From NCBI RefSeq assembly GCF_012849375.1, contig NZ_CP051684.1, positions 1-64,000 on the forward strand: a stretch of DNA of 64,000 nucleotides, read 5' to 3'. This document shows, piece after piece, positions 1-64,000 of this stretch (positions within the stretch are counted from its first letter, which is position 1; each line of letters opens with the position of its first letter). Under the pieces are notes generated by a model. It searched no databases and was not told the DNA's origin. It saw only the letters and a list, made by a program, of their open reading frames with translations. The stretch is from Duganella dendranthematis (GTDB lineage: Bacteria; Pseudomonadota; Gammaproteobacteria; Burkholderiales; Burkholderiaceae_D). The position numbers were made by a program, and so were the translations under genes.

Positions 1-1
1 G

Positions 2-127
2 GCGCTGTGCTTTTCCGCCGACACGGTCCGCGCTCGCCTGCTGGCGGCGCGGCGCCGGATCGACCAGACTTTTGGCTGCCTGCTGGTGGGCTTCGGCGCG
101 CTGCTTGCGATCAGTTCGTCAAAGTGA
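2..127 (+). CDS. LysE/RhtB-family exporter, C-terminal end only
   Basis: The window opens inside a gene; the last 41 codons are readable before a TGA. The peptide has a basic stretch (VRARLLAARRRIDQ) followed by a hydrophobic final helix (FGCLLVGFGALLAI), the usual ending of LysE/RhtB-type amino-acid exporters, where the arginine-rich cytoplasmic loop precedes the last membrane helix. The start and most of the protein lie outside the window, so the family call rests on this tail alone. The end overlaps the convergent cupin gene by 17 bases. Confidence 0.5.
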   Translation, partial: ALCFSADTVRARLLAARRRIDQTFGCLLVGFGALLAISSSK

Positions 128-425
128 TATCGCCGCGATGCGCCACGAAGAAGGTGGCGTCGCTCAGCGCCAGCGCATCGTGGACGTCACCCTCTTTCAG
201 CAGCAAGGTATCGCCCGCCGACAATTCGATATCGCCGAAACGGATACGGCCGCTCAGCATCAGGATTTGTTCCCATCCGTTGTGGTCGTGCATGGGAAAG
301 CGGGTGCCTTCGTTGAACTGGACGAAGTAACTACCATCTTCGTTTTCATTCCAGACGTTGGCGACACGCATGCCGGAAATTTCGGTGTCGTTCCATTGAC
401 GGGTTTGTTTTCGTTCCAAAATCAT
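111..425 (-). CDS. Small cupin-domain protein
   Basis: A 104-residue single-domain cupin. Cupin motif 1 is clear around residues 40-60 (GTRFPMHDHNGWEQ, two histidines and a glutamate in metal-ligand spacing), and motif 2 follows as GDTLLLKEGDVHDA with a further histidine. Such proteins bind one divalent metal in a small beta-barrel; some are enzymes and some sense small molecules. The ATG at 425 has AAGGA upstream at good spacing. It is convergent with the exporter tail and in the same orientation as the MarR gene, but about 100 bases separate the two. The substrate cannot be told from the sequence. Confidence 0.85.
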   Translation of the reverse strand: MILERKQTRQWNDTEISGMRVANVWNENEDGSYFVQFNEGTRFPMHDHNGWEQILMLSGRIRFGDIELSAGDTLLLKEGDVHDALALSDATFFVAHRGDITLTN

Positions 426-528
426 GATGTTATTCCTTGAGTAGGTTGGCTGAGGAACGTGAGGTTGCCGTTTTCACGCCAGCGCCGTCAAGAAATTCCA
501 TCCGGCTCGGGTAATCACCCGATGGCCG

Positions 529-969
529 TCAAGACCGGTTGTCGCTGAAGGCTTGCAACAGGCCCTGGATCGAGGCGTTGAGTTCTTTTAGCTGCGCCAC
601 CTTCAGACCGGTCGAATCTTGCAAGATGTCCGTCAACGTGCAGCGTCCCTGCAATGCCCGGCCCGCTTCGCTCAAGGTCACCAGCACTTGCCGATCATCC
701 AGAGGATTGCGCTGGCGCGTCAGCATGCCCGCCGCTTCCAGCCGTTTGATCAGCGGCGTGATGTTGCTGGACTCCAGCGTCAGGCGTTGCGCGATCTCGC
801 CGACCGTCCGTCCATCTTTTTCCCACAGGGAGTTCAGCACCAGAAACTGCGGATAGGTAATGCCCAGCTCATCAAACAGCGACTGATAGGCGCGGCCGAT
901 TTCCAGATTGGCGCGATAAAGCGAAAAGCATAGCTGGTCTTCCAGCATGGTGGTCTTAGATTTAGGCAT
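529..969 (-). CDS. MarR-family regulator, OhrR-like
   Basis: A 146-residue winged-helix repressor. The reading frame stays open further upstream, but the domain begins at the ATG at 969 (MPKSKTTMLEDQLCFSLY), so this start is chosen. The helix-turn-helix and wing read TVGEIAQRLTLESSNITPLI then RLEAAGMLTRQRNPLDDRQV, typical of MarR. Cys14 in the segment DQLCFSLYRA sits where OhrR proteins carry the cysteine that senses organic peroxides, and ITYPQFLVLNSLWE matches the OhrR pattern. No ohr peroxidase gene is adjacent, so the target is unknown; peroxide sensing is inferred from that cysteine. Confidence 0.85.
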   Translation of the reverse strand: MPKSKTTMLEDQLCFSLYRANLEIGRAYQSLFDELGITYPQFLVLNSLWEKDGRTVGEIAQRLTLESSNITPLIKRLEAAGMLTRQRNPLDDRQVLVTLSEAGRALQGRCTLTDILQDSTGLKVAQLKELNASIQGLLQAFSDNRS

Positions 970-1046
970 GCGTTCAGTCTTCCCGAAAATACTTATCGTG
1001 ACATATTTTACTGGACATCTGAATTGACCGCAGATATAGTCGATGC

Positions 1047-1058
1047 ATATCGCGATAT
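1047..1058. promoter_or_regulatory. 12-bp perfect palindrome in a divergent intergenic region
   Basis: ATATCGCGATAT is a perfect palindrome midway between the divergent OhrR-like gene (start 969) and the HD/LuxR gene (start 1088). Its position suits an operator for either regulator. It does not resemble the AT-rich Ohr box, so which protein binds, if any, is open. Confidence 0.35.
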
Positions 1059-1087
1059 CATTTATCGCCGCATAGGAAAAGGATTCC

Positions 1088-2131
1088 ATGAAGCATGTAA
1101 TGCAGCTTGCGGACTGCGAGCGTTCGCTGGCGTTTGTCGGCGGCCTCAGCGGCGGCCATACTGGGCAACTCGGCGTGACCATTCTGCGTGCCGTGACATC
1201 CTGCTCAGCATCCGCGCTGGCCGGCGTGATGCATTTGCAGAACCGGAGCGACGCAATCGCGGCCATGCTCGGGCTGATCGCGGAAACGCACGGCCTGTCG
1301 TATTCGCCGATGGTCATGGACAACAAATTTCCATCCTTGGCCTGCAATCAAAAGGCGCGGCGTTCGGACGCGTTGTCGCTGGAACTGATGGCGGACCTGA
1401 TCGATTTGCAGCAGCCCTGGTTATGCGGCCAATCGCGCCGCGTGGCCATCGCCAGCCGTGACGCCGCCATGCGCATGGGACTGGATGCGCCCACGCAGCA
1501 ACACTGCTATCGCGCCGGACTGGTGCACGGCATCGGCCGCGGCGCTGTGCCAAGTGAACTGTGGAACGCAGCCCGGCCGCTGCCGCCGGCGGTGCGGGAG
1601 CGTTTGCGGATCGCGCCGTATTGGACCTTGCGCGCGCTGCGCGAAATAAAAGGGATGGCGGTGGCGGCAGAAATCGCCTCCTACGCCGGCGAGCGGCTGG
1701 ATGGCTCCGGCAACTTTCGCGGCGCCATCGGCGCCGACATACCGATTGAAGGTCAGGTGCTGGCCGCAGCATCGGCCTGGATCGCCCTGCAATCGGCTCG
1801 TCCGTGGCGGCCGGCGTTTTCCGTGACGATGGCCGGCGATCAACTAGCCAGCGAAGCAAACGCCGGCCGCTTTCATCCCGGCGTAGTCGATGCCTTGCGT
1901 TATATGCCGGCGATGCCGGAAGCACTCCCCTCCGCCAGGATCAGCCTGAGTGAACGGGAGGCTGATGTCCTGCAAGCCATCAGCCGGGGCCACACCAACA
2001 AGGAAGCGGCGCGCCTGCTGGGTATCAGTCCACGCACCGTCAGCACCCACATGGAAAGCGCGTTCCGCAAATTGAATTGCACCACGCGCGCGGCGGCAGC
2101 GCTCAAGGCCGTGACGCTGAGATTGATTTGA
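1088..2131 (+). CDS. Degenerate HD-GYP-like domain protein with C-terminal LuxR helix-turn-helix
   Basis: A 347-residue two-part protein. Residues about 95-265 follow the HD-GYP layout: [11 protein letters not shown] near residue 147 sits where the HDIGK metal-binding motif should be, and GERLDGSG near residue 205 replaces the HHExxDGSGYP motif. The HD aspartate and the double histidine are thus missing, so c-di-GMP hydrolysis looks unlikely and ligand binding more likely. Residues about 280-345 are a LuxR/GerE DNA-binding domain ([20 protein letters not shown], then [16 protein letters not shown]). The ATG follows AGGA. The gene lies 13 bases upstream of hemC in the same orientation. The fusion suggests a transcription factor whose sensor is a retired phosphodiesterase; this is inference. 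Confidence 0.75.
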
Positions 2132-2144
2132 CGGCAAGAATGAC

Positions 2145-3092
2145 ATGAACCCATCCGATTCCGCAGCCAAAGCCCCTTCCAGACTGGTGATCGCCTCGCG
2201 CGAAAGCCGGCTCGCCATGTGGCAGGCCGAGCACGTCCGCGACCGCTTGAAGCTGCTCTATCCGCAGTGCGAGATCAGCATCCTCGGCATCACCACACTT
2301 GGCGACCAACTGCTGGAGCAAACGCTATCCAAGCTCGGCGGCAAAAGCCTGTTTGTCAAAGAGCTGGAAACGGCGATGGCGGAAGGCCGCGCCGACCTGG
2401 CGGTCCACTCGCTCAAGGACATGCCGATGACGCTGCCCGATGGCTTCGTCATCGCCGCCATGCTGGAACGCGACGACGCGCGCGACGCCTTGATTTCCAA
2501 CCACTACGCGTCGCTGGCCGAGCTGCCGGCCGGCGCTGTGGTCGGCACCGGCAGCCTGCGCCGCCAGGCGCTCATCGCGGCGCGCTATCCGCAACTGCTG
2601 ATCAAGCCGCTGCGCGGCAACCTGGATACCCGTCTGGCCAAGCTGGATCGCGGCGAATACGCTGCCATCATCCTCGCCGCCGCCGGCCTGAATCGCCTGG
2701 GGCTGGCCGCCCGCATCCGCTCTTTTCTGCCGCCGGAAATGAGCCTGCCCGCACCCGGCCAAGGCACGCTGGCAATCGAAATCGCGCAACGCGACGACGG
2801 CCCCGACCTGATAGCGCTACTGGCGCCGCTGCACCACGCACCGAGCGCACTGGTGTCTATCGCCGAACGCACGGTATCGCGGCAGCTAGGAGGGAGTTGC
2901 CAGGTGCCGCTCAGTGCCTACGCAACCATCAGCGGCGACCAGATGCACCTGCGTGCCATGGTGGCCACGCCGGACGGCAGGCGCATGCTCACCGCCGAAG
3001 CACGCGGCCCAGCCAGCGCACCCGAAGCGCTGGGCCTGCAGGTGGCCGATCAACTGCGCGCACAAGGCGCGGCGGATATTCTTGCCACCTGA
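2145..3092 (+). CDS. hemC: Porphobilinogen deaminase (hydroxymethylbilane synthase)
   Basis: A 315-residue enzyme that joins four porphobilinogen units into hydroxymethylbilane for haem and sirohaem synthesis in the cytoplasm. Landmarks are the substrate loop [26 protein letters not shown], the catalytic aspartate in [10 protein letters not shown] (about Asp92), [19 protein letters not shown] and the dipyrromethane attachment loop GGSCQVPL (about Cys252). Length and motifs are normal, so the enzyme should be active. hemD, often downstream in this lineage, is absent; a convergent dehydrogenase follows instead. The upstream neighbour in the same direction is the HD/LuxR regulator. Confidence 0.97.
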
Positions 3093-3102
3093 CTGTCGAA
3101 TT

Positions 3103-3864
3103 TTACTGCGGCGGCTGCCCGTTGGAAGCCCTCAAACCAGCATCCACCGGCAGATTAACCCCGGTGATCAGACGGGCATCATCGCTGGCAAGAAAGGCCA
3201 TTGCAGCTGCAATGCCATCCGGGTCTTCCGGCGTGCCGAGTGGCATGCGTTCCTTGAACTTGGCGACCAGTTCCGCATCCTTCAGCATATCTTTTGTCAT
3301 GCCGGTTTTCGTCAGGCTGGGATTGACCGCATTGACGCGCACGCCATCCTTGGCCGCATCCAGGGCCATCGCGCGCACCATATTGCTGACGGCGCCTTTC
3401 GACGTGTTATAGGCAAACATCTCCCAGTCGCCGCCCAGCCCTGACACGGACGAGGTCATGACGATCGAGCCGCCTGCTTTCACCAGCGCCGGCATCGCCG
3501 CTTTGGCCATGTGGAAGTAGCCGGTGACATTGACTGCCATCACGCGCTCGAAGTCTGCTTCGCTGGTCTTCATGATGTCGCCCTCGCTGGCGACGCCGGC
3601 GTTGTTGATCAGGACATCCAGCCCGCCGAAGCGCTCGATCGTCGCTTTGACGGCGACCGCCGCAGTTTGCTGGTCAGCGGTATCGCCGACCTGCACCAGA
3701 ACGCGGTCCTGTGGAAATTTTGCAGCAACTTCCTTGAGAGTACCCTCGTCGATATCGAGCATCGTAACGCGCGCGCCTTCATCGAGGAAGCGACGGGTAG
3801 CCGCCAAGCCCATGCCGGAAGCGGCGCCGGTGATCAGTACAGTTTTATCTTTAAAGCGGTTCAT
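3103..3864 (-). CDS. Short-chain dehydrogenase/reductase (SDR)
   Basis: A 253-residue classical SDR, an NAD(P)-dependent oxidoreductase. It shows the TGAASGMG nucleotide loop, the NNAGVAS segment, the catalytic serine in MTSSVSG and the YNTSK tyrosine-lysine pair. An aspartate after beta-strand 2 (MLDIDE) favours NAD over NADP. The frame is open 19 codons further upstream, but the ATG at 3864 has an AGGAAAA ribosome site in front and begins the fold directly. It converges on hemC, with 10 bases between the stops. The substrate is not predictable. Confidence 0.92.
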   Translation of the reverse strand: MNRFKDKTVLITGAASGMGLAATRRFLDEGARVTMLDIDEGTLKEVAAKFPQDRVLVQVGDTADQQTAAVAVKATIERFGGLDVLINNAGVASEGDIMKTSEADFERVMAVNVTGYFHMAKAAMPALVKAGGSIVMTSSVSGLGGDWEMFAYNTSKGAVSNMVRAMALDAAKDGVRVNAVNPSLTKTGMTKDMLKDAELVAKFKERMPLGTPEDPDGIAAAMAFLASDDARLITGVNLPVDAGLRASNGQPPQ

Positions 3865-3917
3865 CTTTTTCCTTTCATGCAGGTTAAGGCATTCACGAGA
3901 ATCTGATGAGGACGTTA

Positions 3918-4613
3918 TCACAGCGGTGGAGCGTGCAGCTTTTCCGTACTGACAGGAAATCTTCGGGAATCAACGGGTATGCGCACCGAAAAACAGGTCA
4001 GCACCGGCCTGCCTGGCGCGCCGTCCATGACGGCGTTGGCCACCAGGTTTCCGACCAGCTGATGGATACGGTCGGCATCAAGATAAACCGTTCCCAACGG
4101 CGCATCAGGGCGATCAAGCTCGACGTTCGGGAAGCTGAGCCGCAGTTCATCGTTACGCAGGTCATGGCTGACGATGCCGACCATCTGCTCGGCCAACAGC
4201 ACCCGACCTTCGGCGGCGACGCAGCGCCGACTCGGCCAGCTTTATGGCGTGCTCGGCCTTGTGTTCGGCGGCCAGCGCCGCGATGCGCATCAGCGCGCCG
4301 CCGTACGGATTTAGCTGGCGCGCCGGGTGTTGGTCACCAGGTTCAGCAGCACGTCGAATTTGGTGGGTTTGACCCTTGTGGCCATCCAACCCTGACTCGC
4401 GGACCCGCTGCCGGGTTTCCGGATCGCCCAGGCGGTATAGGCGATCACCACCAGCTGGTCCAGCGACCGCACTTTTCGCAGCGCGGACGCCACCGCGAAA
4501 CCGTCCATCTCGGGCATGCCCAGGTCGGCCGCATCGCGGTTGTCGTCAACCACAAGAATACGTTTGGGGACAAATTGGGGCCGCGACGCAGTCCACACGA
4601 CCAAATACCTCAT
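3918..4613 (-). pseudogene. Decayed receiver-domain and histidine-kinase remnant
   Basis: Three minus-strand fragments in different frames make sense only together. From 4613 downwards the first reads RILVVDDNRDAAD and then jumps to LGMPEMDGFAVASALR, a receiver domain with about 50 residues deleted between the acidic pocket and the segment after the phosphoacceptor. A second (about 4389-4205) holds a linker-like helix (AEHKAEHAIKLAESALRR). A third (4202-3918) has an H-box, MVGIVSHDLRN, running almost at once into an N-box, LDADRIHQLVGNLVANAV, so the dimerisation domain is largely lost and no complete ATPase domain follows. Frame changes and internal deletions point to a dead two-component gene or gene pair. 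No intact copy lies nearby. Confidence 0.75.
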
Positions 4614-4690
4614 GTCACGAAACTGACATCATACTTTGATACCATAAGGAAATTTTTTCGCTTTGCAATACCACTTGGCTTTGCCAATCC

Positions 4691-7033
4691 ATGTTTTCAC
4701 TTCTTGCAGTTTTCAAACGTCGTTGCGCTTCGCTTCTCACCAGCCAGCATACGTTGATACCAGGCGCCTTCGTCCTTGGGCTGGCCCTGCTCGTCTATCT
4801 ATGGGCCTTGCACTTCACCCGCATCCAGAACGAGAAAAAGCTGGCGCTGCAGGCGACCACCGAAAGCAGCCAGAATATCGCCACCATCGTCGCCACCAAT
4901 CTGGAAGAGGTGTTGGGCAGATCGTCACTGTACGCGCGCATCACCAGCAGCGGCGACCAGTCCAGCGGCGTCAAGAGCCTGCACTTCAATCCTCAGCAGG
5001 TCGGCGATTCCGCCTACTTGCGGGCTGCGGTGTATGACCGCGACGGCAAACTGATTTACTCGTCAGCCCATCAGCGCACCGAAACAGAATTGCAGCCGCT
5101 GCTCGATCAGGCGCTGCGCGAAGGCCCGCAAGGCTATCCATCGCACATCCTGATTGGCCACCCGCCTGTCGACGGCAATGGCGCCTGGCGCCTGCCGATT
5201 CTGGTGCCGCTCGGCGACGAGCGCAACGCCGGCTACTACGGCGCCATTCTCGACCTGGGATACATCCTGTCCCGTTACCGCGAGGTCGAGTTGGGCCAGG
5301 GCGGCAGCATCGAACTGATTCATTCGGATGGCTTGCCATTGGCCGTGCTGCGCGAAGGCGCCTTGTCGGTCGACACGCGCTTGCCAGGTTCGCACTCCAG
5401 GCTGCCCGTTGACATGGACGCCTTCACTTTCTCCAGCGGTCCCACCGATCTTGGCTATCTGTCCTCGGTACACCGTCTTACCCACTACCCGATCCAAGTC
5501 GCGGTCACGCAAAGTTCCGCCGTGGTACTGGCCCGGCTGGCGGCGCAGCATCAGGAATATCTGGTGCGCTCGCTGGTGTTCTCGGCGGTGGTCATCCTGG
5601 TGATCCTGATTGTCGTGTTCAGCCTGCGGCATCAGCATCGCCTGCATCAGGCCGTTGCGAATTCCGAACAGGAGAAAGAGAAACTGATCGACCTGCTGGA
5701 GCAGGAGAAGATCCGCGCACTCGCCTTGGCCTCGCACGATTACCTGACCGGCATTCCCAACCGCCGCCAATTCCAGCAGCTGGCTGCCTCCGAGCTCAAA
5801 CGCGCCCGGCGCAGCAGGAATTTGTACGCGCTGCTGTTCTTCGATCTCGACCGCTTCAAGCTGGTCAATGACAATCTCGGCCATGCGGTCGGCGATCTGC
5901 TGCTGAAGGCGGTTGCCGGCCGGCTCCAGGCGTCGGTCCGCAACTACGACCTGGTGGCGCGTCTGGGCGGCGACGAATTTGTCGTCCTGTTGTCCGAAAT
6001 TCCGTCCGAAGATTTCGTCAGCCAGCTGGCGGCCAACCTGGTGCAGGAACTGTCGAAAACCTATGTGGACCTCGATGGACACAGTGTCGACACCAGTCCC
6101 AGCGTCGGCATTGCGCTGTATCCGCGTGACGGCCAGACCGTGGATTCATTATTGCTCCATGCCGATCACGCCATGTACAGCGCCAAGGCCAAGGGCCGCG
6201 GCGTGTTCCGCTTTTACGACGCGTCGCTGAATGCATCGAGTGCGCGCCGCTCGGAACTGACCGCGCGCTTCAAGTCGGCCATGCACGACAACGAATTCTG
6301 CCTGCACTTCCAGCCCAAAGTGGCGCTCGACGACTTCGCTGTGGTTGGCCTTGAAGCGCTGATCCGCTGGGACCATCCGGAGCACGGCCTGATCTTCCCC
6401 GGCGACTTTATTCCCCTTGCCGAAGAACAGAACTACATCATCCCGCTGGGACGCTGGGTCATCGATGCGGTCTGCCGCCAGATCGCGCAGTGGCAAGCGG
6501 ACGGTGTGCCGCTGGTGCCGGTGGCGATCAACGTCTCCGCGCACCAGCTGCGCGACGATCGGCTTCCCGAGGATGTGATCGCATCGCTGGCGCGTCACGC
6601 CGTCAGTCCCGGATGGATCGAGATCGAGATCACCGAGACCAGCCTGATCGAAGACACCCAGCTGGCGCGGCGCAATCTGGAAGCGCTGGCCGGCATGGGC
6701 ATCAAGATCGCGCTGGACGACTATGGCACCGGCTTTTCCGGCCTGAGCATGCTGAAACAACTGCCGATCAACGCCGTCAAGGTGGACCGCTCGTTCATCC
6801 GCGACATCCGCAACGACACCGACGACGCGGTGATTGTCGCCTCGACCATCTCGCTGGCCCACAACCTCGGTCTGATCGTGGTGGCCGAAGGCGTCGAAAG
6901 CAAGGACCAGTTGCTGCACCTGAAGGCGGCCGGCTGCGACCAGGTACAGGGCTTCTTCCTGCAACGCCCCGTGTCGGCGCAGGACATCGCGCCGCTGCTG
7001 CGCAAACGCCATTACACCTTTCCTTCGACATGA
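4691..7033 (+). CDS. Membrane GGDEF-EAL protein (c-di-GMP synthesis/breakdown)
   Basis: A 780-residue inner-membrane signalling protein. One membrane helix (about 22-43) and a second (about 296-314) bracket a roughly 250-residue periplasmic sensor region of Cache-like character (YLRAAVYDRDGKLIYSS). The diguanylate cyclase domain has an intact GGDEF motif (about 426-430) and an RNYD inhibitory site five residues before it, the normal product-feedback arrangement. The EAL domain is also complete: EALIRW near 554, NVSAHQL, ITETSLIED, LDDYGTGFSG and VAEGVES. Both activities are therefore possible; which dominates is not visible. The stop overlaps the next gene's start (ATGA at 7030), so the periplasmic binding protein downstream is probably its sensory partner. 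Confidence 0.95.
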   Translation: MFSLLAVFKRRCASLLTSQHTLIPGAFVLGLALLVYLWALHFTRIQNEKKLALQATTESSQNIATIVATNLEEVLGRSSLYARITSSGDQSSGVKSLHFNPQQVGDSAYLRAAVYDRDGKLIYSSAHQRTETELQPLLDQALREGPQGYPSHILIGHPPVDGNGAWRLPILVPLGDERNAGYYGAILDLGYILSRYREVELGQGGSIELIHSDGLPLAVLREGALSVDTRLPGSHSRLPVDMDAFTFSSGPTDLGYLSSVHRLTHYPIQVAVTQSSAVVLARLAAQHQEYLVRSLVFSAVVILVILIVVFSLRHQHRLHQAVANSEQEKEKLIDLLEQEKIRALALASHDYLTGIPNRRQFQQLAASELKRARRSRNLYALLFFDLDRFKLVNDNLGHAVGDLLLKAVAGRLQASVRNYDLVARLGGDEFVVLLSEIPSEDFVSQLAANLVQELSKTYVDLDGHSVDTSPSVGIALYPRDGQTVDSLLLHADHAMYSAKAKGRGVFRFYDASLNASSARRSELTARFKSAMHDNEFCLHFQPKVALDDFAVVGLEALIRWDHPEHGLIFPGDFIPLAEEQNYIIPLGRWVIDAVCRQIAQWQADGVPLVPVAINVSAHQLRDDRLPEDVIASLARHAVSPGWIEIEITETSLIEDTQLARRNLEALAGMGIKIALDDYGTGFSGLSMLKQLPINAVKVDRSFIRDIRNDTDDAVIVASTISLAHNLGLIVVAEGVESKDQLLHLKAAGCDQVQGFFLQRPVSAQDIAPLLRKRHYTFPST

Positions 7034-7908
7034 ACATCGCCCGCTTCTACCGCGCGCTTGCGCCTTTGCTGCTCCTTGCCGGGCTGGGGCTGCACACCGC
7101 CGCCCTTGGCGCCGACTGCGAAAATCCTGCCATGCTACGGATTTCGATCATCCCGTCGGGAGACCTCAAGAAGGACATGCTCGCCCATCAGCCGCTGCTG
7201 CAAGGGCTGCGCGCGGCCCTCGGCATCCCGGTCGAGATTTACGCCCCACCGTCCTACGGCGCGGTGGTGGAAGGACTGCTGTCCGGCGCCATCCAGCTGG
7301 CCCGCATGGGACCAGCCAGCTACGTCGCGGCCAGGAAGGCCGATCCGCAACTCACGCCGTTCGCCAGCTTCGAGCATAAGGCCAACGCCTACCAGCCAGC
7401 CGGCGCCTTCTATTACTCGCTGCTGATCGTACGGGCCGACAGCGGCATCGGCAATATCGCGGCCGTGCGCGGCAAGCGCCTGGCGCTGGTCGATCCGCAA
7501 AGCACCTCGGGCGCCCTGATTCCCAGACACGTCTTCTCAAAACAGGTCAGCCAGCCGCTGGAATCCTATTTCGGGCAGGTCGGTTATACGGGCAGCCATG
7601 TGCAGTCCATCAACCGCGTACTCGAAGGCCGGGCCGACGCCGCCTTTGTCGCCAGCGTCAATCTGGCGGCGGTCCTCAGCGATCCGGCCGCCATGCAAAA
7701 AGTCCGCGTGATATGGCGCTCGCAAGCTTTTCCCCTCGATCCATTTGTGTACCGGGGCCAGCTGTGCGGGGGCCTGAAGAAAAAGATACGTGACGTTTTC
7801 CTGACAAACGATGGCGCGCGCCGCGCCGCCGTGCTGGAAAATATCGATGGTGTGCGATTCGTGCCGATCTCGGATCAGGACTACCAACCTGTTCGCGATA
7901 TCTACTGA
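7030..7908 (+). CDS. PhnD-like periplasmic substrate-binding protein
   Basis: A 292-residue protein with a signal peptide (about 1-28, ending LGA) and a PhnD/SsuA-type binding fold: SIIPSGDLKKDMLAHQPLLQ, then ARMGPASYVAA and LALVDPQSTSGALIPR, patterns of phosphate/phosphite/phosphonate binding proteins. No permease or ATPase is nearby. Its start codon overlaps the stop of the GGDEF-EAL gene, so the two are co-translated. A signalling role, presenting a ligand to the periplasmic domain of the cyclase, is more plausible than transport (inference). The 3' end overlaps the convergent pseudopilin gene by 7 bases. Confidence 0.88.
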   Translation: MNIARFYRALAPLLLLAGLGLHTAALGADCENPAMLRISIIPSGDLKKDMLAHQPLLQGLRAALGIPVEIYAPPSYGAVVEGLLSGAIQLARMGPASYVAARKADPQLTPFASFEHKANAYQPAGAFYYSLLIVRADSGIGNIAAVRGKRLALVDPQSTSGALIPRHVFSKQVSQPLESYFGQVGYTGSHVQSINRVLEGRADAAFVASVNLAAVLSDPAAMQKVRVIWRSQAFPLDPFVYRGQLCGGLKKKIRDVFLTNDGARRAAVLENIDGVRFVPISDQDYQPVRDIY

Positions 7909-8393
7909 GTCGTGGCGGCGGATTTGCTGACGGCCGTGAAGCGCCACTCTGAAATTTTCTGCCGGCCCGCCAATCCAGCAAAGCGCGGCGGGAAATTACC
8001 GATTTTGACTGGCTTCGCATCGGACAGGCTGTACACCGCCAGCACGCCGACTTTGCCGTTCAAATAGATGATGCCCCACTCCGCGCCGCCCGTCATGGGA
8101 TCGACATAGATGCGCCGCAGGTGACGGCGCACGCCGGGGAAACGCGGATCGCGCAGCAGTTCGTTCAGCGATGGTGGCTGCGTCGGCATACCGGCCGGCG
8201 TGGCGTCGGCATAACTTTGCAGCGCGTCGCTGTAGGCGGCGCCGATATCGAGCAGTTGCTGCTCGGCCCTGCTGCGCTGGATAACCGAACCCATTTTCAG
8301 GGTAGCCGCCGTCGCCATGCCGATGATCGCCACCAGAATGATCAGGCTCAGATAGGTGAAACCGTTTTGACAGCGTGAGCGACGCACAGACAT
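7902..8393 (-). CDS. Type II secretion-like minor pseudopilin (last gene of cluster)
   Basis: A 163-residue protein with a type IV prepilin N-terminus: a short basic leader, the G^F cleavage site, then a hydrophobic helix (GFTYLSLIILVAIIGM). The usual glutamate at position +5 of the mature protein is replaced (FTYLS), as in GspK/GspX-type tip or otherwise atypical pseudopilins. The rest is a small soluble domain with no recognised motif. The start overlaps the stop of the preceding pseudopilin (TAATG at 8393). It ends the ten-gene cluster that begins at gspG. Confidence 0.8.
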   Translation of the reverse strand: MSVRRSRCQNGFTYLSLIILVAIIGMATAATLKMGSVIQRSRAEQQLLDIGAAYSDALQSYADATPAGMPTQPPSLNELLRDPRFPGVRRHLRRIYVDPMTGGAEWGIIYLNGKVGVLAVYSLSDAKPVKIGNFPPRFAGLAGRQKISEWRFTAVSKSAATTQ

Positions 8394-8764
8394 TACCAGT
8401 CAGCGTAAGGCTTGCCACTGCGGTCGTTGCCCACCGCGCCGCTGCGAATGTTATAGACCCCGCCTTTGCTGCCATCTTCCGGCGGCACGATGATCCACGC
8501 CGTATCGCTCTCCGCCACTGGGTCATACGGCAGCGCGCGCAGATATTTTTTCTCCACCAGTTGATCCAGCGAATCCGGATAGCGTCCGGTGTCGCCGTAA
8601 TACTGGTCGATCAGCGAACGCATATTGTGCAGGTTATCGGCCAATACGGTTTCCTTCGACTTGTCCACGCTTGGAAAGTAACGCGGCACGGCGAGCGTCA
8701 ACAGCAAGGCGATAATCCCCAGTACCACCAGCAGTTCGATCAGCGTGAAGCCTTTGGTTTTCAT
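8393..8764 (-). CDS. GspG-like pseudopilin
   Basis: A 123-residue pseudopilin with a very short leader (MKTKG^[14 protein letters not shown]), the canonical glutamate at mature position 5 and a GspG-like body (TGRYPDSLDQLVEKKYL, LPYDPVAESD). An ATG at 8773 is also in frame; 8764 is preferred because it leaves GGAAATGG as a ribosome site and a two-base gap after the upstream stop. It lacks the full calcium-site region of true GspG. Probably a minor or alternative subunit of the short pilus fibre. Confidence 0.85.
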   Translation of the reverse strand: MKTKGFTLIELLVVLGIIALLLTLAVPRYFPSVDKSKETVLADNLHNMRSLIDQYYGDTGRYPDSLDQLVEKKYLRALPYDPVAESDTAWIIVPPEDGSKGGVYNIRSGAVGNDRSGKPYADW

Positions 8765-8766
8765 GG

Positions 8767-9240
8767 TCACCATTTCCGATACGGTATGCCGTTCAAGCCG
8801 CTCTTGTCACTGATGCTGAAGACATCGTAGACGTCCTCGCCCTCGCGCGGCGCATTGGCTTCACTGGCGTAACTGCGCTTGCCCCACGTCTGCGCCTCGC
8901 TCAGCGTCGCATCCGAATTGAACGGATCGCGCGGTATGCGGCGCAGGAAATAGATCTTGGCATGCCGCGGATTTTGCAGGTCGGGCACACCTTCCACCAG
9001 CATCTCCAGCGTTTTCGGATAACCGCTGGCGGCCAGGGTTTTGGTGATGCGGCCCTGATCGTAGGCTTGTTTGTAGGCGTCCAGCGCAGCGCGGATGTCG
9101 TGCAGGGCTTCGCGCAGATCCTGCTCCTGGCGACGCTGCACCACCACCTGCGCGGTCGGGATCACCAGAGCGCTCAGCAGGCCAAGGATGGCCAGCGTCA
9201 CCAGCAGCTCGATCAGCGTAAAGCCACGCGCGCGCATCAT
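8767..9240 (-). CDS. GspG-like pseudopilin
   Basis: A 157-residue pseudopilin: MMRARG^[14 protein letters not shown] with Glu at mature position 5, then a long helix ([20 protein letters not shown]) and a globular part with [11 protein letters not shown]. The frame is open 59 codons upstream into the secretin gene, but the prepilin leader fixes the start at 9240, 7 bases after the secretin stop. It is the first of three consecutive pseudopilin genes at the cluster's 3' end. Confidence 0.87.
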
Positions 9241-9247
9241 GTTTCGC

Positions 9248-11095
9248 TTACTGCTCTGCCGGGGCAGCGGCAGGTGCAGGTGCAGGTGCAGGTCGCACCG
9301 TGCCCGGTGGCGGCGGCAATACGACGTCGGCGCGTGGCGCCGGATCCGGACGGCGGCGGAAGCTGGCATCCGTGCCGGCCGAGAATTCCGCTGCAGAGGC
9401 TTCCGGACGCTGCACATTGCGGATCAGATGCGGCGTAATCGACAGCACGATTTCGGTCTTCGCATTGTCGTCACGCTGGCTGCCGAACAGGCGGCTGATC
9501 ACCGGCAGTTCGCTAAAGCCGGGAATCTTGTTCGACGAATTGCGCTCCTCGTTATTGATCAAGCCAGCCAGCACCTGGTTCTCGCCATCTTTCAGCTGCA
9601 ACATGGTCGAAGCTTGACGCGTGCCGAGCTGGTAGGCCGTGGTGCCGTTCTTGGTGGTGATGGTGTTGACCAGATTACTGACTTCCAGCTGCATGCGGAT
9701 TGCCACTTCGTTGTTCAGATAGATGGTCGGCTCGGCGTTCAGGGTCAACCCGACTTCCACGTAAGTGACCGAGTCGCTGGCAAAGCCGCCCACGCCGGAC
9801 GACACGGTAGAGGTGATCACCGGCAGCTTGTCGCCGATGACGATCTTGGCCTTCTCTTTGTTGCGCACGCGGATGCGCGGATTGGCCAACAGGTTGGAGT
9901 CGTTGTCGTTCTTGTTGGCGTTGACGCCCAGCTGCACGCCGGTCACACTGATGGTGTCCGGGTTCAGGTTTTTCAGGTCGCGCACCGTGATGCCGGCGCC
10001 GCCGGAAGTCGACAGCGGTGCGAAGTTCAGCGACGTTGGCCATACCACACCCAGGTCCATCAAGCTGGAACGCTTCACTTCCAGGATCTCCACCTCCAGC
10101 ATCACTTCCGGTTCCGGCGTATCCTGCAGCGCAATCAGGCGCTCAGCCAGACGGATCGCTTCCGGCGTGTCTCGCAGGATGATCAGGTTAAGTTTTTCAT
10201 CCACCACCACGTCGCGCGACTTGAGGATGGTCTTCAGCGTATTGGCCACCAGCTTGGCCTCGGCGTTCGCCAGGAAGAAGGTCTTAACCGTCATCTCCTG
10301 GTATTCCTTCAGCTTGGCCGCGATGTTCGGATAGATCAGGATGGTGTTGGCGTCCATGACTTGCTGCTCCAGCTGATTGGTCAGCAGCAGGAAATAGATC
10401 GCCGATTCCACGGTGCTGTTCTTTAGCAGTATCGTGGTTTTCTGGTCGGTCTTCACGTCCTTGTCGAATACAAAATTCAGGCCGGAGCGGCGCGAGATGA
10501 TTTCAAATACCTGCTTCAGCGGCGCGTCACGGAACTCGATGCTGATCGGCTGCCTGTAGCTTTTCGCCAGGCCGGTTTCCGCCACGGGCGGCGCGCTCTT
10601 GTCGGTGACTTCGCGCAGCATCACACGCGCCCTGTCGTTGGCTGGCGTTTCATCCAGCACCGCGTTCAGCTTCTGCTTGGCCAACTCATATTCGCCACGC
10701 CCCAGGTTCTGGGCGGCGGCGTCCAGCAGCTTGCCCTGACGGCTGTCGCGCTCCAGCGCGTGCATGCCGGCGGTGGCGCGCTCGTTTTGCGGGTCCAGCG
10801 CCAGTACCCGGCGGTAGCCCTGCTCCGCCGGCAGCGCGCGGCCTGCAGCCTGCTCGCGCTCTGCGGTCTCCAGCCAACGCCGCGCAGCACTTTCGCGTGC
10901 TTGCGCCAGGGCGGCGCGGTATTGCGCATTACCGGGTTCCGCCTGTACCGCCTCCTGGTATTTCGCCAGGCCGGCTTCGGTCTGGTTCTTCGCGATCAGC
11001 TCATTACCGTCGCGGTAAGCCATTTGGCCGGCGCAACCGCCCAGCAGCATGGCCAACGCCAGACAGCGGCCGATCGTTATCAGGGGGCTCGCCAT
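9248..11095 (-). CDS. Secretin lipoprotein with N-terminal TPR-like region (GspD/MshL type)
   Basis: A 615-residue outer-membrane channel protein. The lipobox LLGGC gives a lipid-modified Cys near residue 21. Residues about 30-180 are helical TPR-like repeats ([34 protein letters not shown]). An STN/N0-type domain follows ([20 protein letters not shown]), then N-domains, then the secretin beta-domain ([35 protein letters not shown]) and the C-terminal signature [15 protein letters not shown]. The proline/alanine-rich tail is encoded by hexamer repeats. A GTG at 11098 is in frame; the ATG at 11095 overlaps the upstream TGA and is preferred. The fused TPR part and lipid anchor recall MshL/PilQ-like rather than classical GspD secretins. 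Confidence 0.92.
9271..9293. repeat. Hexanucleotide tandem repeat (CAGGTG, about 4 copies)
   Basis: The unit CAGGTG repeats almost four times near the 3' end of the secretin gene and encodes its Pro-Ala tail. Because the unit is six bases, copy-number change would lengthen or shorten the tail without a frameshift. Confidence 0.8.
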
Positions 11096-11634
11096 CACTC
11101 AAGAACTCCAATATTCATTTGCTGTTGCTGCTTCAAGGGCAGATAGGTTACGGTCATCAGCGGCGGCGCGATCTTTTCAACACGATAAACGCCGTCAATG
11201 ACCGCGTTGTTACGCACCGAATAGGTCTTGTCGCCGCGCGACAGGTAGACTTCCCACGCGCCATCCGCTGCGGCTTTGCCGATGTAGACGAACGGCATGG
11301 GCGGCGCCATCGGTGGCGGTGGCGGCTGGTTCGATGGTGGCGGCGCTGGTGGCGGCGGATTCCAGTTATGGTCCATGAAGATGCCCTCGCCTGCGGCGAA
11401 GGTAGCGTCGCCGGCGTCGCCCACCAGTTCTGCACGCGGGGTCAGGCGCAAAATGGCGGGATCGGCCTGTGCCTTGCCGTCCTTGGCGGATGCGGACGTG
11501 GTCCTGGCCGCAGCCGCCACCGCACTGCGGGTCACCGGTTCGGCAATGTCGCTGACGGGAGCGTTATCGCCGAACAGCACCAGCGCTGCGGCGCCCACCA
11601 GCGCCACGGCCATCGCGATCTGGTAGGGCTTCAT
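11095..11634 (-). CDS. Proline-rich inner-membrane protein, PilP/MshK/GspC-like position
   Basis: A 179-residue protein with one N-terminal membrane helix (AMAVALVGAAALVLFG), a long Ala/Pro-rich periplasmic stretch (NPPPPAPPPSNQPPPPP) and a small C-terminal domain (FVYIGKAAADGAWEVYLS, then KTYSVRNNAVIDGVYRVEKI) of the kind that in PilP/GspC contacts the secretin N0 domain. The call comes from architecture and gene order (pilO-like, this gene, secretin), not clear sequence identity. The ATG overlaps the preceding stop as ATGA. Confidence 0.7.
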   Translation of the reverse strand: MKPYQIAMAVALVGAAALVLFGDNAPVSDIAEPVTRSAVAAAARTTSASAKDGKAQADPAILRLTPRAELVGDAGDATFAAGEGIFMDHNWNPPPPAPPPSNQPPPPPMAPPMPFVYIGKAAADGAWEVYLSRGDKTYSVRNNAVIDGVYRVEKIAPPLMTVTYLPLKQQQQMNIGVLE

Positions 11635-12182
11635 GGTGCGCCATCCTTCAGATACAAGGTGAAGCGCAGCCGCGCCTCAACCGTCGGTTCGGCGATGCTC
11701 TCGCGGCGGAAACCTACTTCATCCAGCGAGGCGAATGGCATCGCGCGCAGGCTTTGCATGGCGAACTGCCAGATGGCCTGATACGGCCCTTTCACCGGCA
11801 GGATGATCTGGTAGGTGCTGACGCGGCTGGCCTTGTCGAAACCAGCCTTGTATTCACCCTGACTCAATACCAGATTGGATTGGGCCGCGAGGTCGAACAA
11901 CAGCTTGACCTGCTGCTCGGCATAGCGCTGCTCTCCCAGCACACCGTAGAACACCGCCAGGTTCTGGTTGGCGGACGGCGGCGCGGGCGACGCTGCCAGC
12001 GTGGAAGGCGCCGGCAAAGGCTGGGCCATCACCCGGGCTTGTGCGGCACTGCGCGGCAGCAGCACTGCCCATGCGGCCACACCGGCTGCGCACAGCATCA
12101 TGGCGAGACAGGCCAGCAGTCCAAGCCGCAGCACAGCGATACGGGCGCGCAGTAGCAGCGCCGCGATTTTCACATTATTCAT
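11631..12182 (-). CDS. PilO/GspM-like inner-membrane assembly protein
   Basis: A 183-residue single-pass membrane protein: a hydrophobic helix at about 15-42 (LGLLACLAMMLCAAGVAAWA), then a ferredoxin-like periplasmic region (YAEQQVKLLFDLAAQSNLVL; YQIILPVKGPYQAIWQFAMQ) as in PilO/GspM. It would form the inner-membrane alignment platform with the PilN-like protein. The ATG at 12182 overlaps the upstream TGA; the frame opens four codons earlier but lacks a better start. Confidence 0.75.
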   Translation of the reverse strand: MNNVKIAALLLRARIAVLRLGLLACLAMMLCAAGVAAWAVLLPRSAAQARVMAQPLPAPSTLAASPAPPSANQNLAVFYGVLGEQRYAEQQVKLLFDLAAQSNLVLSQGEYKAGFDKASRVSTYQIILPVKGPYQAIWQFAMQSLRAMPFASLDEVGFRRESIAEPTVEARLRFTLYLKDGAP

Positions 12183-12736
12183 TTTGCCAGCCATGTCGCC
12201 TCCAACTGGAAGCGCAAGGGCCGGTTCGGGTCCTGCTCATTGATTTCGTGACGGGACAACATGACGCCGCTGAAGCTTTCCTGCTCCTTCAGCGCTTCGA
12301 TGTAGGCCACCATGTCGTCGCTGTTCTTTGTTTCAGCCGTGATTTTCAGGATGCGCTTGCGCGGATCGGGCTCCATCGCGATCAGCGCCACGCTGCGCGG
12401 TGTCGCCGCCAGTACGGCGTCCTGCAGTTCACGCCATGGAAGATTGAGTTGCATGATGGCGTCATTGACGAAGCTCGCCTGCGCTTCGGGAATCGCGACT
12501 TTCGCCACCTCGGGCGGACGTGCCGACAGCGCCGCCACGCGCTCCTGCGCATGCCGCAACTGGTGTTCGCGTTCGTGCTGCTGTTCCAGCAACCGCCAGC
12601 CGCCAAAGCCTGCGCCGGCGCACAGCAGCAGGCCAGCGCCGGCCAACGCCAGGACAGCGGGATGGAGGTGGAACCAGGTGCGGCGCATACCGCGTGGTGC
12701 GAAGTCGATTTTCATGGCGCGTGGACGATTGCTCAT
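12179..12736 (-). CDS. PilN/GspL-periplasmic-like assembly protein
   Basis: A 185-residue protein with a short cytoplasmic N-terminus containing KIDFAPR (resembling the PilN segment that docks to PilM), one membrane helix (LALAGAGLLLCAGAGFGGWR), a heptad-like helix (LLEQQHEREHQLRHAQERVA) and a PilN-like periplasmic domain (VALIAMEPDPRKRILKITAE). The chosen ATG (12736) overlaps the stop of the PilM-like gene as ATGA. The role is inferred from architecture and order. Confidence 0.75.
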   Translation of the reverse strand: MSNRPRAMKIDFAPRGMRRTWFHLHPAVLALAGAGLLLCAGAGFGGWRLLEQQHEREHQLRHAQERVAALSARPPEVAKVAIPEAQASFVNDAIMQLNLPWRELQDAVLAATPRSVALIAMEPDPRKRILKITAETKNSDDMVAYIEALKEQESFSGVMLSRHEINEQDPNRPLRFQLEATWLAK

Positions 12737-13530
12737 GCCGGCTGCTCCGCCAGCGCGCCGCATGGAATGTGCGCGGAACTGCCCACCGGTTTGATCCAGC
12801 TGGCGGGGACGCTGCCATTCACTTGCAGCAGCAAAGGCGCGTCCACTTCCAGCAGCAGCGCTTCGCGTTGCAGCGTCTGCGTCAGCCAGTCATGCCCGGC
12901 GCCGGGCGGAATCGGCAGCGGACGGACGGCGCGCACGCCTTGGCCATCCGCTTCGGTGGCGGCCAGTGTCAGCAACTGCTCGTGCACATGGCCGAACCAA
13001 GCGCCCTTCTTCATGCCACGACGGCTGCGGTTCCAGGCGCTGACAAAGCGCGGCTCAATGGCGACGATAGAAAGCTTGCACTCCTGCGCCACCGCCTGCA
13101 AGGAAGCCAGCAAGGCGCGCGGCACGCCTGCGGCAAAGAATGGTTGCGTCGCAGACCAGTCGGCGGAGACTTGCCACGCGGCCGGCGTTTCACCATACAG
13201 CGACTGGAAGCGCAGGCCCGCGGCCGCCGCCAGGTCTGCCATGTGCGCGGCGCCAGGCGGCGGCGTGACACGCCACATGCGCGTCAGTTCATCCGCCAGC
13301 ACAATGCTGACCGGCCATCCTGCTGCGTCCAATTCGCCCAATATTGCGCGCAGCGCGTTGGCGATGGCGTCGAAGGGATGGTCGGCGGAAGGCGCGATCG
13401 CCTGTGTGGCCAACGTTTCCGCTGCAGCGCTGGCGGCACGGCCGAAGCCACGCCAACGGCGCACGCGCTGCACATTGACTGCATGCGGCCCCACGTCGAT
13501 GCGCAGGAATTGTCCAAAGCCTCTACGCAT
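12733..13530 (-). CDS. PilM/GspL cytoplasmic-domain-like protein
   Basis: A 265-residue soluble protein placed between the ATPase and the PilN-like protein, the PilM position. It opens with FLRIDVGPHAVNVQRVRRW, reminiscent of the phosphate-1 region of actin-like PilM/GspL, and contains WPVSIVLADELTRMWRVTPP and a later KLSIVAIEPRFVSAWN. The ATP-binding motifs are weak, so it may be a degenerate scaffold. It overlaps the end of gspE by 8 bases. Confidence 0.62.
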   Translation of the reverse strand: MRRGFGQFLRIDVGPHAVNVQRVRRWRGFGRAASAAAETLATQAIAPSADHPFDAIANALRAILGELDAAGWPVSIVLADELTRMWRVTPPPGAAHMADLAAAAGLRFQSLYGETPAAWQVSADWSATQPFFAAGVPRALLASLQAVAQECKLSIVAIEPRFVSAWNRSRRGMKKGAWFGHVHEQLLTLAATEADGQGVRAVRPLPIPPGAGHDWLTQTLQREALLLEVDAPLLLQVNGSVPASWIKPVGSSAHIPCGALAEQPA

Positions 13531-15202
13531 GCAAAGTCACCCGTTTGATTTCCGTTAGCGTGGTGCCGCCACGCCTGACCAGTTCCAGCGCCGCCTGGCG
13601 CAGGCTGCGCGTGCCGTTCTCGTAGGCGGCCTGCTTGATCTGGCGGATCGGCCGCTTGTCGACGATCAGTTCGCGAATTTCGTCGTTCAAGGTCAGTATC
13701 TCGGCGATCGAGCGGCGTCCCTTGTAGCCGGTGCCGCGGCAATCGCCACAGCCCTTGCCCTGCATGAAGCGGTACGCATGCACGTCGGCGCGGGCCAGGC
13801 CGGCGCTGGCCAGCTCCTGATCGTCCGGCGTGTAATCGGTGGCGCAGTGCGGGCAATTGATGCGCACCAGGCGCTGGGCCCAGATGCCGTTCAGCGCCGA
13901 CACGAAAGCATAAGGATCGATGCCCATGTGGGTGAAGCGGCCGAACACGTCGAACACATTATTCGCATGCACGGTGGTCAGCACCAGATGGCCTGTCAGC
14001 GCCGACTGCACGGCGATTTCCGCCGTCTCGCGGTCGCGGATTTCGCCGACCATGATCTTGTCCGGGTCATGCCGCAAGATGGAGCGCAATCCTTTGGCGA
14101 AGGTCAGTCCCTTCTTCTCATTGACCGGAATTTGCAGGATGCCGGGCAGCTGGTACTCGACCGGATCTTCAATCGTGATGATCTTTTCGCGGCCGTTATG
14201 AATTTCGGTCAGCGCCGCGTACAGCGTGGTGGTCTTGCCGGAGCCGGTCGGCCCGGTCACCAGCAGCATGCCGTAAGCCTCCTGCGCCAGCGTGCGCAGC
14301 GTGACCAGCGAGGGCGCGTCGAAACCCAGCGCCTCCAGCGTCAGCGCGCCATAGGCCTCAATCATGGCGCGCTTGTCGAGGATGCGGATCACCGCGTCCT
14401 CGCCGTGGATACTCGGCATGATGGAGACGCGCAGGTCGATCTCGCGGCCATTGACCTCGACACGGAAGCTGCCATCCTGCGGCACGCGGCGTTCCGCAAT
14501 ATCCAGTTCCGCCAGCACCTTCAGGCGCGAGATGATCTGTTCCGCGACCTCGATGCCGTTGACCGAGGTGGCGTGATCCAGCACGCCATCGACACGGTAC
14601 TTGACCGCCAGGCCGCCGGCCGTGCTTTCCAGGTGAATGTCTGAGGCGCCGGCTTTCAGCGCGTCGTACAGTGTGGAGTTGACCAGCCGGACCGCCGGGC
14701 TGGCGCCCTCCGACACCGAGGCAAACGACAGCACCGTCGCCGTCTTGCCATCGCGCCGGCCTTCGCTGGCGCCGGGCAGCAGCGAGTCGGTAGCGCGCGC
14801 CGATTCCTCCTGCTTGGACAGGTAAGCGTGGATATCCGCGTGCAGCGCCAGCCGGATGGCCAGCGGCGCGCTCGGCGTGGCGCGCGCATGGGTGCCGAGC
14901 CAGGTTTGCAGATCGAGATCGAACGGGTCGGCGATCACGCCCACCACCGCGCCGTCGCCGCCGCGCAGCAGCACGCTGGCGCGCGCCATCGCCTGCGATA
15001 GCGGCAACAAGTCCCAGGCCGGCTCGTATGCCAGCATATCCACCGTCTCCAGCACCGCCATGCCGAACGGCTGCGCTAGCGCCTGCACCAGCTCGCGCGC
15101 TTCGGCGCCGGTCAGCGCTTCCAGTTCTTCCACCAGTGTGCGTTTTGATTGGCGCTGCAGGTGACGGGCACGCGCCAGCAGTGCGGTGTCGATCACCGTC
15201 AT
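13523..15202 (-). CDS. gspE: GspE/PilB-type assembly ATPase
   Basis: A 559-residue hexameric ATPase that drives pseudopilus assembly from the cytoplasmic face. The N-terminal MshEN/GspE-N region spans about 1-150. The motor carries Walker A GPTGSGKTTTLY, the Asp box ITIEDPVEYQ, Walker B-like DKIMVGEIRDRETAE and the His box LTTVHANN. The zinc-binding tetracysteine is complete (NCPHC, then GCGDCRGTGYKGRR), which marks the extension-ATPase class rather than PilT. The start overlaps the stop of gspF as ATGA. Confidence 0.95.
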   Translation of the reverse strand: MTVIDTALLARARHLQRQSKRTLVEELEALTGAEARELVQALAQPFGMAVLETVDMLAYEPAWDLLPLSQAMARASVLLRGGDGAVVGVIADPFDLDLQTWLGTHARATPSAPLAIRLALHADIHAYLSKQEESARATDSLLPGASEGRRDGKTATVLSFASVSEGASPAVRLVNSTLYDALKAGASDIHLESTAGGLAVKYRVDGVLDHATSVNGIEVAEQIISRLKVLAELDIAERRVPQDGSFRVEVNGREIDLRVSIMPSIHGEDAVIRILDKRAMIEAYGALTLEALGFDAPSLVTLRTLAQEAYGMLLVTGPTGSGKTTTLYAALTEIHNGREKIITIEDPVEYQLPGILQIPVNEKKGLTFAKGLRSILRHDPDKIMVGEIRDRETAEIAVQSALTGHLVLTTVHANNVFDVFGRFTHMGIDPYAFVSALNGIWAQRLVRINCPHCATDYTPDDQELASAGLARADVHAYRFMQGKGCGDCRGTGYKGRRSIAEILTLNDEIRELIVDKRPIRQIKQAAYENGTRSLRQAALELVRRGGTTLTEIKRVTLHA

Positions 15203-16389
15203 GACATATCTCCCGCCAGATCGAAGATCGGCATGTACAGCAGCACCACGATGGCGCCGACCACCAGGCCGATGGCGGCCATCAGCAGCGGTTCAAAGGT
15301 GCGCGTAAAGCGTTCTATCCAGCGGCCGATTTCGCCGTCGTAGAAGGCCGCCGACTGCGTCAGCATCGGCCCCATATCGCCGGTACGTTCGCCCACCCGC
15401 AGCATGCGCAGCGAGATCGGCGTGGTCAGCTGGCTGGCTTCAAACGCGGTCGACAGCGGCAGGCCCGCTTCCACCGCCACGCGCGCAGTCTGCAAATGCT
15501 GGCGCATGCCGGCCGATACCATGCCCTGCACCGTTTCGATCGCCTGCACGATGGTGATGCCGCCCTCGCTGAGCATGCCGAGCGTCAGGTACAAGCGCGA
15601 TAATTCATAGATGCGCACCCGCTCGCCGATCGCGGGAAGTTTGCCGAGCACGCGCACCACGCCACCGTTGGCCATCAGCTGCCGCACGCCCAGCGCCAGC
15701 AGCGCCAAGGCGGCGCCGATACCGGCCAGCAGCAACGTGGTGTGCGCGGCGGCGAACTGGCCCCAGTTCAGCATCTGCTGCGACAGCCACGGCAGGTTGC
15801 GGCCGGCGCCCTGATAGACCTCGGCGAAGCGTGGCACCACATAGCTGATCAGGAACAGGCTGACGCCGCCGCCGACCAGCAGCAAAATGCACGGGTAAAT
15901 CGCGGCCGACACCAGCTTGCCGCGCACCAGGTCGATGCGCTGCTGGTAATCGATAAACCGCGCGAGTGAGCGCGGCAGGTCCGAGGTCCCCTCGGCCGCC
16001 TTAACGATGCCGACGTACAGCGGCGGGAACAAATCCGGCTGCTCGGCCAGCACGGCGGAAAAGCGCTGCCCTTCGCGCAGGCCGGCCAGCAGCCGCTCCA
16101 GCACGCTGCGCGTGGCCGGATTGCTTTCCTTTTCCAGCAGCGCCTCCAGCCCTTCGACGATGCCCAGGCCGGCGCTCAACAGGGCCAGCAGCTCCTGGCT
16201 GAACAGCACCAGGGAAAGCGCAGCGCGCTTTCCTGCGCGTCTCACCAAACCGTCGCGCACCGGCGTGATGGCGCTGACGAACAGGCCGCGCGCCTCGACC
16301 TGGCGACGGGCATCCGCTTCATCGCGGCCATCGATCACCAGATGGGCGATGACCATCTCGGCCGACAGGGTGCGGACGTCGAACTGCAT
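15199..16389 (-). CDS. gspF: GspF/PilC-type inner-membrane platform protein
   Basis: A 396-residue polytopic protein with two T2SSF domains (about 60-185 and 265-390) and three membrane helices (ILLLVGGGVSLFLISYVV; TTLLLAGIGAALALLALG; LMAAIGLVVGAIVVLLYM). Typical segments are FSQELLALLSAGLGIVEGLE and GERTGDMGPMLTQSAAFYD. It couples the ATPase to pseudopilin insertion. It begins 27 bases after gspG. Confidence 0.95.
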   Translation of the reverse strand: MQFDVRTLSAEMVIAHLVIDGRDEADARRQVEARGLFVSAITPVRDGLVRRAGKRAALSLVLFSQELLALLSAGLGIVEGLEALLEKESNPATRSVLERLLAGLREGQRFSAVLAEQPDLFPPLYVGIVKAAEGTSDLPRSLARFIDYQQRIDLVRGKLVSAAIYPCILLLVGGGVSLFLISYVVPRFAEVYQGAGRNLPWLSQQMLNWGQFAAAHTTLLLAGIGAALALLALGVRQLMANGGVVRVLGKLPAIGERVRIYELSRLYLTLGMLSEGGITIVQAIETVQGMVSAGMRQHLQTARVAVEAGLPLSTAFEASQLTTPISLRMLRVGERTGDMGPMLTQSAAFYDGEIGRWIERFTRTFEPLLMAAIGLVVGAIVVLLYMPIFDLAGDMS

Positions 16390-16416
16390 GGAGATTCAGC
16401 TTTCGGGCGACGTGGA

Positions 16417-16872
16417 TTATTGCGAGACGATGTCGGCATCCTCGCCGCTACCACCCGGCTGGCCGTCACGGCCCAGCGAGATAATCTCGAACTCGGACTT
16501 GCTGCCCGGGGCCTTGTACTGGTACGGATGGCCCCAGGGATCGGGCGGCACGCCTTTTTTCAGGTAAGGGCCGTTCCATTTGGCGCCGGCGCTGGCGGGC
16601 GCGGTGACCAGTGAATTCAAGCCCTCTTCGGTGGTCGGATAACGGCCAACGTCCAGCCGGAAGGTATCCAGCGATTTCTCGAAGGCCTCGATTTGCGCCT
16701 TGGCGATGGTCACTTCCGACTTGCCGAGCTGGGCGAAATATTTGGGCCCGACGTACGCGGCCAGCAAGCCGATGATCACAATTACCACCAGTAATTCCAA
16801 CAGGGTAAAACCGCCGGCCGCGCGCCCTGCCTTGACTCCACATTTCGTTACCACATCCGACTCCTGTTTCAT
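16417..16872 (-). CDS. gspG: Major pseudopilin GspG
   Basis: A 151-residue major pseudopilin: leader ending AAGG^FTLLELLVVIVIIGL with Glu at mature position 5, then the GspG signature (DVGRYPTTEEGLNSLV; GPYLKKGVPPDPWGHPYQY; SLGRDGQPGGSGEDADI) including the acidic C-terminal calcium site. It marks the cluster as type II secretion-like. A GTG at 16854 (codon 7) has a better-placed AGGAG and may be the true start, giving a 15-residue leader. It lies 73 bases after the EpsA-like gene on the same strand. Confidence 0.95.
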   Translation of the reverse strand: MKQESDVVTKCGVKAGRAAGGFTLLELLVVIVIIGLLAAYVGPKYFAQLGKSEVTIAKAQIEAFEKSLDTFRLDVGRYPTTEEGLNSLVTAPASAGAKWNGPYLKKGVPPDPWGHPYQYKAPGSKSEFEIISLGRDGQPGGSGEDADIVSQ

Positions 16873-16945
16873 CTTTATATCGACCGTTCCGGCACTGGAC
16901 AGAGGCTACCAGCCATGTGCCGAAAAAACAATCTTTTTATTGCCG

Positions 16946-17755
16946 CTAAGCAGCATTTGCCAGCATTAACGGTGCGCGGTCGAACAGCTGGAGCACCATG
17001 CCGCGCGCGATCGCCTGGGCGCGGTTGGAGACACCCAGCAGCCGGTACAAGCGCTGCAAATGATTCTTCACCGTCAAGCCGCTGATGCCGAGGATCATGC
17101 CGATCTCGTCATTGCTCTTGCCTTCCCGCACCCAGTGCAGGATCTCCGCCTCACGCGCGCTGACCGGCCGCGCCAGCGTGCCCGCTTGCGCCTGCGCCTG
17201 CTGGCGGCTGATGCGCTGCAGGCTGATGTGCAGATACGGCAGCAGCAGCTGCAGGAAATATGCGTGGCGCGGACGCGGCCGGTGCGGCAGGCCGAACATG
17301 ACAAAAAACGTGGCGCCGCCCGGCAGGCGTTCACTGCCGTGCATCAGCATATTTTCCAGTCCCAGCTCGCGCAACTCGCCCTGGAACGGCGCCAGCCCCT
17401 GCCCTGCCTTCAACGGATCGGCGTGGGGGCCAGCGTCCAGCAGGGCCGGCAGGCGGCCGCCGCTGCCACGGCAGTGTTGCGCCAGGCGCAGCGCCAGGCC
17501 GTCGTCGCGGCTGCACAGGCGGCTGCGCAAGCCAGCCTCCAACACCGTGCTGTGCAGGCATTCGATGTGCTGCAATTCCTCCTGTGCGCCAAACTGCAGG
17601 CACACCAGCACCTGGTGCGGCAACAGCGCCTGCAACTGCCCCTGGGTCCACAGGAAGAACTGGCGCGCATGCTGCACCGGCAAGGCTGCTTCGATAGCGT
17701 GCAGCAAATACTCCTGCTCCAGCTGGCTGAGGATGACCAACTGCTCCACGCTCAT
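16946..17755 (-). CDS. epsA: EpsA-like LuxR-family regulator
   Basis: A 269-residue protein with an N-terminal region like that of PEP-CTERM/exopolysaccharide-associated EpsA regulators (SQLEQEYLLHAIEAALPV; HARQFFLWTQGQLQALLPH) and a C-terminal LuxR helix-turn-helix (SAREAEILHWVREGKSNDEI; LTVKNHLQRLYRLLGVSNR). The start at 17755 overlaps the stop of the response-regulator gene as ATGA. EpsA genes normally accompany exosortase/exopolysaccharide loci; here the PEP-CTERM protein lies just upstream and gspG just downstream. Control of these neighbours is inference. Confidence 0.85.
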   Translation of the reverse strand: MSVEQLVILSQLEQEYLLHAIEAALPVQHARQFFLWTQGQLQALLPHQVLVCLQFGAQEELQHIECLHSTVLEAGLRSRLCSRDDGLALRLAQHCRGSGGRLPALLDAGPHADPLKAGQGLAPFQGELRELGLENMLMHGSERLPGGATFFVMFGLPHRPRPRHAYFLQLLLPYLHISLQRISRQQAQAQAGTLARPVSAREAEILHWVREGKSNDEIGMILGISGLTVKNHLQRLYRLLGVSNRAQAIARGMVLQLFDRAPLMLANAA

Positions 17756-18450
17756 GCCAGCGCCGCCACAAAGCGATAGCCGCTGCCGCGCACGGTTTCG
17801 ATGCGCTGCTGATTGCCGCTCGGCTGCAAGGCGCTGCGCAGCCGGCCGACGTGGGTGTCGACGGTGCGCTCGTCCAGATAGGCCGCCGTGCCCCAGACCT
17901 GGTCCAGCAACTGGGCGCGGGTATGCACCCGCTCCGGATGGCTCATCAGGAAATTCAACAGTTTGAACTCGACCCGGCCCAGCGCCAGTTCGCGCGTGCC
18001 AGCGGTGACCCGCTGCGTACACGGATCGAGCCGCAGGCCCGCCAGTTGCAGCGCCGCCCCGGCGTCGCTTGCCGCGTACGAGCGGCGCAACAGGCACTGC
18101 ACCCGCGCCACCATCTCGCGTGGGCTGAAGGGCTTGGTCATATAGTCGTCGGCGCCACTTTCCAGCGCCATGATCTTGTCCGGCTCGCCGCAGCGGGCCG
18201 TCACCATCATGATGGGCAGGCTGCGGCTGCGGGTTTGCGCGCGCAGCCGGCGCACCAGCGACAGGCCGGATTGCCCCGGCAGATTCCAGTCCAGCAGCAG
18301 CAAATCCGGCAGCCGGTCCTCCAGCATCAGCATGGCGTTCTCGGCATCGGCGGCACGGCTGATCTGATACCCCGCCATGCCCAGATTGAGCGCAATGAGT
18401 TCCTGGATCGCTGGCGTGCTTTCTATGACGAGAATATGAGCGGCTGGCAT
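17752..18450 (-). CDS. PhoB-like OmpR-family response regulator
   Basis: A 232-residue two-domain regulator. The receiver has its phosphoacceptor in LLLLDWNLPGQSGL, the conserved Thr in MVTARCGE and Lys in DYMTKPFSPRE; the acidic pair near the N-terminus is reduced to one glutamate (VIESTPAI). The winged-helix domain matches PhoB closely (VEFKLLNFLMSHPERVHTRA; YLDERTVDTHVGRLR; TVRGSGYRF). It is not next to a phoR kinase or pst genes, so it is probably a paralogue with another target. The ATG at 18450 follows AGGG that lies inside a perfect inverted repeat. Confidence 0.92.
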   Translation of the reverse strand: MPAAHILVIESTPAIQELIALNLGMAGYQISRAADAENAMLMLEDRLPDLLLLDWNLPGQSGLSLVRRLRAQTRSRSLPIMMVTARCGEPDKIMALESGADDYMTKPFSPREMVARVQCLLRRSYAASDAGAALQLAGLRLDPCTQRVTAGTRELALGRVEFKLLNFLMSHPERVHTRAQLLDQVWGTAAYLDERTVDTHVGRLRSALQPSGNQQRIETVRGSGYRFVAALA

Positions 18451-18475
18451 AGTGTTTCCCTGTAAAGGAAACACT
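18451..18475 (-). promoter_or_regulatory. Perfect 9-bp inverted repeat covering the ribosome site of the PhoB-like gene
   Basis: Arms AGTGTTTCC (18451-18459) and GGAAACACT (18467-18475) flank a 7-base loop and touch the start codon at 18450. On the mRNA the hairpin would bury the AGGGAAA ribosome site. It could be an operator or a translational switch. It has no T-tract and so is not a simple terminator. Confidence 0.6.
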
Positions 18476-18563
18476 ATGCATTAAGCAATGTGGCTTTACT
18501 AATATGATTTCCATCGCCGATTCAGAGGTCTGCGATATAAATCACACCTTCGTTAAGCGTTGC

Positions 18564-19217
18564 TTAAGCCGCCTGCTGACGACGGCGCATCAAGCCCAGC
18601 AGCGCCAGCCCACCGGCCATCAATGCCCAGCTCGACGGCTCCGGTACGGCGCTCACGGCAGTCACAGAAGTCGGCAGGCTGTTGACCAGCGGCGTCGACA
18701 CGATGGTGCCGGCGTTGGCGGTCGTGCCCGCGTACCAGTTCAGCTGCACCAGCGAACCGCTCGTGTCGGTGGTGCCCAACGGCGTTAAACCGGTCGCATC
18801 GTACAAGGCCACCGCGAACACCGAGCCGGATGCGCTCTGCGCCGGATCGGCCGCGCCGCTGAAACTGACATTGAAAGCGATCTTGCCGCCGCTGTAATCG
18901 ACCGAATGGAACAGATCGTTCAAGCCGCTGGCGTCGGTGTTGCTGATGGTGTAGCCGCTGGCCAGCGAGCCGCTGACGGCGCCGTTGATCTCCGCGTTGC
19001 TGCCGAAGCCGATGAAATCGCTCAACGTGACCGAAGCCGCCGTCATCGAACCGAAATTGCCCGGATTAAATTGCAGATCGATCCAGCCGTCGCCGCTCAG
19101 GCTCGACGTGTTCAGTTCGATGTGATAAGTGCTTGCGAATGCCAGGCTGGCGCACGCGCTCAGGGCCAATGCCAGCAGGCTGCGACGCAGGGTCAAAGAG
19201 GTGGTAAACATATTCAT
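18564..19217 (-). CDS. PEP-CTERM sorting-signal surface protein
   Basis: A 217-residue exported protein: signal peptide (SLLALALSACASLAFA), a Ser/Thr/Gly-rich beta body (YHIELNTSSLSGDGWIDLQF; VFAVALYDATGLTP) and a textbook PEP-CTERM tail, VPEPSSWALMAGG, followed by a hydrophobic helix and basic end (MRRRQQ). In this system an exosortase cleaves the tail; no exosortase gene is in the window. The gene starts 6 bases after the nuclease stop, so the two form an operon. Confidence 0.95.
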   Translation of the reverse strand: MNMFTTSLTLRRSLLALALSACASLAFASTYHIELNTSSLSGDGWIDLQFNPGNFGSMTAASVTLSDFIGFGSNAEINGAVSGSLASGYTISNTDASGLNDLFHSVDYSGGKIAFNVSFSGAADPAQSASGSVFAVALYDATGLTPLGTTDTSGSLVQLNWYAGTTANAGTIVSTPLVNSLPTSVTAVSAVPEPSSWALMAGGLALLGLMRRRQQAA

Positions 19218-19223
19218 CTATCC

Positions 19224-22211
19224 TTAGAAAGTACCGCTGAAAACTTGGGTGGTGTAGCTGATGGCGGCGGTGCCGGTTTTGCTGAAGGCGACCGGCACCG
19301 TCAGCGATGCACCGGCAGCCAGGCTGCTGGCGTTGGCGGTGATATACGGTACACCGCTGCGGTTGCCGCTGGCATTGACCAGGGTCACGCCGGCTGGCAG
19401 GCCGCCCAGCGACAGTTGCAACGGGCCGCTCAGCGCCGCGCCACTGGTGTTGGTGATGGTCAGCGTGCCGGTCCACTGGTTGCTGGCGCGGGCAAACACC
19501 AGGCCCGAAGCCACTGCCTTGACGCTGGCGCTGACGTCAGTGTTCGGCGCGGCCAGGTTCAGGCTGATCACGACCGGGTCGTGGTCCGAAGCGCGGTACG
19601 GTGCGCTGGTGTACTTGTCCTGCGGCTTGCCGTCGGTGTTGTAATCGACCACCGGTGGTTCGTCGGCGTTGTTATGCCATTCCGCCGCACCCACCACTTG
19701 CGGGCTCAGTGCTGCGCTGGCCAGGGCGTGGTCGAGGTAGCCCGATTCGCCGTTGAAGACAAACGAGTACGGCATGCCGCCGCTGCCGCGCACAAAGCGC
19801 TCCAGCTGGTTGACGAAACCGGTCGCGGTGATGGCGGCGATCGGGTCTTCCATGCCATACGAGTTGAAGTCGCCGATCAGCAGCACCTTGGCGTCGCCGG
19901 CGGCAGCCACCACTTGCGGCACGAAGGCATTCATCAGGCGGTTGGCCTGCTGGATGCGGGTGGCGTTCCAGCAGCTCTGGCTGTCGTTCTGGTCGGCGTC
20001 GGCGCCGCTGCCGGTTGGGCAGCTGCCCTTCGATTTCAGGTGGTTGACCACCAGCGTGAACTTGGCGCCGTTGTTGGCGCGGAAGGTCTGCGCCATCGGC
20101 GGACGGTTGTTGATGGCGTCCGCATCGGACAGCGCGCCGCCCACCGGGGTCAGTGCCGCTGGCTTGTAGATCATCGCCACGCGGATGGCGTCGGTACCGG
20201 TGGCGGCCGGTTTCGGCACCACCGCATAGGTCTTGATACCGGTGCCCGGCGAGATCGCCTCGTTGAGCGAATCGACCAGCTTGGTGACGGTGTAGTCGCC
20301 GCTGTTCTGGATTTCCATCAGGCCGAACACGTCGGCATTGATGGCTTTCAGTTCGCCGACGATCTTGGCGTTCTGGCGGACGTACTCGTTCAGGTTGTCG
20401 GCGCCGCGACAGTTGGACTTGGCGGTGCTGCTGCCCAGCGTGCAGCCGACGCCGGTGTTGCCCTCGACATCGGTGCCGTTGGTGAAGGTGGTGAAGTAGT
20501 TCAGCACATTGGCGCTGGCCACTTTGACGTTGCCGGCTGCCAGCATGGGCGGGTCGGTGCGCGGATTATCCTGCGAGAACACCGGCGCTTCGGTCGGCTG
20601 CAGCTTGAAGCCGGCGCCGCCACCGCCCTTGGCGCCGAAGTCGACCACGCCGGTCAGGCCGGAGACGGTGTCGCCGGCGCGCAGCGAGCCGTCTTCGCCC
20701 AGGTAAGGAATCACGGTTGGGGTGACGAAAATGCCGTCGTCGAGGATGATCTGGTTCTGCTGGTTGGCGGCGGCCTGGGCGATTGCTTCGGCGGTGCGCG
20801 GACGATAGCGGTTCGAGGCGATTTCCAGGCGGCCCGAGGACAGCGTGACTTCGCCGCGGTCGCCCAGATACTCCAGCTGCGACACGGTCAGCGCATTGGT
20901 GAAGCGCACCAGCATGCCTTCGACCTGGCCCAGGTTGGCGAACGGCAGCTGGATGTTGGTCGGCGTGATGCTGATGCCGCCGGCCAGCTTGACGATGGCG
21001 GTGACGTTCTGCATCTCGGTGTACGAGCGCGTGGCGGCGGTTGGCGTGTATTCGGTGATCGAGCCGCTGATGCGGATCTTGTCGCCTACCTGGACCGTGC
21101 CGATGTTGGCGGCGGTGGTGAACACGAACAGGCCGTCCGAAGTCAGCGGATTGCCGTCGCCGTCCGGGTCCTGGATGAAGAAGCCGGAACCGACCTTGGC
21201 GGTGACCACGCCTTCGGTGGTCTGCACGCTGCCGGCGTACGGACTGGTCTCGCCCGGCCCCTGGATTTGCGGAATCGTATGGCTCACTGCGGCTGGCGCG
21301 GCAACGTTGACGCTGATCGCGCAGGTGGCGTCTTGCGCCTGGTCGTTGGCGAACTTGATGGTGACCGGATAGCTGCCGGCCTGCACGCTGGCGGCGATGC
21401 TGAGGCTGGCGGTGGCAGTGCCGCCGGCGGCCGAAGCGGCCAGGAAGTTGACCAGGCTGATGCCCGGCACGGCGGCCGAGGTGATCATCGCGCTATTGAC
21501 GGTGCCGTCCGCATCGGTGGCACTGATGTCGGCGCTGCCGTTGATGCCGAAGGCCAGCGACAGGTTGGCCGGGCAGGTGGTGACGATCGGTGGATGCTGC
21601 GGCACGCCGCAGGCGTTCAGCGGGCTGGCGCTGTTGCGTGGGACTGGCGCACCGGCGGTGAAGTCGTTGCCGTTGTTGTCGGTGTCGGCGCAGCCGCCGC
21701 CGGCGCGCAGCGCGGCGGTGGTATTGCTCAAGCCAGGACCGACGGCCCCTTCAAAATAGCCGGCGGTGCCGAAACCCAGCAGGTCGGCAAAGGTGCCGGC
21801 GGCCGGCGCGGCGCCGGACAGCGCAGTGGTGCTGGCGACCAGGGCCACCTTGCCGGCGGTGCCGCTCAGCGCCAGGCTGCCCGACGCGTCCGCCGTTGGC
21901 AGGTCCACCGTGCCGCCGGTGCCGGCCGCCTCTTGCACCAGGAAATACTGACCATGCTGCAGCACGGTGTTACCGCTCAGTTTGGTGATCTGCCAGCTGC
22001 TGCCGGCCGCGCTGGCGTATTGCACGCTCCAGCCGCTGATGTCTACCGCTTCGCTGCTGCGGTTAAACAATTCGATGAAGTCGTTCTTGAGGCTGGCGCC
22101 GGAATTGCCGCCGCCGCCGTAGACCTGGGAGATCACCACCGGCGAGGCCGCCAGCGCGGGCGCCGAGAAGGCGGCCGCCAAGGCGGCGGCCAGGATCGTA
22201 TTGGTTTTCAT
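19224..22211 (-). CDS. Secreted ExeM/NucH-family nuclease with lamin-tail domain
   Basis: A 995-residue extracellular nuclease. After a signal peptide (1-22) comes a lamin-tail domain (about 24-150: VVISQVYGGGGNSG, NDFIELFNRSSEAVDISGW), an Ig/cadherin-like part, OB-like segments, then an endonuclease/exonuclease/phosphatase domain (about 570-890) with ANVLNYF, the metal glutamate in FGLMEIQNSG, VVNHLKSKGSC, IGDFNSYGMED, YLDHALAS and RASDHDPVV. The last 100 residues are another beta domain. Relatives degrade extracellular or biofilm DNA. Lacking a PEP-CTERM tail, it may leave by type II secretion, possibly by the cluster downstream (inference). Confidence 0.93.
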   Translation of the reverse strand: MKTNTILAAALAAAFSAPALAASPVVISQVYGGGGNSGASLKNDFIELFNRSSEAVDISGWSVQYASAAGSSWQITKLSGNTVLQHGQYFLVQEAAGTGGTVDLPTADASGSLALSGTAGKVALVASTTALSGAAPAAGTFADLLGFGTAGYFEGAVGPGLSNTTAALRAGGGCADTDNNGNDFTAGAPVPRNSASPLNACGVPQHPPIVTTCPANLSLAFGINGSADISATDADGTVNSAMITSAAVPGISLVNFLAASAAGGTATASLSIAASVQAGSYPVTIKFANDQAQDATCAISVNVAAPAAVSHTIPQIQGPGETSPYAGSVQTTEGVVTAKVGSGFFIQDPDGDGNPLTSDGLFVFTTAANIGTVQVGDKIRISGSITEYTPTAATRSYTEMQNVTAIVKLAGGISITPTNIQLPFANLGQVEGMLVRFTNALTVSQLEYLGDRGEVTLSSGRLEIASNRYRPRTAEAIAQAAANQQNQIILDDGIFVTPTVIPYLGEDGSLRAGDTVSGLTGVVDFGAKGGGGAGFKLQPTEAPVFSQDNPRTDPPMLAAGNVKVASANVLNYFTTFTNGTDVEGNTGVGCTLGSSTAKSNCRGADNLNEYVRQNAKIVGELKAINADVFGLMEIQNSGDYTVTKLVDSLNEAISPGTGIKTYAVVPKPAATGTDAIRVAMIYKPAALTPVGGALSDADAINNRPPMAQTFRANNGAKFTLVVNHLKSKGSCPTGSGADADQNDSQSCWNATRIQQANRLMNAFVPQVVAAAGDAKVLLIGDFNSYGMEDPIAAITATGFVNQLERFVRGSGGMPYSFVFNGESGYLDHALASAALSPQVVGAAEWHNNADEPPVVDYNTDGKPQDKYTSAPYRASDHDPVVISLNLAAPNTDVSASVKAVASGLVFARASNQWTGTLTITNTSGAALSGPLQLSLGGLPAGVTLVNASGNRSGVPYITANASSLAAGASLTVPVAFSKTGTAAISYTTQVFSGTF

Positions 22212-22260
22212 TATGCTGTCCTGTCGTTAGTAAATTGCTTTTAATATTGCAATTTGCATA

Positions 22261-22285
22261 TTAAGGCGTCGCGGTGACGTCTTAA
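22261..22285. promoter_or_regulatory. Inverted repeat between TonB receptor and nuclease genes
   Basis: TTAAGGCGTC and GACGTCTTAA form a 10-base stem with one G-T pair and a 5-base loop, 50 bases upstream of the nuclease start and 40 after the receptor stop. It lacks a T-tract, so an operator is as likely as a terminator. Confidence 0.4.
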
Positions 22286-22326
22286 TGACAGCGGATTAGT
22301 CCGAACGGATCAATCCCGCACGGACA

Positions 22327-24510
22327 TCAAAACTTCATTTCCAGCGTCGCGCGCAGCATCGGCCAGCCTGCATAGACGGTGCGGCTGCGCTGCGTGCCGC
22401 TGCCTGCCACGGTGTAGCTGCTTTGGTAGATATAGTCCTGCCCCAGCAGATTGGAGCCGGCCACGCGCAGCTGGGTCTGCGGGTTCAACTTCCACAGCAC
22501 ATACAGGTCGAGATCGCGGCGCGCGCTCTCGTAGGTGACCTGGGCGGCCGACACCCGCACTTCGCCGCCTTGCTTGAAGACGAAGCTGCCGCCGCTGCTG
22601 AAGGCGCCGAGCTTGTAGTCGGCGCCCAGCGTGGCCGACAGTGGGGTCTGGTTCAGCAGGCGATTATTCGGCCCGGGGATCGCGTCGACGCTCGACCAGT
22701 TGCGCGACAGGCTGCTCCGCAGATCGAGCGCGGTGGTGGTGTCGATCACAGCCTTCAGCGGAAATTTGGCCTCCAGCTCCAGCCCGCGCGTGCGTGCGCG
22801 GCCGGTGTTCATCGGCAGAGAGACCCAGCGACCGCCTTCGAACACGGTCTGGTTGCGCACACTGTTGTCGATGTTACGGGCCGAGGCGCTGACCGATACC
22901 AGCGCCCCTTCACTCCAGTAATGCTCCCAGCCGCCCTCGACGCCGAACGCCAGTTCCGGCCGCAGCTTCGGGTTGCCGATCGCATCGGGATTGGTCTGGC
23001 TGTTGTTGGGCGAGGTAAAACGGTGCGGAATCAGGCTTTGCACGGAAGACGCGCGGTAAGTGCGGTTGAGAGCGAAGCGCAGCTGATCGCCTTTGGTGTT
23101 GGGCAGCTTGTACAGTGTCTGCAACAAGGGACTGAAGACGCTCGAACGGTTGTCCGTGTCCGCAAACGTATTGCCTTCGACTCGCGTCTGGATGCCTTCC
23201 CAGCGTGCGCCGAGATACACCGACCACTGCGGCGTGACGTTCCACTCGTCCTGACTGTACAGCGCCAGCCGTGCGACATCGGCGGTGTAAAACTCGTCGC
23301 CGCCAGGCAGCGATACGTCCGGCTGGTTGGCGTCGCGCACCAGGCGCGCGTCATGCGATTTCAGGTAGCCGCCGTCCCAGCCGAAGGCCAGCGCATGCCC
23401 TTCCCAACTGGCGTTGGTGACTTTGCCCATGGTATTCATGCCGCGCACGTTGTTGTCCGACTGCACCAGTTCATGCAGCGCACCCACGCCCGGGCTGCCG
23501 TCCGCCACGCGGTACATTCTGTTGGAGGCGGAGCCGGCGGTCACGCTCAATTTGGCGTCGAGCTTGGCGCCGGAGGCATATTTGTGAGTCCAGTTGACTT
23601 CCTCGCGCAGCAGGTTATTGCCGTTGCTCATAGTCTGCTCAAGGTTGGGATAGTCCGGCGGCGGACCCAGCACCGTATCGACCAGCGTGTGGATCGCGTT
23701 CTGGAAGTGGCCCAGCGTAAAAAAGGTTTGGGAAACCAGCTTGTCGCCGTTGTCGAGACTCCAGATCAAGCGCGGGTTCAGGTTGAGCCGCGTGACGCGC
23801 CCGTCCTCGGGCAGTTTGCCCAGGCGCAGGCCGTCCTGGCCGCCGGCCGGATCGGCGTGCTCCTCAACATTCTGCACTGCGCGCGCAAAGCGCTCGCGCA
23901 TGACAGTGAGCGGGACCGACCAGGCCAGTGCGCCGGCCTTGTCGTCGAACTGCAGGCTGGCGTTGGGCCCATTGGTGTCGTGAGCGTGCGCATAACCGAG
24001 CTTCAGTTCGCGCTGCCCGGCCTTGACCATCTTCTTCAGCACAATGTTGATGGTGCCGGCAATCGCCTGGGTCGAAAATTCCGCACTGGCCGAGCGCATC
24101 ACCTCGATGCGCTCGATGACGTCAGGCGACAGCGAATCAAGGGTGAAGCCCGGCGGGGCTTTTTCGCCGTTGATCAGGACCTGTGTATATTCCCCGCCCA
24201 GGCCGCGCATTTGCACCTCGCTGCCGCGCCCGCCATTGCCGCTCACCGTCACGCCCGGCACGCGCTTGAGCACATCGAGCAGATTGGTATCGCCATACTT
24301 GACGATCTCGTCGTGGTTGACCACGATCTTGCTGGCGGTGTCGTCGCGGCGCGGATCGTAGGCGTCGAGCGCGCCGCGCACCGTGACCTGCTGCACATCG
24401 CTGTCCTTGGTGTCCTTGGCGATCACGGATTGCTGGGCATGCGCTGGCGAAACGGCCAGCGTCATGGACAAGGTGGCGGCAACCGCTACAGCAAGTAAAT
24501 TCATGCGCAT
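22327..24510 (-). CDS. TonB-dependent outer-membrane receptor
   Basis: A 727-residue receptor: signal peptide (ending SPAHAQ), a plug domain (about 55-160: HDEIVKYGDTNLLDVLKRVP; GVTVSGNGGRGSEVQMRGLG; VLINGEKAPPGF; IERIEVMRSASAEFSTQAIA) and a long barrel ending in an aromatic residue (LEMKF). The plug resembles siderophore-type receptors, but the substrate is not deducible and no Fur-regulated neighbours are seen. It starts the colinear minus-strand array and is divergent from the CxxCH gene, with about 230 bases between starts. Confidence 0.92.
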   Translation of the reverse strand: MRMNLLAVAVAATLSMTLAVSPAHAQQSVIAKDTKDSDVQQVTVRGALDAYDPRRDDTASKIVVNHDEIVKYGDTNLLDVLKRVPGVTVSGNGGRGSEVQMRGLGGEYTQVLINGEKAPPGFTLDSLSPDVIERIEVMRSASAEFSTQAIAGTINIVLKKMVKAGQRELKLGYAHAHDTNGPNASLQFDDKAGALAWSVPLTVMRERFARAVQNVEEHADPAGGQDGLRLGKLPEDGRVTRLNLNPRLIWSLDNGDKLVSQTFFTLGHFQNAIHTLVDTVLGPPPDYPNLEQTMSNGNNLLREEVNWTHKYASGAKLDAKLSVTAGSASNRMYRVADGSPGVGALHELVQSDNNVRGMNTMGKVTNASWEGHALAFGWDGGYLKSHDARLVRDANQPDVSLPGGDEFYTADVARLALYSQDEWNVTPQWSVYLGARWEGIQTRVEGNTFADTDNRSSVFSPLLQTLYKLPNTKGDQLRFALNRTYRASSVQSLIPHRFTSPNNSQTNPDAIGNPKLRPELAFGVEGGWEHYWSEGALVSVSASARNIDNSVRNQTVFEGGRWVSLPMNTGRARTRGLELEAKFPLKAVIDTTTALDLRSSLSRNWSSVDAIPGPNNRLLNQTPLSATLGADYKLGAFSSGGSFVFKQGGEVRVSAAQVTYESARRDLDLYVLWKLNPQTQLRVAGSNLLGQDYIYQSSYTVAGSGTQRSRTVYAGWPMLRATLEMKF

Positions 24511-24743
24511 CGAACATCCCGAGGTAGGAAAGCTTGCACCTTAGGGGATGGCCAGGCAGCGGTCGAGCCAATTGCGGCGACCCGTGCATATGTTGCGGCA
24601 AGTCGGTCAGAACGACCACTCCATTGTTACCGTAACAGCGGGCAGAGATACCCAATGATACTTATCCCGCGCCGGGGCGAGGTGTACTTTGCTGCCGAGG
24701 GTGCGCAAACTTGCGAACCATTTCTTTGGAGGCTTTGAACAAC

Positions 24744-25946
24744 ATGAGTTCTAAAATACTTCGCTCCCTATGTCTGGGCCTCTTCATCCACGTCGCCGGC
24801 ACAGCATCGGCGGCCGGCCCCGTGCCCGCCACCGGCGGCGTCCTGCCTTCAGGCGAAAATTCAGACCAATTGTCCTGGCAACATTTTATCGCCGTGATCA
24901 CGCCAGCATCCAAGTCGCAAGTCGTGTTTGAAACATGGGCATCGGATCCCGATATTTATACGCCCACGCCGCATTGGCCAACACCGGATCAGGCGAAGAA
25001 TAAAAAACTGCGGCCCGGTCTGCTACAACTGAGCAAGGCGCCGCATGCGTTGGCGGCAACCAAGATCGATGGCAAATGCGGTCCTGTTAGCCAGCCCAAA
25101 GACGGCAATTTTCCCGTCGCTGGCAGTACGCCACCGCCGCAACCGCTCAAGCTGGCGGCGCCGCAGCCATGCTACGCCGAAGAAGTACGGCGCAACCGTC
25201 CCTCCTACGACTACTTGGTCGGCAACGGCCTGAATACGCAAGCGGGACTGGCCAAAGCCTATCAAAAAGCCAAATCCTCCACTTGGCGGGTGTCGCTGCC
25301 CACCGATTCGGTGGAGGTCAAGGCGGATTGGGTACCGATCGAGACCATTGTCGATTGGCTGGCCGCGAATCACGTGAAGAAAACCGTCGCACAAGTCAAA
25401 GCGCAGTATTACACCACCGTGTCCGACGGCACGGTTTACGGTCTAGTCTCATTCCATATCAGTTCCAAAGAAATCCCGAACTGGGTGTGGTCATCGTTCG
25501 AACACCAGGACAATCCGGGACGCTGCGACACCATGGGCTGCTACGACTCGTTCGGCGCGGTCAAGCCGAAAATTCTGCCGGCCCCGACGGCTTCGGCCAA
25601 CGGTCAATACGGCAGCTGCACCAAAACGCCTGCGGTCGCCAAATTATTCAAGGCGGCACAGCTTGACGGCGTATGGCAGAACTATTGCTTGAAAGCGTCC
25701 CAGATTGACTACGTCGCCAAGAACGGCGAAGCGCTGATGCTGGGGGATTCGTTTACCGAGCGGATCGCGGCCGGTGTACCCATTCTGCAATCGTCCTGCA
25801 TGGCTTGCCACGCCAGCGCAGCGGTGAACAAGGATGGCTCGCCCTTCACGACATTGCTGAATACCAATCCGATGGGCAACGTAACGCTGCCAACCGAGAC
25901 GGTCAGCGTCGATTTCATCTGGGGCGTCATCAACCTGCTTCAATAA
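24744..25946 (+). CDS. Secreted single-CxxCH (cytochrome c-like) protein of unknown role
   Basis: A 400-residue protein with a signal peptide (LCLGLFIHVAGTASA) and one c-type haem motif, SSCMACHASAA, near residue 355. Tryptophan-rich segments recur (QLSWQHFIAVITP; VVFETWASDPDIYTP; NWVWSSFEHQDNPGRCDTMG) and it ends VDFIWGVINLLQ. This resembles a group of uncharacterised periplasmic CxxCH proteins I recall from proteobacteria, but the resemblance could not be checked. The ATG at 24744 has GGAGG upstream and starts the signal peptide; an in-frame ATG exists 33 bases earlier. Haem attachment is predicted from the motif only. The next gene follows after 9 bases. Confidence 0.72.
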   Translation: MSSKILRSLCLGLFIHVAGTASAAGPVPATGGVLPSGENSDQLSWQHFIAVITPASKSQVVFETWASDPDIYTPTPHWPTPDQAKNKKLRPGLLQLSKAPHALAATKIDGKCGPVSQPKDGNFPVAGSTPPPQPLKLAAPQPCYAEEVRRNRPSYDYLVGNGLNTQAGLAKAYQKAKSSTWRVSLPTDSVEVKADWVPIETIVDWLAANHVKKTVAQVKAQYYTTVSDGTVYGLVSFHISSKEIPNWVWSSFEHQDNPGRCDTMGCYDSFGAVKPKILPAPTASANGQYGSCTKTPAVAKLFKAAQLDGVWQNYCLKASQIDYVAKNGEALMLGDSFTERIAAGVPILQSSCMACHASAAVNKDGSPFTTLLNTNPMGNVTLPTETVSVDFIWGVINLLQ

Positions 25947-25955
25947 GGAATACAT

Positions 25956-27326
25956 ATGAGCTATTCGCCAAACATCATCGATCCGGTCCCGCCAGCGGCT
26001 TATCCAGCGCTGCAAGGTGTTGCGACTGCGGCGCCGGCGATGCCGTCGTCCTGGAACGGGGTGGCGTTGCTGCATCCGTTCAGCCCGCCCCAATCGAACA
26101 ATCCCACCCCCAACAATCCTTTCTTCCAGCTGTGCGTCGCCAACCTCACGTATGTCGCCGGGACCTATTTTTCGGCGCAAATCGCCGGCGTCGATCATGG
26201 CAGCTGGTGGTATATCGTGACGCCAGGCGGCACCCAGCTGTCGATTGACCAGGGAATTACCTGGAGCAACGTCGACATGGGCTGGTCGTTGCCGGACAAC
26301 TGGTTTGGCGGGCAACTGGCACACGCCGCGTGCGCCGGCGCCAGTCCGCTCAACTGGATGCCTGGTCCGACCGTGGACTGGTGGAAGGTTCCCGTGCCCG
26401 CCACATCAGGGGACACGCCCGCCGCGGCAACCTGGATGTGGTTCGACTCGTCGTCCGCGGCACCGGTGCGCATGATGTTCGGCCAGGGGCCGCTCTCGAC
26501 GGATCAGGGCGACCCTACGCAACTGGCGCTGTTCCAGATGTATTCGATGAGTTACCTGCCTGTCTTCAGCGAAGGCGCGCCGGCGCAGCCGCCGCCATGG
26601 GAAGCGCCGGTTTTCCCCGGCTTCCAGAACGGCAATCCGGCAGGCTACCAGACCTTCCAGTGGAATGGTAATTTTGGCATGACAGCATTCATGACGCCGG
26701 TAAACGAACAGTACAACCCGCTGGCGACCCGAATACTGTATGTGTGGAAGCCTGACGCTCAATACGCGCTGTTTAGCGACCGTGCTCAACATACAAAGAT
26801 GCTTTACGAATACAGCCAGCCCAATCCCGGCTCGCTGACGACCCAAATTGCCATCCTGACCGGACCGGCACCGGTGGCCATCCAGCCGGCGCCGGCGCAA
26901 AGCGCAACCAGTTACGACATTCAATATACGAATGCCGGAGGGGCGACGTGCGCGGGCCCGAGTCGCGGCTTCGACTTCCCCCAAGAGCCGCCGAACTGGA
27001 TGTCGCTGCCGGCGATAAACGGCGTCATCCACGCCACCATCAACAACAATCCTGTGGTCAGTCCCGGCGCTACCGTGCTGATTTATTCGGCGCTGTTCCC
27101 ACCGTCAGGAAACAATTATCCCGACTCCACTTATTTGTGGACATGGTATTCGCCGCTCGACGCCTCCGGCATCCGTGCCCGGCCGGTGACCTTCATGCAG
27201 TCGCAGTCCGGCGTCAATCTCGGCACCAGTCTGGCGCTGGCCGATTACTTCTTTTACGAGGAGTTTGAAACGCCGATTGATCCGGGCAACTTCGCCATCC
27301 CGGCGATCTGCGAAGTACCTGAATAA
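25956..27326 (+). CDS. Unrecognised 456-residue Trp/Pro-rich protein
   Basis: Not assigned to any family I recognise. No signal peptide or membrane helix is visible; the protein begins MSYSPNIIDPVPPAAYPALQ. It is rich in Trp, Pro, Asn and Ser, with beta-prone stretches (YVAGTYFSAQIAGVDHGSWW; FQTFQWNGNF-like segments around 235-245; NNYPDSTYLWTWYSPL). It follows the CxxCH protein by 9 bases and is clearly co-transcribed; a hairpin ends the unit at 27348. The pairing suggests a dedicated partner or substrate of the haem-like protein, but no function can be given. Confidence 0.8.
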   Translation: MSYSPNIIDPVPPAAYPALQGVATAAPAMPSSWNGVALLHPFSPPQSNNPTPNNPFFQLCVANLTYVAGTYFSAQIAGVDHGSWWYIVTPGGTQLSIDQGITWSNVDMGWSLPDNWFGGQLAHAACAGASPLNWMPGPTVDWWKVPVPATSGDTPAAATWMWFDSSSAAPVRMMFGQGPLSTDQGDPTQLALFQMYSMSYLPVFSEGAPAQPPPWEAPVFPGFQNGNPAGYQTFQWNGNFGMTAFMTPVNEQYNPLATRILYVWKPDAQYALFSDRAQHTKMLYEYSQPNPGSLTTQIAILTGPAPVAIQPAPAQSATSYDIQYTNAGGATCAGPSRGFDFPQEPPNWMSLPAINGVIHATINNNPVVSPGATVLIYSALFPPSGNNYPDSTYLWTWYSPLDASGIRARPVTFMQSQSGVNLGTSLALADYFFYEEFETPIDPGNFAIPAICEVPE

Positions 27327-27347
27327 ATGGCCCACCGCTGAAGGCAA

Positions 27348-27373
27348 AAAGGGCAGCAACATGGCTGCCCTTT
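27348..27373. terminator. Bidirectional intrinsic terminator
   Basis: AAAGGGCAGC and GCTGCCCTTT form a perfect 10-base stem around a 6-base loop between two convergent genes. On the minus strand the stem runs into five T residues; on the plus strand only three follow. It probably serves both the CxxCH unit and the sensor-kinase gene. Confidence 0.85.
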
Positions 27374-27380
27374 CGGCGGA

Positions 27381-30371
27381 CTACCGATAAGCCAATCTGG
27401 CACGCAGTGCAAGCTCGATGGCGGTCCCATCATCGGGTTTGCTGTGGATCGTCAACCTGGCGCCGATGCGCGTGGCCCGCTCGCGCATGCCGGCCAGTCC
27501 CCAATGACGCTCCCGCTGCCCCGACTGAAGAACAGAGTCATCAAAGCCCCTGCCCTGATCGCGCACTTGCAACGTCAAGCCGGCGCTGTCGTGGACCAGC
27601 TGCACCGACACTGCGGCGCTGCCGGAATGGCGTAGCGCGTTGGACACTGCTTCACGGGCGATGGCAAACAGCTCGTCCTTGACCTCGGCCTGCAACGCAC
27701 GCCGCGGCCCGTGTTCGGACACCGAAAACGCCACGCCCTGTTGCGCGCAGGCGGCGCCGCATGTGCTTTCCAGCGCCGGCGCCAGCTCGCCCTGGCACAA
27801 GTGGTTGACGCGCAGGTCCATCAACTGGTCGCGCCCCTCTTCCGCCACCACGTCGGCGGCCTCCAGCGCGGCGTCAATCTGCAGCTGGACCACATCGTTC
27901 TTCGGCAGCACTGCTTTGATACTGTGGAAGCGCAGTATCAGGGACTGCACGCTTTGCAGATAGGTGTCATGCAGAGTACGGGCGATGCGCTCGCGCTCGG
28001 CCATCCGCACATCGAAGCTGCGCTGCATGCGGCGCAACGCCTGCCGCAGCCGCAGGCGGTGAACAGCCCATGCCAACAGCACCACCACTGCCACGATCAG
28101 CAGCTTGAACCACACCGTTTGCACCAGCGCCGGCGGCACCACCAGCAGCACGCTGGCGCCATTGGTGTTCCACACGCCATCTTCGTTGGCGGCCACCACG
28201 CGGAAGCGGTAACTGCCCGGCGCCAGCGTGGTGTAATAGGCCGAACGGCGATTGCCGGCCTCCTGCCATTGCGTGTCCACGCCTTCCAGCATATAGCGGA
28301 ACTGCACCCGCTGCGGCAACGTCAGACTCAGCGCGGTGTAATCGATGCGCACGCTCTCCGGCGATGACGGCAGCGGCACTTGCGGCTGCGCTGGCCGCAA
28401 TGGCTGGGCCGCCTGGTCCGACCAGATCCCTGTGATGTGCACCGGTGGTGGCGACGGATTGGTCGGGTAGCGCTGCGGGTCCAGCCGGTAAACGCCGCTG
28501 CTGGTAGCAAACAGTAATTCACCGGTGCTGAGCCGTGTCAGGCGCGGCGTGGATGACTCGTTGGCCGAGATGCCGCGCACGCCGTCATTGAAATTGAACT
28601 GCACGACGCGTACCGCATAGTCAGGCTGCTGCATCGCCTGATCCATTTCTTTGGCGTCAATCGCCTGCAGGCCTTGCGAAGAATTGATCCACACCCGGCC
28701 ATCGGGCGCCACCAGCACGCCCTTGACACCGAAAAAGCGTGCCTCGTTGGCGCCCTTCAGCGATCGGAACACCTTGCCGTCAAACCACATCAGGCCAGGT
28801 AGACCGCCCACCAGGACGCCATTGCGATACGGCGTGATGGCATCGATCTCCCCCAGCTTCAGCCCTTCTTTCGCGCCCAGTTTGACTACCTTGCGCCCCT
28901 CCAGCTTGAACACCACATTGTCAACCGTGGCGAACCATAGGTGGCCAGCCGTGTCGGCCGCCATGCTCACCACGACCGCCTTGTCCAGCTCAGGCATGCC
29001 GCCCAACGCGGTCCAGGCGCCATCCTGGAGCCGGAACACGCCACTGCCGGCAAACGACACCCACAGGCCGCCGTCGGCATCCATCACCATATCGAGAATG
29101 GCAATGAAACGACGTTTGCCGAGACTGGCCGGTGGTGGAATGTGCACCCGCTGCTTGCCGTTGACCTGCCACAGGCCGTCGCGTGCCCCGCTCCACACCT
29201 GGCCGCGCGGATCGCGGTAGAGCGTCGTCACCAGCGTGGCGTCGCCGGCGCCCGGGCCATAATGCACCGGCGCGGCGCCCAGCGCGGAATAGTAATACTG
29301 GTCGATCCAGACATCGCCATGGCTACCGGCCAGCAAGGGGGCGCCAAAGGTCAGCATCGGCGCCAACTGCAGCTCCTGCACGCGGCGGGAACGGAACTGA
29401 TCCAGGCCTTCGGGGGTGGCAATCCAGATATTGCCTTCATGGTCCTGGTGTAGCGCCGATACCGACGTCCCGGTCAGCCCCTGCTGCGCGGTAAATTCCC
29501 GCACAACGGGCTTGCCGCCCTCGAACGTCACCTGGCGCACGCCCTCATGCGCCGCAGACCATAGGTTGCCCGCATGGTCGAACATGAACTTGATGGAGTC
29601 GGCCATCGACATATCCGGCACTGCGGCCTTGACGTCCTGCGGTGCGTACACCAGCTGCATGCCATGACCGCCGGGCTGGGATGCCCACACCCGGCCATCC
29701 GGTGTTTCTGCCAGCCGGCCGGCAACGTGCTGTTCCGCCACCTTGGTAAATTCCTGGGCGCCAGGCGGGCGCGAGTACAGGCCGGCAGGACTCAGCAGCC
29801 AGAACGTGCCACGCCGGTCCTGCATCAAATCGAGCGCCAGGAACTTGGCCGGCAGGCCGAGCGCCGCATTGGCATCGGTCCAGCGCCTGGCGCCCGGTGC
29901 CAGCTGGGCGATGCCGGTCGAAGTGGCAGCCCATAGGCGCCCGTTGGCTTCTTGAACCACTTTGTACACCGCAGCACGCGGCAGGCCATCTGCGTCGTCG
30001 TAGCTTGTCGACACCCCATCCTGCAACAGCGCCAGACCGCCGCCGGTAAACGACATCCACAAGCGGCCGTCGGCAAGGCGTCCCATGGCCAGAATCCCGC
30101 TGCTGAACAGGCTGCCTGAGCGCGGCTGGTACAACTCGAATTGGGCGCCGTCAAAACGATAGAGTCCATCCCCGGTGCCCAGCCATAGCCAACCGTCGGC
30201 GGTCTGTTCGATGTCCTGGATGTTGGGCGGCGCGCCATCGCGGGCAGTCCACGCCGTGTGCTGCATCTCGATCAGCGCCGGCGGATGGCTTGGGGCCGAC
30301 GCGGCACTGGCGGGCTGCGGACCGCTCAACGTCAGCCAGACCGTGACTACCACTGCCAGGATTTTTTTCAT
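27381..30371 (-). CDS. Beta-propeller sensor histidine kinase (Reg_prop, Y_Y_Y, HisKA_3)
   Basis: A 996-residue membrane kinase. A signal peptide (1-23) leads into a large periplasmic two-propeller sensor with repeated units such as DGWLWLGTGDGLYRFDG, GNIWIATPEGLDQF and GRVWINSSQGLQAI (about 40-620), then a Y_Y_Y domain (YRFRVVAANEDGVWN), one membrane helix (about 745-765), a HisKA_3 domain with the phospho-histidine in ARTLHDTYLQ (about His801) and a NarX/LytS-like ATPase (AREAVSNALRHSG; DQGRGFDD; GLAGMRERA). Propeller sensors of this type often watch glycans or surface signals. No adjacent regulator exists on the same strand; the NarL-type gene at 32193 is the nearest candidate partner. Confidence 0.93.
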   Translation of the reverse strand: MKKILAVVVTVWLTLSGPQPASAASAPSHPPALIEMQHTAWTARDGAPPNIQDIEQTADGWLWLGTGDGLYRFDGAQFELYQPRSGSLFSSGILAMGRLADGRLWMSFTGGGLALLQDGVSTSYDDADGLPRAAVYKVVQEANGRLWAATSTGIAQLAPGARRWTDANAALGLPAKFLALDLMQDRRGTFWLLSPAGLYSRPPGAQEFTKVAEQHVAGRLAETPDGRVWASQPGGHGMQLVYAPQDVKAAVPDMSMADSIKFMFDHAGNLWSAAHEGVRQVTFEGGKPVVREFTAQQGLTGTSVSALHQDHEGNIWIATPEGLDQFRSRRVQELQLAPMLTFGAPLLAGSHGDVWIDQYYYSALGAAPVHYGPGAGDATLVTTLYRDPRGQVWSGARDGLWQVNGKQRVHIPPPASLGKRRFIAILDMVMDADGGLWVSFAGSGVFRLQDGAWTALGGMPELDKAVVVSMAADTAGHLWFATVDNVVFKLEGRKVVKLGAKEGLKLGEIDAITPYRNGVLVGGLPGLMWFDGKVFRSLKGANEARFFGVKGVLVAPDGRVWINSSQGLQAIDAKEMDQAMQQPDYAVRVVQFNFNDGVRGISANESSTPRLTRLSTGELLFATSSGVYRLDPQRYPTNPSPPPVHITGIWSDQAAQPLRPAQPQVPLPSSPESVRIDYTALSLTLPQRVQFRYMLEGVDTQWQEAGNRRSAYYTTLAPGSYRFRVVAANEDGVWNTNGASVLLVVPPALVQTVWFKLLIVAVVVLLAWAVHRLRLRQALRRMQRSFDVRMAERERIARTLHDTYLQSVQSLILRFHSIKAVLPKNDVVQLQIDAALEAADVVAEEGRDQLMDLRVNHLCQGELAPALESTCGAACAQQGVAFSVSEHGPRRALQAEVKDELFAIAREAVSNALRHSGSAAVSVQLVHDSAGLTLQVRDQGRGFDDSVLQSGQRERHWGLAGMRERATRIGARLTIHSKPDDGTAIELALRARLAYR

Positions 30372-30571
30372 CGTTATCGTATGGGTGTGGGGGAAAGCGC
30401 TCCGTTGATTATGCCAATCTTGTTCCCTGGGTGGAGAGGCCTACCCACATTGGGTGAACATCGTTGCGTTAGCTAAAATTTATAATTTCACTGCGAGTCA
30501 TTCCCGCGCCACGGGCGAGTTCCTACAATTTACGAACCTTAAACCGCGTTGTATTTTGAGAGGACGTCCCA

Positions 30572-31558
30572 GTGAACCCTTCCCGCATTCTTGGCCACAG
30601 CGTGGCCGCAATCAGCCTGGCCATCCTGGCCCACGTCGCGTACGCCGCGACCCCCGCCGCGCCCGCAAGCAGCAATGTCGCCAGCACGGCCAGCGTCAGC
30701 TATCGCAACGTCAAGGTCGATGGCGTGAATATCTTCTACCGCGAGGCGGGGCCGAAGAACGCCCCGACGCTGCTGCTACTGCACGGCTTCCCGACCTCGT
30801 CGCAAATGTTCCGCAACCTGATCCCCATGCTGGCCGACCGCTATCACATCATCGCGCCGGACTATCCAGGCTACGGCCAGTCCGACATGCCGCCGATGGA
30901 CAAGTTCGAATACAGCTTCGACCACCTGGCCAGCATCATCGACAAGTTCACCACCGCGGTCGGCGTCTCGCGCTACGCGCTGTACGTCCAGGACTATGGC
31001 GCGCCGATCGGCTACCGCATCGCCGCCGCCCACCCGGAGCGCGTGACCGCCATCGTGGTCCAGAACGGCAACGCCTATGACGAGGGTCTCGACAACGACT
31101 TCTGGGTCCCGGCCAAAAAATACTGGGCCGCTAAAACGGAAGCCAACGGCAAGCCGCTGCGCCAGCTGTTCGAAATGCCGGCGACCAAGTGGCAGTACTC
31201 GGAAGGCTACCGCGACCAGACCCACATCAGCCCCGACGCCGCGACCATCGATCAGGCCTTGATGGACCGTCCGGGCAACAAGGATATTCAACTGGAGATG
31301 TTCTACAGCTACGGCACCAATCCCGGCCACTATCCGGAATGGCAGGCTTATTTCCGCAAGCACCAGCCGCCGATGCTGATCGTATGGGGCAAGAACGACA
31401 AGATCTTCCCGGCCGCCGGCGCCCACCCTTACCTGCGCGATCTGCCGAAGGCGGAACTGCACCTGCTCGATACCGGCCACTTCGCCCTGGAAGAAGACAG
31501 CGCCGTCATCGCCGGCCTGATGCGCAAGTTCCTGGGGCGCACCCTGAAGCAGCAATAA
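30572..31558 (+). CDS. Exported alpha/beta hydrolase, haloalkane dehalogenase/epoxide hydrolase-like
   Basis: A 328-residue alpha/beta hydrolase with a signal peptide (about 1-26, ending AYA). The oxyanion segment is [16 protein letters not shown]; the nucleophile elbow is [10 protein letters not shown] with Asp141 as nucleophile, the arrangement of haloalkane dehalogenases and epoxide hydrolases rather than esterases; the histidine is His303 in [11 protein letters not shown]. The actual substrate is unknown. A cytoplasmic paralogue sits at 34608. The gene is divergent from the sensor kinase across 200 bases. Confidence 0.9.
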
Positions 31559-31588
31559 CCCGTCCCATCAACGAGCACAGGAGCACAC

Positions 31589-32068
31589 ATGACAGCAACC
31601 ACCGCACCCCGGCCACCGCTGCCGCCGTTTACCCACGAGTCGGCGGTCGAGAAAGTACGCCTCGCCGAAGATGGCTGGAATACGCGCAACGCCGGAAAAG
31701 TCAGCCTGGCCTACACCCCGGACAGCCGCTGGCGCAACCGCGCCGAGTTCGCCACCGGCCGGCCAGAGATCGTGCAGCTGCTGACGCGTAAATGGACCAG
31801 GGAACTTGATTATCGCCTGATCAAGGAGTTGTGGGCATTCGGCGGTAACCGCATCGCGGTGCGCTACGCCTACGAGTGGCGCGATGACTCGGGCAACTGG
31901 TTCCGCTCGTACGGCAACGAGAACTGGGAGTTCGATGAGCAAGGCTTGATGCAGCGGCGTTTTGCCTGCATCAACGATCTGGCGATCACGGAGGCTGAGC
32001 GGAAATTCCACTGGCCGCTGGGCCGCCGCCCGGATGACCATCCCGGCCTGACTGAACTGGGCCTTTAG
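31589..32068 (+). CDS. DUF1348 / NTF2-like protein
   Basis: A 159-residue cytoplasmic protein of the SnoaL/NTF2-like fold: a central [36 protein letters not shown], then [20 protein letters not shown] and the C-terminal [17 protein letters not shown], the usual DUF1348 pattern. The biochemical role of the family is not established. It follows the exported hydrolase by 30 bases and probably shares its transcript. Confidence 0.88.
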
Positions 32069-32192
32069 CCTGCGACGGCGGGCGGCGATCCGCACGCCCC
32101 GGGTGGGGTACTCCATCGAGGTATTGAGCTTGTGTTGTGACTACTGTAGGCTTGCAATTTAGTTACGACAGACCTTGATTCGCCCCACCCGC

Positions 32193-32828
32193 ATGAACGC
32201 TTACCAGCCGCTACCGATCACTGTGCTCACAGTGGATGACCATCCCCTGTTCCAGCAGGGCATCGCCAGCGTCATCGCCAACGAACCAGATCTTTATCTG
32301 GTCGGCCAGGCCGCCAACGGCGCGGAGGGGATCGCACTGTTCCGCGAAAAGCGCCCCGCCGTCACCCTGATCGATCTGCAAATGCCCGACATGAGCGGGA
32401 TCGACGTCATCGTCGCCATCCGCGCCGAATTCCCCGCCGCCCGCATCGTGGTGCTGACCACGCTGGAGGGCGATGTCAACGCCGCGCGCGCGATCAAGGT
32501 CGGCGCGGTCGGCTATCTGTTCAAGAGTTCGGTCCGCAAGACGCTGCTGGAGACCGTGCGCATCGTCCACGCCGGCGGGCAATGCATTCCGCCATCGCTG
32601 GCGCATGCCTTGCTGGCGACCCGTAACGGCAATGCGATCACCGGGCGCGAGGTCGACGTCCTCAAGCTGGTCGCACACGGCAACTCCAACGTCTCCATCG
32701 CCGAGGCCTTGAGCCTCTCTCCCGAAACCGTCAAAGGCTACGTCAGCAGCATCCTGCTGAAGCTGCAGGCGCGCGACCGCGCCCACGCGGTCCTGATCGC
32801 GCTGCAACGCGGCATCCTCAGCCTCTGA
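32193..32828 (+). CDS. NarL/FixJ-family response regulator
   Basis: A 211-residue regulator with an intact receiver: TVDDHPLFQQGIASVI, phosphoacceptor in VTLIDLQMPDMSGIDV, Thr in VVLTTLEGD and Lys in GYLFKSSVRK. The LuxR-type output reads TGREVDVLKLVAHGNSNVSI and LSPETVKGYVSSILLKLQAR. The ATG at 32193 is chosen over a TTG at 32175. HisKA_3 kinases normally phosphorylate NarL-type regulators, so the propeller kinase at 27381 is a plausible partner, though two genes lie between them (inference). Confidence 0.93.
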   Translation: MNAYQPLPITVLTVDDHPLFQQGIASVIANEPDLYLVGQAANGAEGIALFREKRPAVTLIDLQMPDMSGIDVIVAIRAEFPAARIVVLTTLEGDVNAARAIKVGAVGYLFKSSVRKTLLETVRIVHAGGQCIPPSLAHALLATRNGNAITGREVDVLKLVAHGNSNVSIAEALSLSPETVKGYVSSILLKLQARDRAHAVLIALQRGILSL

Positions 32829-32844
32829 CCCCATTGTTGCCGCT

Positions 32845-32861
32845 CCCCCCATTACGGGGGG
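32845..32861 (+). terminator. G/C hairpin after NarL-type gene
   Basis: Six C residues and six G residues flank ATTAC 17 bases after the stop of the response-regulator gene. The stem is strong, but there is no T-tract, so an intrinsic terminator is only possible. Confidence 0.35.
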
Positions 32862-32968
32862 AAACGCGCCGCCATCTTTTTACCGCACTGCGATAAAGCG
32901 ATAAAAATCGGTCAAACTTGCTTTTATGGATTCGGTCTCCCTTCCAATCCATCTGGAGAAGCCAAGTT

Positions 32969-33877
32969 ATGGATCAGATACATCTCATGCAGGTCTTTGT
33001 TGCCGTGGGCGAGCAGGAAAGCTTTGTCGGCGCTTCGCGACGGCTGGACTTGTCGCCGGCGTCCGTCACGCGCGCCATTGGCGGGCTGGAGGCCTTGCTG
33101 GGCGTCCGGCTGCTGCGCCGTACCACGCGCAATGTGCGGCTGACGGAAGTTGGCCGCCGCTACCTGAGCGACAGCCGCGAAATTCTGGCCAGCATCGCCG
33201 AAGCCAACGAGGTCGCCGCCGGCGGCAATACCGCCCTCAAAGGTGAACTCTCCGTCACCGCGCCCGCCGGCTACGGACGGTTGTTCATCATGCCCTGCAT
33301 CGTCGAGTTCCTGAAGCGCTATCCCGAGGTCGAGGTCTCGGGACACTTCCTGGACCGCATCGTCAACCTGGTCGACGAAGGCATCGATGTCGCGGTACGG
33401 ATCGGGCATCTGCCGGACTCCAGCGCCAAGGGGCTGCGCGTCGGCCAGGTGCGGCGGGTGCTGTGCGCCTCACCGGAATACCTGGCCCGGCACGGCGTCC
33501 CACGCGTTCCCGGCGATTTGCAACGGCACACGATCGTCGCGACCGCCGGCGTGGCGCAAAGCGTGGAATGGAAGTTCGGCGGCGCCGGCAACCGGACTGC
33601 GGTGCGGATCAAACCACGCCTGACCGTTACCAACAATGAAGAAGCGATCGAGGCGGTGCTGGCCGGGCTGGGGATCTGCCGCCTGATGTGCTACCAGGTC
33701 GGCGCCGCGCTGGCTGCGGGGCAGCTGAAAATCATTCTGGCCGAGCACGAGGAAGCGCCGCTGCCCGTACACATTCTGCACCGGGAAAGTAACTTCGGAT
33801 CCCCCAAGGTGCGCCACTTCATCGACTTGCTGGCCACGTCACTGCGCACGCACCCGTACATGAATCACGCTGGTTAA
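32969..33877 (+). CDS. LysR-family transcriptional regulator
   Basis: A 302-residue LysR regulator. The N-terminal helix-turn-helix is clear (MQVFVAVGEQESFVGASRRL; SPASVTRAIGGLEALLGVRL), followed by the inducer-binding fold (GELSVTAPAGYGRLFIMPCI; EGIDVAVRIGHLPDSSAKGL; VLAGLGICRLMCYQVG). The ATG at 32969 has GGAGA upstream; the open frame extends 17 codons further without a ribosome site. The next gene, an alpha/beta hydrolase, starts 21 bases downstream on the same strand, so the regulator and its probable targets are co-oriented. Confidence 0.94.
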   Translation: MDQIHLMQVFVAVGEQESFVGASRRLDLSPASVTRAIGGLEALLGVRLLRRTTRNVRLTEVGRRYLSDSREILASIAEANEVAAGGNTALKGELSVTAPAGYGRLFIMPCIVEFLKRYPEVEVSGHFLDRIVNLVDEGIDVAVRIGHLPDSSAKGLRVGQVRRVLCASPEYLARHGVPRVPGDLQRHTIVATAGVAQSVEWKFGGAGNRTAVRIKPRLTVTNNEEAIEAVLAGLGICRLMCYQVGAALAAGQLKIILAEHEEAPLPVHILHRESNFGSPKVRHFIDLLATSLRTHPYMNHAG

Positions 33878-33898
33878 ACCAAACGAAAGAGGAACAAG

Positions 33899-34606
33899 AT
33901 GAACATTGCTGGCATATCTAAGAAAGTATCGGTCGTACTGGTGCATGGCGCTTTTGTCGATGGCTCCGGCTGGCAGGCGGTGCATGCCATCCTGTCGGAT
34001 CAAGGCTACGAAGTGCTGGTGGTGCAGAACCCGACGCTCACGCTGGAGGGCGACGTTGCCGCCACCGAGCGCGTGATCGGCCAGGCCCGCCATCCGGTGG
34101 TGCTGGTGGGCCACAGTTATGGCGGCGCCGTGGTCACCCAGGCCGGCGACCATCCCAAGGTCACCGCGGTAGTTTATCTGGCCGCTTTCGTCCCCGACGT
34201 GGGAGAGTCGATAGCCTCGCTCACCGCCCACCCGGCCGAACCGGGCGAGGCCACGGCGCCAGTGATGCCGCCGCAGGATGGCTTCCTGATGGTCGATCCG
34301 GAGCGATTCCCGCAAGCCTTCGGCGCTGATGTCGCGCTGGAACAGACCCGCTTCATGGCGGCGTCGCAAGTGCCGTGGGGACTGGGCGCTGTGACAGCGG
34401 AGATAACGCGCACCGCGTGGAAAACCAAACCCACCCATTACCTGCTTGCACTGGACGACTTGATGATACCGCCCCGCGCGCAGCGCCAGATGGCCAGCCG
34501 GGCCGGCGCGCGGGTTGTGGAAATCGCAAGCAGCCATGCGGTGATGCTGTCGCGGCCGCACGAGGTGGCCACGTTCATCGAGAACGCAGCCAAGCTGGTG
34601 GCCTGA
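33899..34606 (+). CDS. Alpha/beta hydrolase, serine-esterase type
   Basis: A 235-residue cytoplasmic hydrolase: VVLVHGAFVDGSGWQAVH (oxyanion region), nucleophile elbow VLVGHSYGGAVV (Ser73) and a late histidine in IASSHAVMLSRPHEVA. The pattern matches the small esterases close to plant salicylate-esterase/EstC-like proteins. The substrate is unknown. The stop is two bases from the next gene's start, so the hydrolases at 33899 and 34608 are co-translated. Confidence 0.88.
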   Translation: MNIAGISKKVSVVLVHGAFVDGSGWQAVHAILSDQGYEVLVVQNPTLTLEGDVAATERVIGQARHPVVLVGHSYGGAVVTQAGDHPKVTAVVYLAAFVPDVGESIASLTAHPAEPGEATAPVMPPQDGFLMVDPERFPQAFGADVALEQTRFMAASQVPWGLGAVTAEITRTAWKTKPTHYLLALDDLMIPPRAQRQMASRAGARVVEIASSHAVMLSRPHEVATFIENAAKLVA

Positions 34607-34607
34607 C

Positions 34608-35495
34608 ATGGATACCTCCGCCATCACCCGGCCGGTGACCTACCATCGCTCGGCCACTGTCGCCGGCCTCAAGGTCTTTTATCGTGAAGCCGGGCCTGCC
34701 GATGCGCCGGTCCTGGTGCTGCTGCATGGCTTCCCAAGCTCGTCGCACATGTTCCGCAACCTGATCCCGGCGCTGGCCGACCGCTATCGGGTGATTGCGC
34801 CAGATCTGCCAGGCTTCGGCCTGTCGGACATGCCATCGCCGGCTGACTTCCCGTACAGCTTTGCGACCTTCGCGGGCGTGGTCGATCAACTGCTGGTCCA
34901 GCTTGGCGCCGAACACTACGCGCTGTACGTGATGGATTACGGCGCCCCGGTCGGCTTTCGCCTGGCGTTGCTGCATCCCGAGCGGGTATCGGCGCTGGTC
35001 ATCCAGAACGGCAACGCCTATGAGGACGGCATGGGCGACTTCTGGGCCACCACGCGCGCGCTGTGGGCCGACAACAGCGACGCCAACCGCGACGTCATGC
35101 GGCCCTTCCTGAAGATCGAGGCGACCCGCTTCCAGTATGTGGCCGGGGTCAAGGACGAATCCCGAATCGATCCGGCGGCCTGGATACATGACCAGTTTTT
35201 CCTCGATCGTCCCGGCAACGAAGCGATTCAGTTCGCCATCATGTATGACTACCGGACCAACGTTGAGCTGTATCCCGCATTCCATGATTACTTCCGGGCC
35301 GCGCAACCGCCTGCGTTGATTTTATGGGGGGCCAACGATCCCATCTTCCTGCTGGCAGGCGCGACCGCCTTCCAGCGCGACCTGCCGCAGGCAGAACTGC
35401 ATCACCTCGATACCGGCCATTTCGCTCTGGAAGACAAGCTGGACGAGATGGTCCCTCTAATCCGGGAATTCCTCGGACGCCATTTACTCAAATAA
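34608..35495 (+). CDS. Alpha/beta hydrolase, paralogue of the exported hydrolase at 30572
   Basis: A 295-residue hydrolase without a signal peptide. It shares long blocks with the 30572 protein: FYREAGPADAPVLVLLHGFP, SHMFRNLIPALADRYRVIAP, YALYVMDYGAPVGFR and [13 protein letters not shown]. The nucleophile is Asp110 in VMDYGAP and the histidine is His271, a haloalkane dehalogenase/epoxide hydrolase arrangement. The two differ mainly in location: exported versus cytoplasmic. It sits in the LysR-led group and is followed by the YcaC-like gene after 12 bases. Confidence 0.9.
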   Translation: MDTSAITRPVTYHRSATVAGLKVFYREAGPADAPVLVLLHGFPSSSHMFRNLIPALADRYRVIAPDLPGFGLSDMPSPADFPYSFATFAGVVDQLLVQLGAEHYALYVMDYGAPVGFRLALLHPERVSALVIQNGNAYEDGMGDFWATTRALWADNSDANRDVMRPFLKIEATRFQYVAGVKDESRIDPAAWIHDQFFLDRPGNEAIQFAIMYDYRTNVELYPAFHDYFRAAQPPALILWGANDPIFLLAGATAFQRDLPQAELHHLDTGHFALEDKLDEMVPLIREFLGRHLLK

Positions 35496-35507
35496 AGGAG
35501 AATCACC

Positions 35508-36188
35508 ATGCAAACCACCTCAACCACCAAAGCCAGCGTGCTGCCCACCGGCGGCGGCGCCCGGCTGCTGGACCCGGCCGACACCCTGGTGCTGCTGCTC
35601 GATCACCAGTCCGGCCTGTTCCAGACCGTCAAGGATATCCCGGTCGCCGACCTGCGCCGCAACGTGTCGATGATCGCCCGCCTGTGCACTTTGCTCAAGA
35701 TCCCGGTGATCACCACCGCGTCCGAGCCGGCCGGCAGCAACGGTCCGCTGATGCCGGAAATCCACGAACTCGCGCCGCATGCCGTCTACGTGCCGCGCAA
35801 AGGCGAAGTCAACGCCTGGGACAACGAAGACTTTGTCGCGCAAGTGCGGGCCACCGGCCGTAAAACGCTGGTGATGGCCGGCGTCTGGACCAGTGTGTGC
35901 GTGATGTTCCCGGCGCTTGACGCCGTCGCGGCGGGCTACGACGTGTATGCCGTCATCGATGCCTCCGGCGACCCCAGCGACATGGCGTCGCGGGTATCGC
36001 TCGCGCGCTTTGTGCAGGGTGGCGTCAAGCCGACCTCCACCAACGCGTTACTGTCGGAACTGCACCGTACCTGGGCACGGCCGGAAGCCGCCGACCTGGC
36101 GCAGCTGTACGCGCTGGTCACGCCGAATTATGCGGCCGTGATGGAGAGCTACGCCCGCGCGCAGCAGGCCGCCAGGGACGCAAGGTAA
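35508..36188 (+). CDS. Isochorismatase-fold hydrolase (YcaC-like)
   Basis: A 226-residue cysteine hydrolase. The catalytic triad is visible: Asp32 (VLLLDHQSGLF), Lys98 (YVPRKGEVNAW) and Cys131 (GVWTSVCVMFPALDA). The segment TASEPAGSNGPLMPEI and the tail fit YcaC-type proteins, whose substrate is unknown. It has a clean AAAGGAG ribosome site and belongs to the hydrolase group started by the LysR gene. Confidence 0.9.
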   Translation: MQTTSTTKASVLPTGGGARLLDPADTLVLLLDHQSGLFQTVKDIPVADLRRNVSMIARLCTLLKIPVITTASEPAGSNGPLMPEIHELAPHAVYVPRKGEVNAWDNEDFVAQVRATGRKTLVMAGVWTSVCVMFPALDAVAAGYDVYAVIDASGDPSDMASRVSLARFVQGGVKPTSTNALLSELHRTWARPEAADLAQLYALVTPNYAAVMESYARAQQAARDAR

Positions 36189-36207
36189 GACAACCGAGGA
36201 GCTTGCC

Positions 36208-36825
36208 ATGGCATATGGATTCATGGATGTTGCACGCACGCCCAGTGTGCAAGCCGCACAGGCGGAGATGGGTGCGGATCACCTGTGGGCTGATTTCAGC
36301 GGGCATCGCGACTTCGATCGCTTCAGCGACCAGGAGGCTGAGTTCATTGCCCAGCAAGACACCTTGTACCTGGCGTCGGTGTCGGAAACGGGTTGGCCGT
36401 ACGTCCAGCATCGCGGCGGGCCGGCCGGCTTCCTGAAAGTGATCGACGAACAAACCCTCGCCTTTGCCGACTATCGCGGCAACCGGCAGTACATCAGCAC
36501 CGGCAATTTCAAGGCCAGCGATCGTGCCTGCATGATCCTGGTCGACTATCCCCGCCGCGCGCGCCTGAAAATTTATGCGCACGTCGAGACCCTGGCGCTG
36601 GGCGCCGATCCGCTACTGACGGAGCGCGTATTGGACAAGGGGTACGGCGCAAAACCGGAACGGATATTCAAGTTGCGACTGCAGGCGTTCGACTGGAATT
36701 GTCCGCAACACATTACCCGGCGCTTCACGGAAGCGCAGATTGCCACCGTGGCGCAACCGCTACGCGAGCGCATCGAGCAGCTGGAGCGGGACAATGCTGC
36801 GCTGCGGGCAAAACTCCATCTTTAA
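36208..36825 (+). CDS. Pyridoxamine-5'-phosphate-oxidase-fold (flavin-binding) protein
   Basis: A 205-residue split-barrel protein of the PNPOx-like family: QEAEFIAQQDTLYLASVSET, GWPYVQHRGGPAGFLKVID, YRGNRQYISTGNF and ACMILVDYPRRARLKIYAHV. Such proteins bind FMN or F420 and act as small-molecule reductases or scavengers. The C-terminal helix (RERIEQLERDNAALRAKL) looks like a short coiled coil. It is 19 bases after the YcaC-like gene. Confidence 0.88.
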   Translation: MAYGFMDVARTPSVQAAQAEMGADHLWADFSGHRDFDRFSDQEAEFIAQQDTLYLASVSETGWPYVQHRGGPAGFLKVIDEQTLAFADYRGNRQYISTGNFKASDRACMILVDYPRRARLKIYAHVETLALGADPLLTERVLDKGYGAKPERIFKLRLQAFDWNCPQHITRRFTEAQIATVAQPLRERIEQLERDNAALRAKLHL

Positions 36826-36838
36826 GGCGAGGGATATC

Positions 36839-37474
36839 ATGGATTCAGTGGCAGCGATCAAGGTAATGGTCTTGCATAGCGAACCGTTTGTCGCAGCGGG
36901 TCTGGTCGAAATGCTGCGCAAGCAGGACGACTTTATATTGCAATCGCCGCCTGCCGGCCAGCCGGACTGGCTGACGCACTCCGCGGCGGACGTGGTGGTG
37001 GCGGATTACGAGGCAGCGCTGGCGTTGCTGGCCATTGTCCAGGGACCGCGCGGCCGGCACGCCACCTCGGCCCGGTTGCTGATATTGAGCGGGCGAGAGA
37101 CCGAGTCCGAGATTCGCCATGCGTTCGCATGCGGCGCGCATGGCTACCACATCCTCGGCGGCAAGTCCGACCAGCTGTTCGACGGCGTCCGCTCGGTGCA
37201 CCGGGGCGTGCGCTATGTGTGTGCGGCAGCCGCGTGCCGTCTGGCCGACAGCATGGCCGGACGCGGCTTGACCGGGCGCGAGAGCGATGTGCTGCGTCTG
37301 GTCACCGAAGGCTGCTGCAACAAGACCGTCGCCCGCAGACTGGCCATCGCGCCGGACACCGTGAAGACCCACATGAAGGCGATTTTCCAGAAACTGGAGG
37401 CGAACAACCGCACCGAGGCGGCCGCTGTCGCGGAACGCCGTGGCCTGTTCAAGCAGCCTGGGGCCAGGGTTTAA
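36839..37474 (+). CDS. LuxR-type regulator with atypical receiver domain
   Basis: A 211-residue protein with a NarL-like layout. The receiver-like half (about 5-125) lacks the usual double aspartate (VMVLHSEPFVAAGL), keeps an aspartate at the phosphoacceptor position (VVVADYEAALALL), and has its lysine displaced (GYHILGGKSDQLF). The output domain is normal (LTGRESDVLRLVTEGCCNKT; APDTVKTHMKAIFQKLEANN). It may respond to something other than phosphorylation. The frame opens earlier, but the ATG at 36839, 13 bases after the PNPOx stop with GGCGAGGG upstream, starts the domain. It closes the plus-strand hydrolase group. Confidence 0.85.
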   Translation: MDSVAAIKVMVLHSEPFVAAGLVEMLRKQDDFILQSPPAGQPDWLTHSAADVVVADYEAALALLAIVQGPRGRHATSARLLILSGRETESEIRHAFACGAHGYHILGGKSDQLFDGVRSVHRGVRYVCAAAACRLADSMAGRGLTGRESDVLRLVTEGCCNKTVARRLAIAPDTVKTHMKAIFQKLEANNRTEAAAVAERRGLFKQPGARV

Positions 37475-37525
37475 CGCAGTCGCAACACGCGGCGGGACCA
37501 CGCGCCCGGCGCGCACCGCGGCGAT

Positions 37526-38731
37526 TCATTCCGACATCGCGTATTTCCGGCAATGCTCAAGATAGCCCGCTTCGTGACTGGCGACCAGCTGAACCACGCT
37601 GTGCCACAACCAGTGTGGCGCGCCGGCGGACTTGGCGGGCTTGCCCATCAGTTCGGTGAGCCAGGCGTGGCGCGTTCCCGCGTCCATTTGCCGCGCATGC
37701 GCGCTACCGACCACATAGGCCAGATAACTGGCAGTCAGCACCGCATCCTCGATGCCCAGCTGTTCAATTTCCAATTTCAGGTCTTGCGGCAACAGTTCGC
37801 GGATAAACACGCCACGCTCCATGAATCGCCGCGCCACCATGCGCTCGCCCAATGCCGGGGTCAGATGACAAGCTCCTTCCGTCACGCGTTTGGCGTTATC
37901 GCGCGGCATGCTGGCACGGCGATAGCGCGGACTGGTCGCCGCCACGGCTTCCTTGATGTCGATTAGTCGGCGCGCGCCGTTGTAATCGACCAGGACGGCA
38001 TAGCGCAGCAAGCCCAACGAGCTGCAGCCTTTGACCCAATACGCGGCGTCGACCACCACAGGACGGCGCGACGTGTCGCCAACCTCACCGCCCGTTACGC
38101 GGGCAAGGATGGCCGGATCGGCAAACATCTCGTCGATCGCGGACCGCTCCGCAGCGCTAATCGGCCAAAAGTTTTTGCCCAGCTGGATGGTCTGGCGGCC
38201 GTCGATGGCCCGCTCGCGCGCCAGCATCTTCCAGGAACGCTGCTGCGCCTGGCGTAAGGCCGTCTTGACCACCTGCGGCTTGACGAAGATCTCTTCGTGA
38301 CCCGGGAAGAACGCCCGCTGATAGCCCAGCAGCATGTGCTGCAGCATGTGCGCGGTGACGATGCCTGGCAGTGATGAGCCGCGCGCGGCGCTGGCGAGCG
38401 ACAGGCCGAGACGAATCAGGTCGTGCGACGGATTGCCGATGGTCGCCTGATCAAAATCGCGCAGGCGCAGCTGAACTTTTCGTTGCGCATCGGCGACCGG
38501 TCCCAGGTTGCCGACGTGGCAGTCGCCGCAGATCCAGATCGCCGGCCCACGCGGCAGCCGTTGTCCCGGCAAGGAGTGTAGCCAGTCATAGTATTGGGCA
38601 GTATTGCCGCGCACGTAGGCGTGCGGCGACCTGGCCATCTTCAGATCCCGGCGCTTGATCAAAGGCGCGCGGCGGCTGTCCGGCGACGGCAAGAGGGAGG
38701 CATCGGTAAATCGCGTCGTAACTTTATCCAT
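37526..38731 (-). CDS. DUF2252 family protein
   Basis: A 401-residue protein with the kinase-like DUF2252 pattern: KMARSPHAYVRGNTAQYYDW, WICGDCHVGNLGPVADA, LRDFDQATIGNPSHDLIRLG, then VKGCSSLGLLRYAVLVDYNG and a C-terminal ASYLAYVVGSAHARQMD. The GDCHVGN and DFD motifs echo aminoglycoside-phosphotransferase-like catalytic loops, but the activity is unknown. The ATG at 38731 begins the conserved region; the frame is open 35 codons further up. It is convergent with the LuxR gene at 36839. Confidence 0.88.
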   Translation of the reverse strand: MDKVTTRFTDASLLPSPDSRRAPLIKRRDLKMARSPHAYVRGNTAQYYDWLHSLPGQRLPRGPAIWICGDCHVGNLGPVADAQRKVQLRLRDFDQATIGNPSHDLIRLGLSLASAARGSSLPGIVTAHMLQHMLLGYQRAFFPGHEEIFVKPQVVKTALRQAQQRSWKMLARERAIDGRQTIQLGKNFWPISAAERSAIDEMFADPAILARVTGGEVGDTSRRPVVVDAAYWVKGCSSLGLLRYAVLVDYNGARRLIDIKEAVAATSPRYRRASMPRDNAKRVTEGACHLTPALGERMVARRFMERGVFIRELLPQDLKLEIEQLGIEDAVLTASYLAYVVGSAHARQMDAGTRHAWLTELMGKPAKSAGAPHWLWHSVVQLVASHEAGYLEHCRKYAMSE

Positions 38732-38844
38732 GGTTCCATTGTGCGGGAAATTGCGTGGCGCCTGAGTGCGCTTTATGACGCCCGTAAAAAATTCCCGCGC
38801 ACGGCTTGCGACTGGTATCGGACAGGCAGCGGTCACAAGTCCTG

Positions 38845-39759
38845 TTAGTTAGCGATCTTGAGCAGCTTGCCATCCTCGGCGCGCGCGTAGCTTTTAAAGA
38901 AAGCCCACATCACTTCATTGTCGGCCAGCCAGCTATGCCCTCCTCCCTCGGTAATGTAGGCGGTGACCTCGGCATTGTCCCGGCAGCCGTCGTAACGCTC
39001 CTGATACAGGGCCGGCGAGATCGCCCGCGTTACGGGAGATGTCTGGCAGTGATTCAGCGTCGCCCATCTGATTTCGGCGGAACGCATCGAGTACTGCCAG
39101 TATGGCGCGCCGCCGCCTTCCATCGGATTGACCGTGTCCTTGTTGCCGGCGAATGCGATGATCGGCAGGGCTGATTCTGGCTGGCAGCTCTCGGGGTCCG
39201 GACGGGCCGGATCCGACTTGAGCGGTGTTCCAGCACGCAGCCCCACCACCGGCGCGATGGCGGCGAAGCGCGTCGATGCGACGCAGCCCAACCAGCTGGT
39301 CTTGCGGCCGCCACCGGAGATGCCGGTGGCGTAGACACGGCTGCGGTCAACGCTGCCCTGCTTGACCAGCGCATTCAGGATGGACAGCATGTATTTGACG
39401 TCGTCCCTGTCGCCTGCGCCGGGAGCCTTGCCACTGACTGTCGCGACGCCCGGCACATTCCACGCAAATCCTTTGTCGAGATGGATTGCGCCCGTCGGCG
39501 CCGCGATGATAAAGCCATGTTTGTCAGCCGCTGCTTGCAAACCGGAGTTGCTTAATATGGATGGTCCATCTCCCGAGCTTCCATGCAGCAGGAACACCAG
39601 CGGCGCTTTCACGCCCGGCTCGACCGACGCGGGACGATACAGCGCAACCGGCAACTCGCCGGGCACCTCGAACTGTCGTACCGTTTGTCCCGTTGCCTGC
39701 GCTGCCAGTCCAAGGGATAAGACTGCGAATGTCGTGGCGAAGCGCTGGTATGCGGTCAT
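38845..39759 (-). CDS. Secreted PHB-depolymerase-like / CE1-type esterase
   Basis: A 304-residue exported alpha/beta hydrolase: signal peptide (FAVLSLGLAAQATGQ), APLVFLLHGSSGDGPSILS (oxyanion region), nucleophile elbow ATGISGGGRKTSW and a C-terminal histidine in YITEGGGHSWLADN. This is the LpqC/feruloyl-esterase type often called polyhydroxybutyrate depolymerase. In this neighbourhood, removal of acetyl or feruloyl groups from plant polysaccharide is the better guess (inference). The ATG at 39759 lies 16 bases upstream of the preceding gene's stop, so the two overlap by frame. Confidence 0.85.
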   Translation of the reverse strand: MTAYQRFATTFAVLSLGLAAQATGQTVRQFEVPGELPVALYRPASVEPGVKAPLVFLLHGSSGDGPSILSNSGLQAAADKHGFIIAAPTGAIHLDKGFAWNVPGVATVSGKAPGAGDRDDVKYMLSILNALVKQGSVDRSRVYATGISGGGRKTSWLGCVASTRFAAIAPVVGLRAGTPLKSDPARPDPESCQPESALPIIAFAGNKDTVNPMEGGGAPYWQYSMRSAEIRWATLNHCQTSPVTRAISPALYQERYDGCRDNAEVTAYITEGGGHSWLADNEVMWAFFKSYARAEDGKLLKIAN

Positions 39760-39775
39760 GTGCTGTTCTCCCGGT

Positions 39776-40711
39776 TCAGTGATCAAATAATCCCAACTGC
39801 GTGTGCAAGCCTAGCATGAATGCATCGGCCACATGGCGCAATGGCGACAAGTCCACGTCCGAGCGGCCATCCCTGATCAGCGCGGCGAAGTGGCGGTACA
39901 GCGACGGATATTCCTTGTCCTCGCCCAGCACTTGCGCAACGCCCTGCCGCCACAGGCTCGCTCCGCCGTCACCGAGCCTGAGCTCTCCGGCGGCGGTCTG
40001 CACCACGATGTCCCAGCGCTGCTGCGTGGTCTCGCGCCAGTCGAAGTCGGCGTGCACCTGCATGCCGTCAGCATCCTGAAAGAATAACTCGGCCATGATG
40101 GGTGCGGCGCGGTTGGCGGGAAAGCCCAGTGTGGCCCGCTGCAGGAACACCCGTGACGGCAGGATCTCGGTGAGAATGGACAGCGCATTGATGCCGGGAT
40201 CAAAAACGCCAAGACCGCCGGCCTGCCAGATCCACTCCTGGCCCGGATGCCATACTCGTACATCTTCGCGCCAGATGATCTGCACGCCCAGCGGCGGCCA
40301 CTCGGCCAGAAACGCCTTGGCCGGCTGCACCGCCGGCGCGTGGCGCGAATGCCAGCTGGCGAACAGCGTGCAGCCTTGCCGTGCAGCCAGCGCCTGCAAA
40401 TCCTCCACCTCGGACAGCGTCGCCCCGGGCGGCTTCTCCATCAGCACATGCTTGCCAGCCAAAAGCGCAGCGCGCGCCGCCATGTACCGATACTGCGGCG
40501 GCACGCACAGGGCCACTGCTTCGATCTTCGGCACCGCCGCCAGCATGTCGTCGATCGAGCGGAAGCCGGGCCAGCCGGCGACGGTGTCGCCCAGGCTGGC
40601 CGACGCCACCAGTTCAAATTCATCGCTCGCCCAAATCGCCGGCAAGTGCTGGTCGCAGGCGATTTTGCCGACGCCCACAATGGCGATCTTGATCGGACGT
40701 TTTTTCTTCAT
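39776..40711 (-). CDS. Gfo/Idh/MocA oxidoreductase, D-galactose 1-dehydrogenase-like
   Basis: A 311-residue NAD(P)-dependent sugar dehydrogenase: nucleotide loop KIAIVGVGKIACDQHLPAI, VLMEKPPGATLSEVEDLQAL with the EKP lysine, the segment SWHSRHAPAVQPAKAFLAEW and GGLGVFDPGINALSILTEIL. The HSRHAPAV segment is characteristic of bacterial D-galactose (and L-arabinose) 1-dehydrogenases, which oxidise the free sugar to its lactone. It overlaps the esterase gene and lies 88 bases downstream of the receptor stop, beyond a terminator. It would process galactose or arabinose released by the surrounding hydrolases. Confidence 0.85.
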   Translation of the reverse strand: MKKKRPIKIAIVGVGKIACDQHLPAIWASDEFELVASASLGDTVAGWPGFRSIDDMLAAVPKIEAVALCVPPQYRYMAARAALLAGKHVLMEKPPGATLSEVEDLQALAARQGCTLFASWHSRHAPAVQPAKAFLAEWPPLGVQIIWREDVRVWHPGQEWIWQAGGLGVFDPGINALSILTEILPSRVFLQRATLGFPANRAAPIMAELFFQDADGMQVHADFDWRETTQQRWDIVVQTAAGELRLGDGGASLWRQGVAQVLGEDKEYPSLYRHFAALIRDGRSDVDLSPLRHVADAFMLGLHTQLGLFDH

Positions 40712-40737
40712 GACGCAGACTCCTGTTTTGTGCGCGC

Positions 40738-40766
40738 AAAAAAAAAGCAGGGAGCAAGCTCCCTGC
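40738..40766 (-). terminator. Intrinsic terminator of the TonB-receptor gene
   Basis: GCAGGGAGC and GCTCCCTGC (40747-40766) form a perfect 9-base stem with a 2-base centre, followed on the minus strand by nine T residues (40738-40746). It separates the receptor from the dehydrogenase/esterase pair. Confidence 0.95.
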
Positions 40767-40798
40767 GGAAGTACTACACTGGAGCGGATAACGCGACG

Positions 40799-43540
40799 TT
40801 ACAGCTTGAAGCGCAAGCCAAGCGAGTAGACGGCCGGGTCGTAACGGATATCGCGTGCGAACTGTTGGTAGCCGCTATAGCTTTCATAGGCGGCGTGCGT
40901 CAGGTTCCAGGCGTTGAATTGCAAAGACAGGTGTGGGTTGATTTCGTACCCGATCGACAGATCGACCTGGGTCCGCGGACGCACCACATTGGTCGCCGGC
41001 AGCTGGATGCCGCCATTGTTCAGCGACTCGACATAGCTGTCTCGGCGGGAATAGGCCAGGCGGCCACTCAGTCCAAACTTCTCGTAGATCAGCGCCACGT
41101 TGGCGTTCTTCTTGGCGACATTGGTCAACGGCGTCACCGTGTAGTCGCTGCCATTGAGGGTATTGGCGCTTTCCGTGGTGCCGGTGATCCACGTGTAGTT
41201 GGCCTGTACGCCCAGTCCCGACAGCACGCCCGGCAGGAAGTCGAGGAACTTCTGCGCCGACAGCTCGTAACCATGCAGCTTGCCCTTGCCGGCATTTTGC
41301 GGCCGGGTCACGGTGTAATCGAGGCCGTTGATGCTCTCCACCTGCGAGAACGGCTGCAGGTAGCCATCGATGCGGCGGTCGAAGTACGCGACCGATGCAT
41401 AGCCGTTGTTGTCGAAGTAGCGCTCCAGCGTGATGTCGAAGGACTTCGATTCGACCGGCTTCAGAGTCGGATTACCGGCGGTACCGTAGCCCGGGCGGTT
41501 GATCGACGGTGGCGTCAGCGACAGCGCGGGATTCAGCGAAGCGAAATCCGGACGGGTCACGGTCTTGCCCCAGCCGATGTGCGACATCCAGTCGCTGGCC
41601 CAGTCCACCTTGGCGCTGATGCTCGGCAGGACGTCGGTGTGCGAGGTGCTCAGATCGATATTGCTGATGGTGTCGCCGATGCGGCTGTTGCCGCTCAAAT
41701 CGCGCTGGACACGGCTCACGCGCACGCCGGCCAGACCAGAAACGCCGACCGAGCCGACATCGAAACCGTAGTTGGCCATGCCATAGCCGGTGTAGGTTTT
41801 CTCGGTCTGCTTGAACAGGCGGTTGGGATCGTCCGGCAGGCGGCCCGCCGCCAGGCCGTAGTACTTGCGTACCTGGTCGCGGTTATCCAGCAGGAAGTCG
41901 GTCGACGGCGTCGCGAAGGCGCCGCCCAGACGCTCCACGCCCGGCACCACCGAATTAAACCCCGGCCCGAATACGCTGACCGGCACCGGACGCGCACCGC
42001 CCGGCGTATCGACACCGCCTTCGGCGCCGTGGTACTCGGCGTCGCGCGACGACAGGCGCAATCCGCCCGACAGCTTGCTGATGAAGCCTTCGCCGAGGCG
42101 ATAGCTGACATCATTGCGCCATTGGACCTGGCGGCCGCTGCTCTCGTTCCACGACTGGAAGAAGCCGCGCAGCACATATTGATTCGGATCGCTCAGGGCA
42201 TCCGGATGGCCCGGCGTGGAACCGGAGAAGCCACCGTGGCCGCTGGCGTCCAGGCCGACCACGTGCAAGCTCGCATTCGGCACGCTCTGGTCGACGATGA
42301 TGCGGTCATCGGTGAACTTGGAGTAGGTGAACGCCAGGTCGGTGCTGGCCTGCCATGGACCATCCTTGTATTTGGCGCCGAAGCTGCCATAGGCGGTATC
42401 GGTCTTCTGCTGGTGCGCCTGGGTGCTGGACGCTGTGTACGGCGTGTTGCCATCAGCGGCGGCCAGCACGTCGGCCGAAGCGATCGGGCAGGCGTGGCCA
42501 CGGCTGGTGTTGCAGTAGTCGCCGTCCGGCGCCAGCACCACATTGGTGGCGGCAAAGCCGTCGCGCGCCACGCCGAACAGGTAGTCTTCCGCGCTGCGGC
42601 TGCGGTAGCCCATGTAGATCATCTGGCTGTCCAGTTCCAGCTTGTCGTTCGGCTTCCATTGCAGCGCGCCGTGCAGCTGCTGGCGTTCGCGCTCGCCGGA
42701 GTTGTACACGCCGCCCGGGAACGGCATCACCGCCGCCGTGGTGGCGCCGCCCTTGGCCTTTTCGGCCGCCAGGTTCGGATTGCTCGGGTCGTCGCGATAG
42801 GCCGTGCCATCGGCGCGCACCTGCCACAGGCCGGCGCCGCCCGGCTCGGCGAGCCACTGCACCGGATTGACGAAGCGATCCTTGACATAGGTGCCGTCCA
42901 GCAGTGCGCCGACGTCGCCATGCTCGGTCTTCCAGCGGTTGGAGATCAGGCCACCCAACGAGGGATCGGTGTACGACTTGGCGCTGGTGCCGCGCGGGTG
43001 AACATTGACGCCGTCGGCGAAACCGGACGCGCTCAGGCCCTTGAAGTCGAACGGTTTGCGCAGCCGCACGTCCATCAGGCCAGCGATGCCGCCCTCCTGC
43101 TGGTTGGGCGTGGCCGACTTGAAGACGTCCAGCCCGGCCACGCCCTCGATGCGCAGATCCTGATAAGACAGGCGGCGGCCGTCGCCGGTGAAGATTTCGT
43201 TGCCGTTGATGGTGGTGGCCAGATCCGGCAGGCCGCGTATCAGTACGCTGTTTACTTCGCTGGCGGTACGGCTGACCTGTACGCCGGGAATGCGCTGCAG
43301 CGCCTCGCCCACCGAGCGGTCGGGGAATTTGCCGATGTCCTCGGCGTTGATGGAATCGACCACCTGGTCGGCGGTGCGCTTGATGTCTTCGGCCTTGCGT
43401 ACGCTCTGGCGGATGCCCGACACCACCACGGTGGTGCCCTCGCCGGTGCTGTCGGCCGGCTGCTGCTGCGCCCATGCCGGTACGCCTGCCAATACACTCA
43501 GCAACGCCGCGGCGAGCGGCGTTCTTTTGAACTGTTGCAT
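40799..43540 (-). CDS. TonB-dependent receptor of the Xanthomonas/Caulobacter carbohydrate type
   Basis: A 913-residue outer-membrane receptor: signal peptide ending PAWAQ, plug domain (IRQSVRKAEDIKRTADQVVD; INAEDIGKFPDRSVGEALQR; IPGVQVSRTASEVNSVLIRG) and a long barrel ending YSLGLRFKL. The opening segment (SIRxS-KAEDIKR, then INAEDIGKFPD) is the hallmark of the TonB-Xanth-Caul family, which imports plant oligosaccharides. The 300 bases upstream carry several palindromes related to sites in front of the sugar operon at 44987, so both are probably under the ArsR-type regulator next door. Confidence 0.93.
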   Translation of the reverse strand: MQQFKRTPLAAALLSVLAGVPAWAQQQPADSTGEGTTVVVSGIRQSVRKAEDIKRTADQVVDSINAEDIGKFPDRSVGEALQRIPGVQVSRTASEVNSVLIRGLPDLATTINGNEIFTGDGRRLSYQDLRIEGVAGLDVFKSATPNQQEGGIAGLMDVRLRKPFDFKGLSASGFADGVNVHPRGTSAKSYTDPSLGGLISNRWKTEHGDVGALLDGTYVKDRFVNPVQWLAEPGGAGLWQVRADGTAYRDDPSNPNLAAEKAKGGATTAAVMPFPGGVYNSGERERQQLHGALQWKPNDKLELDSQMIYMGYRSRSAEDYLFGVARDGFAATNVVLAPDGDYCNTSRGHACPIASADVLAAADGNTPYTASSTQAHQQKTDTAYGSFGAKYKDGPWQASTDLAFTYSKFTDDRIIVDQSVPNASLHVVGLDASGHGGFSGSTPGHPDALSDPNQYVLRGFFQSWNESSGRQVQWRNDVSYRLGEGFISKLSGGLRLSSRDAEYHGAEGGVDTPGGARPVPVSVFGPGFNSVVPGVERLGGAFATPSTDFLLDNRDQVRKYYGLAAGRLPDDPNRLFKQTEKTYTGYGMANYGFDVGSVGVSGLAGVRVSRVQRDLSGNSRIGDTISNIDLSTSHTDVLPSISAKVDWASDWMSHIGWGKTVTRPDFASLNPALSLTPPSINRPGYGTAGNPTLKPVESKSFDITLERYFDNNGYASVAYFDRRIDGYLQPFSQVESINGLDYTVTRPQNAGKGKLHGYELSAQKFLDFLPGVLSGLGVQANYTWITGTTESANTLNGSDYTVTPLTNVAKKNANVALIYEKFGLSGRLAYSRRDSYVESLNNGGIQLPATNVVRPRTQVDLSIGYEINPHLSLQFNAWNLTHAAYESYSGYQQFARDIRYDPAVYSLGLRFKL

Positions 43541-43853
43541 GTCTGTGTCTCCACTATTTGTATAGGACGACTGCTCCCGTGCAGACCCGGTATGCCCTGG
43601 CGAGCTACTGATACCGGATGCCTCCAGCGCGTTGCACGGCGCGTCATCGCTTTATATATTCGTTATGGGCGGCAATCTCGCAAACTTCTTTGCGACAGTG
43701 CCCTAGTAACGCTGCAATAGTGAAGCTATTTGATTTTTATTTCAAGAATATTTGCGACTAATGGCGAAATATCACTGAAATTTGGTGAGGTAGACGTTTC
43801 CCGCCCTAAGCAACAACAAAAGTTGTTGGAAAAACGTCACGCTTGATAGTCAA
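43541..43853. promoter_or_regulatory. Intergenic control region of the carbohydrate receptor
   Basis: No gene is seen in these 313 bases. They hold a perfect palindrome TCGCAAA-CTTC-TTTGCGA (43678-43695), a second copy of its half-site within AATATTTGCGACT (43747-43759), and a third inverted repeat CAACAA-AAG-TTGTTG (43814-43828). TTTGCGAC occurs at 43689 and 43751, and AATATTTGYGACT recurs at 44944 before the sugar operon. The region probably contains the receptor promoter and regulator binding sites. Confidence 0.6.
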
Positions 43854-44816
43854 TCAGATCGTGCCGGCGATAGGCACGGCTGCGCCTGCGGGAAACTCGA
43901 AGCCCATGCGCATGACGATATCCTGCGGATAGTTGCCGAATTTTCGGCCAAACAGATTCAGCCCGCCCTTGTTGCGGGCGTCGTCCTTGACACCGATGCG
44001 GACGCGGATGTGGTTGGCCTGCGCCAGATTCAGGTCGGCGATCGTGGTCGCACTCAGCGACACGCCATCGATCATCGCACCGCGCTCGCTGACGCTCCAT
44101 TGTTTCAGCACGCCGTAAGTCGTCCCTTCGATCTGCCACCACGCCGGCGTCAGCAGCGCCGGCTTGCCGCCGAAATCGCCGGGCGAGGTCCAGGTACCCA
44201 CTTCCACGTCGTTGATCCACAGCGTGATGTCGGACGGCCACTCCGGATTGTAGTTGGGCGCTTCCGAACACAGCTCCATCGACAGCGACAGGTCGGTGGT
44301 CACCGCGCCGTACGGCACATTATTAGGGAAAGCATATTCCACATGGCCCGCGCCAAACCACAGCAGCTGCGCATTGACGTGCTCCGGCTCGAAGAACGAG
44401 CGTGGATCGTCGAGCATGCCGATGATTTTGGTCTCGCTCACCAGGCCGCAGGTCGGGCTGGCCTCGACGCTGCGATAGCTGCCGATCGGCATGCTGATGG
44501 TGACCGTATTCTGCTCCGCCTCCACCGCCGCACCGGGCAGGCGGATACGGACTTCGTCGTAGCGCTTTGAGCACAGTTTCTGGATGCCGCGCGTGCCCGG
44601 CTCGGTCTCCACCACCACCAGGCCCACCGCCTCCAGCTGGTTGACGTTGAAGCTGACGGTGGAATGCGGCAGGTTCATGGTCGCGGCCAGCTCCGACAGA
44701 TTGAGCACCTTGTGCGTCAACAGCGCCAGCATCGCCTGCCGCGTTTCCGACGACAGCGCCTTCACCAGCGGCAGCACCGCATCCCCCTCCACCAGTAGTG
44801 CCCGATTCGCGTCCAT
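43854..44816 (-). CDS. ArsR-type winged-helix regulator with large C-terminal sensor-like domain
   Basis: A 320-residue protein. Residues about 10-85 are an ArsR-like winged helix (LVKALSSETRQAMLALLTHK; LSELAATMNLPHSTVSFNVN; LEAVGLVVVETEPGTRGIQK). The remaining 230 residues are far larger than a normal ArsR protein and are beta-rich (VTISMPIGSYRSVEASPTCG; PSDITLWINDVEVGTWTSPG; GKPALLTPAWWQIEGTTYGV), with a jelly-roll, carbohydrate-binding-like look. No metal-binding cysteine pair of classical ArsR is seen. Sitting between a TonB receptor and a sugar operon, it probably senses a sugar. The ATG at 44816 is chosen; the frame opens 31 codons earlier, into the shared promoter. Confidence 0.85.
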   Translation of the reverse strand: MDANRALLVEGDAVLPLVKALSSETRQAMLALLTHKVLNLSELAATMNLPHSTVSFNVNQLEAVGLVVVETEPGTRGIQKLCSKRYDEVRIRLPGAAVEAEQNTVTISMPIGSYRSVEASPTCGLVSETKIIGMLDDPRSFFEPEHVNAQLLWFGAGHVEYAFPNNVPYGAVTTDLSLSMELCSEAPNYNPEWPSDITLWINDVEVGTWTSPGDFGGKPALLTPAWWQIEGTTYGVLKQWSVSERGAMIDGVSLSATTIADLNLAQANHIRVRIGVKDDARNKGGLNLFGRKFGNYPQDIVMRMGFEFPAGAAVPIAGTI

Positions 44817-44895
44817 GCCTGTATTCCTATGAATTTGTTTGTTGGTTCGCATGATACAGCGTGGCGAAAACCCCAGCCGATCAAAATTTATAACA

Positions 44896-44956
44896 AATAT
44901 TGTTGTCACTAATGAAGAATGTTGCGATAATTAATCCAACAAAAATATTTGTGACT
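44896..44956. promoter_or_regulatory. Candidate operator sites in the divergent promoter
   Basis: Two AT-rich imperfect palindromes lie between the divergent ArsR-type gene and the sugar operon: ACAAATATTGT (44894-44904, continuing TGTCACTAATG) and ACAAAAATATTTGT (about 44939-44952, continuing GACT). AATATTTGTGACT at 44944-44956 differs by one base from AATATTTGCGACT in front of the TonB receptor. They are good candidates for the binding site of the regulator encoded alongside. Confidence 0.55.
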
Positions 44957-44986
44957 TTAAAGTCCGACAACAACCAGGAGACAAGC

Positions 44987-46225
44987 ATGACCCACCGTAC
45001 CGGCATTTTTGCCGCTGCCGCGCTATGCGCGGGACTGATCTTGAGCGCCTGTGGCGGCAGCAGCGTCATCGCCACAACCCCGACTTCACCAGCCACCACA
45101 CCGCCAGTCGCTGCCGGCGCGCCACGCGGCACGCTGCTGGCCGACATTTTCGGCACCTATCCGCGCCTGATCCGCCAAAGCCACCACCAGAACGCCGCGC
45201 TGAACGGCCGCCTGGTGGCCAGCATCTCGTCCACCGAAAACGGCGCGCCGGTCGGCGGCATCTACGCCAGTAGCGACGACGGCAAGAGCTTCAGCCGCAT
45301 CGGCGTCATCGCCGATCCGGAATTCAAACAGGGCCAGTGCTGCGGCACGCTGTATGAACTGCCGGTGAAGATCGGCGCACTGCCGGCCGGCACCCTGCTC
45401 TACTCTACCTCGGTTGGCCAGGAACGCAACGCGCCAATGGAAAACCGCATCTACCAGAGCGCCGACGGCGGCGTCACCTGGACCTACCTGTCCCTGTGCG
45501 GCAAGGGCCGCATCGCCAAGAACTTGAAAGACCCGTCGGGCATCTGGGAGCCGGAATTCGGCATCGCAAAGAGCGGCGAACTGGTTTGCTACTACTCGGA
45601 CGAAACGCTGGCCGGCCATTCGCAGATCCTGGTCGAAGTCACCAGCCGCGACGCCGTCAACTGGAGCGCGCCGCAAACCGTGGTCGCCGGCGACGATCCC
45701 AACGCCCGTCCCGGCATGGCCATCGTGCGCCAGCTGCCGTCCGGTGCTTACCTGATGACCTATGAGAACTGCTACGGCGGCCCGCTCGACTGCACGGTGC
45801 GCGCCAAGCGTTCCACGGACGGCATCAACTGGGGCGCCGCCAACGATCCCGGTTTCCGCCTGGAGACCGCCAGCGGCCAGTTCTTCCGCCACGCGCCGAC
45901 CTTCGCCTGGACGCCGGTCGCGGGCCAGCCCAACGGCATGCTGATCGCCATCGGCCAGATCCTGTTCGACAAAAACGGCGCGGTCGATGCCGGCAACGGC
46001 AAGACCATGTTCACCAACACCTCCGCCGATGGCAGCGGCCCGTGGAAGGCAGTGGCCGCGCCGCTGGCCATTCCGTCGCCGCCGAGCGCCACCAACTGGT
46101 GCCAGAACTATTCCACGCCGCTGCTGCCTTCGGCCGACGGCAAGACGCTGACCATCCTGCAAAGCGATGGCGGCGCCGATACCAGTTGCCGCACCCGCTT
46201 CGGCAGCGCGGCCCTGGCGCCCTGA
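44987..46225 (+). CDS. BNR/sialidase-fold lipoprotein, likely glycoside hydrolase
   Basis: A 412-residue lipoprotein: signal with lipobox LILSACGGS (Cys at about 22). The body has repeated Asp-box-like units of a six-bladed propeller (YASSDDGKSFSRIG; YQSADGGVTWTYLS; AKRSTDGINWGAAN; TNTSADGSGPWKA) and acidic residues such as GIWEPEFGIAKSG and YYSDETLAG. The fold fits sialidase-like families, and the pattern recalls GH93 exo-arabinanases, but the exact family is uncertain. It has an AGGAG ribosome site, leads the sugar operon and is divergent from the ArsR-type regulator. Confidence 0.8.
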   Translation: MTHRTGIFAAAALCAGLILSACGGSSVIATTPTSPATTPPVAAGAPRGTLLADIFGTYPRLIRQSHHQNAALNGRLVASISSTENGAPVGGIYASSDDGKSFSRIGVIADPEFKQGQCCGTLYELPVKIGALPAGTLLYSTSVGQERNAPMENRIYQSADGGVTWTYLSLCGKGRIAKNLKDPSGIWEPEFGIAKSGELVCYYSDETLAGHSQILVEVTSRDAVNWSAPQTVVAGDDPNARPGMAIVRQLPSGAYLMTYENCYGGPLDCTVRAKRSTDGINWGAANDPGFRLETASGQFFRHAPTFAWTPVAGQPNGMLIAIGQILFDKNGAVDAGNGKTMFTNTSADGSGPWKAVAAPLAIPSPPSATNWCQNYSTPLLPSADGKTLTILQSDGGADTSCRTRFGSAALAP

Positions 46226-46252
46226 TAACTCACCCACCAAGAAAGATTGAAG

Positions 46253-47350
46253 ATGACTACTGCAAACGCCACGCCCGCCATTCCGCAAGCGCCAACGTGG
46301 AGTGCCCAGCGCGCGCATGCCTGGTATGCGGGACAGCCGCGCATCCTCGGCGCCAACTTCCTGCCGGCCAGCGCCATCAACCAATTGGAGATGTGGCAGG
46401 CCGAGACCTTTGACGTCGAACGCATCGACCTTGAACTGGGCTGGGCCGCCTCGCTCGGCATGAACACCATGCGCGTGTTCCTGCACGACCTGGTGTGGGC
46501 GCAGGATGCCGCCAGCTTCAAGCAGCGCATCGACACCTATCTCGACATCTCCACCAAACATGGCATCCGCACCATGCTGGTATTATTCGATTCGTGCTGG
46601 GATCCGCGTCCCGCCCTGGGTACGCAGCGCGCGCCCATGCCCGGCATCCACAACTCGGGCTGGGTGCAGAGCCCCGGCGCGGCGCAACTGGCCGATCCGG
46701 CCAGCTACCCGGCGCTGCGTGCCTATGTCGAAGATATCGTGACCAGCTTCGGCAACGACGAACGCGTGTGGTGCTGGGACCTGTGGAATGAACCGGACAA
46801 CCAGGGCGGTGGCATGGGTTATTACCAGCAGTTCGAAGCAAAGGACAAGATCGCACTGGTGGCGCAGCTGCTGCCGCAGGTGTTTGGCTGGGCCCAGGCC
46901 TGCGCGCCGACCCAGCCGCTCACCAGCGGCATCTGGCTGGGCGAAGACTGGTCGCCGACGTCGGCCATCCTGAACGATGTGCAGAAGGCGCAGTTGGCGC
47001 TGTCGGACATCGTCACCTTCCACGACTACAGCTGGCCGGAGAAATTCCTGGCCCGCGTGCGCCAGCTGCAAGCCTACGGCCGTCCGCTGGTGTGCACCGA
47101 ATACATGGCGCGCGGCATGGGCTCGACCTTCGATACCATCCTGCCGATTGCCCGCGCCGAGAACGTCGGCATGATCAACTGGGGCTTCGTGGTTGGCAAG
47201 AGCCAGACCAATATGCCGTGGGACTCGTGGAAGAATCCCTACACCTTCGCGCCGCCGTCGGTCTGGTTCCACGACGTGCTGCACACCGACGGCAAGCCGT
47301 ATCGCACGCGTGAGACCGAGCTGCTGCGGCAGCACGTCAATGCCGTATGA
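46253..47350 (+). CDS. Cytoplasmic GH5-like glycoside hydrolase
   Basis: A 365-residue (beta/alpha)8 enzyme without a signal peptide. The acid/base glutamate is in CWDLWNEPDNQGG (Glu180) and the nucleophile in VCTEYMARGMG (Glu283); MNTMRVFLHDLVWAQD and FHDYSWPEKF supply further active-site residues. The fold and motifs are those of clan GH-A, close to GH5. Being cytoplasmic and coupled to the transporter, it should cut imported oligosaccharides. The ATG at 46253 is preferred over a TTG at 46247. The stop overlaps the ATPase start as ATGA. Confidence 0.88.
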   Translation: MTTANATPAIPQAPTWSAQRAHAWYAGQPRILGANFLPASAINQLEMWQAETFDVERIDLELGWAASLGMNTMRVFLHDLVWAQDAASFKQRIDTYLDISTKHGIRTMLVLFDSCWDPRPALGTQRAPMPGIHNSGWVQSPGAAQLADPASYPALRAYVEDIVTSFGNDERVWCWDLWNEPDNQGGGMGYYQQFEAKDKIALVAQLLPQVFGWAQACAPTQPLTSGIWLGEDWSPTSAILNDVQKAQLALSDIVTFHDYSWPEKFLARVRQLQAYGRPLVCTEYMARGMGSTFDTILPIARAENVGMINWGFVVGKSQTNMPWDSWKNPYTFAPPSVWFHDVLHTDGKPYRTRETELLRQHVNAV

Positions 47351-48450
47351 AGATGACGCACGAACTGGGTGGCATCGAGTGGCGTGACGTCAGCAAGCGC
47401 TATGGCGAGCATACGGTGATCCCGAACTTCAATTTGTCGATCGCAGCCGGTGAGTTCATCGCGCTACTGGGGCCTTCGGGCTGCGGCAAGTCGACCCTGC
47501 TGCGCATGCTGGCGGGGCTGGAGCCGGTATCGAGCGGCCGCATCGACATCGGTGGCCGCGACGTCACCGACCTGGCGCCGGGGCAGCGCGGCATCGCCAT
47601 GGTATTCCAGCAGTACGCGCTGTATCCGCACATGACGGTGCGCGACAACATGGCCTTCGGCCTGCGCAACGTTCGCATGGACGAAGCGGAGATCGACCGT
47701 CGCGTGACCGCTGCGGCGCAGATGCTGGAATTGCAAGCGCTGTTGGAACGCAAGCCGGTGCAGTTGTCGGGCGGTCAGCGCCAGCGCGTGGCGATCGGCC
47801 GCGCGGTGGTCAAGGAGCCGCTGGCCTTCCTGTTCGACGAGCCCTTGTCCAATCTGGATGCGGCGCTGCGCACGCGTACCCGCCTTGAGCTGGCGCGCCT
47901 GCACAAGCGTCTTGGCGCGACCATGCTGTTCGTCACCCACGACCAGGTCGAGGCGATGACGCTGGCGAACCGCATCGCCGTGATGAACCAGGGCCGCATC
48001 GAGCAGTTTGCCGCGCCGATGGCATTGTACGAGCGGCCGGCCACGCGCTTTGTGGCCGGCTTTGTCGGCAGTCCGTCGATGAACTTCCTGCCGGTGCGAC
48101 GCGCCGCCGATCAGGATGGCTATTGCGCCGTCACGCTGGCCAATGGCCAGGCCGTGCGCACCGCCGTTCCTGGCGCCGCGCCGCCCGCCGGCGACGCGAT
48201 GGAACTCGGCCTGCGCCCGGATGCACTGACGCCAGCAGCCGACGGCCAGCTGCAAGGCGTGGTCGAAGTCATCGAGCGTCTTGGCGACCGCACCTTGCTG
48301 CATGTGCAGCTGGCCGACGGCCTGCTGGTGGTCGCCGACGCGCCGCCCCGCGCCGCCGAACCGGCGATCGGCTCCACCCTCCACCTGCGCATGGACCTGC
48401 AACGCGCCCACCTGTTCGACGCGGCCGGCGCCGCGCACCATCCAGCATGA
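47347..48450 (+). CDS. Sugar ABC transporter ATPase (UgpC/MsmK type)
   Basis: A 367-residue ATPase: Walker A LLGPSGCGKSTLLRML, Q-loop MVFQQYALYPHMTV, signature VQLSGGQRQRVAIGRAV, Walker B AFLFDEPLSNLD and switch FVTHDQVEAM. The C-terminal 120 residues form the OB-type regulatory domain (ELGLRPDALTPA) usual in CUT1 sugar importers. It is coupled by ATGA overlaps to the GH5 upstream and the permease downstream. Confidence 0.96.
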   Translation: MKMTHELGGIEWRDVSKRYGEHTVIPNFNLSIAAGEFIALLGPSGCGKSTLLRMLAGLEPVSSGRIDIGGRDVTDLAPGQRGIAMVFQQYALYPHMTVRDNMAFGLRNVRMDEAEIDRRVTAAAQMLELQALLERKPVQLSGGQRQRVAIGRAVVKEPLAFLFDEPLSNLDAALRTRTRLELARLHKRLGATMLFVTHDQVEAMTLANRIAVMNQGRIEQFAAPMALYERPATRFVAGFVGSPSMNFLPVRRAADQDGYCAVTLANGQAVRTAVPGAAPPAGDAMELGLRPDALTPAADGQLQGVVEVIERLGDRTLLHVQLADGLLVVADAPPRAAEPAIGSTLHLRMDLQRAHLFDAAGAAHHPA

Positions 48451-49364
48451 TGCGCGACCTGCCCTCCTCCGTGCAGGCCAAGCCGCGCCTCGGGACTAGC
48501 ACCGGCTGGATCGGACTGCTGTTCATCGCGCCTTTCCTGCTGTGCTATCTGGCGCTGCTGGTCTGGCCTTTGCTGAACGGCTTCTGGCTCAGCTTCCACG
48601 CCATCGACCTGCTGTCCAATATGGGCCGCTGGGTCGGCGTCACCAACTTCATCGACTTGCTACAGGACGAGATGTTTGTGCGTTCCGCCCTCAACAGCCT
48701 GCTGTTCGCCGCCCTGTGCACGCCGGTCATGGTCATCACCGGCCTGGCGCTGGCGCTGGCATTGAACCGGCCCGGCCGCACCACCGCCATTTTGCGCGGC
48801 ATTTTCTTTGGCGCCGGCGTGCTGTCGGTCACCATCGTCACGCTGATCTGGCGCCTGGTGCTGCTGCCGGAACGCGGCCTGCTGGCCAACGCCATGCACG
48901 GCATGGGCATGGCCGCCGTGGCGCCGCTGAACCACGAATGGCTGGCATTGCCCGCCGTGGCGCTGGCCACCGTCTGGTGGGGCATCGGCATGCCGATGAT
49001 GCTGTTCCTCGCGTCGCTGCAGCAGATCCCGCACGACGTCTACGAGGCGGCCGCGCTGGACAACACCAGCCGCTGGCGCAGCTTCCGCCATATCACGCTG
49101 CCGGCCATCCGCCACGGCGTGATCCTGGTGGCCGTTACCCAGATGATCGCGCAGTTGCAGGTGTTCGGCCAGGTGCAGTTGCTGACACAGGGCGGCCCTA
49201 ATAACAGCACCCGCTCGCTGGTGATGTTCGTCTACGAAGCCATGTTCGAACAATGGCAACTCGGCTACGCCGCCGCTGGCGCGCAAGCGCTGTTCCTGCT
49301 GATGCTGGCCGGGATGTCGCTGCAAGGCTGGCTCGAACGCCGCGCCGGAAAGGCCCAAGCATGA
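48447..49364 (+). CDS. Sugar ABC transporter permease, MalF/UgpA-like
   Basis: A 305-residue inner-membrane permease with six hydrophobic segments (GWIGLLFIAPFLLCYLALLV; VMVITGLALALAL; ALATVWWGIGMPMMLFLASL) and the EAA loop VYEAAALDNTSRWRSFRHIT that docks on the ATPase. The start overlaps the ATPase stop (ATGA at 48447). It pairs with the second permease. Confidence 0.95.
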   Translation: MMRDLPSSVQAKPRLGTSTGWIGLLFIAPFLLCYLALLVWPLLNGFWLSFHAIDLLSNMGRWVGVTNFIDLLQDEMFVRSALNSLLFAALCTPVMVITGLALALALNRPGRTTAILRGIFFGAGVLSVTIVTLIWRLVLLPERGLLANAMHGMGMAAVAPLNHEWLALPAVALATVWWGIGMPMMLFLASLQQIPHDVYEAAALDNTSRWRSFRHITLPAIRHGVILVAVTQMIAQLQVFGQVQLLTQGGPNNSTRSLVMFVYEAMFEQWQLGYAAAGAQALFLLMLAGMSLQGWLERRAGKAQA

Positions 49365-50197
49365 ATCCCAACCTGACCAACCGCTGGGGCAACCGCGTCA
49401 TCCTCGGCGTCACCATCGCCGCCGCCATCGTCTGGGTGGCGCCGCTGCTGTGGGTACTGCTGCTGTCATTTAAACCGAACGAGCTGCTGGCGCAACGCAC
49501 CGACATCCTGCTCGCGCCACCCTACACGCTGAAGAACTACAGCGACATCCTCGGCACCTCGCTAGTGTTCCGCTGGATCGCCAACTCCTGCGTGGTGGCG
49601 TTCGGCCAGACCATGCTGGTGCTGCTGCTGTCGTCCCTGGCCGGCTATGGCTTCGCCCGCACCGAGTTCCCCGGCAAGACCTGGCTGTACCGCTTTGTGC
49701 TGGCCGGCCTGGCCGTGCCGCAGACCGCCGTGGTAATTCCGCTGCACCGCATGTTCGCCGACCTTGGCCTGCACAACAGCTACGCGGGCCTGATCCTGCC
49801 CGGTCTGGCGGCGCCGTTCGGCGTGTTCCTGATGACGCAATACTTCAAGGCCATCCCGCGTGACCTGGAAGAAGCGGCGCTGCTGGACAACGCCTCGCGC
49901 TGGACCGTGTTCACCCGCGTGATCCTGCCGCTGTCGCTGCCGGTGCAAGCCACGCTGGGCATCGTCACCTTCCTCAGCGCGTGGAACGACTATCTGTGGC
50001 CGCTGATTTCCGCCACCCAGTCGGACCACTATACGCTGACGCTGGGACTGGCCTCGACCCAAACCAACTTCGCGCAATCCGAAGGACTGGGCTTCCTGAT
50101 GGCGCAAGCTGTGTTTGCGGCAGCGCCGGTGCTGGTGCTGTATGCCTACTTCCAACAATACATCGTTGCCGCAGTTGCCGGCACCAAGGTACGGTAA
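49361..50197 (+). CDS. Sugar ABC transporter permease, MalG/UgpE-like
   Basis: A 278-residue permease with six membrane helices (ITIAAAIVWVAPLLWVLLLS-like first helix; LVLLLSSLAGYGFART; FVLAGLAVPQTAVVIPLHR) and the EAA loop LEEAALLDNASRWTVFTRVI. The start overlaps the first permease's stop as ATGA. Together they form the channel of a CUT1 importer for oligosaccharides. Confidence 0.95.
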   Translation: MNPNLTNRWGNRVILGVTIAAAIVWVAPLLWVLLLSFKPNELLAQRTDILLAPPYTLKNYSDILGTSLVFRWIANSCVVAFGQTMLVLLLSSLAGYGFARTEFPGKTWLYRFVLAGLAVPQTAVVIPLHRMFADLGLHNSYAGLILPGLAAPFGVFLMTQYFKAIPRDLEEAALLDNASRWTVFTRVILPLSLPVQATLGIVTFLSAWNDYLWPLISATQSDHYTLTLGLASTQTNFAQSEGLGFLMAQAVFAAAPVLVLYAYFQQYIVAAVAGTKVR

Positions 50198-50200
50198 AGC

Positions 50201-51553
50201 ATGAGACTCATCAAACCAGGCGTGGCGCTGGCCCTGCTGCTGGCCGCTGCGGCGCCGGCATGGGCCGCGCCGGTAGAAATTTCATTCGCACGCTTCTTCG
50301 GTTCCTGCGAAGCGGACTACGGCAACCTCACCGATCCCGCCAAAGCCACCGGCGAATGCGGCATCATCACCGCGCTGACCAACAAGTTCAACGCCGAGCA
50401 TCGCGGCCAGATCGTGGTGCGCACGCAGGTGGTGGAACATGCTTCGTACTACAGCCAGCTCGGTGCGCGCATCGTCGGCCGCGATGTGCCGGCGGTGGCC
50501 ATCCTGCACAGCTCCGCGCTGAACGACTTCGTCAAACGCGGCCTGATCGCGCCGCTGGACGACGAGTTTCGCCAGGTGGGCATCGATAGCGCCGACTTCA
50601 CGCCGCAGGCCGAAACAGCGGTGACCATCGACAGCCGGCACTACGCCCTGCCGTTCGACACCCACTCCTGGCTATGGCATTTCAACCTGAACCTGATGCG
50701 CAAGGCAGGACTGGTCAAGGATGGGAAGCCGGTGCTGCCACATTCGCCGCAACAGCTGCTGGCGCAGGCGCGCCAGTTCAAGCAGGCCACCGGCAAGCCC
50801 TACTTCATCTGGCTGACCGCCAATGATCCGGCCTTCTTCGCGCGCACGCTGCTATCCATGATCGGCCAGCAAAACGGCTCGCTGTTCCCCAAGTACTACT
50901 TCCACATCGACCTGCACAGCCCCGCGGTGCGCGACACGGTGCAGCTGCTGAAGACCATGTACGAGGAAGGCCTGACCTCGCGCGGCATGGACTACAGCGT
51001 TGCGCTGCAAGGCTTTGCCGCTGGCGAAGGCGCCGTCATGATCAACGGCACCTGGATCATCGGCGACCTGCTACGCCAGTCGAAGCAGGCCGACAGCGCC
51101 ACCTACCAGGGCTACACCGCCACGCCGTTCCCACAGCTGTACGGCGCCAGCGCCATGTGGGCCGACAATCACATCATGGTGATGCTGAAAAGCGGCACGG
51201 CCGATGCTCGCAGCCGCGCGGCGGCGCTGTCCTTCCTCAAGTTCCTGTACGACGAAGGCGGCGTGTGGGCACGCACCGGGCAGTTGCCGACGCGGCGTTC
51301 CGTGATCGATTCGGCGGCGTTTCGCCAGCTGCCGTTGCGCAGCGGGATCGCAACCATCGCGCGCGATGGCGTGGCGCTGCCGATTGAAGTGGCGCGTCAG
51401 GCCATCATCACCAAAACGCTGGGCGATGCGCTGATCAGCATCGTGGTGTATGGCGCCGATGTGGCGCAAACGCTGACGCGCACCGAAACCAGCATCAACC
51501 GCATGCTGGAACGCGACGCCCAGTTTCAGGGGAATGTAGCCACGGCGCGCTGA
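50201..51553 (+). CDS. Periplasmic sugar-binding protein of the ABC importer
   Basis: A 450-residue extracellular solute-binding protein: signal peptide ending APAWAA, then the family-1 fold (VEISFARFFGSCEADYGNLT; PAVAILHSSALNDFVKRGLI; YALPFDTHSWLWHFNLNLMR; FAAGEGAVMINGTWIIGDLL). The DTHSWLWHFN segment has the aromatic character of sugar sites. It starts 3 bases after the second permease, closing the operon. The specific ligand is not deducible. Confidence 0.94.
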   Translation: MRLIKPGVALALLLAAAAPAWAAPVEISFARFFGSCEADYGNLTDPAKATGECGIITALTNKFNAEHRGQIVVRTQVVEHASYYSQLGARIVGRDVPAVAILHSSALNDFVKRGLIAPLDDEFRQVGIDSADFTPQAETAVTIDSRHYALPFDTHSWLWHFNLNLMRKAGLVKDGKPVLPHSPQQLLAQARQFKQATGKPYFIWLTANDPAFFARTLLSMIGQQNGSLFPKYYFHIDLHSPAVRDTVQLLKTMYEEGLTSRGMDYSVALQGFAAGEGAVMINGTWIIGDLLRQSKQADSATYQGYTATPFPQLYGASAMWADNHIMVMLKSGTADARSRAAALSFLKFLYDEGGVWARTGQLPTRRSVIDSAAFRQLPLRSGIATIARDGVALPIEVARQAIITKTLGDALISIVVYGADVAQTLTRTETSINRMLERDAQFQGNVATAR

Positions 51554-51583
51554 AAACCGCCGCGCCACGTCCCGCTTGGCGAA

Positions 51584-52894
51584 TCAGTGCTGCGCTGCGC
51601 AGAAGATGGCGTCGTTGATGTTCTGATGCGGCCAGGTGTTGTTCGAGCGATCCAGCAGCGCCATCACGTCAGTCGAGGTCGCCGATCGCGTATGGTTGCC
51701 GTTGTCCCACCAGATGGTCGGCATGCCGTACTTCGCCGCGCCCTGAACGAAAGCCGTGGCGTGCTGGACGCGCTCGGCCGCGTTGTCCTTGTCCGTCGAG
51801 GCCCATTCGCCGATCACCACCGGAATGCCCTTTGCCACGTATTTCGCGTTCAGGCGGCTGAACAGCTGGTCGAATTCGGCTTGGCCGGAAAAGATGCTGG
51901 TGCCTTTCTGCTCGCCGGCAAAGTTCCATGGACGGTAGGCGTGACTGGACAGCGCGATCATTGGGTCGGACGGCAGCACCAGCGGGTTGAGCTGGGCGTC
52001 GTCCGGCGCCGCCGCATACGACGGGATCATCACCAGCCGGCGGGTGTTGTTGCCGCCGGTGGCGCGGATCGCCGCCAATGCCGTGGCATTCAGTCGGTTC
52101 AGCACATCGTAGTACTCGGCCTTGCCGGTCCAGTCGTCGACGCCGCCGGGAGCCACGCGCGGCTCGTTCATCACCTCGAACGTGACGTGCTGGTCATATT
52201 TGTTGAAGCGCTCGCCGATCTGCGTCCACAGCCTGGACAGCGTGTCCTTGGCGCTGGCCTCGTTGGCCAATGTCGGCGCTTCCCAGCCGTTGTTGTGGTG
52301 GATGTTGACGATCACCGCCATGCCGTTGTCGAGCGCGTACTTCGCCACTTCCTCAACCCGGTTCATCCAGACCGGATCGATGGTGCGCGCGGCCCCGCTC
52401 ATGTGGTCGTCCCAGCTGACCGGCAGGCGCAACGTGGTAAAGCCGGCTTTGCGCACGGTGTCGATCATGGCCTTGGTCGTCTTCGGGTTACCCCAGTAGG
52501 TTTCATCGGCGAGCGGGTTCGCCGCGTTGCCGAACGCGTCCAGCGTATTACCGAGATTCCAGCCCTGGCCCATGTCCCTGACGATGTCGACGGCCGTACG
52601 TGCGCGGCAGGTCTTACCGTTTTCAAGGCCGTTGCCGCTGGCGTCGGGTGCGGTGGACAGACTGGCGCAGAACTTGGTGCCTGCTGGCGGCGTCGCCACG
52701 GGCGGCTTGTAGGCAGCGGCGCAGGTGGCGGTCGATACCGAAGTGGCGGTGGCGGTGGCGCCGCTCGCAGCAAGCGTCGATGCGTTCGATCCATTGCCGC
52801 AGGCGGCAAGCACCACCAGCGCGACGGCAACGCCGATAGAACGTTTGGTCATTGGCCCTAATGCGGCTGCGATAGCAGTCTTCTGAACTTTCAT
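51584..52894 (-). CDS. Secreted GH5 cellulase-type lipoprotein
   Basis: A 436-residue GH5 glucanase with a lipobox (LVVLAACGNG, Cys near 32) and a Ser/Thr/Ala linker. The catalytic domain starts GQGWNLGNTLDAFGN and shows TTLRLPVSWDDH, VIVNIHHNNGW, acid/base Glu244 (FEVMNEPRVAP), SSHAYRPWNFAGE and nucleophile Glu363 (VVIGEWASTDKDN), then IWWDNGNH. These are marks of endo-beta-1,4-glucanase or related GH5 members (cellulase, xyloglucanase, mannanase). The ATG at 52894 has a strong GGGGAGG site. It is convergent with the ABC operon and completes the polysaccharide locus. Confidence 0.94.
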   Translation of the reverse strand: MKVQKTAIAAALGPMTKRSIGVAVALVVLAACGNGSNASTLAASGATATATSVSTATCAAAYKPPVATPPAGTKFCASLSTAPDASGNGLENGKTCRARTAVDIVRDMGQGWNLGNTLDAFGNAANPLADETYWGNPKTTKAMIDTVRKAGFTTLRLPVSWDDHMSGAARTIDPVWMNRVEEVAKYALDNGMAVIVNIHHNNGWEAPTLANEASAKDTLSRLWTQIGERFNKYDQHVTFEVMNEPRVAPGGVDDWTGKAEYYDVLNRLNATALAAIRATGGNNTRRLVMIPSYAAAPDDAQLNPLVLPSDPMIALSSHAYRPWNFAGEQKGTSIFSGQAEFDQLFSRLNAKYVAKGIPVVIGEWASTDKDNAAERVQHATAFVQGAAKYGMPTIWWDNGNHTRSATSTDVMALLDRSNNTWPHQNINDAIFCAAQH

Positions 52895-53079
52895 GTGCCT
52901 CCCCTTTATTGGTATAAGTAGATGATACTAGAACAAGATCGGCACTCAGGGCTGGCTGAAGAAGGTACTCATGGTGACAAATCGTGAACTTTGCACGCAA
53001 GCAAGATGCTATCCTCATCATCTTCGTCCAGTTTCGGCCAAAACCGGACATCCTCAAAATTTACCTTGGGCACGAACTG

Positions 53080-53325
53080 ATGCAGTTACACGATAAGCTT
53101 GAAGCGGTAATAGACGAAGCGACATTTCTCGACTTTGTCCGTGCGCTCACAGCTGACCGCCTGGAAAATTCTCAGGAATGGGAAAACGGAACGATTGAAG
53201 ATTTTTTAGAAGCGGCAAGCAGCTGGGCAGATGACTCGGAATTTTGTTCGAGGCATGGACTTTCAAACGCATCACCTTGGAAGAAATTTGCCGTCTTCTT
53301 GTACTGCGGAAAAATATACGAATAG
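53080..53325 (+). CDS. DUF7660-like small protein
   Basis: An 81-residue acidic cytoplasmic protein (start at 53080; a GTG at 52984 would add 32 residues with no visible ribosome site). The segment ATFLDFVRALTADRLEN, then EWENGTIEDFLEAASSWADD and PWKKFAVFLYCGKIYE match the short DUF7660-type pattern as I recall it. The function is unknown; such small acidic proteins often occur among orphan immunity genes. Base composition is clearly more AT-rich than in the housekeeping genes. Confidence 0.6.
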   Translation: MQLHDKLEAVIDEATFLDFVRALTADRLENSQEWENGTIEDFLEAASSWADDSEFCSRHGLSNASPWKKFAVFLYCGKIYE

Positions 53326-53370
53326 GCGTAATGCGCTGTTAGCGGCAGATGGCCACGAGTAGCCCGTCGT

Positions 53371-53580
53371 GTGAAGAACAACGAGAAAACAGCCAACGCT
53401 TGGCAGGTAAAAATTCTGGCCGATTGCGAACGCATTTTGCAACGACAACTGACTGATGTTGAAACAAGCTTTGTGCGTGTTCATGAAGGCTTTATGGCGC
53501 TTGAAATGATTGAAGACTCCGTATCTCAGATGAATGCTGTAGAACTAATCGCGTACTTGAATTCCGGCCACGGCGGCTGA
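53371..53580 (+). CDS. Small hypothetical protein (69 residues)
   Basis: A GTG-initiated 69-residue frame, helical and acidic (VKILADCERILQRQLTDVET; FMALEMIEDSVSQMNAVELI), with no family I recognise. It lies between two other small AT-rich genes in the same direction. The protein-like composition argues for a gene, but the lack of a clear ribosome site keeps confidence low. Confidence 0.45.
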   Translation: MKNNEKTANAWQVKILADCERILQRQLTDVETSFVRVHEGFMALEMIEDSVSQMNAVELIAYLNSGHGG

Positions 53581-53654
53581 CGGCCAATTGCAGTCATTCC
53601 GTTCCCGTTGCGCGTGCGTTGGCGCTCGCTTCCATTGTTTAAGAGAATAGGTGC

Positions 53655-54266
53655 ATGAATCTCAAAAGAGAAACGCAAGAAATTGTTGGGTACCCGTATC
53701 GGTATGCGTTATTCTATAACTTCCCAGGGGGACTCCGTTTTGAGTTGTCTGAAGGTGGCAATCCATTAGACCAGGTTTTGACGGCATTGCGTAAAGCTAC
53801 CGCAGTCTGCGAAGACGTTTTTGCCAACGAAAAAACGATACTCGTCCACCTACTGACGTTTCTTCCTTTATCCAAATTTGGGCTGCGTCGAAAGCTTCGC
53901 GAGCTTCACGTAGCTGGGATAACCATTCCAGAAGTTAGAGAGTTATGGCTGGACGTGGAAGACCAAGACGATGACGAAGTCTTTTATTGGGTTAACTGCG
54001 CGTTTGAAGTCCCTGTTTCCAAAGTTCAAAACCTAATCTGGTGCGCGGTCACTACCGATTTTGGTACTTCGCTATCGCCTAATCCGCACTGTCGGGTATA
54101 TCTGCTCAACCCGAGTGATGGAATTGTGGTGCACCCATATGATGACCGAGGAATGGATGTCATTAGCAAACATAAGTCGGCGCTAGCGGGACTATACGAG
54201 CGGCATAAACACCTACTACTTTCCCACGACATCGAAATTATGCGTCGGACCTTCGCTGATTCTTAG
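53655..54266 (+). CDS. DUF3885-like protein
   Basis: A 203-residue cytoplasmic protein resembling DUF3885: YRYALFYNFPGGLRFELSEG, RKATAVCEDVFANEKTILVH, then DDDEVFYWVNCAFEVPV and NPHCRVYLLNPSDGIVVHPY, with a closing DDRGMDVISKHKSALAGLYE. The function is unknown; members are often found as solitary immunity-like genes. It is AT-rich and directly precedes the IS110 element, suggesting acquisition by transfer. Confidence 0.7.
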   Translation: MNLKRETQEIVGYPYRYALFYNFPGGLRFELSEGGNPLDQVLTALRKATAVCEDVFANEKTILVHLLTFLPLSKFGLRRKLRELHVAGITIPEVRELWLDVEDQDDDEVFYWVNCAFEVPVSKVQNLIWCAVTTDFGTSLSPNPHCRVYLLNPSDGIVVHPYDDRGMDVISKHKSALAGLYERHKHLLLSHDIEIMRRTFADS

Positions 54267-54296
54267 TATTCTAGTTATCACGAACTTCCGCTTCAC

Positions 54297-54336
54297 GCCC
54301 TGAGGTGCTCCGTCAAGCCCTGAGGTGCTCCGTCAA
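54297..54336. repeat. Perfect 20-bp tandem duplication at the IS110 right end
   Basis: The 20-base unit starting GCCCTGAGG and ending CCGTCAA occurs twice in immediate succession (54297-54316 and 54317-54336). The second copy contains the transposase stop codon. It may mark the element's 3' end or a duplication formed at insertion. Confidence 0.85.
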
Positions 54337-55596
54337 GCCGCTGGCGCAGATGAATTAGCGAGTGCCGAGCCTTTCTGCCGTAGCTTTGCCATGTACCTCG
54401 CTTCGTCGTAGGGCACACGGCTCTGCCAGCAACAGAAAAGTATGCGTAGCCACTTGAAGGCCAGAGCTCGTACGGCTGCTTGGTACGAACTTCCCTTTGC
54501 ACGCTGCTGTCGATAGTAGCTACCTGCCCACTTCGACTTGTTGATGGTCTGGCCTGCCCACTCGACAAATGTCTGGCGAACAAACGTCGGGCACTGCCAT
54601 CGCCAATGTACCCAACTCTTCTTCCCACTTCGCTCAGTTACTGGCGCTACGCCCGAGTACTGTTGCAACTCCTTTGCCGAAGCGAATCGTTCGCGTTGCT
54701 CGCCAAACGCCACAAGGAGTCGCGGGGCTAGTGTGGGACCAGCGCCAGGCAAGTCCGCGAATAATTCAAAATCCGGTAGAGTCGGGGCCAGACGGGCAAT
54801 GGCGTCGTCGAAACGCTCAATGGCCTTTAACGCCACTTTGATTTGTTCAATCAACACCAGCGTTTCCAATAGGTGCGGAGCAATGATCGCCACGTCCCGC
54901 GTCAATGGTCTCGCGGCCTTGATGGCCTCCATCCTCGCATCAATTACCGATGCACGTCTGGCATTGTGCTGCTTGAAGAACCTGTCCGGAGTCGCTGGGC
55001 GCGCGCCTTGAGCTTTTTCCAGGGTTGGCCCAGCGGGTGATGAAATCACAGAACAAGATAGTGTCGTGGTGATCAAACCATTCCAGAACTTGGGGGTAAT
55101 ACTGTTTAAGCGTATTGGTGAGGCGATTGGTAAAGCGTGTCTTGTCGCCAATGAGTTCACGCCGCCGTTCGACGAAACTCAACAGTGCCCTCATTGCCGG
55201 ACTCTGCGGTGCGATAGGCTTAAAGCGTTCTGGATGACGTAGCAGTAAATCTAAGGCTAGCTCGGCATCTGTGGGGTCGTCTTTTGCGCGGCTCGGCTTA
55301 AACGCCTGACGGTACTTCGCCAGCGTTGCGGGGTTAATCGGAAACAGTACAAGAAAATCGTACTTCTGCAATGCGTACACCAATGGGCCTTTCGTCAACT
55401 CCAGACCGATGGCGATTTTTCCGCCATAGCGGCGGTGCAGGTTACTAACCCATTCGTCAATATGCGCCGCCTGGCTTGAGAAGACTCCGAACTCCCGTTG
55501 GTTTCCACCGGCCACCTGCAAGCAGAAATCATGCTTTGCGTCGGCCCAATCAATGCCTATGTAGACGGTAAAGCACGCCTCATCAAATTGGTCCAT
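54333..55596 (-). pseudogene. IS110-family DEDD transposase, frameshifted
   Basis: The N-terminal half (55596 to about 55030) has the RuvC-like DEDD residues: YIGIDWADAKHDF, AIGLELTKGPLVY and DDPTDAELALDLLLRHPERF. The C-terminal half (to 54333) carries the Tnp20 domain: LPGAGPTLAPRLLVAFGEQ, the serine segment LQQYSGVAPVTERSGKKSW and KSKWAGSYYRQQRAKG. They are in different frames. The join falls at CGCTGG-GCC (plus-strand CCC at 55029-55031): removing one base restores RWPTLEKA, and the total of 1264 bases is one more than a whole number of codons. A strong GGGGAGG site precedes the ATG. The intact protein would be about 420 residues. Confidence 0.88.
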
Positions 55597-55800
55597 CAGA
55601 CACCTCCCCAAGTGCTAGGATGATCAATGGGATCATGCATGCTTGTGCTCTCCGAAGGCAATATAGCGAGCCGGTCGGACGGCAAACCCTGAGTATTCGT
55701 TTTCGAACACAAGCACACCTGCGGAGCCGAAGCTAAAGCGGAAAACATCGGATGTTTGGGGCGAAATATTCGTGGTCCGCAGGTGCATGTCCCGCTTTCC
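55597..55800 (-). ncRNA. Candidate IS110 bridge RNA region
   Basis: About 200 noncoding bases lie directly upstream of the transposase, the place and size of bridge RNAs in IS110-group elements. A perfect 10-base inverted repeat (CACCTGCGGA at 55716-55725, TCCGCAGGTG at 55776-55785) encloses a second perfect stem, AAACATC-G-GATGTTT (55743-55757); a shorter TGATC/GATCA pair lies nearer the gene. No protein-like frame is present. The RNA call is inferred from position and structure; target- and donor-binding loops were not identified. The remaining bases up to 55901 show nothing recognisable. Confidence 0.45.
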
Positions 55801-55901
55801 AATCACAACACCAATGGCGCTCTGGATCTTGAGGAAAACGAGACGGACTGACTATAAAGGGGCGAGAACAGACGCTTGCAGTTCCTACAAGCCGCAAATG
55901 C

Positions 55902-55929
55902 AAAAAGGGCAGCCCACCGGGCTGCCCTT
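55902..55929 (-). terminator. Intrinsic terminator of the tRNA transcript
   Basis: AAGGGCAGCCC and GGGCTGCCCTT (55905-55929) form a perfect 11-base stem with a 3-base loop, followed on the minus strand by T residues (55902-55906). It lies 8 bases past the last tRNA gene. Confidence 0.93.
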
Positions 55930-55937
55930 CTGCATTT

Positions 55938-56013
55938 TGGAGCGGGAGAAGAGTCTCGAACTCTCGACCTCAACCTTGGCAAGGTTGCGCTCTACCAACT
56001 GAGCTACTCCCGC
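55938..56013 (-). tRNA. tRNA-Gly (GCC), copy 1 (last transcribed)
   Basis: A 76-base cloverleaf with encoded CCA: acceptor GCGGGAG pairs with CTCCCGC, D-arm AGCTCAGTTGGTAGAGC, anticodon loop CTTGCCAAG (GCC, glycine), T-arm GAGTTCGAGACTC. It is identical to three further copies upstream. Confidence 0.97.
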
Positions 56014-56022
56014 ATGGAGCTT

Positions 56023-56096
56023 TGGAGGCGAGGATCGGAGTCGAACCGACCTAGACGGCTTTGCAGGCCGCTGCATAACCGCTTTGCTACCTCGCC
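56023..56096 (-). tRNA. tRNA-Cys (GCA)
   Basis: A 74-base cloverleaf with encoded CCA: acceptor GGCGAGG/CCTCGCC, anticodon loop CCTGCAAAG with GCA for cysteine, T-arm GTCGGTTCGACTCCGAT. It lies between tRNA-Gly copies 1 and 2, matching the Gly-Cys order known downstream of pgsA in many proteobacteria. Confidence 0.97.
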
Positions 56097-56153
56097 AGAG
56101 GAAACTTTTTACTGCAAGACCACAGCGGGGTTACGCGCTGTAATCCAGAATTC

Positions 56154-56229
56154 TGGAGCGGGAGAAGAGTCTCGAACTCTCGACCTCAACCTTGGCAAGG
56201 TTGCGCTCTACCAACTGAGCTACTCCCGC
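56154..56229 (-). tRNA. tRNA-Gly (GCC), copy 2
   Basis: The 76-base sequence is identical to copy 1, with encoded CCA and anticodon GCC. It lies 57 bases upstream of tRNA-Cys on the same transcript. Confidence 0.97.
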
Positions 56230-56275
56230 ATGGAGTGTTGCTATTTTTACTGCGCCAGCCAATTTCCGAAGAAAC

Positions 56276-56351
56276 TGGAGCGGGAGAAGAGTCTCGAACT
56301 CTCGACCTCAACCTTGGCAAGGTTGCGCTCTACCAACTGAGCTACTCCCGC
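56276..56351 (-). tRNA. tRNA-Gly (GCC), copy 3
   Basis: Identical 76-base tRNA-Gly. The spacer to copy 2 is 46 bases and shows no separate promoter. Confidence 0.97.
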
Positions 56352-56421
56352 ATTTCGAGTCCAGCATCTTAGCAGGTGACTGCTGTTTTTGCTAGTACTA
56401 CTTGTTTTCGATGACTTCGTT

Positions 56422-56497
56422 TGGAGCGGGAGAAGAGTCTCGAACTCTCGACCTCAACCTTGGCAAGGTTGCGCTCTACCAACTGAGCTACTCCCGC
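56422..56497 (-). tRNA. tRNA-Gly (GCC), copy 4 (first transcribed)
   Basis: Identical 76-base tRNA-Gly, closest to the promoter at 56529-56556. The spacer to copy 3 is 70 bases. Confidence 0.97.
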
Positions 56498-56528
56498 TTT
56501 GCTGCGTTGTCATCAACAACAGGCCAGC

Positions 56529-56556
56529 ATTATAGAGGATCTGTGCCGCCTGTCAA
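56529..56556 (-). promoter_or_regulatory. Sigma-70 promoter of the tRNA operon
   Basis: On the minus strand TTGACA (56556-56551) and TATAAT (56534-56529) are both perfect consensus hexamers with a 16-base spacer, followed by a GC-rich discriminator (GCTGGCC), a feature of growth-rate-controlled stable-RNA promoters. The first tRNA begins about 32 bases downstream. Confidence 0.93.
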
Positions 56557-56595
56557 TGCCAAAATCTTTGCTCAATAAAAATATTGTTTATACGG

Positions 56596-57177
56596 TTACA
56601 GCTGGCCCGACTTTTCCTTGATCAGCGGCCACGCCAGACGCAAGTAGTAGAACATCGACCAGACGGTCAGCACCGCCGCGATTTCCAGCAGACGCGAGCC
56701 CCAGAACTGGGTATCGACCGCGCCGAACAGCACGTCATGGAACAGCAGCAGCGGAATGGCCATCATCTGCGCCGTGGTCTTGATCTTACCCAGCGAGCTG
56801 ACCGCCACCGATTTGGAGGCGCCGATCTGCGCCATCCATTCGCGCAGCGCGGAAATGGCGATCTCGCGGCCGATGATGATGAAGGACAGCACAGCGTTGG
56901 CGCGGTCCAGCTGCACCAGCACCAGCAAGGCGCCGGCCACCATCAGTTTGTCGGCCACCGGGTCGAGGAAGGCGCCGAAGGCCGAGGTCTGGTTCCAGCG
57001 CCGCGCCAGGAAGCCGTCGAACCAGTCGGTGACGGCGGCCACGATGAACACCAGCGTGGCCGCCATATTCTGATCTGCTACCGGCAGCATCGTGGTGGGA
57101 AGGTAGTAGACGCCCACCACCAGCGGAATCAGCGCAACGCGCAACCAGGTCAACAGTATCGGAATATTGAAGGGCAT
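56596..57177 (-). CDS. pgsA: CDP-diacylglycerol-glycerol-3-phosphate 3-phosphatidyltransferase
   Basis: A 193-residue inner-membrane enzyme that makes phosphatidylglycerophosphate from CDP-diacylglycerol and glycerol 3-phosphate, the committed step to phosphatidylglycerol. The CDP-alcohol phosphotransferase signature is complete: TDWFDGFLARRW, then GAFLDPVADK. Several membrane helices are present (ATLVFIVAAV; MVAGALLVLVQL). The start MPFNIPILLTWLRVALIP is typical. It lies between uvrC and the tRNA genes, a conserved arrangement. Confidence 0.97.
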   Translation of the reverse strand: MPFNIPILLTWLRVALIPLVVGVYYLPTTMLPVADQNMAATLVFIVAAVTDWFDGFLARRWNQTSAFGAFLDPVADKLMVAGALLVLVQLDRANAVLSFIIIGREIAISALREWMAQIGASKSVAVSSLGKIKTTAQMMAIPLLLFHDVLFGAVDTQFWGSRLLEIAAVLTVWSMFYYLRLAWPLIKEKSGQL

Positions 57178-57275
57178 AAGCTAAAAGTGATGTGCGGCGA
57201 TGAAATTTTGTAATGCGCCGCTAGTCTACCTTGACCCCGCGCATTAAACCAGCACCGTTGCACCTGCCGCCGTCA

Positions 57276-59129
57276 TCAATGCAATTGCTTGTAAATTTCC
57301 TCGGCCAGCGCGCTGGAAATGCCTTCAACTGTTTTCAGATCTTCGACGCTGGCGTTGACCACGCCGCGCAGACCGCCGAAGCGCGCCAGAAGGCGTTGCC
57401 GGCGCTTGGCGCCGATGCCTTCGATCTCCTCCAGCCGCGAGGTCTGCCGCGTTTTGGCGCGCTTGGCGCGCATGCCGGTGATGGCGAAGCGGTGCGCCTC
57501 GTCGCGGATCAATGCCACCAGCATCAGCGCCGCCGACTCCTTGCCCAGTTCCTGCGACGGCCGGCCGTCGACGAACATCAGCGTCTCCAGGCCGACGCGT
57601 CGCCCTTCCCCTTTGGCGACGCCGACAATCAGGCTGATGTCCAGCCCCAGTTCGGCGAACACCTGGCGCGCCATTTCGATCTGGCCTTTGCCGCCGTCGA
57701 TCAGCACCACGTCTGGCATCACGCCGTCGCCGTTGGCCACCTTCTCGTAACGACGGAACAGCACCTGCCGCATCGCGGCGTAATCATCGCCCGGCGTGAT
57801 GTCGTTGATGTTGTAGCGGCGGTATTCGCCGTTCTGCATCTGGTGGTGATGGAACACCACGCACGAAGCCTGCGTCGCCTCGCCCTGCGTGTGCGAGATG
57901 TCGAAGCATTCGATGCGCAGCGTGTCGATGTCCTCCGGCTCCAGCTGCAAAGCCTCGACCAGCGCGCGCGTGCGCGATTGCTGCGAGCCCTGCTCCGACA
58001 GCAGCCGCGCCAGCGAGATCTCGGCGCCCTTCTGCGCCAGTTCCAGCCATTTGCGACGCTGGTCCTGCGGCTGGAAGATTAGGTTGATGCGGTGGCCGCA
58101 CTGCTCCTGCAAGGCCTGGATCAGCGCCGGGTGATTGAATTCGATATTCAGGATCAGTGTGCCGGGGATGAACTTGTCGGCGTAGTGCTGCGCCAGGAAC
58201 GCGGCCAGCACCTCGACTTCGATGGCCTCTTCGGCAATCGCCTCGGCGTCGCTGACGTGGGTCGGGAAATAGGCGCGGTCACCCAAGTGACGGCCGCCGC
58301 GCACCATCGCCAGGTTGACGCAGGCGCGCCCGCCCTGCACCAGCACGGCGATGATGTCGACGTCGGCGTCGCCGGTGGTCTCCATGCTTTGCTGGTGCAG
58401 CACGCGCGACAGCGACTGGATCTGGTTGCGCACCGACGCCGCCTGCTCGAATTTGAGATCGGCCGCGTAGCCGTGCATTTTTTTCTCGAGGTCTTCCAGC
58501 ACTTCGGACTGGCGGCCGCGCAGGAAGCGCGCGGCGTTGTCGACATCGAGCTTGTAGTCTTCCTTGCTGATCAAATCGACGCACGGCGCGCTGCACCGGC
58601 CGATCTGGTGCAGCAGGCAGGGGCGCGTGCGGTTGGCGTAGACGCTCTCCTCGCAGGTGCGGATCTGGAATACCTTCTGCAAAATCTGCATCGATTCCTT
58701 GACCGCCCATGAACTGGGAAAAGGTCCGAAATACTGGTTCTTCTTGTCGACCGCGCCGCGGTAGTAGACCATGCGCGGCGCATCGCCGCCGGTGATCTTC
58801 AGGTAGGGATACGATTTATCGTCGCGGAACAGGATGTTGAAGCGCGGCGCCAGCGCCTTGATCAGGTTATTCTCAAGGATCAGCGCTTCCGCTTCGCTGT
58901 GCGTGACGGTGGTCTCCAGCCGCGCGATGCGCTCGACCATCATGGCGATGCGCGGGCTGGCCAGGTTCTTCTGGAAGTAGCTCGATACGCGCTTCTTCAG
59001 GTCGCGCGCCTTGCCGACGTAGAGCACCCTGTCCTCGGCGTCGAAATAGCGGTACACGCCCGGCAGATTGGGCAGCTTGGCAACGGTGGCTAATACTTGT
59101 TCACGCGGATCGCTTACTTCTTGAGTCAC
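57276..59129 (-). CDS. uvrC: Excinuclease ABC subunit C
   Basis: A 617-residue nuclease that makes both incisions in nucleotide excision repair. The N-terminal GIY-YIG domain reads [20 protein letters not shown]; a UVR motif ([20 protein letters not shown]) follows at about 205-240; the C-terminal RNase H-like nuclease has [20 protein letters not shown] and [11 protein letters not shown]; tandem helix-hairpin-helix motifs close it ([18 protein letters not shown]). Length is normal. The start overlaps the stop of acpS (59126-59129). Confidence 0.98.
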
Positions 59130-59521
59130 TTTTCCTGCTCCACGATGACGAAGGCGACGGCATAGTCCTCTTCGTCACTGACGGTCACCTGGGCCGACAG
59201 CTTATGCTTGTCCATGAATTCTTTCAGCACGCCGCTGCAGACGATCATCGGCTTGCCGCTCGGATGATTCAGCATCTGCGCGGCGGGCCAGGTCATCGGC
59301 ATGCGGATGCCCAGGCCGATGGCCTTGGCGAAGGCTTCCTTGGCGGCGAAACGGGTCGCCACGAAGCGGATGCCGCGCACCGGATTCTTGGCCTTGCGCG
59401 CCAGGTACTTCGCCATCTCCTGCGGCCCGAGGATCTTTTTCGCAAAGCGGTCGCCGTGACGCTCCAGCGCCGCCTCAATGCGCGGAATCTTGCAGATGTC
59501 GGTGCCGATGCCGTAGATCAC
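59126..59521 (-). CDS. acpS: Holo-[acyl-carrier-protein] synthase
   Basis: A 131-residue enzyme that transfers 4'-phosphopantetheine from CoA to acyl carrier protein. The magnesium ligands are in [16 protein letters not shown] (Asp) and [15 protein letters not shown] (Glu); the tail [17 protein letters not shown] is typical. The start overlaps the stop of pdxJ by four bases (ATGA type). Confidence 0.96.
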
Positions 59522-60279
59522 AGCGTACGTCCGATGCGGGTCGAGACCATGATGGCCTTCATTTCGCGCACGGCGTTTTCCCAGCCGACGAATACCGCGT
59601 GCGCGACGATGGCGTGGCCGATATTGAGCTCGGCGATTTCCGGAATCGCAGCGATCGCCTGCACATTGGTGTAGTGCAGGCCGTGGCCGGCGTTGACCTT
59701 CAGGCCCTTGCCGACGCCATACAGCACGCCGCGGTGAATGCGTTCCAGTTCGGCCGCCTGCTCGGCGCCTTCGGTGTCGGCGTAGCGGCCGGTGTGCAGT
59801 TCGATCACCGGCGCGCCGAGGGCGGCGGTGGCGTCCATCTGCGCTTCTTCGGCGTCGATGAACAGGCTGACGCGGATGCCTTCGGCTTGCAGCTGCTTGA
59901 CCGCGCGCTCGACGGCGTTGAAGTTGCCGGCGACATCGAGGCCGCCTTCGGTGGTGACTTCGGTGCGTTTTTCCGGCACCAGGCAGACATCGGCCGGCTT
60001 GATCTGGCAGGCGAAGTCGATCATCTCCTGCGTGACGGCCGCTTCCAGGTTCATGCGGGTGATCAGCTGCGGCGCCAGTGCGATGACGTCGGCGTCCTTG
60101 ATGTGGCGGCGGTCTTCGCGCAGGTGCAGCGTGATGCAGTCGGCGCCGGCCTGCTCGGCCAGCAGCGCGGCGCGGATCGGGTCCGGGTATTGGGTGCCGC
60201 GCGCGTTGCGCAGCGTCGCCACGTGGTCGATGTTCACGCCAAGGTCGATGATGGTGCCGGACGGTTGCAGGAAGCTCAT
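59518..60279 (-). CDS. pdxJ: Pyridoxine 5'-phosphate synthase
   Basis: A 253-residue TIM-barrel enzyme joining 1-deoxyxylulose 5-phosphate and 3-amino-2-oxopropyl phosphate into pyridoxine 5'-phosphate. Motifs: [56 protein letters not shown] and the phosphate loop [20 protein letters not shown]. An upstream alternative start is not needed. It lies between recO and acpS as in most betaproteobacteria. Confidence 0.97.
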
Positions 60280-60302
60280 TGTTTTTTCTCTTATAACTGG
60301 AT

Positions 60303-61160
60303 TTATAGCTGACTAAGATCGATCAGGATCTGGCGGGTGTTCAACGGCGCGCCATTCAGGTGGTGCGCGACCAGGAAGCGCATCAGCTGCTTGCTTTGGG
60401 CTTGCGTGGCGATGTCTTCGTAATTTTCACACTCCATGTCGAGCAGCGTCTTGCCGGCCACGCGCGGCCACGGATCGGCGGCGCGTTCGGGACGCGGTCC
60501 GTGCTCGGGATCGACCACGTAGGTGACGTCGGCCTGCACCGCGCGCCGCGTTTCCACACAACGCGCCAGATCGGCGGCCACGCCTGTCTCTTTAAGTAAG
60601 GCCCGTTCGAATTTTCTCAAGACGATGGACGCCGGCTCATTGTGCGCCAGCTGGTTGAGCGTGGAGACGTAGTGGTCGAACAAGGCCGGGTGGGCGTCGT
60701 CGCGCGCCAGCAGCTTGACCAGCAGTTCGTTCAGGTAGAAGCCGCACAGCAGCGCGGTTTTCTCCAGCGGCAGCATGCCGCCGACCCATTCGGCGTCGGT
60801 CAGCGTGCGTAGTTCGGATTTGCCGACCCAGCTGCTGGACAGCGGCTGGAAGGTTTGCAGCACGCCGCGCAATTGCGAGTGCGGCCGCTTGGCGCCCTTG
60901 GCGATCAAGGCCACGCGGCCGAAGTCCCGCGTGAACAGGTCGATAATCAGGCTGGTTTCTTTGTAGGGATAGCTGTGCAGGACGAAGGCCGGCTGGCCGG
61001 CGACCTTGGTGCCGATGGTGCGCTCGCGCGATGGCGCGCGCGGGCGCTTGGGCGCCGATGATGCGGCTGGTGCCGATGGTGATGCGGGTGCGACTGGCGC
61101 AGCAGCCACCGGCGCCGCAGCTTGCGGCGCGTCTAGGGTGGCGTCTGGCGTGGAGGACAT
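60303..61160 (-). CDS. recO: DNA repair protein RecO, with Ala/Pro-rich N-terminal extension
   Basis: A 285-residue RecO, which loads RecA with RecF/RecR in gap repair. The OB-fold starts at about residue 53 ([39 protein letters not shown]) and the helical domain follows ([20 protein letters not shown]). The first 45 residues are Ala/Pro/Ser-rich low-complexity sequence ([18 protein letters not shown]) not found in the E. coli protein. No good internal start is seen, so the extension is probably translated. Confidence 0.93.
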
Positions 61161-61172
61161 GCTGGTGAGGGA

Positions 61173-62078
61173 TTACTCGTAGCCGTAAGCGCGCAGGCCC
61201 GCTTCGTTATCTGCCCAGCCGGATTTGACCTTGACCCAGATTTCCAGGTACACCGGACCGCCGAACAGCTTTTCCATGTCGAGACGCGCTTGCGTCGACA
61301 CTTCCTTCAGGCGCGCACCTTTGTTACCGATGATCATGGACTTGTGCGTGTCGCGTTCGACCAGGATGGCGGCAAACACGCGGCGCAGATCACCCTCCTG
61401 CTCGAACTGTTCGATCAGCACGGTGCTGGTGTATGGCAGCTCGTCGCCGACAAAGCGGAACAGCTTTTCGCGCACGATTTCCGACGCCATGAACTTTTCG
61501 CTGCGGTCGGTGATGTCGTCCGGGCCGAAAATCGCTTCGTTCTCCGGCAGCAGGCGTTTCAGTTCTTTTTCCAGGCCATCCAGCTGGAAGCGCAGCTTGG
61601 CCGATACCGGCACGATGGCGGCAAAGTTGAACTTGGCGGCAACCTGCTGCGCAAACGGCATCAGCGCGGCTTTGTCTTTCACGCGGTCGGCCTTGTTGAT
61701 CACCAGGACCACCGGTACTTCGGTCGGCAGCAGGTCCAGCACTTGCTGGTCGGCCGGGCCGAAGGTGCCCGCTTCGATGACGAACAGGATCAGGTCCGAC
61801 GAGATCAGCGTGTTGGTGACGGTTTTGTTCAGCGTCTTGTTCAGCGCATTGGCGTGACGGGTCTGGAAGCCCGGCGTATCGACGTAGATGAACTGTGCGT
61901 CGTCATAGGTCTGGATGCCGGTGATGCGGTGGCGCGTGGTCTGCGCCTTGCGCGAGGTGATGCTGACCTTGGCGCCAATCAGCGTATTCATCAGCGTGGA
62001 CTTGCCGACGTTCGGGCGGCCCACAATGGCGATATAGCCGCAACGGTAATTGCTGGCGGAGGTCGTTTCGGTAGTCAT
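61173..62078 (-). CDS. era: GTPase Era
   Basis: A 301-residue GTPase needed for 16S rRNA maturation and 30S assembly. G-motifs: [14 protein letters not shown] (G1), DTPGFQTRH (G3), [11 protein letters not shown] (G4) and VPVSAK (G5). The C-terminal KH domain has the segment [20 protein letters not shown] that binds the 3' end of 16S rRNA. It follows rnc by 12 bases, the standard pairing. Confidence 0.98.
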
Positions 62079-62090
62079 GGTAATTCTCTT

Positions 62091-62885
62091 TTATTTGTTG
62101 GCGGCCTTGGCAGACGGCGACGGTGCGTCGCTGCTCTGCACGGTGGCAATGCCGGCCAGCTTGAGCTGGGCGGCGCGCGGCTTGGACTTGCGGGCGGTGG
62201 CCGGGGTTTTCTGCACGGCCAGCTCGGCGGCGGCCAGGGCCAGCTTGGCGGCCGCCTGTTCGCCGGCGCGGCGGCTGCCGCCACGGCCATAGACCTGGAT
62301 GCCGAGCTTGGGCACCAGGCATTCGATCTCGAACTCCTGGCTGTGCGCGGCGCCATGGGTGGCAATCACGTTGTACAGCGGCAGCGAGATTTTCTTCGCC
62401 TGCAGGAATTCCTGCAGCAGCGTCTTGGCATCCTTGCCCAGCGTTTGCGGATCGACCGAATCCAGGATCGGGATGTAGAACGAGCGGATCGCGGTGCGCG
62501 CCGGCTCGAAGCCGCCATCGAGGAAGATGGCGCCAAGCAGCGCTTCCAGCGTGTCGGCCAGGATCGACGGCCGGCGGAAGCCGCCCGATTTCAGCTCGCC
62601 CTCGCCCAGGCGCAGGAACTGGGACAGCTCCAGCTTCTGGGCGATTTCGAACAGCGACTGCTGCTTGACCAGGTTGGCGCGCAGGCGCGACAGGTCGCCC
62701 TCGTCGATGTCCAGATACCGGTCGTACAGGATGGACGCCACCACGCAGTTGAGGATGGAGTCGCCCAGGAATTCCAGCCGCTCATTATGCACACTGCTGT
62801 GGCTACGGTGCGTCAAGGCCTGCTGCAGAAGACCAGCATCCTGGAACGTGTAGCCTAAACGAGTTTGCAATAACTGGAGATTCAT
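62091..62885 (-). CDS. rnc: Ribonuclease III
   Basis: A 264-residue double-strand-specific endoribonuclease. The catalytic signature is [18 protein letters not shown], with further acidic ligands in [16 protein letters not shown]. The double-stranded RNA-binding domain spans about 155-225 ([40 protein letters not shown]). A 30-residue Ala/Lys-rich tail follows. It lies 15 bases after the DUF4845 gene. Confidence 0.97.
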
Positions 62886-62900
62886 TATGTGATCGGTTCT

Positions 62901-63275
62901 TTATTCGGTTTTCGCGGGTGTGGCGCCACTTTTGGCGGTGGTGCCTTCATACTCAAGCAGCAAGCTGGCCGGTCCGACCAGCGGGATTTTCTTCTCGTAG
63001 GCGAAACTGATATCGGTCTCGCCATTGTTTTTTTCAATGATCAGGTCACGGCTGCTGATCGAACTGATGTAGCCGGCAGTGGCGCTGGCGTCAAACGACT
63101 TCTGGATCTCGATCACGCCGCCGCCGGTGGCCTTGGCGGTGGCGATGGCGTTCTTGATCGCGCGGTATTCCATGTAGGTCGGCACAATCTTCAGGCCCAG
63201 CATCAGCACGAAGCCCAGCGCCGCCAGCACCACGATCAACCCTACCAGCGAAATCCCCTGCTGTCGTTTGTGCAT
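62901..63275 (-). CDS. DUF4845 membrane protein
   Basis: A 124-residue protein with one N-terminal membrane helix (GISLVGLIVVLAALGFVLML) and a small extracytoplasmic domain (VPTYMEYRAIKNAIATAKAT; YISSISSRDLIIEKNNGETD). This is the DUF4845 protein regularly found between lepB and rnc in betaproteobacteria; its function is unknown. Its start resembles a pseudopilin helix, but the G^F cleavage site is lacking. Confidence 0.93.
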   Translation of the reverse strand: MHKRQQGISLVGLIVVLAALGFVLMLGLKIVPTYMEYRAIKNAIATAKATGGGVIEIQKSFDASATAGYISSISSRDLIIEKNNGETDISFAYEKKIPLVGPASLLLEYEGTTAKSGATPAKTE

Positions 63276-63286
63276 CTTAGTCCCTT

Positions 63287-64000
63287 TTAATGGATGCCAC
63301 CGATACGGCGCAGATTACCCAGGTTCATCCAGACAAAGAATGCCTTACCGACAATGTTCTTATCCGGCACAAAGCCCCAGTAACGGCTGTCCGCACTGTT
63401 GTCGCGGTTGTCGCCCATCATGAAGTAGTTGCCTGCTGGAACTGTGCAGGTAAAGCCTTCATAGCGGTAGGTGCAGGCATCATTATGCGGGAACGGCAGC
63501 ACATTATCGCGATTGTAGGTCGGCGCCGCGGCGTTGTTCAGGATCCGATGGCTGACGCCGCTCAGGTTTTCCTCGAACTGCTTGTTATACACAAGCTTTT
63601 CGTCTTCCAGGTAATCGTCCAGCGCGGTGTACTTCACTTCCACGCCATTGACGGTTAAGCGCTTGTTTTCATACGTGATTTTATCACCCGGCACGCCGAT
63701 CACGCGTTTGATGTAATCCTGGCTCATGTCCATCGGATATTTGAACACCATCACGTCGCCGCGCTGCGGGTCGTTGATCTGGATGATTTTCTTGTTCAGC
63801 ACCGGCAGACGGATGCCGTAGGTGAACTTGTTCACCAGGATCAGATCGCCCACCAGCAGGGTCGGCACCATCGACGACGATGGAATCTTGAACGGCTCAT
63901 ACAGGAACGAACGCAGGCAGAACACCAGCGCGATCACCGGGAAGAAGCTGCCCGAGTATTCGATCCAGGTCGGCTGGCGAAGGATGCCGGCTTCCATTTC
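63287..64000 (-). CDS. lepB: Signal peptidase I, N-terminus beyond window
   Basis: The C-terminal 237 or so residues of signal peptidase I, the membrane enzyme that removes Sec and Tat signal peptides. The catalytic serine is in FKIPSSSMVPTLLVGD and the lysine in YIKRVIGVPGDKI; box E is GNYFMMGDNRDNSADSRYWG. A membrane helix precedes them (FFPVIALVFCLRSFLY). The ATG at 63997 is probably internal, because the frame runs to the window edge and relatives have another N-terminal segment. Confidence 0.96.
   Translation of the reverse strand, partial: EMEAGILRQPTWIEYSGSFFPVIALVFCLRSFLYEPFKIPSSSMVPTLLVGDLILVNKFTYGIRLPVLNKKIIQINDPQRGDVMVFKYPMDMSQDYIKRVIGVPGDKITYENKRLTVNGVEVKYTALDDYLEDEKLVYNKQFEENLSGVSHRILNNAAAPTYNRDNVLPFPHNDACTYRYEGFTCTVPAGNYFMMGDNRDNSADSRYWGFVPDKNIVGKAFFVWMNLGNLRRIGGIH

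Follow-up and report, generated by a model that had tools for sequence, protein, structure and literature searches.

The gene cluster located at 7902–16872 on the minus strand of the analysed window (the first 64,000 nucleotides of contig NZ_CP051684.1 of the soil bacterium Duganella dendranthematis) most likely encodes a complete machine belonging to the superfamily of type IV filaments and working on folded exoproteins in the manner of a type II secretion system (T2SS). Its gene content and order, its clade, the lipobox motif of its secretin and the predicted fold of one adaptor are established, and secretion by this copy is the likely reading of its sequence. The cluster comprises gspG, the first gene of the operon, gspF, gspE, the PilM-, PilN-, PilO- and PilP-like genes (g8, g7, g6 and g5), a secretin gene (g4) and three further pseudopilin genes (g3, g2 and g1), in this order. 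All the genes named in a preliminary description are present on the minus strand where it had placed them; it had counted ten, but there are eleven. The 1–8-base overlaps that it had reported hold if g7 and g6 are taken to start at their downstream ATGs (12736 and 12182, respectively); with the first start codons the overlaps are of 4, 8, 31, 16, 4, 4, 7, and 1 bases, besides gaps of 27 and 7, and the downstream ATGs shrink those of 31 and 16 to 4. The exact eleven-gene order is kept in 40 of the 53 other Burkholderiales loci bearing the marker pseudopilin g3, which excludes a chance arrangement. As noted previously, no prepilin peptidase gene is present in the cluster, nor is there one in the rest of the window; a Pfam search of the whole genome revealed three.

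The assembly ATPase encoded by gspE (13523..15202), with the GPTGSGKTTT motif and CxxC...CxxC, the four cysteines being invariant in eight sequences, matches PF00437 with 412.5 bits and misses both equivalog cut-offs, that of GspE (TIGR02533, 487 against 630) and that of PilB (TIGR02538, 468 against 676). This is the only PF00437 match in the window, and the retraction ATPase PilT is not among the eleven genes. The inner-membrane platform protein encoded by gspF (15199..16389) matches PF00482, with a TIGR02120 score of 244 bits, under the equivalog cut-off of 424. The labels PilM-, PilN-, PilO- and PilP-like are supported by profile comparison and predicted fold but not by family libraries, in which PilM, PilO and PilP have no support in the window and PilN a single match, of g7 to PF05137 (17.1 bits), below the cut-off of 22.8. 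In hhalign comparisons g7 (12179..12763), g6 (11631..12194), and g5 (11095..11634) best match T4aP PilN (59.8%), PilO (88.9%), and PilP (63.6% over residues 112–164), respectively, and the MSHA partners reach at most 8.2%; the platform is thus of a T4aP/GspL type, and the MSHA-like one suggested earlier is not supported. A syntenic relative of g6 carries the PilO annotation on a J. lividum plasmid. The predicted fold of g8 (12733..13530), an actin-fold adaptor, is similar both to PilM and to the cytoplasmic domain of GspL; by sequence its best match, a weak one, is MshI (14.7% in hhalign), and no convincing match to PilM was obtained. Profile matches to GspC, GspL, and GspM do not exceed 9.2% across the cluster (0.9% for g5 and GspC), and no single GspL is present.

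The major pseudopilin encoded by gspG (16417..16872; GFTLLELLV) proved to be a true GspG, as had been proposed, with 172.4 bits for NCBIfam TIGR01710 (cut-off 88.85). Its C-terminus (SLG.DG..GG.GE.ADI) carries the motif SLGRDGQPGGSGEDADI, which is similar to the C-terminal motifs in XcpT and the GspG of E. coli and which we take to be the calcium site. Among the minor pseudopilins, g3 (8767..9240), with the motif I.FLR..PRDP...W..RSY.S...P..G.D..D..S...G.NG..Y..W and 38 invariant columns across nine aligned sequences, serves as the marker of the branch. The product of g2 (8393..8773; PF07963, 30.1 bits) has Glu5, a residue that the rule recognized in 53 of the 63 relatives and misread or left unread in the other ten. 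That of g1 (7902..8393; NGFTYLSLIIL), with no Pfam match, lacks Glu5, as do all 52 relatives read (six more were unread); this is a GspK-like trait, GspK of the classical T2SS being a minor pseudopilin without Glu5.

The secretin encoded by g4 (9248..11098) is composed of an N-terminal TPR region, the STN, Secretin_N, and secretin domains, and a Pro/Ala-rich tail (PF00263, 123 bits; PF03958, 39.8; PF07660, 27.5, just under the cut-off), and misses the cut-offs of GspD (144 against 351), MshL (89 against 250), and PilQ (156 against 284). Its earlier designation as a TPR-bearing lipoprotein is justified: the N-terminus has a lipobox with Cys22, a motif that a rule detects in 48 of the 52 relatives and that is visible by eye in the remaining four, and the TPR repeats, which score 20.7 and 18.9 bits in the window and stay under the Pfam cut-off there, exceed it in several relatives. 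In being itself a lipoprotein g4 resembles the liposecretin HxcQ of P. aeruginosa, which gets to the outer membrane unaided by a pilotin according to the accessible part of PMC3542185; unlike HxcQ, it has a TPR region. A C-terminal cohesin domain was found in eight of the ten relatives' secretins scanned, all picked for their long C-termini. It is carried by the scanned Geobacteraceae secretins but not by g4 of the window, which has no Pfam match to cohesin, and the Pseudomonas copies have short C-termini. Cohesin is thus frequent on the secretins of the branch, not universal.

Phylogenies of the ATPase, the platform protein, and the secretin separate the cluster from the references chosen for T2SS, T4aP, and MSHA, in agreement with the suggestion that it forms a distinct branch. 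In the ATPase tree the window copy belongs to a single clade of 26 rows, together with Geobacteraceae and Pseudomonas copies (support 100/100), outside the GspE clade and outside the MshE pair, in which the MshE label of the Vibrio row was assigned in this analysis. The same clade is recovered with the platform protein (97/93, in a tree without Pseudomonas rows) and with the secretin (100/98); the backbone of these trees is not resolved, and it is from the references used that the family is set apart. The marker g3 occurs in 83 of 200 Burkholderiales genomes, that of D. dendranthematis counted, members of the branch are also found on plasmids, and the order E-M-N-O-P-secretin-pseudopilins recurs across it. 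Grouping within the classical T2SS was not seen. The branch is, however, apparently already described in part, under the names Pul/Oxp and Xcm, both published as atypical or novel systems of the T2SS type. Its breadth, fixed gene order, spread on plasmids, lipid-anchored TPR secretin, and linkage to mnxG are new. A literature search excluding most subscription journals revealed no work that joins Pul/Oxp with Xcm or treats the Burkholderiales form, and no published experiment on any Burkholderiales member.

Mehta and colleagues reportedly linked OxpG of Geobacteraceae to OmpB export in 2006. The Geobacteraceae clusters of the branch appear to correspond to Pul/Oxp, judging from the published description of the pul sets: they adjoin an FtsE-type ABC gene and EnvC-like and Ctp genes, in accordance with the available text of PMC3543383, where pul is called an 'atypical type II secretion system' required for OmpB secretion, a requirement likewise stated in PMC10599522. 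They share with the window cluster the clade of the three core proteins, the order F-E-M-N-O-P-secretin-pseudopilins, and a lipoprotein TPR secretin, but differ in the order of the pseudopilins, in that GspG was not detected beside gspF, and, in one scanned ATPase, in an MshE-type c-di-GMP motif. The Pseudomonas clusters probably represent Xcm, which de Vrind et al. (2003), as cited in the accessible text of PMC4509608, reportedly described as a novel pathway, related to Gsp, for the manganese-oxidizing factor; their possible identity with Xcm of strain GB-1 is suggested by mnxG-operon synteny in Pseudomonas mandelii and Pseudomonas sp. TH41. Both have all eleven genes, but, unlike in the window, split into two parts about 14 kb apart. 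In P. mandelii the gspG-gspF pair and the gspE-to-g1 part flank an mnxG-type manganese-oxidase operon encoding a 1946-aa multicopper oxidase, a beta-propeller protein, two SCO1/SenC proteins, a periplasmic-binding protein, and a SurA/PpiC protein, which is the gene content of the published mnxG operon.

The notion that the system has its own cargo is favoured by its surroundings. Genes for proteins of at least 400 aa with a signal peptide are enriched in the flanks (36/424 versus 21/686 in controls, p 8e-5), as counted by a crude ad hoc rule that let through a GGDEF-EAL protein (L172), with controls from 11 genomes against 49 and the near-copies L298 and L299 counted twice; for at least 700 aa there is no flank enrichment (3/424 versus 6/686). 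Among the neighbouring genes are some for chitinases, for peptidases of the S8, M4, and astacin types, for RHS proteins, and, in one genome, for two multicopper oxidases; genes other than cargo are also present (four OEP, three ShlB/POTRA, and one TonB receptor). In the window the candidate cargo is a 995-aa extracellular nuclease of the ExeM/NucH family (19224..22211, minus strand; NF033681, 545 bits, cut-off 300; LTD and Exo_endo_phos domains), homologues of which lie beyond gspG in three loci of the same genus (L038, L044, and L045). It is separated from gspG by one PEP-CTERM gene and two candidate regulators, both on the minus strand: the LuxR-type EpsA (16946..17755; TIGR03020, 176.3, cut-off 170) and a PhoB-like response regulator (17752..18474; TIGR02154, 292.1, just under the cut-off of 296.2). 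The same genome also has a canonical T2SS, which could export the nuclease.

In the proposed mechanism GspG would form a short periplasmic pseudopilus, capped by the minor pseudopilins g3-g2-g1 with g1 as the putative GspK-like, Glu5-less tip, and assembled by GspE and GspF on the PilM-PilN-PilO-PilP-type frame. Folded periplasmic proteins would be pushed out through the secretin; this, being itself lipid-anchored and including a TPR region, would probably reach the outer membrane with no separate pilotin. The pseudopilins may be matured in trans by PilD, encoded beside pilBC, and in this genome the exported proteins would likely be exoenzymes, the ExeM-type nuclease nearby among them. The conserved gene order, the single clade in three trees, the flank enrichment, the lack of a retraction ATPase in the cluster, the Glu5-less g1, and the near-universal lipobox all argue for a secretion machine.

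It is unlikely that the cluster builds a surface pilus, i.e., an MSHA-like adhesin, instead of a secretion pseudopilus. In favour of a pilus, the frame is split as in T4aP, which has the same PilM-N-O-P arrangement, and the TPR region of the secretin recalls the TPR proteins MshN and PilF; the MSHA pilus has a separate TPR protein, but neither such a protein nor MshM or MshN is among the eleven genes. Against a pilus speak also the missing PilT, the position of the ATPase and secretin outside the T4aP and MSHA references and of the ATPase outside the MshE pair, the true GspG with its T2SS-type C-terminal motif, the absence of Glu5 from g1 in all relatives read, and the need of a Geobacteraceae relative for OmpB secretion, as far as the published excerpts state it.

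An ordinary second T2SS, divergent in sequence only, is very improbable, even if the classical systems (Gsp, Xcp, and Pul of Klebsiella) share with the cluster a GspG, here above the T2SS cut-off, a GspE/F-type motor, its ATPase scoring slightly nearer GspE than PilB, a Glu5-less minor pseudopilin, a secretin, and the GspL-like fold of g8. The cluster has separate PilM and PilN in place of a fused GspL, a PilP-like protein and not GspC, a liposecretin with TPR, three further pseudopilins instead of four, and a clade of its own in all three trees; the equivalog cut-offs of GspE, GspF, and GspD are all missed, and the matches to GspC, GspL, and GspM are low. Least probable is secretion mainly of matrix-tied exosortase/PEP-CTERM proteins, to which EpsA and the PEP-CTERM gene near gspG, and PEP-CTERM genes adjoining the relatives L043 and L214, might point: the genome has 30 PEP-CTERM matches, so a single one nearby is weak evidence, and the genes surrounding the copies of Geobacteraceae and Pseudomonas are unrelated.

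A branch of secretion machines described until now from a few metal-cycling bacteria is thus common and strictly ordered in Burkholderiales. Six kinds of bacterial type IV filaments, T4aP, T4bP, T2SS, Com, MSHA, and Tad, are listed in the accessible part of a review (PMC10191384), and 884 systems were left 'generic' by Denise et al., according to the text available (PMC6668835); the branch could name some of these and give them a testable function. More tentatively, it may be a separate class ranking with T2SS and MSHA, one that plasmids have spread and that is common in Burkholderiales. Its multi-purpose outer-membrane ring would then unite a lipid-anchored TPR pilotin with the secretin pore in a single chain, to which many long-tailed relatives (eight of the ten scanned) add a cargo-docking cohesin, so that large enzymes, for instance manganese oxidases, chitinases, peptidases, and RHS proteins, would be exported and subsequently retained on the cell surface. 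The branch provides a natural test of two points: the way in which a secretin gets to the outer membrane when it has no separate pilotin, and the ability of a cohesin domain to retain cargo. In Pseudomonas, gene order connects a manganese oxidase of the mnxG type with the machine that likely exports it.

The cluster comprises 11 consecutive genes on the minus strand (16872 to 7902): gspG, gspF and gspE, the PilM-, PilN-, PilO- and PilP-like genes g8 to g5, the secretin gene g4 and the pseudopilin genes g3, g2 and, last, g1, with no overlap or gap between neighbours longer than 31 bases. The preliminary description had observed it correctly in nearly all details. The closest protein matches come from Duganella and its relatives. 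As far as the searches show, the cluster is the Burkholderiales form of an atypical type II secretion system (T2SS) branch described so far from two metal-cycling lineages; the suggestion that the branch was undescribed has to be abandoned. A convergent gene, 7030-7908 (+), ends 7 bases inside g1 and presumably encodes a PhnD-type periplasmic phosphonate/phosphate-binding protein; beside it lies a gene for a GGDEF-EAL protein (4691-7033). A promoter scan revealed no sigma-70-like site and, with 2.1 sites expected by chance, is uninformative.

The genome, a single contig of 6.53 Mb of which the window is the first 64 kb, also carries a classical T2SS, a type IVa pilus system and two MSHA-type clusters, the secretins of which exceed NCBIfam cut-offs, as well as three ATPase/secretin/platform sets labelled by us as Tad-type. 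Origin of the cluster as a recent duplicate of another of these systems was rejected, the best matches among those of the genome's own clusters that were compared scoring 332 bits for the ATPase and 62 bits for the secretin; g5 to g8 have no match in the T2SS, type IVa pilus or MSHA loci of this genome. A lone PilB-like ATPase gene (L022, G000:C1:1020058-1021212), with no platform or secretin match nearby, groups in the ATPase tree with a Pseudomonas ATPase of no assigned system (100/99).

That the cluster represents a distinct branch, as proposed in the preliminary description, is borne out by three gene trees in which its family stands apart from the references. In the ATPase tree (56 rows), the 26 members of the family (Burkholderiales, Pseudomonas, Geobacteraceae, one Aliiroseovarius plasmid) cluster together at 100/100, separate from T2SS GspE (6 rows, 100/99), PilB (5 rows, 97/100) and MshE (L021 of the same genome and Vibrio, 100/100), the tree giving no firm order among these groups. 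The platform tree, in which each locus has a single row (33 in total, Pseudomonas copies left out), splits the family from the references at 97/93 and gives the Aliiroseovarius row a long branch; the secretin tree (38 rows) makes the same split at 100/98, with long reference branches. The ATPase and platform trees, together with a profile comparison, led to the rejection of an MSHA origin of the platform, so that this part of the original reading falls. The ATPase, platform protein and secretin reach no NCBIfam equivalog cut-off; NCBIfam therefore does not recognise the branch. The systems of Candidatus Manganitrophus, Bradyrhizobium and a Skermanella plasmid were considered as further members and rejected, their ATPases falling outside the family clade.

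The ATPase tree was built without the family matches L040, L172 and L175, two L160 fragments, the loci L189, L191 and L193 (repeats of L164, L160 and L157), the second L170 ATPase, L020:14161-16002 (the truncated end of the L021 gene), L194, L198, L201, L203, L205, L209 and L220, and the PilT-like second matches of L182 and L186. From the loci listed here, among which L202 and L206 duplicate one another, a single PilT-like and a single PilU-like row were retained and, with two others, formed the outgroup. NCBIfam cut-offs set the labels of references L180, L181, L183 and L184 and, via their secretins, of the T2SS, PilQ and MshL loci of the Duganella genome; the labels of the Vibrio PilB and MshE, of the Geotalea and Pelobacter PilB and of every Tad, PilT and PilU row were assigned by us, and an Aeromonas region without annotation was left out of the references.

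Within Burkholderiales the cluster is widespread. In a search of 40 relatives g8 was present in 22 of the 24 other genomes of the genus, and the complete cluster was seen in other families at weak g8 matches (18-25% identity), though g1 went undetected at L035, one such locus. A marker profile of the C-terminal domain of g3, a minor pseudopilin (alignment of 9 sequences, 38 invariant positions), detected the family at E <= 1e-6 in 83 of 200 Burkholderiales genomes, the Duganella genome included, and in 49 of 109 genera, some genomes having two or three copies. Among 53 loci selected for having the marker or g8, 40 contain all eleven genes in exactly the same order and 10 keep that order with one to three genes undetected; in single loci the order is rotated, g6 and g7 are swapped (by coordinates), or g3 and g1 alone are present. 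One Burkholderiales locus has a second GspE/PilB-like ATPase gene (L170:6785-8230, 387 bits) directly beyond g1. Plasmid-borne copies were found in Burkholderia ambifaria (conjugative-type plasmid), Janthinobacterium lividum (two), Eleftheria terrae and Aliiroseovarius crassostreae, and on three of the five plasmids RHS proteins adjoin the cluster. Very large repeat proteins, those with RHS repeats among them, adjoin it at the Burkholderiales loci L213, L214, L210 and L176, the L213 neighbour having SpvB/TcdB-type domains.

In a whole-phylum sample the marker occurred in 8 of 398 genomes, all of them Burkholderiales; the sample thus missed the Pseudomonas copies found later. A Geobacter pilin probe yielded 80 named genomes, of which 50 were searched; 16 of these 50 had the marker, 11 of them Geobacteraceae or other deltaproteobacterial records; the other matches included one Nitrospiria genome and, very weakly (2e-4), one Nitrospirae genome. 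The remaining 34, including further Pseudomonas genomes and three records from Geobacteraceae or Desulfuromonadaceae, gave no match. These negatives and the gap in the phylum sample count against the overall reading.

The three Pseudomonas with the marker are P. mandelii, P. sp. TH41 and P. izuensis (E about 1e-48). In the first two the gspE-to-g1 part lies about 14 kb from a gspG-gspF pair that matches the family profiles (512-513 bits for F, 235-236 bits for G). Between the two parts in P. mandelii lies an mnxG-type manganese oxidase operon (L319:1289-12500 and L157:231-3499). It encodes a 1946-aa protein whose multicopper-oxidase domain scores 21.6 bits (cut-off 20.4), one beta-propeller and two SCO1/SenC proteins, and one protein each of the periplasmic-binding and SurA/PpiC types. 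P. sp. TH41 (L318) has this giant gene and gspGF as well. The P. putida GB-1 operon comprises six genes, among them, in this order, mnxG, YVTN beta-propeller, SCO1/SenC and a further electron-transport gene (PMC11409713), and excerpts of another report list lactonase-family, SCO, ABC and SurA-domain genes for it (PMC8218464). The gene content in P. mandelii fits that of the GB-1 operon as described in these excerpts, as does the order as far as it was seen. Neither paper uses the word 'secretion' in its main text. The Xcm cluster (GB-1, KT2440), a published Pseudomonas pathway for a manganese-oxidizing factor, is cited in a further paper as a second T2SS of strain WCS358, missed by P. aeruginosa baits (PMC4509608).

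Those Geobacteraceae clusters that lie complete on a contig have the order F-E-[M]-N-O-P-secretin-(g1)-g3-g2; at the one cluster tested (L161) the frame at the M position matches Pfam PilM_2 (48.8 bits, cut-off 27). Doubled-CXXCH cytochrome, ABC ATPase, EnvC-like and Ctp genes are their neighbours. From the published descriptions they are taken to be the Pul/Oxp system, which is required for OmpB secretion (PMC3543383); the same is reported of pulGPQF (PMC10599522). The ATPase of L161 (4033-5754) has an MshE-type c-di-GMP-binding motif (NF053729, 42.2 against a cut-off of 38), whereas this motif is not among the matches listed for the window ATPase. In the draft genome of Geotalea toluenoxydans (L160) gspF, gspE and the secretin gene are each broken into two open frames, through either decay or sequencing error.

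The secretins share a lipoprotein signal at the N-terminus, which a rule recognised in 48 of 52 Burkholderiales relatives and inspection by eye in the other four; all three Pseudomonas and eight of nine Geobacteraceae-type proteins have it too, and TPR repeats follow it. By analogy with PilF and PilW, which are TPR lipoproteins, the TPR region may act as a built-in pilotin. HxcQ is a lipoprotein secretin needing no pilotin (PMC3542185). Ten secretins were picked for a scan from 16 with C-terminal extensions of at least 160 aa; a cohesin domain scored above the cut-off in 8 of them, which come from Burkholderiales and Geobacteraceae-type genomes. The window secretin has a Pro/Ala-rich tail with no cohesin match in Pfam. 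A literature search for papers that combine a secretin, a cohesin domain and type II secretion found nothing.

Among the pseudopilins, Glu5 was found by a sequence rule in 48 of 54 GspG, 61 of 64 g3 and 53 of 63 g2 sequences, the remainder being misread or left unread by the rule. Among g1 sequences it was found in none of the 52 that could be read (six more were unread); a missing Glu5 is a GspK trait. Maturation of the pseudopilins must be provided from outside the cluster; the genome has three prepilin peptidases, one beside pilBC and the others near two Tad loci. In the A. crassostreae plasmid copy (L211) the cluster starts with an A24 prepilin peptidase gene, and LanC-like and HopA1-family genes lie near the cluster.

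Candidate cargo was sought in the flanks of 51 of the 53 loci (L270 and L290 were dropped for having under nine genes) against 40 control regions from 11 genomes, with signal peptides called by a crude in-house rule. Signal-peptide genes of at least 400 aa made up 36 of 424 flank genes versus 21 of 686 in controls (odds ratio 2.9, p 8e-5) and occurred at 24 of the 51 loci, against 8 of the 40 control regions (p 0.006), signal-peptide genes of all sizes numbering 97 and 86. Two points count against reading these neighbours as exported: genes of at least 700 aa are not enriched (3/424 versus 6/686), and the rule lets false positives through, such as a GGDEF-EAL protein.

A Pfam scan of 35 neighbour proteins covered 32 of the 36 flank genes (leaving out L262, L288 and two of L299) and three additions, the window nuclease, the L043 subtilase and L033:14280-16502. 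The families named, the scan giving the best 25 of 54, include GH18 chitinase (4), astacin (2), S8 peptidase (2), RHS (2), multicopper oxidase (2, both in L289), M4 peptidase, alkaline phosphatase and GDPD, and also the not cargo-like OEP (4), ShlB/POTRA (3), TonB receptor and GGDEF-EAL protein. At one Burkholderiales locus two adjacent multicopper oxidase genes (L289:915-4097) lie beside the cluster.

Between gspG and the ExeM/NucH nuclease gene of the window stand in a row genes for an EpsA (exosortase-linked) regulator, a PhoB-like response regulator and an NF038129 PEP-CTERM protein (16946-19217). PEP-CTERM proteins are weak cargo candidates, with 30 matches in the genome. Homologues of the nuclease lie beyond gspG in L038, L044 and L045, and homologous subtilases of 1061-1222 aa, identified by Pfam in the L043 copy, in five of seven other same-genus copies (L039, L040, L041, L043 and L045). 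In three genomes of one taxonomic family (L268, L272 and L033) a large gene directly adjoins gspG at about 200-280 bases; it encodes a GH18 chitinase with CBM5/12 in L033 (Pfam), and the same GH18 motif is present in L268 and L272.
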